DNA of 64,000 nucleotides. It comes from Prostheceraeus crozeri (taxonomy: Eukaryota > Platyhelminthes > Polycladida > Euryleptidae). The stretch covers positions 1 to 64,000 of the forward strand of contig CAJQUW010005329.1 of the NCBI GenBank assembly GCA_907163375.1. The letters run 5' to 3'. Numbering within the stretch: the first letter of the stretch is position 1; every line of letters begins with the position of its first letter. The position numbers were made by a program, and so were the translations under genes. This document shows, one piece after another, positions 1 through 64,000 of this stretch. The notes beneath the pieces were generated by a model. It saw only the letters and a list, made by a program, of their open reading frames with translations, made no database searches and had not been told where the DNA came from.

Positions 1-2700
1 GGTGGGTGGTGGTGGGGGGTGGGTTTTGCGGTGTGGGGGGGTGGGGGCGTTGTTGGTTTTTGGTGGGGTGGGGGTGTGGCTGGGGTGGGTGGATTGGGGG
101 GGGGTGGGAGGGGGGGGGTAAGGTTGTGGTTTAGGGGGTTGTGTAGCTTTGATTGTGCGGGTGGGGGGGTGTGTGGGGCTGGGGTGGGGGTCTGATTCGT
201 TGGGGGAGGGTGAGGTTGGTTGGGTGGGTGCTAGGGGGGGTGGTGGGTTTGGTGTCGTGGGGGTCTGGTTTGGTGGTGGTTGGGGGTCTGGTGGAATTGC
301 TGGTGGTTGGGTGTTGTGGGGATGGGTGGTGGGGGTTGGTGTGTGGTTGAGTCTTTTGGGGTTCGGTGTGTATTGGTTGTTGGTGTGGGTTGTTGTTTAG
401 AGGTGTTTTTTTAGTGGGGGGGGGTGTGTTGTGGTGGGGTTGCTGGGGGGTTGTAGGTGGGATAAGGGGGTTGGGGTGGACAGGTTGAGATGGGGGTATG
501 GGGTGCGTGGGTGTTTGGCATGGTGGTTGTGGGTGGGTGGTGTGGTTGGGGGTTGGTTTTTGTGTTGGGGGGTGTTTTCGGTGGTTTGGGTTTGTGAGGA
601 CGTTTGTGTGTGGGGGTGGTGTGGGTTTGGTTGTGGTTGGTGGGGAGGTTGTTGTTGTGTGTTTGTGAGGTGAGGTTGCGTTGCTGTGTGTGAAGTGTGT
701 TGGTGTGGTGTTTGGTGTGGGGGGTGTTTGGTCGGTGGTTGGTGTGGGTGACTGGGGGGGTGGTTGACCTGGGGGGAGGGTGGTTTGTTGGGTGGGTTGG
801 GGGGTTGGGGTTGGGTGGTGTTGTTTGTGGGGTGGGGTGGGTTGTGGGGTGTGGGTGGTTGTTGCATGTGGTTGGGGGGGTTATGGGGGTTGGTGGGTGT
901 TGTGTTGTGTGGGTTGCGGTCGTGGGGTGGTGGGGGGGGTGTTTGGTGTTGGTTGGTTATTGGGTGGGTGGTGGGTGTGGTGGTTTGTTGGGGGTGGTGG
1001 GTTGGTTGGGGGGGGGGGTGGTGGAATTCAGTGGGGGGTGGGGGTGGTTGGGGGGGTGGGGGGTGTTTGGGTGGTGGGGGGGTTTTGGGTGGGGGGGTTG
1101 GGGTTGGTGGGGTGGGGGGGTGGTGGGGTTGGGGGGTGGTGGGGGGGGTTTGGTTGTGGTGTGGGGTTGGTGGGGTGGGTTGGGGGGGTTTGGTGGGGGG
1201 TGGGTTGGGGGTGTTGGGGGGGGGGGTGGGGGGTTTGGGGGGGGGTGGGGTGGGGTTGGGGGGTGTGTGTGGGGTGGGGTGGGTGGTTGGGGGGGTGGGG
1301 GGGTTGTGGTGGGGGGGTGGTGGGGGTTTGTGTTTGTGGTTGGGGTGGTGGGGGGGGTGTTGGGTGGGGGGGTGGTGGGTTTTGGGGGGGTGGTTGGGGG
1401 GGTGGGTGTGGGGGGTGGTTTGTTTGGGGGGTTGGTGGGTGGGTGGTCGGGTGTGGGGGTGGGTTGGGGGGGGGGTGGTGGTTGGGGGGTTGGGGGTGGG
1501 TGTTGGGGGTGTTGGTGGGGGGGGGGGGGGGGGTTTGGTGGGGGGGGGGGTGTGGTGTGGGGGGTGGGGGTGGGTGTGGGGTGTGTGGGGGGGGTTGTTG
1601 GTGGGGGGGGTTGGGGGTTGGTGGGGGGGGGGTGGTGGGGGTGGGGGTTTATTGGGGGGGGGGTGGTGGGTGTGGGGGGTTGGGGGTTGTGTGGGGGGGG
1701 TTTTGGGGTTTGGTGGGTGGGTTGTGGGGGTGGGTTGTTGTGTGGGGGGGTGTTGGGGGGTGGGGGTGTGGGGGGTGTGGGGGTTGGGGTTGTGGGGGTG
1801 GTTTTGGGTTGTGGGGTGGGGTGTTGTTTGGGGGGGGTTGGGGGGGGTGGGGGGGGCAGGGGGGTTGGGGGGTGGTTGGTTTGGGTGGGGGGGGGGTTTG
1901 GGTGGGTGTGGGTGGGGGTTGGGGGTGGTGGGGTGTTGGGGGGTGGTTGGGGTTTTGGGGGGGTTTGGGGGGGGTTGGGTTTGGGGGGGGGGTGTGGGTG
2001 GGGGTGGGGTGGTGGTGGGGGGGGGTGTGTTTGGTGTGGGGTGGGGTTGGTGGGTGGGGTGTTTGGGGGTGTGGGGGGGGTTGGGTGGTTTGGTGTGGGG
2101 GGGTGGGGGGGGGGGTGTTGGGTTGGGGGGGGGTGGTGTTGTTGGGTGTTTGGTGTGTGGGGTTGTGGGTTTTGGGGTGTTGTTGGGTGGGGGGGTGTGG
2201 GGTGGGGTGTGGGTGGGGGGTTGGTGGGGGTGTTGGGGTTGGGGGGTGGTTGGTTTGGTTGTGTTGGGGGGGTGGGGGGTGGGGGGGGGTGGGGGTTGGT
2301 GGGTGGTTAGGGGTTGGGGTTTGGATGTATTTGGGGGGGTGGGGGGGTTTGGGGTGTGGGTTGGGGTGGTGTGGTTTTTTAGGGGGGTTTGGGGGTTGTT
2401 TGGGGGGGGGGTTGGTTTTGTGGTGGGGGTGGGGGGTGTGGTGTGGTGTTTGTTGGGTGGGTTTTTGGGGTGGGGTTGGGGTGGGGTTGTTAGTGGGTAG
2501 TGGTGTGGGGTTGGTGGGGGGGGGGTGTTGGTGGGGGTGTTGGGGGGTTGGGTGGGGTTTATTGGGGGGTTGGGTGTGTTGGGTGGGGGTTGGGGTTTTG
2601 TGGTGGTGGAGTGGTGTGGGTGTGGGGGGGGGGGTGTGGGGGTGGGTGGGGTGTGTTTGTGGGATGTCGGGGTGTTTTTGAGGGGTTGGGTGTTGTTTTT
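1..2700. repeat. G/T-only low-complexity tract
   Basis: About 2.7 kb in which the plus strand is almost entirely G and T, in irregular GGGGT/GGTTG-like runs, with A and C very rare, most extreme from about 960 to 2500. It has no fixed repeat unit and no repeated TTAGGG-type telomere word. It ends sharply near 2700, where normal composition begins. The long open frames on both strands here (Gly/Val/Trp-rich on plus, Pro/Thr/His-rich on minus) follow from the composition and are not genes. It may be a true G-rich satellite with quadruplex potential or a sequencing/assembly artefact; the sequence alone cannot decide. Confidence 0.85.
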
Positions 2701-2717
2701 GTGGTTGGTCTGCAATC

Positions 2718-5690
2718 ATGTCTAATATGCCGATCACAGCAAAGTTCGCGAGCAGGTTATTGTTTACAGACTGTTCTTGGTCAAAAGATGAGAGAACAGC
2801 ACTTATTCATCGCGCTGCTTCGCGTTATTACAGTCGTTTCATTTCATTCTGTTCATCAATAGAAGTCATGGTGCATGCCGGGAATCCGAACAGCTACAAT
2901 GAATGCCTGCAGAGAGTGTCTTACTTGTTTCAATAAATGCACAAATGCAAGGAGACTAGATCAATTACAGACAGGTTCTTAACTGAATTCGCATTTGACG
3001 GATTTGACTCAGAAGATCATAGGCTATCCAAAGTTTTGTGCGGCACATTCCGACGGGTGTTATGCGATTACGAGAAAGGAAAATTTTCTTACCAGCTGAA
3101 TCTGTTTGAACACAATGAAATTGGAAGATATTCATGCAACATCAGATCAACAACAGATTTCTGCCATCATATGGTTTGCAATATTGCCCGGTCCAATACA
3201 TTCACAAATTCCAAGTTACCGAGCAAGAGACCCCCTCCAGGAAGACCTCCGACAAATCACTTACCAATAGACCTTCTAGCTTGAAAGTGTGTAGTATGTA
3301 CTTGTCTGTTTCAGGAAAAGGAAAGCCTCATAGCTGCAGTCGTTCCGGTACGCTCTCAAATGTTATGCAACTATTAAATTCAGCTGATGCAAGCAAGAAA
3401 TTACATGGCCAGATTATACATACATGAATATTGATGAGTCTAACTCTCAAGACGATGATGTGTTCTTGACGTCGCCGAAAGGTGGGATACCTCTGAAGTT
3501 GTTTCGTCGCAGATCAGAAGACTGTTGAGCTCAAGTTTCATCCACTACTATTCCTACGATGCAATGAGAATTGAATTTGAGTAATCGTGAAACACTGAAG
3601 ATGTGTCCAGAATTGAGGAAAACAAGAAATAGATTGATTGAACCTAATCTGCGAGAGCATCTAGGAGCTACAGACCATCTTTTTGATGATTTTTTTGAAA
3701 TGGAGACAATTGATTTTAGCATCATAGAGCATGGTGCAGTCAAAGATGTTAAGCTTACACCTGCTGTTGCCTGCAGGGATGCTCAATATCTCGTGAAATT
3801 CATTCCTGAGAAAAGAAACATTACGCATGACTACAGTATCAAAGTTTACATCGATAGGGGTAGTGGATTTATGAAGATTTGCATATCTGTATCTGATGCA
3901 ACTTACACGGGAAAATATAAAGTCACCGGAGTAAAACATATTTTTATTGTCGCTATCGCACCAAATGTGCAAGAAAATTACCCCAACTAAAACTTTGAGT
4001 GTCCACACGCATGAATGACCTGGATTTCAGCGACGAAAAGCTAGCAATCGCCTGTGACATGAAAATGTGCGAATTGCTTATTTGTACTGATGTCGCATGG
4101 TGCAACATTTCCGTGTTGTTGGTACACGAAAAAGAAAGCCGATTTGAGTGAATCTGGTCCCTGTCGTCACATTTCAATCATTACAGGACATGTATTGGTC
4201 GTATTGACACTTGTCAAGCAAGGGTGCGGAGTCGGAGTCCCGGAGTCCTATCATTTTTACTGGAGTCGGAGTCCTATCAATTGATAGGACTCCGGACTCT
4301 GGCATATAACTAGACCCAAAGTAAAATACAAACAGATTATTTATTCTCGTGCATGGCTGTCACTTTTAACTTTCTCCGTCAAACAAAAGTACAGAGACAC
4401 TGCTGAATGCAGAGTTTGTAATAGTTGAGGGAATGAATCGTGATAGTGAAAAAGGATTGTCTTTTCACTCGGTGATTTAGTAGAGAAGACAAGTCTTCCT
4501 AGCCTCGATCACACCTGCGCACCAAAGGTCACATCAGAGACAAAATTGAAATATTAGTTTGTTTGAGAACATTACCTCTTACCCTCACGTTAATAGTGTG
4601 TGATGGCTCCTCCAAAGCGCATATTAAAATCGAAAGTGTACTCATATTTTTGAAGAAGGGGGGATTTTCCTGCCTGGTAGAGACGAGAAAAACCGTGTGA
4701 AGCACGCATCAGCAAGATGGGAGGAGCAGAGTCGCATGCATCCAACTTAAAGCGACATTTGATGGACTCATCGAAAATGATTGATAATTGATACAGGAAT
4801 GATCACTAAACATAAGTTCAGGTAAGTCTATAATGAACTATGCTGTAGGTTACCAGTTTTTTCAAAAAACTAGGCTATATATGCTTGCCACCCGGAGTCG
4901 GAGTCCTATCAACCCCCGGAGTCGGAGTTGGGGTCGTAGTCCTATCAACCCCGGAGGCGGGGTCGGAGTCCTATCAAAATGATAGGACTCTGCATCCCTG
5001 TTGTCAAGACAGGAAAAAGCCAAATATTTTCACATTGTTGTCCACCCCAGTATTGTCAAGTGTAATGATTCCACGAAACAGATAATTGATGTGATTGCCC
5101 AGCCAGAATTCTAATTATTGATTGGAGTAGTCAATACCCTGTTCAAATCCTTGACAGAGACTTGGCCTGGCGCATCAGTATGGACAGAACGACTTCATAT
5201 TGAAAAGAAGGCGGATTACGGAGAAACGTTCACAGAAAATTCCTGTATAAAGCTCAATCGATATGACCATTAAACTGTCTGCCAGTCATGAAGGCAATCC
5301 GATGCTTTTCAAAGGTAGGAACTAACTGTTTACACATTTTGATCAATTTGAACTAATAAACCTTTTAACTTTCAGGTTGTTGGCTCGTGCTTTGGTCGTG
5401 AACTGGAACCAACATACATGAATGACATCAACAAATTCAGGAACTCGTATTTAGACCTCAACATTGCTGTAACACCGAAAGTGCACGTCCTTTTTTGGCA
5501 TGTTTCTGAGTTTTGCGAGCATCGCAATGAGGGTTTGGGTCGATTTTCTGAACAGGCAGTTCATCGCGATTTTTCATTCATTTGGAAAGATTACAAAGTC
5601 AATTCATCTTCTCATCCTGGTTTTGGTGATCGTTTGAAGGGCGCTGTGTGTCCCCATACTGGGTGTCATATTCCTGGTTTAATTTGATAA
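2718..5690 (+). pseudogene. Decayed gene of an unrecognised, probably mobile-element-borne protein family
   Basis: Coding-like blocks in several frames, broken by stops and frameshifts, run in a consistent order. One block is at 2718-3284. One at 3571-3990 ends in a segment reading GVKHIFIVAIAPNVQE and continues in another frame at about 4012-4150 (NDLDFSDEKLAIACDMK). A C-terminal block at 5418-5687 reads VTPKVHVLFWHVSEFC followed by GLGRFSEQAVHRDF. From memory these resemble a repetitive family of uncharacterised proteins in cnidarian and other marine invertebrate genomes; I cannot name a catalytic domain. The track between the middle and C-terminal blocks is interrupted by the hAT element at 4219-5000. 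Multiple stops make an active gene very unlikely. Confidence 0.55.
4219..5000 (+). mobile_element. Non-autonomous hAT element with perfect 8-bp target duplication
   Basis: The ends form imperfect terminal inverted repeats: left CAAGGGTGCGGAGTC, right (reverse complement) CAGGGATGCAGAGTC. The flanks are an exact 8-bp duplication, TTGTCAAG, at 4211-4218 and 5001-5008, as is typical of hAT insertion. Both subterminal regions carry repeated GGAGTCGGAGTCCTATCA-like units in direct and inverted orientation. Inside, near 4748-4790, a short reading ASNLKRHLMDSS resembles the end of a BED zinc finger, the usual N-terminal module of hAT transposases. That suggests an internal-deletion derivative of an autonomous element. 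Length is 782 bp and no transposase core is present. Confidence 0.85.
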
Positions 5691-7246
5691 ATGCAATGTC
5701 ATATGATACCACTTTCGATTACTTTTTAAATAGTATTACATTAAAATGTAATACCTATCTCCTAAGTTTACATTGCTAGAACGGATAGATAGGCAGGTCT
5801 GCGTTATGAATTACGTGTTCAGTAAAATCATATCAAATACATTAACAGGCCTATTTTGTGTAAAAATTTGGCCTATAGCTACTGCACATGCAAAAAGTTG
5901 AAGTACATATTTCTTGAAAAACGAATCGTCTTTACTGCTTTATTTTTAGAAGTGCGTGTACCTCTACATGAATTACCTTTCGAATAACAGTAAGCCTATG
6001 TCATGTATACATGTAGAAGCCAATACATCACTGCATGTATATTATACAATAATCATCTGCAAGATGCAAACAATGCATCTGATGACATTATAAGTGCTAA
6101 ATTTGTTTTCTGCGCAAAAAATTGCTTCATAAACTTGAACTGTTATCCCAAAGTAAATCAATCACCAATCAATCACATCGATGCTGATCAAAAATCATCT
6201 ATAACTTTAAAAGCAGGCATTGAACGAACTTTTAAGTATTGAAATCGTCTTCTACGTAAGATTTTGATATAGAAAACTTGCTATGTGAATTATATACGTT
6301 ATCCCAACAAAAGTCAATCACAAGGCCAACTACTCAATCATATCAATTCCGATCAATAGATTGCAAATATCTTTTGATAAGCTTGATAAATTATTTTTAA
6401 AATGCGGAATTTGGATTCTGCGTAGAATTTTGGTGTAGAAACAACTTTTAGATGTAATGGACAATTTTTTAAGGTTAAAGTGATTTTCGGAGCACCGTCT
6501 TTACCGGGGAATTCTTGGGAAACCTACTTGGAATTCATGGTTTCGTGTTTCTGGGTCGTGTCGTGGTGTCTTAGAAAAAAGTCAATGGAATTCATAGGTG
6601 GCTGAGATCTTGATAGTATTGTTAATAGGGCATCTTACATTTCGTGCAGCAATTAAGGAAAATTCATGGAATATTCTCTAAGTATCAAATAAATGAACTT
6701 TTCTTCGTATTTGCACCGACCTTTCTTCATAAAAGCGATGGATTGGGATGCAAGCTGTACGTAAGTGTCATTTTCACTCATCATTTGAAGTGCACAACCA
6801 GGAAAGTATCACTGAAAGTGTGTGGACCGTGAAATCGGTGCACACGTTTATTTCCGACGATAAATTGTGAAATTTACTATCGTACGATATAAATGCTTTC
6901 CCCCTTCTCAAATGAGAAAAAAGGCGGCATAAAATGAGTGTTTGGCAAGTCAATGGAGAGACGAATTGTTTCAATTAAAGCAATGGAAATTTATCGTGGT
7001 TTCAAACAATATCCGTGGACTGAAACTGAGCAGTCAGAGGTAATTTGTAAAATTGAATGTCAGATGATTTCATTTGTGAGGCATACTCAACTTATTCTAT
7101 CGACATAATCGGAAATGACGCTGAACCAATCCACAGCGGTAGAGTTAGATGATTGAAACCTATGTCTATACCACGTTCATTCCAAAATGCATTAGTGTCA
7201 GTTGACACAAACTGATCCCTTCTTTTTGTTGAGAATTGAGGCAATC
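5691..7246. other. Intergenic region upstream of the channel gene
   Basis: AT-rich sequence with only short open frames of random character. I see no recognisable protein similarity, RNA gene or terminal-repeat pair. The in-frame stop TAG at 7193-7195 bounds the channel reading frame on its 5' side. No convincing TATA or initiator element was identified. Confidence 0.5.
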
Positions 7247-8869
7247 ATGGTGGAAACTCTTCCGTCAAGTATCTCAAATGAAATAGCAAGGACTTCAGCA
7301 CATGGTATCCCGCGCATATTCTCCGCGAAGACTCATCTTCAGCGTCTAGTTTGGCTGTTATTATTTCTAGCTTCATCAATTGGATTTACTTTGCATTTCA
7401 AGAAATTGTTTGATCATTTCTCCGAAATTCCCGTGAACAGAAAAGTAACCATGCGTGGGACTGCATTTGAATTTCCTGATGTCTTTATATGCAATCCGAT
7501 GCCATTTTCGATATCGTTACTGCTGAGCAGTAATGAAATCGATGTTTATAAAATGTCTTTGAGGTATGGATATTTTGGCCACCGCCTGTATGCGGCCATG
7601 CAGAGCGATAATGTTTTAAGAAACTTACAATATGATGGTATCACGCTGACAAACCAAATAATATTTTCTTCCTTAAATTATAATGAATCGTACCAAAAAT
7701 TCATGAATACCATTGGTCAAACAGTGATGCGAGTGGCATGGAATAAAAACATAATAACTCGACGAAGCTCCTTTCGTTCAGTGCCAAGCACAGAATATTT
7801 AAGTTGCATCCAATTCATGAATACATCGCTCTTGAAAACACCAACAGACAAAATAACAATGCACTTGTTTACTGACGCATATCAGAAGGACAGACCTTTT
7901 GGACATTTGTATACGATGACATATACTGGATTGGGTGATCCAGACAAAGCGTCAGCAATGATATTGTACTTGACAGAAAAAGGAACGTTTCCCAGTATTG
8001 ACGATGTCAGTATCTTGTTGTCCTCCGGAATGACAACTGATATATCAGTCAGTATGACCAAGATGAAAATATTAAATACTCGGCGTCATGGGTGCCATGA
8101 AAAAGCGAGAACAATCGAAGTGGTGGATAAGTTCAACTTCATCGGTGAAGGAGATGGAATCATTAAGCTAAAAGAACGTTATTATTCATGTGTCGATTAC
8201 AAATGGACTTTTGCGTATCATGAAAAGTGTTCATGTATTCCATTGAATCGATACATTCCGCTGGCATTGCAAAATGAAACAGTGTACTGCTTAAATGCAA
8301 CAGTTTTCATCACAGTTGATCAGTTGATGAAAAACAGTCAGTGCGTTGTCATGTTGAATGTGAACAAAACTCTTCGAGACATGATAGAAAGTGCATGCCT
8401 AGACCCATGTTACTATGATGAATATTCAAGCACTTGGTCAAATGCATTATGGCCGTCTGCAACTCTGTTGAAAACCTCTATTGAAGAGCTTATCAATGAG
8501 TCGATATCACTGCGAAAATCTCAAAACATAACTGTTGCAGGTTGGGATATTCTGAAACCAAAAACTCCTTCGCTTTTTCCTGAAATAATCAAGGAGAGTC
8601 TGGTTAAAGTAACTCTAGGTGTGGAGTCGTCAGAATCAATTGTAATCGAGGAAAATTTGGCATATCCGATTTTTAACTTTTTCTCTGAGATCGGTGGCAT
8701 ATTGGGCTTGTACCTTGGAGTGAGTTTGCTAACACTTTGTGAACTTTTTGACCTTTTCTATTCGTGCATTAGGGGAGTTATATTCCAAGGCAGTGTGAAA
8801 CAATTTGAAAAGAAAGTCAGTGATATTGACATGACATCAAACAAAACTAGTGTAATAAGTTTGAAGTAG
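7247..8869 (+). CDS. DEG/ENaC-family (ASIC/FaNaC-like) cation channel subunit, intronless
   Basis: A single uninterrupted frame of 540 aa. The first ATG is at 7247; the frame opens 45 bp earlier only at a TTG, after an in-frame TAG at 7193. Family hallmarks appear in order: the N-terminal His-Gly gating motif (residues 19-20), TM1 at about 33-50, the post-TM1 motif FPDVFIC (76-82), a large Cys-containing extracellular domain including HEKCSCIP and ACLDPCYYDEYSS segments, and TM2 with the GVS (G-x-S) selectivity filter at about 491-493 inside LGLYLGVSLLTLCELFD. Members form trimeric amiloride-sensitive sodium-selective channels at the plasma membrane, gated by acid, peptides or mechanical force; the stimulus cannot be told from sequence. 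Length matches the family. Absence of introns suggests retroposition or intron loss. Both membrane ends and all motifs are intact, so a functional gene is likely. Confidence 0.92.
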   Translation: MVETLPSSISNEIARTSAHGIPRIFSAKTHLQRLVWLLLFLASSIGFTLHFKKLFDHFSEIPVNRKVTMRGTAFEFPDVFICNPMPFSISLLLSSNEIDVYKMSLRYGYFGHRLYAAMQSDNVLRNLQYDGITLTNQIIFSSLNYNESYQKFMNTIGQTVMRVAWNKNIITRRSSFRSVPSTEYLSCIQFMNTSLLKTPTDKITMHLFTDAYQKDRPFGHLYTMTYTGLGDPDKASAMILYLTEKGTFPSIDDVSILLSSGMTTDISVSMTKMKILNTRRHGCHEKARTIEVVDKFNFIGEGDGIIKLKERYYSCVDYKWTFAYHEKCSCIPLNRYIPLALQNETVYCLNATVFITVDQLMKNSQCVVMLNVNKTLRDMIESACLDPCYYDEYSSTWSNALWPSATLLKTSIEELINESISLRKSQNITVAGWDILKPKTPSLFPEIIKESLVKVTLGVESSESIVIEENLAYPIFNFFSEIGGILGLYLGVSLLTLCELFDLFYSCIRGVIFQGSVKQFEKKVSDIDMTSNKTSVISLK

Positions 8870-8918
8870 GTGTAATCCCTCATTATAATTCATCTCAGCA
8901 TAAGATTTCTACATTTTG

Positions 8919-8954
8919 CCGGACAATATTGCTCTTAGTTTCAATATTGTCCGG
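8919..8954. repeat. Short perfect hairpin
   Basis: CCGGACAATATTG is followed after a 10-base loop by its reverse complement CAATATTGTCCGG. It lies about 50 bp after the channel stop codon, so it would fall in the mRNA 3' end if transcription runs through. Confidence 0.8.
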
Positions 8955-9869
8955 TAAATGTCATGCAATTCCTATGGAAGAAAAAAGCCCAATATATTAT
9001 GTCCGCTACCACAGATGTTTCAGCGATTCATTGATCACATTGAATCAAGCATCGTAGTTGTAGGCTATAGTGAAATTGCTTAAACGAATCGTAAAGCAAA
9101 TTTCTCTATGACCAAAGAATGAGATCATTTGTGTTTTTAAGCTTCCATTGGTCCGACATTTGGATCCACCCATCGTCTATTGGTGTTGATGTAAAGCACG
9201 GATTCAATACATTCAAGTGCGATCATGTGATCAAGTGACTTCACATGGAAAATTACACTGGCAGAGATTCGTCGGAAGATTTGTGTTTAAGTCACAGGAT
9301 GCCATTTACTTTTAGAATGAGCGAGATTTTAATGCACATGCTTCGTCCTTTGATAAATTTCATGCAAAATATCAGCATCTTGCGATCATAGTGGCATTAA
9401 ATTTGATTGGAATTTTCAATCGTACAAATGGTTGTTGAATCATTTACTTGAACTAGATGTTGTAATGTCCATGTTTGATAAAAAATCTACTTTCTCAAAT
9501 CCTTCCATGAAGATTAACATTCCGGATGAAGATGTTCACAAATTTATCCTGTCATTTTCACTAGAAATGGAGTTAGTTGCTATCCATTAATGAAATTCAC
9601 ATTATGAAACAATTCTCCTTTCTTGCTCAGCCACCATTTTTTGAAATGCAGTTGATGAAACTTAAGAAAGTACAAATAAGCAAACCGTTATAGAGTTGCG
9701 CTGCTTTTCCTACTTATGTTGACTAACCATTGCTAGATAGTCTACACAGCCTGCAGGTCTGGAAAGGTTTGATCAATGTAACATAAAACTTCCACTGCTA
9801 GTTCTATGTCATTTTCAACATAGTGTGCCATTTTAACATAGTCCGCGCCACTACCTTGGATGAATTATG

Positions 9870-9968
9870 ATAGGAATATTGTCATAGTTTTATCGGACAA
9901 ATAATGCAGATATCCGCGTCCTCGGATAATCTGCATTATTGTCCTCTAAACTATGACAATATTCCTAT
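9870..9968. repeat. Foldback hairpin, about 99 bp
   Basis: The left arm begins ATAGGAATATTGTCATAGTT. The right arm returns as its reverse complement and ends ATTCCTAT, with small interruptions around the TAATGCAGAT/ATCTGCATTA pairing near the centre. The arms cover nearly the whole element, typical of a small MITE or foldback element. Confidence 0.75.
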
Positions 9969-10927
9969 ATTCTCGTCATGCACGTATATGACGCACAGAG
10001 AGAGAAACTGAAAATGTCATTCTTACCAATCATGACGCTTTAAGAAATTTCTCATCTCAATTTGAAAAAGTTATGTAATTTTTGTCATTTTATGTTTTAA
10101 ATGCTTGTGCTGATAACAATAACACGTAATATTATTTGCAAAATTGTGTAAAATTATGCAGTTTAATTATATTTTTGTAAAAGGATCGTCTAATTAAACT
10201 GACTTATCTATGGATTATCGTCTTCTGTCAAGCCGTCAAAATACTCGCATGGAATAAATAACATGTACATGCAGTTCATTTTCTATAGGATTTCTATAGG
10301 ATATTGCAGTGTTACAATAGTGCAAAGAGAGGGTCCGGACCAATGAATGTCCGCAAAAAAAATTCAATAGATGCAAAAATCAAAGTTGATTAAGGTTTTA
10401 CAGATTTCAGGAAAATTAGTGGGCTAACGGAAATCTTCGTGGTGCGTTGATTAAAGACAGGTTCCATTTTAGTTAGAGGAAATTGACTAGATTTCTTTTG
10501 AAAGATGGGTTAAAAGGAAAAAACATACAAATCCCAGACTTTTCGAGCTGATAAACACGGTCAACCTATCCCCACTAAAGGCATGTAGGCGCTGGAAAAC
10601 CAAAGCTTTGCAAATAATAGGTAACTCAGCGCATCAATCATAACAATTAACAATATTGGTTGAACAGCCAGAATAAGTTAATAAATAATTCAAGAATAAG
10701 AGTTGAGCTTGAATTTCACGATTTGAGTACTGAATTGCACAAGAATGTGGAGAAATTTAGTGATGAATTCACATTTACTGGAAGCAGTTGTCGTGGACTA
10801 GTCACGAAGATAGTCAACCCACACCCGGACAGCTAGCAATTTGCGTGACCTCCTCAAATAATTAGTGATAACTTAACTGCGCTTACTAATCTTATGTGAG
10901 GAAATATGTCTTGACTGCACATGTAGA

Positions 10928-11153
10928 TGTTGAAAATTTTGTATTGAAAGAAAGTCAAGTTGTTTATTATAAAATCGTAAAAAGTTGATCAATATATTTC
11001 GACTATTACACCATAGCCATTATCAAGATATGATATTTATTATATTACATTATCTTGATAATGGCTATGGTATAATAGTCGAAATATATTGATCAACTTT
11101 TTACGATTTTATAATAAACAACTTGACTTTCTTTCAATACAAAATTTTTAACA
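10928..11153. repeat. Near-perfect foldback element, about 226 bp
   Basis: The arms of about 100 bp are almost exact reverse complements. The outer ends read TGTTGAAAATTTTGTATTG and CAATACAAAATTTTTAACA. A loop of about 20 bases around 11032-11052 separates them. The near identity implies a young insertion or active sequence exchange between arms. No coding capacity. Confidence 0.85.
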
Positions 11154-11499
11154 TTCTTATGTGAGGTAATAGGATAGGTGAAATATATCCAAAGTATTAT
11201 ATTTTCCTCAACATTATCTTCTGAAATAGATTCGAGCAGACTAATGCAGCTTTTTATGAACCCTTGATTTTCACCATGGTACGGAAGATATTTATCAATT
11301 TACAACATTCTACCGATCAATCAAAAGTGATTTGAAAATATTTTTCTTTCAGCTTTTGACAGAAAACTAATTGATTCTTTCTTTAGGCAGTATGTATTAG
11401 AACACAACTGAAAAGAAACAAAGCTGCAAGAGAAACAAACTCCAATGAGCGAGGAATAGACATGATGTAAAAACACAATTTTGATATAAAAGTCAAATG

Positions 11500-11505
11500 T
11501 TTATT
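11500..11505 (-). promoter_or_regulatory. Candidate poly(A) signal of the TMEM144 gene
   Basis: TTTATT on the plus strand reads AATAAA on the minus strand, about 760 bp beyond the TMEM144 stop codon. This motif is common by chance in AT-rich DNA, so the assignment is tentative. Confidence 0.25.
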
Positions 11506-12268
11506 TCCTAATTGGAATACGTAGCAGCTAACGCGATGATAAAATGATTATGTATAGAATAGATTGAAATTGTGTTTGTATACAAATGATTGTAGATGTG
11601 TTGATGAGAAGCACATGATATCGATGAAAGATAATTGAATAGAAGGAAAAATGATATTAAGTAATTCTATAAGTAACCATGCTTTAATTTGAGAATTTGA
11701 GCCTAAGCAAGTGTGGATTAATAATCGTTCACCATGCGATAGCAGATGGTGCAAGAAATATTAATTTATAGAAAATATACATGTACATTCGCACTTATAC
11801 ATTGCAACTTTTTTTACAACAATCTAATAAACAAATTAAAAAACTACATTTTTCAACAGGCCCTAGATAACAACACGAGGTAATCAAACCATGTAATAAA
11901 AGCTGTCGGCTCATTTTTGCTTTTAAACATCTAAATGGATCATCAATATATTTTCATCACAGGATGATGAATGATAATAATATTCAAAATTTCATACACA
12001 TTCCATCATCAAATACACAACATATCTTTAGGTAGTCTCCATGCAGCTCTACGTTGAGAATTATGAAATGTTGAACACTAGCGAACCTTCAAAAAGTATA
12101 TCAGCGCTACCAGTATCATTTCTCTATCAGATTAATTTCACATTGTCAACGGAAGAAGCACACTGACATTCGATAAAACTGGAAGTTTCGAAAACTTCTG
12201 AACATCGAAACTTGATGAAAACTTGGATCGAGAAGATTTGATGAAAAATTCGAGAATTGATGAAAATA

Positions 12269-24528
<12,260 letters not shown>

Positions 24529-24939
24529 AGCTGAAGTCCCGCTTGGAATGACTTATTCGGCTTCAATTGAGCTTGGTTGTGCAGAATGATGGAGTTCAGT
24601 CTGCGATTTGTATGGTCTACGATTTGTCCATAACTGGTTTGCTGGTGATATAATCGGATCTAATGTTGCGTTGATGCTGCGATATATTTGACATCTGTTA
24701 CAATCAGTCTAGCAATGACCAAAAACAGAACATATCGATAAAGCAGCTGCACTCTGGATTGCAGTAGTTCACCAAGATTAGAAATAGCTTCATTGCGAGG
24801 GAAAGCGTTTTTAACACACCTTTTCAATATCGACTTTTTCTCTAAAGAATCTTATTCTCTACTTGATGTAACGATACCCTGTTACCCATGCATCTCCATG
24901 GTTGACTTTTCACCTGAAAATACTTTTCCCATCTTTCCA

Positions 24940-25265
24940 AACGTAAGAGTTTTGCGTCTCCTGGTCCAGATGGTCTCCCATACGTCGGTTAAATGAAGCT
25001 GCTGCTTCACTCTACTGTCACCTCTACTGCCACCTATGTTTTCTTTTTTTTTACTCAGGGCTCTCTGTTGAGTATTTGGAAGCTTCTACATGTTATTCCA
25101 ATTTACAAGAAGGGAAGTCGTAAGCAGACGGCTAATTATCGTTCCGTCACTCTTGCTTGATCAGTCTCCAAACTGGTGGAATGCGTAATCAGGGATAGTT
25201 TGTGGCAGTTTTGGAACAAGCATTCGTTGATAAAGAAGTCACAATTCGGTTTTTCAGTAGACCTA
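24940..25265 (+). pseudogene. LINE reverse-transcriptase fragment
   Basis: Broken frames read SKRKSFASPGPDGLPYV (24940-24990), then VWKLLHVIPIYKKGSRKQT and ANYRSVTLA, then SKLVECVIRDSLWQFWNKHS and KSQFGFS. These are the fingers-domain motifs of non-LTR RTs (SPGPDG, PIYKKG, NYRPVSL-like, QHGF-like). There are several stops and indels. It is just upstream of TMEM144 exon 1 on the opposite strand. Confidence 0.8.
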
Positions 25266-26148
25266 CCTGTAAGTATGATCATTAATGAATTTGTCGACTG
25301 TACTTTGTAAACCTACTTGTTGTAAATTTGCTTTGCCTTGGTGCTTTATGCATTTATGGGTGTAGTAGAATAATAATAATAGACTTAACAATCTGAATGA
25401 AATAACATGTTTTGATAATTTACTTCAAATATGGTACATAAACAAAATTATGTTTAAGAAATTGAATTCAGATGCAATGAAGGTTTGCTGGTATTGAAAT
25501 GCTCTCAGGTCCCTGACTTTATCAATAATTAATTTAGTTAGAATATTACTGAAAATGGCAACAATGTTTGATTGATAGGGTGGTAAGTCATCAGGCAATC
25601 TCTTTTTTGGGTTCCATGCTAAACAATACAAGCAGCGTTTACGGAATTGTGATAGACATATTCTATATTTATGCTCCTGTTTAATCTGTCTGATTTGATC
25701 ACGAAATCAGTTGTATATGGAAAGGTTCAAGGCAATCACTATAAGGCTTGCATGATTGACCTATAAAATGAATGCACACGCATTGACTGAATTAGCTAAA
25801 CAGTTGACTAAAACGATGATTTAATGGCAACAGGGATGCAAATCAAAATTCCAAATGACAGAAGAACAAAATCTTGCAACAAACTTTATCTCTGTGCAAT
25901 TGATCGGTGTGTCGCAGTTACTGGTGCTTTAATTAAGAGGTCGCAAATTCTTTTGGCTGGCTCACTTGGCGTCTAAGCTGATGACCGCAAACTGGAGGAT
26001 ATTATGGACTGAACTTCCTATTCACTCTAGAATCTACAAAATAATCTGAACAAAGGAATCGATTATTGACATAATTGAAGGTTACTGAATTGTTGTAGGG
26101 TGCTCCGTTTCTTAACCAGATTGATTTCAAGCAGATGCAAGTGTATCA
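25266..26148. other. Repeat-poor spacer
   Basis: AT-rich sequence between the LINE fragment and the mariner element. No supported gene, RNA or repeat boundary seen. Confidence 0.4.
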
Positions 26149-26150
26149 TA

Positions 26151-27805
26151 CAGATTGTTTCATAAAAAATGGATCACCCTTAAACATCGCCTTAACTTCA
26201 ACTTTGTCTAACTCCACCAAACTTGAACGAATTTCTCTGAAATTTGGAAGATATGTCAGTTGTACTTACTAATATCATTGTTCGAAATTTCAAGCATGAA
26301 TATTGAGTTGTTTTCCTGTTGTAGATAAAAAAGTAGTAGATAATTTGATCTTCATTTATCAATGTTACACAAAATCATACCTCACTCTTATAAAATTACA
26401 TTTGTTTCCTTTGTTATGTAATATGTTGTTCTACAAGCCAAAAGCTATCAAGCAAAACAAAAATAAAGAAAATCGGTCAATCAGAGCCAGTATAGCACCA
26501 TTATTTATCAACAATAATGTAACTGCTACATGTGATAAACTGGACTTCATGTTCCATAGCTTCCTGACTTCGTTGCGGTGGTGTTGACAGCACTGCTGAT
26601 TGCTTTCAGCTAGAAATCTATCTCTTACCGGTTGAAAACAATACAAAGCACAAATGAACAATAACGAGATCGCATTCACAAAAGGCAAAGTGTCAGCCTT
26701 GCTAGAACTAGGGTTTTCTTTGCGAGCTACAAGCAAGCGACTAAATGTCCCTTACACAAATGTGCATCGATGGCATAATGATGATTTTCGACTCTGTCGT
26801 AAAGAGGGCTCTGGCTGTCCACGCAAAACATCCAAACGTAGAGACCGCCTATTTTGAGATTTGTTAAAGTTGATCCAAGTCTCTCATTAACTGAGATGGC
26901 TGCACTAGACTCGTCTATTTCTAAGTCCACTATTCGTAGAAGACTTATTGAGTCGAATTTCAAGAGCTGTAAGAGGCCCTCTCAGATCGAATTATCAGAT
27001 CAGCATACAAAAAGATGTCTCAGATGGGCAATGAGTCATTGTCACTGGCGAAATCAATGGGATCGGGTTGTCTGGTCTGATGAGGCATCAGTCCTTCTGA
27101 AGGATAGTGATGGTCGATTGAGATTATGGATAAAATCTGATCAGGAAATTCCGAGACATTTACATCGTCCCCGGGTACAAGGTGGTGCGACTCTACTGAT
27201 TTGGGCTGGCATTTGGACTAATGGCCGCTCTGAACTTCACATACAGCAAGGAACCATGAATTCTGAACGCTATGTGAATGTTTTACGAATGAACATTGGC
27301 CAAATGACAGATCAACTTGGTGATCCATCGACTTGGTTATTTATGGATGATAATGCTACGTGTCACAGGAGTAGTAGAGTTAACTTATGCAAGTCTCAAT
27401 TAGGGCTTAGGACATTATCTTGGCCAGCTCGTTCTCCTGATCTGAATCCCATAGACAATGTATGGAGTATTCTAAAACGTGACGTTCGTCGTTCACTGCT
27501 ACCTACAGATGGCGTATCACAACTTACGTCTCTGTTAAAAAGAGAGTGGAGAAAGTTAGATCAGTCAAAAATCAACGATATCATCGAATCAATGCCTAGA
27601 CGAATTGGTAATGTCATTGACAATAAGGGTAGGGCCACAAAATATTAGCTTCTTAAGAACCGTTACTGTATCATAGCTTATCAGATTATATAAGGACATT
27701 TAAATATATTAGGGACATGAAATAACATGAAAAATGCTTTCTGTATCATACTTATGTTTTATTTAGTCAAATTTTAGGATGATCCACTTTTTATGAAACG
27801 GACTG
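26151..27805 (+). mobile_element. Nearly intact Tc1/mariner element (1655 bp)
   Basis: Left end CAGATTGTTTCATAAAAAAT; the right end as reverse complement is CAGTCCGTTTCATAAAAAGT, both followed by GGATCA. TA flanks at 26149-26150 and 27806-27807. An unusually long 5' untranslated region of about 500 bp precedes the transposase. A 304-bp deletion derivative at 36944-37247 and an old copy at 31503-32660 belong to the same family. Confidence 0.9.
26654..27648 (+). pseudogene. Tc1-like transposase with DD34D triad, one frameshift
   Basis: The N-terminal part (from ATG 26654) has helix-turn-helix features FTKGKVSALLELGFSLRATS and an RKTSKRRD linker. It runs into a stop at about 26856, and the protein continues in another frame from 26854 to 27648; a single-base deletion near 26850 explains this. 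The catalytic block keeps WSDEASVLL (first Asp), MDDNATCH (second Asp) and, 34 residues later, SPDLNPIDNVW, where Tc1 proteins usually have Glu and this one has Asp. The rest of the frame is open to the stop, so the element was active recently. Confidence 0.88.
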
Positions 27806-27807
27806 TA

Positions 27808-28700
27808 GCTAAATTGAAAGCTGAGAATGCGAAGTCTCGAATGATGTATGACACGTTCATGTACGACGTGATTGGAAAGCATGAGAATCGATTGAACTTC
27901 GACATAATTTAGGTGGCCAGCTTTTTGTGATCAATAATGTAATGCCAGCTAACGTGAGGTGTTGTTGTTATTGTTATTGTTGCACATAAACATCGATTGT
28001 CATGACGCTTTCATTATTTCTAACAGCAATTCGACCAAGCTACCGGTTACGTAGAATGTCGTATTTCCGCCTGCTGTTGGAGAATTGTGCCCTAAAAGTG
28101 GAATCATAATCACAAAAATGACAAATCTCATTCTGAGTTTTAAGTGAATGTTGTATCATCACGTCATTGAGTGCATCAAACTCGGAAGTACATGGATCTA
28201 CATAAACAAATGATCTTTGACCCTCCATAACTTGCAAGACGACTGGAATCACAACTTAAGAATTGTCGTTTTACTGATGTTGGGTGACAATCTGCGAATT
28301 AAATATAATAAGAAGCTGGCGCCCGAATTTAGGAAGAAAATGTCAGTAGTTCTCACACTAAGGGTGTCATTTCTCTTTTGTTGAAGACATCGAGTGAATA
28401 ATTGAAAAACATTTCATGATCACTCAAATCTCTCATGCAGCGGGAGCGGGAAGGTTTTGTTTTCAGCAGTTTTAGAGGGCACAAAAGTTCCATTTCGTCG
28501 TCACTTCAGCTATTTATCGCGATTTCTGAATGCTACACATGCAGGAAGTATAAACGGCGTGCTCTAAAGAGGTTGATCAATAATCATGCCTAGACGTCTG
28601 CACAGCTCTGCCGATGTAGGCAGGCAAAACTCTGCAATAACCCAGAGATTGCGAAAATAACTCTACGGATATGTAAACTCTGCAGAGGAAAGGATAAACC
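27808..28700. other. Spacer with short dispersed repeat
   Basis: No gene recognised. 27866-27950 resembles 15683-15750 (GATTGGAA-GCATGAGA-TCGA...TTCGACATAATT...), showing a small dispersed repeat shared with TMEM144 intron 5. Confidence 0.5.
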
Positions 28701-28834
28701 AACCTTGATTGGTTCAATACAGTTGGTAATCACTAAACAGACTTATCATGTCTCGCTTCCATCGATGATATTGCTACCGAGCTTTGTACCACCCTCAAGG
28801 ACTCATTTGCTATCATATAAGATTAAGGAGAAGC

Positions 28835-29440
28835 TTATGGTTTTACCTAAGCTTTTCTGGATACCCAAGTTTCACGAAAATCCGTATGAAAGCACGTTCA
28901 CAGCTGATGAGAAATAGTACACTTCCACAAATTTGGTCATCCTTGTAAACAAAAGCTTGCTGTTGCTAGGATATTTAATAGAATTTAATTTACATACCTT
29001 TAAACTATAGATTTACATGTAGTAGTTTTTGCCTCTTCATCAGGAACATTTCGGGTGCGAATGCTTTTTGTAGCATTAACTCCTGTGGGGGAATTTCTAG
29101 ACAGGATGTCAGGGATTATTTGCCAAATAATTTCTCCACAATTTATGCTACTCTTGATATGAACCAGGTTAAGGAATCTTTAGGAGAATTACGTGACTTA
29201 ATAACAACTCCAAGGAATTACTCTGCGTTGGATATTATAAAACTTTTTCATCGAAGAGATGCACATGTACATGGGTTGTCACCGCTGTTCCAGGGTCCAA
29301 TTCCTTGCTTCTATTGATTTCATCATGGACAACACTTTTGTTGCCTTCGGAGGGCTTGTCCCTACGCAAATTCGAGGCATTCCTATGAGTGGTTATTCCA
29401 GTTTACCATTGGCATTCCTCATTGGAAGAGCATAAGCTCT
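28835..29440 (+). pseudogene. Reverse-transcriptase relic (family with PKLxWxPKxHxNPY motif)
   Basis: Segments in order: VLPKLFWIPKFHENPYES, then NNFSTIYATLDMNQVKESLG, then DNTFVAFGGLVPTQIRGIPM. From memory this order (PKLHKNPYKARF, FSTLYTTL, DNIFIRFG...GIPMG) is that of RT-like proteins common in amphioxus and cnidarian genomes, possibly Penelope-like. The catalytic YxDD is not recovered; stops and indels abound. Confidence 0.6.
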
Positions 29441-30019
29441 TCCTAGGTGATAGGGAGTTCAGATGCCTGACGTGTCTTCTTGCTACCAAGTAAATTTGTC
29501 TTCGTCAAACTTCTCTTAGACACCACCAGGGGCGTCGATGACATTTTCTTCTTCAATTATAGGCAAGATGATCACTTGGCTAGTAGAAGCGGCATTAATG
29601 ATAAATGCCTGAAATATTTGGACCATGGATTGTAATTTGGATTAAAATCAAGATACAAAGTGATGACAATTGCACCACGGAAGTCTACCATAAAGTCTAC
29701 CACAGAATCAGATTCATCTGCGCGCTTTTCGGTTTCCTAGAATGGAAGGGTTATGTAGCTTCAATATCGAAATGGCACATCACAGAATTAGACAACTTGC
29801 TCCTTCTCGAATGGATAATTCGTGTATCGCTTGCTATTGGAAATGGCAAACAATAAGCTGTCAGCAGAGGACACCCGAGCCAGTGAGAGAGGCATGCGTA
29901 CGTGCTGTGATAACACACCACCAAAACACACATCGCCTGGCTAACATTCGATTCAGTGCATGAACTATACAGTGAGCAATGCCGAGGAGAGGATGGTGAA
30001 ATCATCAAATGAACTAATT
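29441..30019. other. Unassigned tail after the RT relic
   Basis: Possibly further decayed parts of the RT element. The short open frames here are not recognised. Confidence 0.35.
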
Positions 30020-30305
30020 TTCGTGCGCCTGCTACTTTCTTTAATAATGATCGGAAGGGCCAACATTATGGAGAAAACTTGTGGGCAATGATCTGAAGTC
30101 TTCGAATCTGAGGGCATTGTGGCAATCGAAGCACTTTGCTCGAACTCACATTAATCCGCAAGCGACGCACGACTTTTTTCATATCTCTGTAAGGTATTGG
30201 GAATTCCTTTTTGCCCACTTAATAGGTTCCTCGATGTGCCGTCGATTTCGCATTAATCACACTTCTAGCAAACCGAAGCAGATAAACAAAATATTTAATT
30301 CTGTG
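30020..30305 (-). repeat. Dispersed repeat family R1, copy 3
   Basis: Shares with 14950-15215 the ordered blocks CGTGCGCCTGCTA, TTCTTTAATAATGA, GGGCCAACATTAT, CAATGATCTGAA and CTTCGAATCTGA. It represents one end of the repeat that is fuller at 33340-34095. Confidence 0.65.
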
Positions 30306-30985
30306 GTTTAGAATTTTAGTGGTTCTATATACTTTTCCTGAAAGTATAGTATGCTACTTGATGCTTGCTTAAATATCTTTGCTGTCCAAATTATTAGGTT
30401 TGCTAGAATTTCTTGAAATGCATCTGTCTTCGTATCACAACAAACGGTATTTTCAATGTTTTCTAGAAGAGAAATTGCAAAATTGATCCCCTTGTGAATT
30501 CCTGAATCAAATCCTTCTCAAAAATAGATTTCTCGTCTATAATTGTCTGCATTTTGCTTTTTTTGCTATGCCTCCTCAGGTAGGGAGAGGCCTGCCTAAT
30601 CGTTCAATCGATGAGGTCGGCCCGGCCCCGCCATGTGGTGCAGGTTGAGATTAGGGGCTGAAACCTTGCTTTATACAGCCACATGGTTCCTCCCTGATGT
30701 CTCCTTGCATATACAGCTACATAACTTAAGTCTCTTCAGGTTTCTATATTTCTTCATTTATATTTTCAGTTAACGCTTCGTCATACTTTATGCCACTCCT
30801 CTTCTTTAGTCAATTAAAATTGAAAATAAACAATTGGCCATTAATAATTTTTCCTGCCTCTTGAAACTTTAGCTCGCCTAGCCCTTATATTTGTATCATG
30901 TATCTAACTCGATATCAGGGCATATGCCTATGCTTCAAGTATTAATTGTAATTATGCACAATGTTCTTTTGATAATCTAATTGGC

Positions 30986-33223
30986 TTGTCCTACAACGCA
31001 TCACTAATTAAATGAAAGCTTAATGATGCCTCATTTAACTGTCAGTAAAAGGATGCCGTCCATAAACGCGTCACTTATTTTGCTTCATTTAACCGTCAAA
31101 ATCTAAGGGTGTTCACGAACGCGTCATAAAAAATGTCATTCATTAATGGAACCTAAATGAAAGCAGAATATTTTAAAGGACCTTCATTTACGTTTAACTG
31201 ACTGGCATATCGAACCAGAGTTATCGATGTCATTGAACAAGTCGTTGAATAATCTTTTTCAAACGCATGACAGAGTCCATGAGACGATTTGCTTTCAGAA
31301 TCAGCTGACCAAGGATTGAATCTTGGTTATACCTACATGTATGATCATTTTTTATAGTTGCGGAATACCTTGTAATTAATGGAATTAATTTATAAAAGTA
31401 ATTTTTTTGTCAAGATCACAATAATTTGTCAAGATCAATGCCGATTTGCCCACCTCCTATCTTTTCCTTTCTCCTGTGAGTTCGCATTTAGCGAATCTAA
31501 TACAGTCCGTTTCATAAAAAGTGGATCATCCTAAAATTTGACTAAATAAAACATAAGTATGATACAGAAAGCATTTTTCATGTTATTTCATGTCCCTAAT
31601 ATATTTAAATGTCCTTATATAATCTGATAAAAATAGATACACAAACGGTAAGACTTTAGAAAATATTTGTTGCCCTACCCCCCTTAGTCTTATTATTATT
31701 ACCAATTACCAATTCATTTGATCATGATATCGTGATTTTTTTTGACTTTTAATTTTCTAACTTTCTCTTTTTTATTTTAACAGTGACGTAAGTTGTGATG
31801 TAGGTCGTAGGTAGCAGTGAACTTGTACGTTACTTTTAATTAAACTCCATTCATTTTCTTCTCAGATCAGGAGAACAGAAACGACTGGCCAGATAATGTC
31901 CATATGCTTATCAAACAGAAAACATTTTCCCCTCATCAGACCAGACAATGCCTCATTTCACCAGGACCGGCCGATGACTTCGGATTCATGACCATCACAA
32001 ACGTCTTTTTGATATGCTGATCTGATTTTCGTAGAGGGATCTGAATAATTCGATCAATGAGGGCTCTTACAGCTCTTGAATTTTAGAACTTTACACTAGA
32101 ACGAAGACTGGTGCAAGAAATAAGGACGTGACAGATTAGATAAGCCATCTCAACTAACGAGAGATTCGGATCAACTTTAACAAATGGATTTAATTTTGCG
32201 ATCTCTACGCTTGGTTGTTTATCAGTATGACATCAGAGCCCCATCTTTACGAATCACATTTAATCATTTGCTTGGACGAGGCACATTTGTGTAAGGGACG
32301 AAACACTATTTGCTTGTAGCCTTTTGTTTTAAACACTCTCGTTGCAATCCTGTTGTTGTGCTTTTGTGAATTTCATTTCTCTTTTGAGATTTCTTGGTGA
32401 TTTTTATGTTTTTTTGCTCGTTACACCACCGATTGCTAGTCCCAAGCAATCAACTCGAAGTGCAAAAAACACCGGCAACGAAAATCACAGTTGAAGCTAT
32501 GTGACTCGAAGTCCAGTTATGGATTGACCGATTTTCTTTATTTTTGTTTTGCTTGATAGCTTTTGTTGGCTACTTATGACCGATTTTCTAAACAAGAGTT
32601 TTGCTTGATATTTTTTGGCTTGTTGTAATTTTGTGTAACATTGCTAAATGAAGATATGTGTATCGACACTTTTTACGGTATTATGAGAAAGTGTATCATT
32701 GCCTAAATTGAGATCAATGTTTTCAACTTTTTTTAGCTAAACAAGGGAAAACATATCTATTCAGAGAAACATTGGTGGTTCACAGTGATATTTATAAGAA
32801 CAAAGGAAGTTATAGTGAAATTTTCAGAGAAAGTTTTTTAAACAACAATCTGTAGTTTATTGTACAAGACCTTTCTCTATCAATTGCTTCGAAGTCTATG
32901 GATTGCTTGCTTCAGAATAAAAAGGTTTATTTACTTCATTTATGAATGAAATCTATGGTGTCTGAATGGAAAGCGAGGTAATCTTTGTCTACGATAAAAA
33001 CACATTTAATGATTTCTATGTTATGATGTCAGAATGCGTCAAAATGACACTTTCTCTTATGCACATTCTCTATTTAATGACAGTTAGATGAAAGCATTCT
33101 AAAAGACTGTTAAAAGTGAGTTTCGATGAATACTAAAATTTCAGATCTTTTAATTGACATTTGCATGGTTTCATTAAACTGTCTTTAACGTTTAATGACG
33201 GCTAAACAAATGACGCATTATAG
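30986..33223. mobile_element. Putative 2.2-kb TIR element containing a nested mariner copy
   Basis: TTGTCCTACAACGCATCA at the left matches TTGTCCTATAATGCGTCA at the right (reverse complement). Subterminal words such as CATTTAAC-GTCA and CGCGTCA recur at both ends. The old mariner copy at 31503-32660 lies wholly inside. No transposase is seen in the non-mariner part, and no clear target duplication. Confidence 0.5.
31503..32660 (-). mobile_element. Old, truncated inverted copy of the 26-kb mariner family
   Basis: Begins TA-CAGTCCGTTTCATAAAAAGT, the right terminus of the 26151-27805 element. It then follows that element in reverse complement through the transposase region (AGTGACGTAAGTTGTGAT matches the 27.5-kb region) to GTAACATTGCTAAATGAAGA near 32658. 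It lacks the other terminus and carries many substitutions and indels. Confidence 0.8.
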
Positions 33224-33339
33224 GACAATGCCTGGAATTTCCAATAGGACATCTGTCTCTAAGAATTTCGCAATTTTTAGGCATGACGTATTTTAATTTA
33301 GAAGTGCAATAAATCAGAACTCCTCCATGGTGTTGTACT

Positions 33340-34095
33340 CACAGAATTAGATTGTTTAGCCGATTCACTTTGCTAGAAGTGCAAACTGATTCAAACAGAT
33401 GGCACATGCGGGAACTTGGTAAGTGGGCAAAAAGAAATTTTCAATGCATTACGGAGATAGAAAAAGCAGCTTTTGCGGATTGCTGCGAATTCCTTCAAAA
33501 TTCTCCGATTGCCACCATTCATTCAGATTCGAAGAATTCAGATCATTGCGTAAAAGTTTTCTCGATAATGTTGGTCTTTCTGATCATTATTAAAAAAGTT
33601 AGCAGGCGCATGAAAAAACGTTCACAAACTTCTCTGTGATCTTGATATCGACTGTGTATCTTTGCTATGTGATCCGGTTGATAACAGTCACTGAAACTTC
33701 ACAGAATTTGGTGTGCTTAATGTTGAACTGTCGGCTCATTGTTCGATTTCAATGGTATTATGTCAGCAGATTGTGCCATTTCATTAACGTTACATGTTCC
33801 AATGTTTCCCTTCTAGTCAAACAGAAGAAGAGACGACCTGTCTAATTCTGCGAGTGCAACGGAAAACATTGTTTTAAACATAGAAATTGACAACAATAAA
33901 ACCACTAGAATGGAAATTAAGCTTCATGCAATGCACAATAACGGCACCTAAATCGCACGCATTTTCACTTAGATGCACCTGCCAACGTCTGTATCATTGG
34001 GTTAGAATCAGTCACATGAGTAAATCGAAGCTTTTAATTGGTTCTTCATGCCCCAACTTAGTTCCCTCGGATGTGCCGCGACCTTGAGTCAATTT
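33340..34095 (+). repeat. Dispersed repeat family R1, fullest copy 4
   Basis: Contains in order the LLEVQTDS block, the ECLQ-like CCEFLQNSPIATIHSDSK block, CYVIRLITVTETSQNLVCLM and the AFSLRCTCQRLYH block, each found elsewhere in the window. The right part is inside the left arm of the palindrome at 33846-35484. Confidence 0.65.
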
Positions 34096-35484
34096 CCATA
34101 GGCCCTTTTCGAGTTGTCAAATCGATGTGACCTTGGCAACTCGAAAAAATGATTATTTGCAAAAATTTGCACTTGTTACATGAACTTCGTCAAGGTTTCT
34201 TCGAAATTTTTAGTCGGTCAGAGCTCGATTATTTTGAGAAAACCGGCAATTCTAAGTTTGAAAACAAATTAGTAAATTGCAATTGCGTGTAACTTGTGAT
34301 TACGTTTCATCCAAAATATTTTGATAAAACCAAAAGTTTAGATTTTTTTGTTTTACTGTATGGTCATGTGCAGGAAAATTTAAAATGTCGAAAAACCCAT
34401 GCATACAGTTAATTCTTTTGATGTTGATGTCCAATTTTTTTCCTATTCTCCAACTCCAATCTCTAATGTAGTCTTTCTGTTAATGTCTACTCATCAATTT
34501 CAGCTAAATTCATAGCACGGTGATTATTCATTGAAATATAATCAGGTTGCAAATCAAAGCGAACTCTCTTTATTAGGGTCGGCACACACGATGTCCTTAT
34601 GAAATGAGATAAGACTTCTTTTGTGCTACCAGCCAGAGCATTTTTTCAATTGCATGCGCAATCCAGAGGAATGTTGATTGATGATTGATCCCATTGCCTT
34701 ACAATGAGAGACACTGCATCTAAACCGACCAGAGAATAGCATTACTTGCTGCGGAAATACTTGCCTCTCATTGATATATTAGTATATATAGTATTTCAAT
34801 GAATAATCACCGTGCTATGAATTTAGCTGAAACTGATGAGTGGACATTAACAGAAAGACTACATTAGAGATTGGAGTTGGAGAATAGGAAAAAAATTGGA
34901 CATCAACATCAAAAGAATTAACTGTATGCATGGGTTTTTCGACATTTTAAATTTTCCTGCGCATGACCATACAGTAAAACAAAAAAATCTAAACTTTTGG
35001 TTTTATCAAAATTTTTTGGATGAAACGTAATCACAAGTTACACGCAATTGCAATTTACTAATTTGTTTTCAAACTTAGAATTGCCGGTTTTCTCAAAATA
35101 ATCGAGCTCTGACCGACTAAAAATTTCGAAGAAACCTTGACGAAGTTCATGTAACAAGTGCAAATTTTTGCAAATAATCATTTTTTCGAGTTGCCAAGGT
35201 CACATCGATTTGGCAACTCGAAAAGGGCCTATGGAAATTGACTCAAGGTCGCGGCACATCCGAGGGAACTAAGTTGGGGCATGAAGAACCAATTAAAAGC
35301 TTCGATTTACTCATGTGACTGATTCTAACCCAATGATACAGACGTTGGCAGGTGCATCTAAGTGAAAATGCGTGCGATTTAGGTGCCGTTATTGTGCATT
35401 GCATGAAGCTTAATTTCCATTCTAGTGGTTTTATTGTTGTCAATTTCTATGTTTAAAACAATGTTTTCCGTTGCACTCGCAGAA
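33846..35484. repeat. Large palindrome, 693-bp arms, 253-bp loop
   Basis: 33846-34538 and 34792-35484 are reverse complements with only a handful of mismatches over 693 bp (about 99% by eye). The loop is 34539-34791. Because of this an identical 66-residue frame appears on both strands (33887-34087 and 35243-35443); it is not a supported gene. The scattered mismatches argue against a simple read-folding artefact. A direct copy of 35097-35229 follows at 35511-35643. Confidence 0.92.
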
Positions 35485-35510
35485 TAATCATTAAAATTAA
35501 ATTAAAATTA

Positions 35511-35643
35511 AATAATCGAGCTCTGACCGACTAAAAATTTCGAAGAAACCTTGACGAAGTTCATGTAACAAGTGCAAATTTTTGCAAATAATCATTTTTT
35601 CGAGTTGCCAAGGTCACATCGATTTGGCAACTCGAAAAGGCCC
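35511..35643 (+). repeat. 133-bp direct duplicate of palindrome arm
   Basis: Essentially identical to 35097-35229, from AATAATCGAGCTCTGACCGA to GGCAACTCGAAAAGG, placed 27 bp beyond the palindrome after an AT-rich ATTAAAATTAAAT join. Confidence 0.9.
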
Positions 35644-36943
35644 TAGAGAACTTCAGATAAACAGTTTATTTCTATGGTTTTAAAGCATATGCAAGGTCAA
35701 AGTGCAGCAACTACACGTGCTTGCTTCCATTGTCTAGAATCTGTCGCGTCATAGAAATCTTGTGTGAGATAGGATCCACGCGTAACATGAAGTAACTGAG
35801 TTGCATCACGAGTGTCGATCGAAGGCGAAGCCCGAGGAATTTGCAAACAAATTGTTGCACTCTGTTTCTTTGCATAGTGTTGCAAGCGATTTATCACCAC
35901 AGTTAGCCGATTTCTATGTAATTCCCGGCATTATGATAAGAATCTACACTTGATTGTTCCACAATGAATGGCATAGAAATCGTCTTTCAAACATAGATCT
36001 ATAACCAACGATTTAGGCTCACCAACTGTCTGTCGATGTGGCCTGGATTGGGATTGTTCAGAGAGCGTCGTCAGATAAACGCTATCTCAGTGCTGTCATG
36101 GCGTTCTCAAGCGAAGTTGGTTCAAATAACAGGTGGTTCAAATAATAGGTGGTTTTCCCAATCTGCAAGATATCCGGCTGCATTTCGACATTTTGACCTG
36201 ATAATGAATATTGACCGCATTTTAATACCTGCCAGTTTAGACAGTTGATAAAAAATATCGTTATCTTCGAGCCTGTCTCGATGAAATTGCCGCACTTATA
36301 TATTTTGGTTCCTTTGATGTCCGTAAGCTGCACTGATTCCCAATAAAAAGTAATGCATGCTTTTTGAATTATTAAATTGATTGAAGAGCGTTTCAACGCA
36401 TTTTTGATAGAATTTAACTTAGAATCATGTTTGAGATATCTTATATATAGTTATATGCACTTGGCCATTCATTTGGTGGAATTTTCGAATCGGTTTTCAA
36501 AGTTGCCATCGAAATATTTGAATTTTCCAAAATTAGTCAAAGTTCTCAATCTTAGAAATATTGTGATTCTATTGTCAGATGTGTCGTACATTGCATAGGG
36601 TTCAATGATGCGATTCTGATCAGGATCCTGAGGAAAAACTAAAAAAATTACTTTCCATCTGATTAATTCCTTTGAAGGTTTTTCAATTAAATCTTCTAAG
36701 AAATTTTGGAAACGCACTGAAGCTAAAAGTCACGAACGCATTGGTCCTGCGATTTCGGTCCACAGCAGAAAAGCGACGGAGACCGAATAGCCCGCCGGCG
36801 TGTATAATGTTGAAAACACAGTTTTAAGTAGCATTCAGTTGTAACATGCGACACATGTTTAACCTCGTTTTTAAATTTTAGTGCACACCAGGGTTGGAAC
36901 CGGCTCCCGGTTGTCGGGCCGACAATTATTGTCTAGTCAGTTA
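35644..36943. other. Unassigned intergenic sequence
   Basis: A short tandem duplication GGTTCAAATAA-AGGTGG occurs near 36118-36155. No gene supported. Confidence 0.4.
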
Positions 36944-37247
36944 CAGTCCGTTTCATAAAAAGTGGAGAACAACATATTACATAACAAAGGAAACAAATGT
37001 AATTTTATAAGAGTGAGGTATGATTTTGTGTAACATTGCTAAATGAAGATCAAATTATCTACTACTTTTTTATCTATAACAGGAAAACAACTCAATATTC
37101 ATGCTTGAAATTTCCAACAATGATATTAGTAAGCACAACTGACATATCTTCCAAATTTCAGAGAAATTCGTTCAAGTTTGGCGGAGTTAGACAAAGTTGA
37201 AGTTAAGGCGATGTTTAAGGGTGATCCATTTTTTATGAAACAATCTG
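36944..37247 (-). mobile_element. 304-bp MITE, exact internal-deletion derivative of the mariner element
   Basis: In reverse complement it equals 26151-26432 joined directly to 27784-27805 (282 + 22 = 304 bp). About five substitutions are visible. TA flanks at 36942-36943 and 37248-37249. This is direct evidence that the family generates MITEs by internal deletion and that the transposase recognised these ends in trans. Confidence 0.93.
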
Positions 37248-37249
37248 TA

Positions 37250-39803
37250 AAATAGAATTCCAACATTGTAGGAGTAAGATAATTTTTATGACGCAATTTT
37301 TGCGAACCGTTCATTGAAAATTATTATTCAAATTATTATTGAAAGCGGCTGACTTTGCTGTTCAACATTATTGAAAATTGGCATTGATAAATGGTTTTAA
37401 GTACTTTGAATAGCCGCTACAATTCATGAAGTAAATTTATAAATTTTTGTTGGCTTTCCGATTTGTAAGACACAACTTTTATTTCCGTACAATAAGACAA
37501 AACTATTTGTAAGTACATCAATAAGTTTAGGTAATAAGTATGTTCATTGCTGCATTCACGGCTGTTTTTGCTCGAGGATTCTAATTGTAGCTTACGTTTG
37601 GTTGTTTGTAATGAGTGCTATGAAGTTTTCACAGTTGGCTTGACGGCAGTGAGGGCTCGATGTTGACTAAGTTCTAATCCATAGACAATTATTTAGCTAT
37701 GCATCCAGCTTTAATCCGTACACATCTCAAAAAGAGTTTCCGGAATCGCATAGAAAAAATGAATTTTGTAAGAATCATGTGCTCACTAGCCTATCTATCG
37801 TAAAATTATTCCATATCTTCAATGAGTTATAATGCGCATTGTGGCTCAATCTTTTGCATGAGCTTATAAAATTCTGTCTATTATCAAAGTCCGAATAAGT
37901 GTCTAATTACCTGATAAAGGATCAATCAGGATAGAAATTGATGAAAATAAGCATTGCTGCGCTTCATCGGGAACTCTTGCTTATCCGGAGTATCGGTAAA
38001 CCTACCGCATGATACATACAGTAGAAATCGAATGATTTCTAGCGGTCTAAGTTGAACAGCTGCCAATCTTACTTAGTAGGTTACAGAGACGCCGGCATAA
38101 GTCCGGCCGGTTTTGACTACACAGGCCGCAAAAACGAGGTCTGTTCCAACCCTGTTACACGCAAACTGAGAGGGTAGCAGTGGTGATGTAATTGCTACAT
38201 CTTTCAATCGTAAATGAAAAAGCTTGTGATTTAAGCACTGCCTCTGATCCTTGTCGTGTTAATGCAGCTTGTCGATGTTTTTTGATAAAAACGTCAAATA
38301 ATTAATCAGCATATATTTTCATGAATTTTCAAGGAAGTACATTGCAAACAAGACCTCTATTGAATGAGGGTTAAAATACATGTTTCACTTGTCGAGAATT
38401 ATGTTTCTAACATTCTCATAAATACATGGCTTTCGGACTACTCTCTTGAAGTCAACAAATGCAATGAAAAACAAGATATAGCAGGTCATTCGCGCGATGT
38501 TTAACGATCTTCATCGGGAACTCTTTTCATGACAAAAAAACAAAAAGTCAAACTTTGTTCACTTGTGCACAAATTGCAAGCTTTAATGACAGATAACTGA
38601 ATTCCTCATCACTTCAATTGTGCCACTTGCTGCGTAAGCCGACATTTAAGTTGCTGCGTGTAACTGCACACAACGACTTCTTGATGATAATTAGCCAGGA
38701 GCGGATACTTCCTTAATACGCACGTTCAGATATTCTAAGACAATAATTGATGAATTGACCGGCTGATAAACACGTGCATGTAGGTAATTATTCAAAAATG
38801 TCTGCACCGAGTTATTTTCGTAAGTCTACCACCCATCATAAAATATCAAGCATTATTTTTGTTGCATACACCATCGTAGCGCGAAGTGACCAGTCATGTA
38901 TCATTATTGTTCTACAAATTGATACGTGGATAAACAATTAATTAGCTTAACAAATATTTATAGAAAATTTGAGTAACAAGAAAACGAGAGATAGTTTTGA
39001 CTCAGTTCTATTTCTCTTAGTTGGAGACTGACGTAGAAGTAGTCTCAAAATCGCATTCAAAAGTTTCTTTTGCTTTGATTTCATCTGTGTAATGTGTTAA
39101 TATGCCAGTGTTGTAGTCTGATGATCAAGATCCAAGTGTTTAATTTGTAAAATTACATCGGTAATTTGTAATGTTTGTTAAAATTTTGGCTCAAGCGAGT
39201 AAGTACTATGATAGCCGTCACCACAGATCAACCATGCTTCCCTTGTGCTTGCTTTGATCAAAATTTGAGATAGGTTGACATCCTTCATTGAAACAATTTT
39301 TTAATTAGGCAACTTAAGTGCGCAGTAATTTGATCCAGGGATCGCTTAGGCACATTGGAAAATTGCAATGAAAACTCTTTCTCAGTTGTTGGACCTAAAT
39401 AGAAATTGCTGATAGTCAACTCAAAGCAGCTTTGGTCCTAAGAAAAATTATAATTTTTCCAGAAATGCAAAGTTAAGACTTACGGGAAAATCCTGTACTA
39501 AACAAATCTACAAAATATGGTAATTAGCTATATTTGTGAATAAATGCTCTTTGTTTTCACTTGTCTTCCAAGTTGTCAGATTTTGTTAATTAAACGACAA
39601 GGTTGAGATGTTGAAGCTAATAACGATTTGAATTGGATATCCGATTATTTTCCAAGAAATTTACGATTATTTTCACAATGCAACCGAAGTAGCATCAACA
39701 TTCATTGACAAAATTTCACATATGTATAGGAATATGCATACGTGTATCTTTGGTTTCCTTTGTTAACCATCAAGGGACGGCAGTTTCAATGCACAGTGTC
39801 GCA
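37250..39803. other. Intergenic region downstream of the TGF-beta ligand gene
   Basis: AT-rich, no coding or repeat structure recognised. It should include the ligand's 3' UTR at its right side. Confidence 0.4.
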
Positions 39804-40001
39804 TCACCTGCATCCGCACTTTTTCACCACCATGTCTGGAAATTCCCTCATCGCAACATTGCCTTTAGCATCATAATACAAAATAGTCTGACTTCCGAAT
39901 TCCACAGGAACACACCCAAGTGGAGGCACAGATGAGCCGGGTAAGCTTATCAAATGTGCCACTCCTTGCAGAAATGCGTGGTTTGATATACTGTCTGGAG
40001 C
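39804..40001 (-). CDS. TGF-beta ligand exon 3 (stop codon)
   Basis: 198 nt after a TTTATTTCCAG acceptor. It encodes APDSISNHAFLQGVAHLI, then LPGSSVPPLGCVPVEFG, ILYYDAKGNVAMREFPDM and VVKKCGCR, then TGA. This is the C-terminal half of the cystine knot, found 6.75 kb beyond exon 2 by its NHA, CVP and CGCR motifs and matching phase. Confidence 0.92.
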   Translation of the reverse strand, partial: APDSISNHAFLQGVAHLISLPGSSVPPLGCVPVEFGSQTILYYDAKGNVAMREFPDMVVKKCGCR

Positions 40002-43000
40002 CTGGAAATAAATTATTGAAATTTACTTTAACATAACTTGAATGAATGGGGTTAAAACTGAATGAATTCCGAAACAGGTGAACCGCAAATTGCAGAACAT
40101 GGGTTAACACAACATCTTTAGAACAAGGATATGTGAGATACTGAGAACTACACGTGCATCTTTCGTGCATTGAATATTCAGCGTCCAAATCAGAAGATGA
40201 AAATAATTACTGGGCTGTGTATATTTTTGCATTCCCTGCATATTTGTTAGTACAGATACATTGGGACTATTCACCAATTAAAATTCAGCAGGAAGAAAAT
40301 TCGGTTTAATATTCTGCCGACAGAGGCAGAAAAATGAGCCGAGCAAGTGAACGCATAGCGACGAGCCGAAACCAATTGAGTTTTTCTGCTATTATGTTGT
40401 TATCCTATAACTCCGCTGAATATTCTGCCGACGGAATATTTAATTGGTCTAATTTTGTGACGGCAGAATTTTTAGTTCTTGAACAAGGCCATTGACTACA
40501 TGCATTAAAGCAGCATGTCTGACGACTCTCTCTCACACACCGCCACTGAGATGACAGTGGAATAATGACTCAAAGAAATTTATGGATCAATTGATTGTTT
40601 CAATTTTGGAACATGTTTTGAGATTTTTTTAATTCTCAGACGTTCAACTTGCTTAGGCCTTTGCAAAATCGAATAGTTACCGAAGCTCCTCCATTTCGTG
40701 CCTTTCTCCTGTTAATGAAAACGTTGATTCCCATTCTAAGTTTGATTAGGTAATTTATTATGTGCGACACAGTTGTTCACTTATCGAGATTTTTTGTGAG
40801 GCAAGTATTCTCCACTATTAAATAAGCAAACAACATTATAGCGCAGGGCATAAACAGGCACTGAACAGTAAAGGTGAAAGTCACCCTTTTCCGGTCTCAA
40901 TAGGTCTGCTCCGCATCAAGGCTCGGTACCAAATCCCATCCTATTCATTGAAATAATGGATGCGATTTCTAAAGAGTGCAAAGACGGTGGTATCTGAGAT
41001 ATGCTTTACATCTACGACCTCGTGATATTTGGAAGCAGTCAAAAGGAAGTGGAGCAAAGGTTGGCTGTATGAGGTGCAGCCTTTGAGAACAAATGCCTCA
41101 GAATACTACGTTGCTCGAAGACGGAGTGCTTATCGTCCGACCCAGGGAGAGCAAAGTTGGAAACTTGCTTCAGACACGTTGTTGAATGTAACGGCGTATG
41201 CAACAAGTTTCACCTTCCTTTCCATAGCTTGGCTTGAATGAAGCACTAGATGACTTCAACCACTCACACAAATCATTCGTCCGATGATATGAATTTGAAT
41301 CTTTTGAACTGAGAGCATCAATGTGGTGCATAGATATGTTATACTGCAGAAGACGAAACCATAGAAATTGAATCAGTCAACTTAAGATAGAAATCTGATT
41401 AACAATTCAAAGTGATTTTTGACAAACTTTAAATAACGGTTTTGACTCCCCCTGTACATGTCAATGGGAGTGAATGCCTCGATAGTGAACAACTGAGCAG
41501 GGTGGAGAAGGAGGACTGGACCTGGGATTTGCGGGACAGGGGTCTTCAAGATAATCCAGGTGAGCGCAGGATATCATAACATGATTCATTTGTGAGGACC
41601 AGGGTAACCAGATGTTGATTCAAAAGGAAGGCTCGATGTTCAAGTGATGTTCAATTTCTAATATATGAGCTTCCATTTTTAAATATTCTTGGAGTAGCGT
41701 TTACCGAAAATTTGAAGAGGAAAAGACATATCAACCATATTTCAAAGAAATTCTCTTCTGGATTGTATGTCTCACGGCAACTGCGCGGCTATCTACCGTC
41801 TGAACACTTGAAAATTGTTTACCAGGGCTGTCAGAAGTCTTCTGGAGTATGGTGCTCCCCTCTCTTGTGAACTGCCAAGAGCATTAGTCAACCAGTTTGA
41901 GCAACTTCAAAGCAGAGCCCATTACATTCTTTGCAATCCTCACCATCGTGAATTTTCAAAACTTTTTGCCTCTTGAGTATCGCAGGAAAATGATTGGTTT
42001 TAAGTTGAAAGTGTCGAGCAACAGTGATCATCCCCTACATACTCTTCTTCCACCTAGAATGCCTTACACAAAGAAATTTCGTCTTCCTATGTCAAAGTCA
42101 GCACTTCGCAGCTCATGCTTTATGCTGACTATGGCCAAACTTTGCATCAATGACTTTGCATTCTAAAGTTTGTAGTGCCTCGTTGTACAGTGTACGTTTT
42201 TTGTCAAGTGTCATTCTTTTAACCTTGTTCTATTTCATCATGTTCGTGGCCCCACGATTTCCAGTAATGGGACAATTACGCGTTCTTGAAATAAACGTTC
42301 ATTATTTTTATTTTCATCTGATTACCTTACCGTGTTCCTCACAAATTAATCATGTCGATGTCACACTATTTCTTCAAACAATATCATGACAGCCGTACTT
42401 TTCAACACAGTACGGTACTACTGAAAGTCCCATTAGAATTTATTAAGTAAGGTGTAGTTGCAAATGAAATGTGATGCTGGATTGAAATACAATAACGCGA
42501 AAGATTGCTCTGCTGTTCGAGGTAAACTGACGCAATTAATTGTGTCACTTCACACATCAGTCATTTCATCAATTCAGCTCAACTGCGTTTTGAATAATGT
42601 CATTTGTATAATGTTATTAATTAAAGGGTTTCAATTTTCCGCCTTCTTTGAAGTTGTTTTGATCATATCTCTACTCCCACGTTTAGAGGTTAAATACCAT
42701 TCATTGTGTGGACATGTATAACGCCCTGATTTATCTGTCCATCACTGCCCATCCACCTCAGATGGGAAAAGCGGCGCCCGCTGGTCGTTTATATCACGTT
42801 GGTGATCTATTGGTTATTTCCGCTTTGATGTTATCTATCAACATATTTGATCTTATCGGTTGTCATTGTCTTTGTTACCTGTCCCCTTAAATTCATGGTC
42901 GTCATTCAACCATGGCACAAGGAAACGGTCATTAGAACGTTATGAAAGTCTTCCAAGCGCAAATCCGAAGTAAAATCTACACAGTTGCTGGTATGAAGGA

Positions 43001-46000
43001 ATCAAAATCGAATCGAAAGCAAATTTTCACTGGTTTTCACGGCTACTTTGTGTAAATGAGTGAAAAGGCCTCACTATTAGACGGTTGTATGCACGCAGCA
43101 AATTTTCTTGTAAATGAGGACCGGATTTTTACTGCCCATCACACAGATGGACAGCACTCAGTCCACAAAAGTAGAGAAAATTCAGTCCGAGTTGATTTCC
43201 GGCACGAGAATATTTTTTGATGATGCGACAGTTTAATAGCCACGCCATAATTTGAGCTCACAAAACATGAGGGCAGAAGGGAACATTCTTCATTAAACAA
43301 ACAGATACTTCATTGCACTACTGAAAGTGCTTATCGGCTGCCTGATCGTAGATATTTGTCAAAATTCCTCCCAAAATAGTTCATTCATATTTAGTGGAAC
43401 CTAATCATGATATTTCAATATGTGTCCAATTTTCCTCGAATATTTGAAACATTAATTGATTTTCTCAGTGGGCAATGAACATTTTAAAAGGAGACTTAAA
43501 CATATTTTTAATCTGGAAATTTTTTCCAGAAATCAATGTTTTCAACATTTGCAGTCTGACTGTGAAATGCAGTGTGCTTTCAATCCAATTTGGCTTTTTG
43601 ATTGCGTTTTTCCTCATGAAAGAAGATCTATATAATGAAGCTTTATGAATCCATGAAATTATAAAGGAATAAGAAATATGAAAATGCAGATCATTTTAAT
43701 GCATTTAGCAGACTTGTAAGTTAGTGTTAGGCCCACAATTTTGAAATAGCCATGTTTTATGTCGCCGGTGTCTGTGTCATTTTTAGAGCCTGGTGTCGAT
43801 GTCTGCGCTGTCCAGAAAAACTCACATCACGGCATCCTTGATTTCGCTTTATGAATCCTTTATTATATTGAATCTTTCAAATGCGTCGAGTCCGTGGGGA
43901 TTGGTGAGACAGGAGAGAAAAGTCGGAGATGTTTACAATCTCTTAGAACTCAAATGCAGCCATCGAAATGGTTACTTCTACTGCTATAACGACTAATAAT
44001 TGCCAACATGAAAGGAACGAAGAGACTTGATTGTCGAAATAATTCGTATTTGAAGATGAGAGGGAAATAACCGTTTGACCCTACCATTCTCCTCCTTACA
44101 ATGGGATGGGAATCTTCGACATTGTTGTTGCATTGTCGATTCGACAACTCTCTATGTCTCATTTTATCTTCTTGTTTCTTCATGTAAAAGCAATCATTTT
44201 GGAAGGAGGATGGAAAACGAGAAGTGTACGGTCTCTTCAAATGTCTTAGAATGGTGTTGTATGAGATGCCAACTCAAATTGATTGATCGATGTCAGCTTT
44301 GTAAAATCAGTCATACGTAAATTTTCATATCCTCTTTTTTTCAATGGTCCCCTAGATACTTCCTATCACTGGAATAGGAGTCTGATATTCCATCTACATT
44401 TCATTTGGTTATCATGTGAATTACTCTCTAGTCCCTGCCAACATTTCATATTTCCATAGATCGGCAATGATTTCACCTAATGCCGCATTACAGTTGCCTT
44501 ATAAATGTAATCACTTTGAATAAACAGGAGATGGAATGATATACGAGCACGAATGTGGTCTTCTTCTTCGTCGACACGCCCATTTCGTCGACAATCTCAT
44601 CAATTTTGTATCAACATGATTAAGATGCTATGGTGATATGAGAAGATTGACGGCTCACTCAGAACACATCGCCGATTTCGTATTCCGTTTTTATAGATGT
44701 CGTCCTTAGTTGAATCAAAAATCATTTTAAGATATTAGATATCTTTATATACTAAGGATATCTCTCTCACATTGATATTTCAAATTTCTGTGCCGTCGAT
44801 TACTTCAATTGAACAGAATATTGGCGAGATAGCTGTTGACGAGATAGTCCAACGAAATTGACTTCCCTCAAGGGTGTACCTGGACACACTATACAGTAAG
44901 CTGAATGATTTGTGAAATCCAAACTCGAGTGATTTACTAATTTGCCTGCGTATAGGTATGGGCTTGCTGTTAAGCAATTTCAAAGTTGTTAAGTTTCTTG
45001 CTTGTGATACTAATTTCATTTAATTATTGATCCGCATTTTCATTCCTCTGTCCAAACCCGGGCAGCGGAGGCCGCTCATCTTGATAGGACTTTTTATTAT
45101 ACTCGGTTCCCGACTCCGTTAGTAGGCCTAGTAAGTAGCATAAAGGTAGGAAATAATGCATTAAGCGCGAATATCAATTCACTTTTAACCAGGTGCATCA
45201 AATTAGTCTTGCGCAGTGAATATGACTGCTATAGTGTGTAATTGTGCATCATCAGCCGCTGTTATTGATAAGGGCCTACGTACATACACAATTGAAGATC
45301 CAAGGAAATGTTTTTTTAAGATCGGAACTACCCTTCCTATAAGCACGAACGTGTAACTAAGAAATTGTCTGCCTTCATGTTCTTGTGCAAGTATAGGTGC
45401 GCTCATCAGATGGACGATTTGACTTTATGCAAATATCGATTATTCCTGGCGGCGTACTGTACCGGTACTCATCCATATTGCGCATGTTATCATTATTGAG
45501 GTTTCTTTAATAAATGATATGAGAAGCACATTCGATATTTTGGAAAGCTGAGTATATTAGATAAAAGGTCGATCCAGGTTGTACTGCTTATTAGATATTT
45601 CTATTTGCGCTTGCCGAATCAAGCAGAGTACATTAGAATTATTAAATGAACTATCAAGCAATACAACTCTTTGGATTGCGGTAAAAGTCTCATTGAACCA
45701 GAGATAATTTGTTATTGAACAAGTAACTACATCCATCAAATGCTGATTGGAAGATGTGGAGATATCTTGAACATGAGAATACAGTATAAGAATAATCACA
45801 ATCGTCTAATTCTTTGACGATCAATGATTTTCTGTGGAGATATTGAACAGCTGTAGTCCTGTCCAGCTACAGAAGTGAAATGATTGAAATTTTCAACAAG
45901 AAGTATGAAATAAGGACATGATGGTCCAGTTTCACGATTTTGTGTATCGTTAAGCAAGCCCTGAAGACGTGAGAAGACCACCTGCCTTTATTAACTACCA

Positions 46001-49000
46001 GCGATTGTCAGCAGGTGTTTATTGAATAAAATCATCTGCAGCTTAAATGTGCCTCATCTTTTCTATGATTCTCAGGATTCTTCTCCACTCTCCCATTCAA
46101 CTTTTGAGAGAGAGAAAATTACAGAAAGGACATTTCCAAAACTACATTGACTACCCTCCGTTTACTACAGTCAGTTTGATGGGAAATAGTTATTTAGGTT
46201 TTTGATGTATTATACACAATTTGAGTGTTGCAATGATCAGAATATATAAACGCAGTGTTTAGCAGTACTTTCAATATTTCAAGAAATTGCAATCTAACTA
46301 TGCGATCCAGAATGCAACAAAAGTTGAGGACAGGACGTCAGAATTATTAGTGAGAATGTATGATGATTCATGAAAATGAAGTTTATCGAGGCAATGTTAG
46401 TTGGATTCGGGTCCTAGCGCATTTCAGGACTCCGACACCACATATTTGATTCAAATATCTAAGTCCGATTAACATCAGCTTATTGTCTGCATGAAATGCA
46501 AGCTTTGGAGGATTGCGGCATATCTCAACGCATAAGCATCATCCAACTAAAGTCGCTTCATTTTCTCCGTTTTACTTTATAATCCCCTTTATTACTTGTT
46601 GCGATATCAAGGGATTGTTTATCTGTGTAGGTCTAATTATCTAATAAATAAATAAACTCTAGCCGAGAGCGGTTAGCACAGCACTGAGATTACAATTTAC
46701 ATGCAAGTAATAACCAAGTAATTATGATAATCAAATATAATGCATACGAACCTGCCAAAGAAGGTGCTGACATGTGCCTGCACATGCATTGATGGGGAAT
46801 GACTGAGGCGAAATGATCCACTCATGCCATCCAATATCTCGGAAGTCGAGTGTAATTGGTATGAGACCACACTTCCGTTGAGAATAATCAACGCTATGAT
46901 TTCTCTCAGTTTGAGGAAGGGGTTTAAACAGTTTTGGTTTCGTTCTTCCTCTTCCACGTGCACGATTTCTTCGAGATTTGCGTCGTTTGCGACCCTTTCT
47001 TCGACGGCGTCTTTTATGTCTTCGATGCCACGGAAGATGAATCAGTTTATGATTCGGCCCTACACTGTCGATGGACCGCTTGTGACGGTTTAACAGCAGT
47101 TTCTTTTCTAATGCTTTTCGTTCGCGGTTTCTCTCCTTGCGAAGTTTTAAATGGGACGATTCACGAGTAATCCTGTCGATGCTAAGATGTCGAGTGTCAT
47201 TGGTAAAAAGAACGATGAATGGTTTACCTTTACCATCAGGTCCCACAAATCGCTTCAGTGAAATCTCTTGTATCTTGCCATTTGCCTTCGTAGCTTCAAA
47301 GGTAATGGCCAAGCGTAGATCTGCATATTGTCGTGATAATGGTAGAATTGTATTTTGTATAAAAGTTGTGACATCTATGACATCCCAACCAGTCTTATAT
47401 TGAGCTAAATTGAAGGATCGAAGAGTCTGAAGAACATCATTTGGTTTGATTAAATGAAATGAAATTTGCGCACGTCTACGACGATTTCGTGTGACCAACC
47501 GTTTGACGAATATGTGCAGATCAGCGCGAACAAGACTTTCCCGCTTATCTAAAATGGGGAAATTGAATGCAAAAGCAAAGCTGAGCTCGTACACACCTGA
47601 AAAAGAGAAAACAATGAATTTTAAATATTTTTCATGAAGAAGCAAGTTCAACGAATAGTATGTAGTTTATTTGTATAGAGAGTAGTATGTAGAGTGAATT
47701 AACGACATTCAGTTAGCAAGTAAAAGTGAAACCCGAAAATAGTACAAATTGCTTTACATCGACAACGCAAAGATCCTTCGGAAATATTTATATCAAAGAT
47801 CTATATCGTAAACTTCTGGTTCAAGTCTATTGCCAGTATCTGTATTGCTTTCTTTGCGATCAAGATTCCATGATTTGCACATAGTTTTCCAATCTTTGTG
47901 ATCGTGATAGGTCTCTAAGGCTGTCAAACTTTTCTTCTTGGCCATTCAGTCAGACCATGTTCAGACGATTCTATGAAACCATAACATTTGGCATTTAATG
48001 TTATAACTGTTGTTATGGTTAGCCTTCTTTGACCGTGACAAGAATCTTCCGGTACACTGACTTTTTCTTGACTTTATATTTAATGTTTTGGGCTTATATC
48101 ATTTACCAGTTGACTTGGATTTATGATTTGTTATGTCATCACATTTCAATTTCAATTTCAAATACGTTTTATTTACTTTTCAAAAATAGAGATGCCAATA
48201 ACACAATTGAAAAGCGTCAAATCATGTGCTCCATCGCCAGCCGCGCACATTCTTGCGAGCGGATAGGCCTTGCTTTACCTTGCATGTAATGTTCGGCAGT
48301 TTAAAGTGCCAACTGTGATCCAGCGGAGATTTGATTTAGCGCTCAATAAGTTACATGCTTTTATACTACATGAATCAGTAAATATTACAGAATCCGCTGT
48401 CTGGCTTGAACTGAGTAGCAATTTCTTTCACATTGATATGTTGAATGCTAATTGGTGAAGTCACTTTCCTGTTGATTATAGACGTCAGTTAGGAAAGTAA
48501 TTCTTCGAAGGAGTCAACATGGGAGGAGATCTTGGTGGCAAGTGCTTCAAGATGTGTTGGTCTCTTGAAACAGATGAATTAGTAAGCTCATAGAGCATAA
48601 ATACAAACACTGTAAAGATACACATGCATGTCTCTATGCATTATCAGAAATTATTGAATTACTTTAGGAAAATCATAATCATCTAGAGAAAAGTTCCCCT
48701 TTTGCCGGCTCTGTAACAGTCTGCCCACGAATTCGATGCGAAACATTAGTAGCAAAAGCATCTAGCGCAATTTGAGAAGGTTGCAGGATTCCCCGTAGGC
48801 ATGTGTCACGAAGCTTTAAGACTATTCAGGAATGATGTTGACACTCTGATTGGTTAAGTGACCATATGAAGAGTCATAACACATAAATAATAAATATCTA
48901 ATTTAATGTCAAGATATAATGAGTCTGCAAAATTGCACAATTTGGTACCTTTTAAGAATTTGTTTTCACATATGTGATTCAATTCAACAGCTCATTTAGC

Positions 49001-52000
49001 AAATTTCCCATAGGGTAGCAGAAAATCAATTTTTGCTTGAGACGTTAATCTTAGAGAGCATTGAATCCAATGAATTATAATATTTCGCATGAGTTAGATA
49101 TCTTTGATGAACATTAAAACGTCTTTTACAAGGCTTTGAATAACTTAACAGTCACAAAAGTGCTATCGAGGACTATCATTCATTATTATCTGAATTATTA
49201 CCATTTATCCGATTATTCATACAATTGAAAAATAACCGTCAAGGGTTTAATAAATTCTTTAAGCTGGAAATGCCAGCAGAAATTATAATTTCCTAATTAG
49301 CTCATAGGTCGCTCAGTTTCTGTAATAGGACACTCTCTCCAAAAAGCGGTAATGTCTGAGTCAATAAAATAATTTCAATTTCCCATGAAAAATCAATAAT
49401 TGCAATGAAAGGATCACAAGCTATAGTTGTGATGAGAATTCAAGTGCTGTTCAATGATTAGAAAGGAGAATATCTTCGGATACAAATTTATTGGATGGTA
49501 AGTTACACGACGTTTCGCTTGGCCAAGCGAAACGTCGTGTAACTTACCATCCAATAAATTTGTATCCGAAGAAGATATTCTCCTTTCTAATCTGATATTA
49601 CCGGATACGTGGACTACCTATGATTCTGTTCAATGATGGATGGATTATGGTGGCCTTCAAAAGAAATCCGCTCATTCTCAAACATGAGCATGAGAAATCA
49701 TTTGATAAAGGATTAACTAATTTGTGCTTAGAAGGAGCGGTCAGACCTGTTACATCATCGTGTTAAATAATTCATATCTCCTTAATGTCTTCACTTATCC
49801 ACTAATCTGTGTAACGTCTATTCTGCATCAATGAGATAATCCAGTTGGGATTTTATTCCTATGAGCCACTGTAAAATCAACAAACGAAGAAAAGGTGGGA
49901 GCTGTCGATTAATCATTAAACAACCACAAGCACTAATTGCACTCCATTCACAAATCTCACAGGATCAGCGTAAATTCTGCAGCTTCAGAAAGGAATGGCT
50001 GCCGGATTCCACCGGTACAAATAAAATAAAATATCAAAATAGGAAAGAATGTAGATAAGAATGAAAGAATTGCCTGATATCACGGCGCCATCAGCGGAAA
50101 CATGATAACATCATAATTTAATGACATGTATTCTCATCTTCTGCGTCATTTATTGACACACAGCAAGACATTGTCATTTGAAACAAGTCACGTTGAAAAC
50201 ATCATTTTCAGGCGTTTAATCAATATTCATGAATCCTAATAGAATTGATAGGATCGTTCAATTTGAGCGTCTTTGATCATGCAATTGCTGATGAATATTT
50301 GTCGAAATGAAATATTGAATATAAAATATTTATATTAGATGATCAGGAAGAATTGACGGAAAACTATAAAGATGAAATTTCAATGAAAACGATAAATTTG
50401 TAAACAACTCACACATTTTGATTTTCGAATTTTCACTGTAGTCTGCGGTGACAACGGTGTAATGTGTGCTTGTGTATGACTGGAAGTCATAATCTTATGT
50501 CCTTAGCTACATACTAATGACTACGGATGCTTTGTTGGCTACGGGACATCTGAACATATCATAGGGCAAGTAACTACAGAAAACCGACTTTTCGCTTCGA
50601 ATTATACTAGAATGGGCAATAGCGGTTGATGGTCACTTCCGCTGCAAGGTCAGGCGTGAATCTAAGTCAATGCTGCTAGATTTTAAGAAAAATCAAATCA
50701 CTAAAGCCTAGAATAGCTGAAATTCTTGCCGTGAAGTTCGGCAGCCACAGCGAGTTTCTGCAGGGAAAGAGGCCGAAAACGACACTTTCACAGAATGATG
50801 TACACCATATGCCAACTACGAATCTGCGCGTCTGCCGAGTTCTACTGAGTACCTCTTCTTGTCAGACAGGATTAAAGAAAGCACATGTTAGTCCAATGGG
50901 ACTCAGATTGCAACTTTTGGTTTAAATAACATTTTCTATTGCTTCTCTGATCAACTAAAAATTACTAAGTATAGAGCCATAATTTTCCACATGATATGTC
51001 TTCAGGTCATTCCCTATCATGTGAATGTTATATTATTATGTTTCTCATGGGAGATGTATGCGAGAATGTGGTTAAATGTGGACAGAATTGAACAAAGTGT
51101 TGGTGTTTGCCGACATCAAGAGGGTTTTCCAAATCTGAATGTGCTTACCTTCATAGATAAATAAGTGTTTATGAGCATGATAAAAAAATGACTTGAAGAT
51201 ATTCCACGTCAAATATTGTGACTCTAGAGTTTATACTTTTCAAATAAAAAGAGAAAACACAGAAAATGTTATTTTAACCAACAACTGCAATCTGTGTCTC
51301 ATTGGATTAACATTCTTGTGTGTTTTCATTGATGTGTTTTTCATTGATCCTGTCTGACAAGAAGAGGAGCTCACTAGAACTCGGCAGACGCGCAGATTCA
51401 TAGTAGGCATAGGGTGTACATCATTATGTGAAAGTGTCGTTTTCGGCCTCGTTCCCTGCAGAAGCTCACTCTGGCTGCCGGAATAGATTTTATTACAAGC
51501 ATCAAGATGATCAAGATCATAACCTTGAATATTTTGTTAAGTATAAGTGGAAGCCGTCTTCGTTTAGGCACTGTTGTCGCGGCAACGCAAATGATGAACT
51601 ACTTTAGAAAACATGAATTTGCCTATTAACAATCCTTGCGGATTGCTATTTTTTAAAGTCACACTGTATTCCGTACATAATTTCAATCATTATTTAAATT
51701 GCTACTTGATTAATCATTAAACTTTTCTGAGTTTAATCAAACTATAAGTGATGCCAAGTATGATGTGTAAAATGACATATGACCAGCCTAGTTCATGAAT
51801 ATGACACCCAATGAGATTTTAAATTTATCAGTTGAAGTCATCACAACGTGCGATCATCTTGCATTTAGACATCTACGACTGTAGAGAACGAAGTAGAAAT
51901 TTTGCATCAATTTATCAAATGAAGAGTCGCTTAGCATTGATCAAATGATATTAACCCATGAAAAGAACTTCATATTTTTTTATCCCGGAGCAAAATGCGC

Positions 52001-54466
52001 TGCTTCACTTGAACAAGTGCTGAATTGAAATCCTAAGCGTTCACAGTACGTGAAAATCGAGGGAAGAAAATATTTCAGTAGAACAGGAATTTTATGAAAT
52101 TGAGCGACATTTTATGGCAATATGTTGAACTTCTTTGTGAAAGTAATATGCTATTAATATGCATCCATTGTCAGCCTTAATACCCCGTCACATGTTTATA
52201 ATAGATAACTGACGTCATATTTGAAAATGTCTGTTTAATGATGATAGCAAAATTTTTTATCTTTTGGCAATTAATTTCAACCCATGTTCGGTGGCCATCG
52301 TCAGACATAAAAGTATGTTTCAGACTAGTTGCACAAGCAGTGACATGCATTTTATTTCCTATCTTAACTTTGGGCAGGAACATAGATCTTAGATGTTGCT
52401 ATTTGCAATTTATCTCGAGACTTTCCATGACTTGACATATGGATACCGATGTGCGTAAAGGCCCATGTGAAAGGTGCCATGCCTTCTTCATTATTGTGTC
52501 GTGCGACGCTAACGAGCTTTTAGTCCGACGTAGGGAAAACACCGAACCTTCAGTGACTTTTTTAGATACTACCAAAATGTCATGAACAAAAAATTCGCTG
52601 GTTGTCAGAAGTAAAGAACAAAACATCAGATAGAGCAATAACATTAATAATTCATAGGCGGATGGAATTACGCAAGCGTTCAAAAATACTGATTTTGAAT
52701 TTCTAAGGAGAATGACAACTATTAGTCAATGACACCAACTCCCTTGATTCCACGACCGTACTCGCCTGACCCAGGTATTGAACCGAATTCCGTGAAGACG
52801 AGCACGCATCTTCTTCGCTAAGCCACGCCAGCGGTACAAAAGTGAAGACAGAAGTCATCTCTGAGACTGACGTCTTTTATCAACTTCATCATTTTCTTTA
52901 TGTATTTTAATACATTGCGACAAACCTTGATAGTGAACATTGATTTTAATTAATTAACATTTCAGTTAGTAAGACATACCATACCGTTTTAATCTGTTGC
53001 ATGATTAAGCCGAAGTTCTTTCTGCTTTATCATTATAGGTTCTGCAATACTATTTGTAATTTCATAATTAGTATTTCCTTTGCCTTTTATGCGAAGCTGA
53101 TTAATTATGCACTGGATACAATGGTTGCAATTATTTGTATGGTCCTTTACTGCTGTGTCAGTTTTTTACGTGTGTTCCATGGATCCACTGCTGAAGTCTT
53201 CGTTTTGATTTGCCAATGTACATGTAGGTTTGGCTACATCACCCAAACCAAAGTAGACACAAACAAGAGAATTCAAATACATGTGCAACAGAATTAAATG
53301 CGACTTTAGCATCAGACCCACATTTCCACCACTTTTTGTAACTTTCACGATGACTTAAGTTGTTGCGAGGTTGTCCCAATACGCGGTGTTGCTGTCTACA
53401 GTGTCATTCCTATAATTGCTATATTTTTCTTCTTTATGAAGTTCCTTGCGCTATCTTCTGTCTTCTATATTGATCTTTGCTTCAGATAACAATCAAATTT
53501 AATTCTAAAAGTCAAGCGCTCTGACAACTTTTAAAATTCCATGTCCCTGTGCAATCAGCCTATGATTTATTTGCTATGTTCTGTACATGTAAATGAAAAC
53601 ATATTTCCGGGCCCGCATCTGTTCTAAAACATCAGACGAGGTTCCAAACTCGATTCGAAGGCTACGGCCAGCCTAAAAGTCCGGCTGTCAATTAGCATCG
53701 AAGCACCGGTAAAGAATTATTTACATGTAAAAGGGGAATAAACATAATAATCTTCACTAATGCATGGCATGAAATTTGAATCATTGATGTTAAGTGATAA
53801 GAGACGCATGATAGTGGTTTTATAGCACAGTACAGACAAATAATCAATCGAGATTGCAATCGAGAAAATTCTAGAGCCTTTAATCAATTATATACCTTTA
53901 CAAATAATAACCATTAAATACATCCTAATTTATAATGTCATTTGCATGGCACACTGATTAAGTGCATGGCCGCGTGATCTTTGGTAGTGTGGTCGAGCTT
54001 CGTGTCTCATTAGAGGTCGGTAGGAAGGATATCCGGACTTAACCTGTCACAACACTCCGGCTAAATCTGATTATACGGCAACACAGTCCAAGCCCCTATG
54101 ATGGATAGCTATTAGTCAGTTACAATTTAATCAATGATGTTAATTAAATGCAGCTTAATCTTGATATCATTGAAGTAAAATCGAACACTTACCGAATTCC
54201 GCTTGAACCCCATGCACAGTATTGGTTTTAACACCACGACGATTCCGCATCAACTGCAAAATATACTTCGGAGCTTCTTCTAACTGTGACATACTGAAGG
54301 GATCGTCGTTTAGTTCCGGAAACTGGTGCGACAACTCTTTATCAACAGTTTTATAATAACTTTGCAAAGATTTGTATGCTTGTTGAGCAGATGCCGTTGG
54401 ATATGGGAATGTGTGAGCCACATGAAGAAGACAAAGGAAAATACACTGTAATGGGTCGAAAAACAT
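39804..54466 (-). CDS. TGF-beta superfamily ligand (BMP/Nodal/GDF-like) lacking the inter-chain cysteine
   Basis: Join (minus): 54466-54193, 47596-46752, 40001-39804; 1317 nt, 438 aa, phases consistent. The ATG follows an in-frame TAG. Signal peptide about 1-26; the prodomain contains the typical GWDVIDVT motif (161-168); furin-type site RHKR at 262-265; an extremely basic stretch at 283-309; cystine-knot domain from Cys334. Knot cysteines are 334, 363, 367, 403, 435 and 437; motifs DFRDIGWHEWIISPQSF, SNHAFLQ and DMVVKKCGCR. Most ligands have CC before VP; here it is Gly402-Cys403, so the disulfide-linking cysteine is missing, as in GDF9, BMP15 and Lefty. The predicted product is a secreted, furin-processed dimer acting on serine/threonine kinase receptors. 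Subfamily is uncertain: DIGWxEWIISPxSF recalls BMP3/GDF10, while the basic spacer and GC-for-CC change do not. Confidence 0.9.
40002..41639. other. TGF-beta ligand intron 2, right-hand part
   Basis: No feature recognised apart from short random frames. Confidence 0.4.
41640..42166 (+). pseudogene. LINE reverse-transcriptase C-terminal relic
   Basis: Translations in shifting frames: ILGVAFTENLKRKRHINHIS, KKFSSGLYVSRQLRGYLPSE, HLKIVYQGCQ, then DHPLHTLLPP and KKFRLPMSKSALRSSCF up to the stop. The order (YLGV.. H..., RLR, L..VY, HPLH.LLP.) is that of the RT thumb and C-terminal region of non-LTR retrotransposons. It is dead and inserted antisense to the ligand gene in its intron 2. Confidence 0.78.
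42167..45556. other. TGF-beta ligand intron 2, middle part
   Basis: AT-rich sequence with no recognisable gene. A short GGAGTC-like fragment (ATAGGACT, GACTCCG) near 45085-45120 may be debris of the 4219-5000 hAT family, but too little remains to be sure. Confidence 0.4.
45720..45990 (-). repeat. Segment duplicated at 60765-61030, copy A
   Basis: Shares with 60765-61030 the ordered blocks CATCCATCAAATxCTGA, TCTTTGACxATCAATGATTT, TGGTC and CGTT-AGCAA-CC-TGAAGA. Diverged but colinear. The minus strand is open as QHLMDVVTCSITN. It may be an unknown dispersed repeat or an old duplicated exon. Confidence 0.6.
46752..47596 (-). CDS. TGF-beta ligand exon 2
   Basis: 845 nt, acceptor CTCTTTTTCAG, donor CAG|GTTCGT. 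It encodes the bulk of the prodomain, the RHKR processing site, the basic spacer and the first three knot cysteines (ending NACAGTCQHLLWQ). It ends in phase 0. Confidence 0.92.
49456..49592. repeat. Near-perfect 137-bp hairpin element
   Basis: The left arm starts GATTAGAAAGGAGAATATC and the whole sequence folds back on itself around TTTCGCTTGGCCAAGCGAAA. The only visible difference is a 3-base GAA insertion in the right arm. Almost no loop. Lies in the ligand's intron 1. Confidence 0.88.
50739..51480. mobile_element. Non-autonomous element with TIRs of about 200 bp
   Basis: The left end CGGCAGCCACAGCGAGTTTC matches the reverse-complemented right end CGGCAGCCAGAGTGAGCTTC. Similarity continues about 200 bp per arm at roughly 90% identity (GAGGCCGAAAACGACACTTT, TCTGCGCGTCTGCCGAGTTC). 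The core of about 300 bp has no coding signal. No target duplication is evident, so the superfamily is open. Confidence 0.75.
52725..52838 (-). repeat. tRNA-derived SINE, copy 1
   Basis: On the minus strand an A-box-like TGGCTTAGCGAAG (from 52825) is followed about 30 bp later by a B-box GGTTCAATACC (52784-52774), then a tail ATCAAGGGAGTTGGTGTC. It shares the tail and both boxes with 58155-58267. The tRNA part does not fold as an obvious functional tRNA. Confidence 0.75.
54193..54466 (-). CDS. TGF-beta ligand exon 1
   Basis: 274 nt from ATG to a GTAAGT donor. It encodes a hydrophobic signal sequence (MFFDPLQCIFLCLLHVAHTF) and the start of the prodomain, including APKYILQLMRNRRG, resembling the VPxYMLxLYxxxxG motif of BMP-type prodomains. 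It ends one base into a Gly codon. Confidence 0.88.
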
Positions 54467-57079
54467 ATTCTGATTGCCCTAGTGCGGCAATCTGAGAGCG
54501 ATGGTTGCGGGCGATCGTTAGGGGCGCAATAAGACACTTACAGGTCGTGAATAATTCAACATCATCAAATTTATGTTAAGCCGATTTTGCTTTTGAATAT
54601 ATGTCTCGACAACAAGCAATCAAGTATTGTTGGAGTGTTATTATTATTTCATTATGCGATTCAACAGCGATCGTGCGCTTGCGAGGGGCACCTGCTGCTT
54701 CTACAGATTCCAGCCAATGACAAAACGTGACATTGAAGCTCGTCAGTAATTAGTAAAGATGTGCGATCAGCGAGTTCGAATGACCCAGCCGCTTGGATTC
54801 GTTATAATCGGGGATTCTCTCTTAGATTAGGGCCAAAGTAACACCTACATTTATTCTAATTGCAAGGTAGAAGTATTCTGAAAATCAGCGGTGACTTTGA
54901 AATAGCCCACCCGAGGCGTGGGCCTATTCCTAAATGAGTTTACAGCGGGTAATGACACCTACAGGCTAAGTTAGATGCGATATTATCTTCCTTGAACCCG
55001 TAATGTAAAGAATCAAACTCTTCTATCATTTTTTTGTTCAGAGAGAGGTTCAGATAACGTTGTTTTGTTTATTGGCTGTTGACATTCTTTGAAGAGAGTG
55101 TTATTATTGCCATGATAAATAAGGAGTTGCGGCATATAGAGATGAACAATATTATTTTAAATAAGCAATATCTGAAAAACGAGCAATTTGGGCATGAAGT
55201 GAAGCTGAAATTTCATCTACAGTCCGTCCAAAAAAGTGTATTTAAAAGAAATAGCAAAACCAACCTTAAGATTACTTATACTGTGGTTAATAATATTAGT
55301 CCTAAAAAAGAAGGATTGGCTTTCGCGTCTGTCAATGGGTAGATACTTTACTACATATAGAAGGAGCACCAAACATAAATAATAAATATACACGGGAGAT
55401 AGTGCATTGAACAGTCCAGAAAGGCTAATACATCGAAGAAGATGAGGCTTATCAGCAAGTTGACCAGCTAGGTCGCGTTTCAGGTCCTTTATCATCTTGT
55501 ACGCTGAAAGCCACAGCTGCTGGACCCCAAACACAGTGACACAATCGAAAACAAGCTTAACAGAAGCCAAACATAAAAAACTATTCTGTAGAATGCAGAC
55601 CAAACTTGAATAAAATAAAAATAGGCCATGTCTATTCACAAATTTCTCCATACACCTTATCAGTTTTCAAGCTTTGCATCCACGCTTCATGAAAACTTCA
55701 AATGCAGTCCTGACTTTAACAATAGAGTACTGCAGATGTTAACAAATTCCTAGATACCTCAGAGTTTGACAAGCAAATACATTAGTAGCCATATGAAAAA
55801 GGAAGAAGACTTTCCGAAAAAGAATGTAAAGAAAATTGTTCAACTTTATGAAAAACGAAGGTGTGCAAAACATCACGACATCAAACGTTATACATGATAT
55901 CGAGGTATTCGACGGAGGTGCTACTGGTCACATTTCTCTCTGCTTTCAAATCATTAAACTGATTGTCGTTAAGTCATATAAAAAGGTTAACAGATTAATT
56001 TATATATGCTCGTAGGTATGGTACTTTGATGTAGATGTTGGCCCTCCAGATTATTTACTTATGCGTATTGACAATATATTAGTCGGTTGGATAACATTTT
56101 TTATTTTTTTCTTTCAGTTAAAATTATTTCATTTAGTTTCACGTCAGAAGTTTTCAAACAGTTTTTGACTTTTTTTCTGATTACTATTTTCATGAAAATG
56201 ATGCCAATAATGTTTCAATTACAAGAGCTCACGGCTTCAATTAAAGACATTCATGCATGTTTTCTCTCAGTTGTTACCTGAAAGTTGAAAGTGGTTGTGA
56301 AAGTTGTTGCTAGCCAAAGTAATTATGCGCGTCTATGATGATGACTCTATGTAGCTTACTTGTGACACTTAGTACATAATCAACCAAACGAACTTAAGCA
56401 AAAATAAATATATGCATCTACCGGTATCATATAGAATTATATAATAGATTTTTAGACATGAATTTAAAACTAAAATTCTTCAAAATTTAAATTAATAGAA
56501 CATATTCGGAAATAGTAATAATGAGCAGTTAATGACATGATAAAGAAATTCACTGTAAAAGTATTAGAGGGCAAAATCAAGTCATTCTAATGAATCTGTG
56601 ACAAAATCTCTACGAAATATGCTTAAAAATGCAAACACTATCCAATCATGCTTGAGCATCTATGTGGCCGCTATTTGAAAATGGTTGGATAAAGCTCTCA
56701 TATTTTGCAGCCTCTAGATATAGCAAGTGCTGCAGAAAAAACATCAACGAAACTACAAAGAAACACATGGAAAAAAATCAGAAGAATGATTGTGGTCATG
56801 CAGAATCAGAAAATGGCCTTACAATTCTCACGTACTAAGTACAAGTCATGCGCACAATTGAAGTAATCGACCACGCGGAAGTGTGCCGCTGTCTGATTCT
56901 TCAGACATAAAGCCTACAAACTAATAATAATTGAATCCAATTATCTGAGGATATGACGTGATTATATAATATCCAGGCAGATAGCAAATTCTAATGTGAT
57001 ATAAAGACGCCGGTATCTGCCTCATAGTGCTGCGACATATATGCGACAAGGTCCGAAGACATAAATATCCGAAGATATA

Positions 57080-57083
<4 letters not shown>
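54467..57083. other. Region 5' of the TGF-beta ligand gene
   Basis: It should include the ligand promoter near its left end, but no core-promoter motif is convincing. An open 144-codon frame on the minus strand at 55217-55651 has hydrophobic stretches but no recognisable family. Confidence 0.4.

Positions 57084-57157
<74 letters not shown>
57084..57157. repeat. (TA)n microsatellite, 74 bp
   Basis: 37 uninterrupted TA units. Confidence 0.97.
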
Positions 57158-57158
<1 letters not shown>

Positions 57159-58154
57159 CCAATGATATAAATTACGCAGTTAGGCTAAGTCAGAATAAAA
57201 TTGAAAATATTTTCAAATACCTTCGACTGCAGTGTTAGACAAATAGAACAATTAATTACTCTTAATTTGAATGTTTGACAAGTTTTCATTAGAAAACCAC
57301 CATTTAAAAATGAATTAGGAGACATTAGGGAACAATGAAAGAATAAATATATTTATAGATGATATCTTTCTTATAAATTTGAACTTCCGTGATGCTAAAT
57401 CTGTATGACAGTTGCACATTATAGAGGTGCTCGTACATTGACTTATAGAATCGTAAATGTCTTATGATAGCATTTAATGACATAAATCGGATAAATTTCA
57501 GAAATGTGAATACTATCACAAATGTTAAACCCAACTAATCCTCATCAAAGAATTTAGTAACAAGATTTAAGGAATATTCTTCTATCTATTCCCAATCATT
57601 TGAGAACTTCAGGTATTTCTAGCACTTTTTATTAATTCCATTTGAAGATGTGAGAGGACTAATATGAGTTCTTCGTTCTCTTGCTCAGGTCCTATTGCTC
57701 AAATAAACTTATAATTCGATAGAGAACTGGTTATAATATTGCTTGTCCGTATGTGGTAGCACAGCTGATTTGGGAGGGCACGCACTTTCACGAGGCAGAT
57801 GATTGATGGTTTTCGTGCAACGTGTGTCGATACGAAGTGACCATAGAATCTACTCCCACAACGAATTCACTAGGCTATGTGGGTAATCTATTTGCTATCA
57901 TTGTTGCTGGCATGCTTGCCTTCCACAAAAGGTCTCACAATTTATCGGAAAGAGATAGGTGCGTTATGTGTTATCAAATTAAGTTTACAAAGTCAGGCAG
58001 CAGACCAAATGATAAACCTTCCTTTTAATTAAGCACCTACAGCTGTGGTTTCTAGGAGACTTTATATAGTTTGGAGTCAGAAACAAGAATGAGAAATTAA
58101 TAAATGTTGACTACTGTTGACTTCTGCCTTCACTCGCATTCCTTTTGCACTGTC

Positions 58155-58267
58155 ATCGTGGCGTAGTGAAGAAGGTGCGAGTTCGTCTTTACCGCGGACA
58201 TCGGTTCGATTCCTGTGTCCGGTGAGTGCAGTCGGGTAATCAAGGGTGTTGGTGTCTTTTATTGACT
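58155..58267 (+). repeat. tRNA-derived SINE, copy 2
   Basis: A-box-like TGGCGTAGTGAAG (58159), perfect-looking B-box GGTTCGATTCC (58203-58213), tail ATCAAGGGTGTTGGTGTC. Same family and architecture as 52725-52838. Transcription by RNA polymerase III is inferred from the boxes. Confidence 0.8.
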
Positions 58268-59399
58268 TAATAGATATCATTCTCTTTAGATATTCAGTGT
58301 ACTTCGACATGGCCTTGTTGTTAGTAAATGTTGTCGATGAAATCAACGTGTTCAACGAAATTCCGTTCGAGCAAAAGGACGGAACTGTCTCCAAGTGGTG
58401 CGAATGGGTGGATTGGTGCGGCTGCGGAAGTAAATCCGCATTTCTGCGGATTCGACGGAGACTGGTGCTGTCTGAGGGGTTGCACAAACTAGCACACTTC
58501 TTGTAAGTTGGCTTTGATTGCATTAATGAATATTTCTAATTTTCCGTTGCTGATGCGATGCGGTTTTCTCTATACTCGTAACACAGACCGAATCTCTCAG
58601 TTATTATAAAGAAATATGGTGAAATAATGAGTGGCAAATTCTTCAAACGTATCATTTTATTCGCCTATGTGCTTGACAATTCATAAAACGCGATGCAAGA
58701 TTTTTTTGGTAATTTTGTGCGGTAGCTTCACATACGTTACAACTCTAATGTTTAGTCGACGATTTCTCGTAAACTGCTGCATTATTTTGCAAAATAAGGC
58801 AAAATAAGTGATTGTACAAGCTGGCACAGTCTTAAATTATGTCTTATAGTTGTCTTCGAGAGTGACACAGTCGATTTTCAATGTGGTAGGGATGTTTGTA
58901 CGACTCTCTTCACACACGTCATCTTCAAGTATTTTGATACATCAAGAAATGAGTACAGCGAATTTTGACGAGAGCAAATTATTCGGAAGTTGCGCAAAAC
59001 CTTTCTTTAATTGACAATTCTTAGCAAGAAAAGGGTCTAGTCGATTGACATTTTCATGTAAATGTGTGACAAACCATTAATTCACCTTTTTAACGCATGT
59101 ATCAGGGCAGACTTCCACGTCCTTGGTAGGTGCGCACGCATCACGCCAGTTCCTCAAGTTCCTAGACCATCAATCAATGATTTACGCTCAATTTCCCTTC
59201 TTCCGAATTACAGAAAATTCCTGAAAAACTGAATATGAAAAAATGCTGCCGGACCATTTCAGTGCGGTCGAAAATGTGGAGTATCAACTTATACAGCTTC
59301 TATATATATTTACATGACCGAATAGCAGAATTGCTAGATTAGAATGAAGTCTCTGGTGTCCAAGGCTTTGCTTGTGACAAAATTGATCACAATGTAATT
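58268..59399. other. Unassigned intergenic sequence
   Basis: No supported gene, RNA or repeat between the SINE and the LINE relic. Confidence 0.4.
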
Positions 59400-60320
59400 T
59401 TCAGTCGGTCCAGTAAATGCAAGTTTCCATCAAATTTCCTCAGTTTGAATTATTCTTGCCTGGCAGATCGAAAGCAGAGTGTTCGCATTGATTCCGTTGA
59501 GAGCCATCTTGTGTCCATGACCTCTGGTGTTTCACAAGGGTCAGTCTTTGGCTCAATGCTTTTACTGTAACCACCGGCAACCTTAAACCAGTGAACTCGA
59601 ATGTGATAAAATACATTGACGACATCAATATCTCCACTCCTATTTTCAAACATTCAAGACACATTCTAGAAGAGCTTCTACAATTGCAATGGGCAACTGC
59701 AATGAAGCTATCAATAAACATGAACAAATCGAGATGTCTTGTTCTCAATAAATCAGCTGCATGTTATCCTATCTTTGCTCTTGGCATTGATGTTGTTCAG
59801 GACCATAAAAATCTAGGAATTGTTTGGAGCAGCAGCGACTTGAAGTTGCAGAATCATTTTGAATATGCAGCGAAACTCGAAAGTGCTGGTACGAAGACTA
59901 TATAAGCTCAATCTTTGACTTCTGAAGTGTTCATTAAGCAAAAATGACCTCATAGTTATGCATCGTTCTTTGTGCATTCACTACTTGAGTATCGTTCTCT
60001 CGTTTTTGTTGGAATGCCACAATATTTGTGTAGAATTTGAAACGCTGCAGCGTCGTGGCCATTGATTAATGGTGATTTTGATCATGAATGTAAACTGTCT
60101 ACCCGAATCGCCTCAAAGGCGTCTCAAAACCTTAACGTAGCTACTCAAACAGTGCATATCTGAGAACACATTCTGTATTCAATCATTACCAATTAGTGGA
60201 AGATCTGAGGAACAAATATAGAACAATTTACAGCAGAACATCGATGGAACTCATTCATCGTTTATATGCCTCTGTATCTCAAACATCAGCATATCAATTT
60301 GAACTGCATAAGGACTAGAT
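59400..60320 (+). pseudogene. LINE reverse-transcriptase relic (palm and thumb)
   Basis: Frames read VESHLVSMTSGVSQGSVFGS (GVPQGSxLGP-type motif), then VIKYIDDINI (YIDD at the catalytic YxDD position), LSINMNKSRCLVLN, DHKNLGIVWSSSDLKLQNHF and later LQRRGH. This is the ordered palm-to-thumb series of non-LTR RTs. Stops and frameshifts near 59570, 59905 and beyond disable it. Confidence 0.82.
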
Positions 60321-60764
60321 TTTCATTATTTATTTATTGTTTGTCATCATATGATTCCTATTCATGCAAATATGCAAATTCAATGCTCTTCTTTGTGAGC
60401 GTGTAGCAAAAAAAGTGATTCGTCTTGTCATCTTCATTCGATATGATTTAAGGGGGCACCGGTAATCACAGGGGACGGATCATTCTAATCTATGTGTCTA
60501 CAGCGACTCATCAATATAAAGACAGTTCTTTCAAAATATGTGAGAATAATATTTAGCCTTTGGAAGACGGGTTTTCCTTGAAAATGTTTGACTAAAAGTC
60601 AACCCGATTTACTCTAATTAGTCACCGAATCAAGCAGAATCTTATACTGCCTGTATTTCTCAAATACAGTGCGAGCAACTTCCTGAACTGTGGAAAATGG
60701 GTTCATTGAGTCACTTGCATTGATGTTATCACAACCTTTTCAATTTGTTATTGAAATCATAATT

Positions 60765-61030
60765 TACATCCATCAAATACTGACCTGGGAAGCATCGTGA
60801 GGACATCCTGAACACGAAGACAGTCTGAGAATGAAAAGTATTGACAATGCTTGTCAGACCATGTTAAGGATGACCACAATAGTTCTTTGACTATCAATGA
60901 TTTTATTTTGAGATAAATTCACAGAACTCAACAGATCTTAACAAGAGGCATGAAGAAGGACAGTGGTCAATTCTTATGATTCAATGTCTCGTTCAGCAAT
61001 CCTTGAAGATAGGTCACGCGAAAGTTTCAA
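60765..61030 (-). repeat. Segment duplicated at 45720-45990, copy B
   Basis: Colinear with copy A (see there). The minus-strand frame reads PGQYLMDVNYDFNN where copy A reads SNQHLMDVVTCSITN, but both are interrupted by stops. Confidence 0.6.
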
Positions 61031-61664
61031 GTTTGAAGTTTCTCTCGGCCATCACTTGCTGACTGCGGACCTAGCTTCATAGACCACAGCTTATACATCA
61101 GCTTTCTTTACAAGTATCAGCTTACATGTCTATCTGTTAAGAGAAGAAAATTCTTCCCTTGCTTGCACGATATAGAAGGATTCAAGTGACATAACGGGAT
61201 CACGATAAAAGACGATATAAAATTCAAAAGAAAGAGAGACATGAAATACAGTCACAAAAGTTGGACTGTGAAAGGGATTGACACTGCAGGTCATTGCAGT
61301 TAGCAACTGTAGGCATCTCGTCCTATACAGATAATGAAATAGATCCACAAATCTTTTTGTACACCAAACGAGAATTTCATAGAATCCTTGCTCCAGCATA
61401 AAGCCATCATGGTGAAATATATTCGCTAATTTTCAGACTTTTTTTATCATGACTTTTCATGTCTCTTTAATGACTTTTTTTGACTCAATTACATCAGCAA
61501 TAAATAGAACATTAGTCGAGGCTTTGTCACTAAATTGGTTGATTTTACACTTAATTTTCATATATAAAATAATTTTCCGCTTTGATGACGCATTCATTGC
61601 ACTACTGAACTATGCGTCTGAAAAGGCAGATCCTTTTTCACGTCACGCCTAATTCCCTTGACTA

Positions 61665-61722
61665 GCGGAGTCTGGAGATGTACCACTTCATAGGACTCCG
61701 GGACTCCAACTCCACATCCCTA
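61665..61722. repeat. Fragment resembling the ends of the 4219-5000 hAT family
   Basis: About 58 bp with CGGAGTC at the left and ATAGGACTCC...GACTCCAACTCCACATCCCT at the right, echoing the GGAGTCGGAGTCCTAT subterminal units and the CAGGGATG terminus. It is too short for an element body; perhaps two ends brought together by deletion. Confidence 0.4.
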
Positions 61723-64000
61723 CAACATAAGGTCAACGGGAGTAAGATACGAACAAGGGGATTTGTTTCTGAGTAAACTCATTTGCTGGGGTGAACTTAA
61801 CGCTTTCGTTTCTCATCCACTATACGGCCGATCCAGTCGAATTAGTGGCATGGTTTTTTGGAAAGGAATTGCCTCTTGAGGAGAACAAAGTATTTATAAA
61901 CAAATACTTTTTATACAGACCTACTTTTACTGCGACACTTGATAATTTGCATTTAGTAACACGAGCTTAAATTTACCCCGGCATAGCTGCAACTTTGAAT
62001 AGGGAGTTGTGTCGATGTTGAGACATGAAGTAGGCCTGCTGATGATTCATGATATTGGATGAAATGGCAGCAATTCTGGTCTGTTCCCATTTGTCAACTG
62101 AGGATGCAACTCAATATCCAATCATTCTTTTTACACGAGCAAAAAAATAATGACATTCAAAAAGGTAGATTATTTGTAAATGAGAAAAATGTGGCCTTAT
62201 GATATCATACGTAAAACGAAAAAGGCTTGTTTTATCGCTGTCCTGTTCAAAACACAGATGCAATTAATGCTGATTCCTCAATTTCGAACAACATTTGTCT
62301 TTTATTACTAATTTACCACAATACGCTCGCATATGAAATCAAATCGTTTGATGACATTCCGAATTACAGTCATTTGCTTTCCAATTAATTCATATATTTA
62401 TAGTCAGTTTTTAATGACAGTCGTTAATATTGTCAATTAGGAAAGGCGATCATTACCTGCAGAGCACTTGTATCATTGAAAACCTAAAGTGTGCACATGA
62501 TACGCTTGACAAAATCTTTTTAGTCTGTTTGTATTCCTTCTATCAGTTTCTTGGAACTTTGAAACACGGCAGGCAAGAGAACACGATCAGATCAGTGATC
62601 GCAACTGTCCCTCAATATCTCAGCTGTCAATTACACTTGATTCCGATTCACCAGCTCTGTATGTTGTCTGAAATGTCAAACATAAAGTCCATTGCAACAA
62701 AATAAATGACAGGAATTCCGGTCCTTCACTATATAATTACCCACCCTCCCTTTGTCACCGAGATAACTGCTCCCACTAGGGCGCCGCTATCCGGCAAGTG
62801 GTACGTAAGCAGGTGTTATTAGAGCAGAAACGTATCAGCATTTGCCGTCAAATCACCCGTGACGGAGAGTCAATGAAAATCTTTGCTGGAGGCATAACGG
62901 AGCGTGAAATTCTTAATTACTTACAGAATATTCACCTTCGCTGCATTAAAAGGGCTGCATAGTGCAGCAAAGTGTGCCGCCACGGTATATCAGGCCTGCA
63001 TGTATTAGTGGCATTATTGGGGACAGTGTTTAAGTTAAATGAAAACATGTAAACGGCGCCAGTGTGGGTTAAACATGGGTCATTGGCTGTCGGAATCGCA
63101 ACCGTGGCATTGTCATGTCGAAGTTGGCTGCTGTAATGACGCCATTAATCGCGTTTTATATCAAGGTTTCCTGCGACCGGAAATATGAAAATAGCATTCA
63201 AATTTTATTGACTGCATGAATGTCATTTGAATTCTTAAAACCATCGTTGCATGAATTGTTCCGGCTTGTTTCACTGTTAATTAGCTTGATTGTAAATTTA
63301 AACAAGTGCCCCGATAGAAGGTATTAAAAGACAGTCCAAATATATTACGAATCGATAATGCAATTAGTAAAGCATTTTCTTATCATGCTGCGCAGAAGTG
63401 ATTGCTTTCTATCAAAGTTGTCAGAGGTACGCTTTTATCAACACTGAGGAAAGCACCTTGAAAATCACAGTCAAGGCCAAACCAAAGGCACCAACTTTTC
63501 TATGATCAGCTTTTTAAAATGAATTTTCTAACAATTCAAAATTACGGATTATGTCGAAGTAATGATGTAGCATTTTTTCGATTGAGTTGCCACTCGTCGT
63601 GATTGTGAGATCAACGAACAAAATCTTGCTGGAAGGTTGCTTGCCATAATTCCGAAAACAAGCGCAGTTCGCAAAAAAATAAATGTCATGAAATTCACTG
63701 ATTTTGCATTCTTCTATCTCAGTTCAAGAGGAAAATCCTCAAGTCGTTGATTATTTTCTGAAGTCATCAAGCAACATTATTACTTTACAATTGGTTGGCA
63801 TTCATTCATGTGTCATTTGTGTTTCATTAATTCATTGTCATAAAAATATTAGCTGCAATACCATCAGTTTTTTTCAGGAGTTCATCCAATTCTTTCTCCA
63901 AGAGAAAAATACCAACTTTCTCGGTCACCCTTTTTTAATTTTGCGTGTACACCACCGCACCACTTGAAGGCCAACAGCCGATAATTGTGTGTAGCTTTTA
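61723..64000. other. Unassigned terminal region
   Basis: AT-rich sequence with only short random-looking frames. I found no splice-consistent coding segment, RNA gene or terminal-repeat pair. Confidence 0.4.

Follow-up and report, generated by a model that had tools for sequence, protein, structure and literature searches.

Glycine in place of the interchain cysteine in a predicted TGF-beta-family ligand of the polyclad flatworm Prostheceraeus crozeri

The window, which is the whole stretch of DNA analysed here (64,000 nucleotides of contig CAJQUW010005329.1, assembly GCA_907163375.1), contains a gene for a TGF-beta-family precursor with a glycine at the position of the interchain cysteine. 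The product is probably a ligand of the BMP branch, intact in appearance and perhaps of the BMP3/GDF10 kind, whose chains would pair non-covalently. Absence of the interchain cysteine is a trait already in print for GDF3, GDF9, BMP15, Lefty, TIG-2, TIG-3, one sponge ligand, and two ctenophore ligands. The initial annotation correctly named GDF9, BMP15, GDF3, and Lefty as ligands without this cysteine; it omitted the published invertebrate cases (TIG-2, TIG-3, sponge, and ctenophore).

Three minus-strand exons join in frame to encode 438 residues and a stop. The introns are GT-AG, and the 1317 coding bases contain no frameshift and no internal stop. The gene range given in the initial annotation covers exons 2 and 3; exon 1 (54466..54193) lies outside it, and the gene extends that far. 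The features are as follows.

54193..54466, minus strand: exon 1, with the ATG, the apparent signal peptide, and the start of the prodomain; its last codon is split in phase 1 (from the frame and the join)
46752..47596, minus strand: exon 2, with the remainder of the prodomain, the RHKR site, the basic spacer, and the first half of the knot (Cys334, Cys363, and Cys367)
47076..47087, minus strand: RHKR, residues 262-265, an R-x-[KR]-R motif and the predicted main cleavage site
46932..47021, minus strand: basic tract, residues 284-313, with Lys or Arg in 21 of 30 residues
39804..40001, minus strand: exon 3, with the second half of the knot (Gly402, Cys403, Cys435, and Cys437) and the stop
39915..39917, minus strand: GGG codon of Gly402, at the interchain cysteine position (from the spliced translation and the alignment)

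Splice sites were ranked with a crude hand-written matrix applied to the GT and AG sites of the locus. The exon 1 donor (TCG/GTAAGT) ranked 5th of 759 GT sites; the acceptors of exons 2 and 3 ranked 1st and 11th of 780 AG sites. The exon 2 donor (CAG/GTTCGT) is weak, at rank 39 of 759. Elsewhere in the window, a channel ORF has as its best solved relatives FaNaC1 (59.1 bits), an FMRFamide-gated channel (47.5), and ASIC1 (46.6); the first two structures are presumably from an annelid and a mollusc. An Rfam search at gathering scores, a tRNA scan of the window, and a search with NCBIfam, which is a library for prokaryotes, gave no matches.

A signal peptide, a prodomain, and a basic cleavage site, which are traits of TGF-beta ligands, are all predicted in the precursor. 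Hydropathy analysis placed the hydrophobic segment of the apparent signal peptide at about residues 6 to 18. The propeptide profile PF00688 matched residues 91-222 of the joined protein with 26.7 bits (cut-off 25.8); exon 2 alone reached 25.2 bits, just below the cut-off, and exon 1 alone had no Pfam match. The prodomain is free of cysteine. The precursor has six non-overlapping R-x-[KR]-R motifs (at 74, 128, 262, 284, 288, and 294), among which RHKR 262-265 was taken as the likely main cleavage site.

The knot domain is complete. The Pfam TGF_beta profile (PF00019) matched the joined protein with 86.9 bits (1.8e-24) over profile positions 1-104 of 104, in agreement with the earlier description of the rest of the fold as intact; taken singly, exon 2 gave 38 bits (cut-off 27) and exon 3 gave 44.6 bits. 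Cysteines of the precursor are located at 8 and 12, in the apparent signal peptide, and at 334, 363, 367, 403, 435, and 437, in the knot. The knot spacing is 29, 4, 36, 32, and 2, with the 29 + 4 (CxGxC) arrangement, a further cysteine, and the terminal CxC of the superfamily. Gly402 lies in the codon context CCT CCA CTT GGG TGT GTT CCT. In a comparison alignment of 29 hand-entered TGF-beta family sequences, this column is Cys in 25 rows; of the remaining four, GDF3 has Val, GDF9 and BMP15 have Ser, and LEFTY2 has a gap. The six knot cysteines with their numbering, and the glycine at 402, were thus recovered as first annotated. As in the class of ligands without the interchain cysteine, the CC pair begins with a residue other than Cys, and the other six cysteines are kept. 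That the ligand "has lost" the cysteine, as the initial annotation put it, is suggested by the family pattern. Orthologue searches covered two contig collections of viruses and prokaryotes and gave 14 pattern matches in the viral one and 61 in the other, none of them confirmed (by tblastn in the viral set); this has no bearing on animals. The absence may be specific to the lineage, as the initial annotation suggested.

It is very improbable that an error of the gene model or the assembly, through a wrong third exon or wrong bases, masks the cysteine. Such an error might be sought in the exon 2 donor, which is not strong (rank 39/759), in a gene model built purely from genomic sequence, or in the low-complexity G/T-rich sequence at the contig start. 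However, when six-frame stretches of at least 20 residues were searched with the profile, one knot gene was detected in the window, and exon 3 alone passed the threshold (6.2e-16; the next, on the opposite strand, 0.26). The window yielded no further TGF-beta-type third exon in this search, and an alternative CC-bearing exon there, one of two cases that the initial annotation regarded as refuting, was rejected. The other case was an assembly error at the glycine codon. GGG is two substitutions away from either Cys codon (TGT or TGC), so a single substitution error cannot explain Gly402; a lone indel would break the frame, which is open to the stop over all 1317 bases. A single-base error at codon 402 was therefore rejected. 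A decaying copy of a normal ligand, under weak constraint and with the cysteine among its losses, is also highly unlikely. The terminal branch in the tree is long (1.67 vs a median of 0.22), but the reading frame is free of internal stops, and the other six knot cysteines, the splice sites, the apparent signal peptide, and the cleavage motif are all intact.

The predicted secreted chain holds no cysteine that could replace the missing interchain one, which excludes the usual covalent homodimer for the chain as predicted. With no cysteine to spare, a bond between chains could form only at the expense of a disulfide of the knot. A non-covalent dimer is favoured over a monomer, because the wrist-helix region that Lefty lacks appears to be kept. 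This region is present here, with SNHAFLQGVAHL, and is missing from the hand-entered LEFTY2 row. The distance from the third to the next knot cysteine is 36, compared with 33 in GDF9, 33 in BMP15, and 19 in LEFTY2 (hand-entered rows); in TIG-2 it is 33, from residues 48 and 81 (PMC11210861). Membership of the Lefty group was rejected on the distance (36 vs 19) and the retained wrist-helix segment, as compared with the hand-entered LEFTY2 row.

GDF9 and BMP15 are reported to pair without the bond (PMC6953019), and a model of the TIG-2 homodimer by its authors has an ipTM of 0.875 (PMC11210861). One study saw no native secreted dimers of BMP15 or GDF9; cross-linking in lysed red deer oocytes did yield a band of dimer size, and BMP15 was present in covalent multimers (PMC10725505). 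By analogy with these results, a stable dimer may be lacking, and absence of the interchain cysteine need not exclude a covalent multimer. The same study, with its missing native dimers, would also suit an antagonist, monomeric or Lefty-like, that would occupy receptors of one type and assemble no signalling complex. Lefty has no dimer cysteine (PMC4564238), and grouping with LEFTY2 was not formally rejected (p 0.078). However, this grouping costs 5.5 log units, and the wrist-helix distance differs from that of the hand-entered LEFTY2 row, which makes an antagonist distinctly unlikely.

A role as an obligate or preferred heterodimer subunit, paired non-covalently with a different ligand from this animal, is unlikely. 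A TIG-2 heterodimer with TIG-3 has been proposed (authors' model ipTM 0.783), and pro-TIG-2 has a prodomain without cysteine, as here (PMC11210861); pairing of GDF9 with BMP15 has also been reported. On the other hand, the single knot gene leaves no partner within the 64-kb window, and the native state of BMP15 and GDF9 is disputed (PMC10725505).

The nearest relatives look like BMP-branch ligands, perhaps BMP3/GDF10. Among the best 60 of 65 matches to solved structures, the first was BMP3 (2qcq, 81.4 bits), followed by BMP6 (74.3). In a ligand phylogeny, which the initial annotation had proposed as a check, the best tree joins the ligand to BMP3 and GDF10 with support of 66/84, but none of 10 other groupings was rejected at 0.05. 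The grouping with GDF9/BMP15 is absent from the best tree, and enforcing it costs 2.8 log units (p 0.28). Identity to the hand-entered rows is highest for GDF3 (39.6% over 101 columns), and BMP3 shows 38.8% over 103. Rare shared residues number 8 with GDF9/BMP15, 6 with TGFB1-3, and 5 with BMP3/GDF10; E350 and S357 are shared with BMP3 and GDF10 alone among the 15 groups compared. BMP3 and GDF10 keep the CC pair in the hand-entered rows, whereas GC is found here. The long spacer is a further likeness to BMP3, in which it has 80 residues (PMC7017013). It has 68 residues here from RHKR265, or 36 from the most proximal listed motif, which is the definition of that paper.

TIG-2 and TIG-3 of C. 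elegans also lack the interchain cysteine and retain the other knot cysteines (PMC11210861). TIG-2, a member of the BMP subfamily, was compared by its published residue numbers and description rather than by sequence; its spacing of 29, 4, 33, 32, and 2 differs from that found here at the third interval. Both nematode ligands have Lys at the interchain position instead of Gly, and TIG-3 has extra mature-domain cysteines and two prodomain cysteines (PMC11210861). A study that covers the TGF-beta ligands of nine nematode species does not mention cysteines in the text examined (PMC9733428). GDF9 and BMP15 share the six-cysteine knot and the reported bond-free pairing (PMC6953019), but they have Ser at the interchain position (hand-entered rows; PMC11210861) and 29% and 34% identity to this ligand, respectively (hand-entered rows), and the spacer of BMP15 before the first cysteine has only 2 residues (PMC7017013). 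Lefty is alike in having no dimer-forming cysteine (PMC4564238); the hand-entered LEFTY2 row also has an extra initial cysteine, which is not found here. The fourth cysteine is missing and six remain in the Amphimedon (sponge) TGF-beta (PMC2000352) and in the Mnemiopsis MlBmp3 and MlTgf4 (PMC3169577). These animals are very distant, and the likeness is by published description, not by sequence; whether MlBmp3 is a genuine Bmp3 is doubted by the authors of the ctenophore study (PMC3169577). No spiralian ligand without the interchain cysteine was found among the literature matches listed.

In the non-covalent dimer proposed here, convertases would cleave after RHKR265, and each chain would form three knot disulfides on the pattern of TIG-2 (334-403, 363-435, and 367-437). 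The usual packing of the wrist helix, which appears to be kept, would bring two chains together. The basic spacer might bind matrix polyanions and hold the dimer close to its source, where it would engage type I and type II receptors. The missing bond would permit chain swapping with another ligand.

A more specific proposal, that a protostome BMP3/GDF10-type ligand with a strongly basic, matrix-binding spacer independently gave up covalent dimerisation, is unlikely. If true, it would mirror GDF9/BMP15 within a subfamily that keeps the bond save in the doubtful ctenophore MlBmp3, and such chains, tethered near their source, could exchange partners extracellularly. A ligand without the interchain cysteine opens no new question by itself. 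Provided that the protein is produced and forms dimers non-covalently, it would add one more case to a short published list, and it would help to ask how often ligands can do without the bond and whether loss of the bond accompanies heterodimer formation.

The predicted TGF-beta-family ligand is encoded in three exons separated by GT-AG introns. Joined in frame, they give 438 residues followed by a stop. The spacer listed with them runs from RHKR265, taken as the main cleavage site, to the first knot cysteine, Cys334.

54466..54193, minus strand: ligand exon 1, 274 bases
47596..46752, minus strand: ligand exon 2, 845 bases
46932-47021, minus strand: extremely basic tract in the ligand spacer, 21 Lys/Arg among 30 residues
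40001..39804, minus strand: ligand exon 3, 198 bases

Pfam searches showed that the joined protein covers the full TGF_beta profile (86.9 bits), which exons 2 and 3 taken singly match at 38 and 44.6 bits. The propeptide profile matches residues 91-222 at 26.7 bits, barely over the cut-off of 25.8; exon 2 alone reaches 25.2 bits. Exon 1 by itself gave no Pfam match; it was accepted because its start is hydrophobic, its donor and phase fit, and it agrees with the residue numbering of the initial annotation. Splice sites within 39600..54700 were ranked using a crude matrix: the donors of exons 1 and 2 rank 5 and 39 among 759 GT sites, and the acceptors of exons 2 and 3 rank 1 and 11 among 780 AG sites. 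A locally stronger donor at 46700 comes after an in-frame stop (ORF end 46731). Intron 1 contains a perfect palindrome with 50-base arms and zero spacer (49473-49572), possibly arising from misassembly or from a small mobile element, and an inverted repeat (50739-50880 and 51339-51480; 142-base arms, 91% complementary).

Several other features were found in the window. The contig start (1-2708) is G/T-rich and of low complexity, with a GC skew of 0.75 across the first 4 kb; no telomere unit is visible there by eye, and the stretch appears to be an artefact of sequencing or assembly. At 7196-8866 on the plus strand, 557 uninterrupted residues belong to a member of the amiloride-sensitive sodium channel family (PF00858, 157.8 bits); its best match among solved-structure sequences is FaNaC1. 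Two pieces that match a TMEM144-type transporter (14152-14517 and 19672-19989, minus strand; 98.8 and 48.8 bits) are ordered as exons of a single minus-strand gene would be. Two Tc1-like transposase copies or remnants (12652-13813 and 26842-27645, plus strand) both contain HTH_Tnp_Tc3_2; DDE_3 is matched in the second and below cut-off in the first. A weak reverse transcriptase match lies at 59501-59902 on the plus strand (RVT_1 20.4 bits, cut-off 29.6).

The initial annotation described a knot with six cysteines, in which glycine replaces the first cysteine of the CC pair. In the joined protein the six were recovered at the same positions (334, 363, 367, 403, 435 and 437), with a spacing of 29, 4, 36, 32 and 2. 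For a BMP the spacing of 36 is long, yet it falls inside the range of 29 family sequences used for comparison (37 in GDF1 and INHBA, both CC residues counted). Alignment with these sequences likewise placed Gly402 in the column preceding Cys403, which is Cys in 25 of the 29, Val in GDF3, Ser in GDF9 and BMP15, and a gap in LEFTY2. Its GGG codon is two changes away from either Cys codon, and the family pattern suggests that the cysteine was lost. A different third exon supplying a CC pair had been named as a rival explanation. Unfiltered profiles of both knot halves, built from the 29 family sequences, were searched against six-frame stretches of at least 20 residues. Exon 3 matched the second half at 6.2e-16 (runner-up, a plus-strand stretch, 0.26) and exon 2 the first half at 2.8e-13 (runner-up 0.92). 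No hidden knot exon was found in the 64-kb window, and exon 3 is the sole clear match for the second half.

The only other cysteines, 8 and 12, are in the apparent signal peptide. As the prodomain and spacer contain none, the predicted secreted chain is left with six, exactly as many as the knot itself uses, and the sequence therefore excludes the usual covalent dimer. The 68-residue spacer contains 27 Lys/Arg and 3 Asp/Glu, and may bind matrix. Cleavage at its three further R-x-[KR]-R motifs could reduce it to 36 residues.

No paper on this particular ligand gene was found in literature searches, which could not be targeted to its species. Among the best 60 of 65 distinct solved-structure matches, BMP3 scored highest (81.4 bits), followed by BMP6 (74.3 bits). 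A maximum-likelihood tree of the family sequences grouped the ligand with BMP3 and GDF10 (support 66/84) on a long terminal branch (1.67). None of ten alternative groupings was rejected at 0.05, the least favoured being TGFB1-3 (p 0.078), LEFTY2 (0.078) and GDF8/11 (0.080). Without LEFTY2 and GDF15, BMP3 was still nearest by path, and the placement was likewise not decided. Two results count against a BMP3 assignment: the top identity is to GDF3 (39.6% over 101 columns; BMP3 38.8% over 103), and of the ligand's residues that occur in a given group and in no more than one further group, 8 are shared with GDF9/BMP15, 6 with TGFB1-3 and 5 with BMP3/GDF10, counts influenced by the unequal size of the 15 groups. 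A protostome bmp3 is in itself not unusual, since PMC13121700 reports a single copy in the brachiopod Lingula and absence from two mollusc assemblies. The ligand appears BMP-branch-like, possibly BMP3/GDF10, and was not filed as a member of that group.

In dimeric ligands, the wrist-helix region packs on the partner chain. This region is present in our ligand (36 residues from the third knot cysteine to the next), whereas it is lost in LEFTY2 (19), and its retention favours a bond-free dimer over a monomer. BMP15 and GDF9 resemble the ligand in missing the same cysteine, and heterodimers of the two are possible after secretion (PMC6953019). C. elegans TIG-2 also lacks both the interchain cysteine and prodomain cysteines; in work by its authors, its homodimer was modelled confidently, a heterodimer with TIG-3 was also modelled, and a TIG-3 homodimer was unsupported (PMC11210861). 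The native BMP15 and GDF9 results count against a bond-free dimer: PMC10725505 reports that dimers were not seen in secreted media, that only cross-linked lysates of red deer oocytes gave a band of dimer size, and that covalent multimers containing BMP15 were present. For the P. crozeri ligand, a non-covalent dimer is favoured over a monomer, and its two chains would pair through the wrist-helix region without an interchain disulfide.
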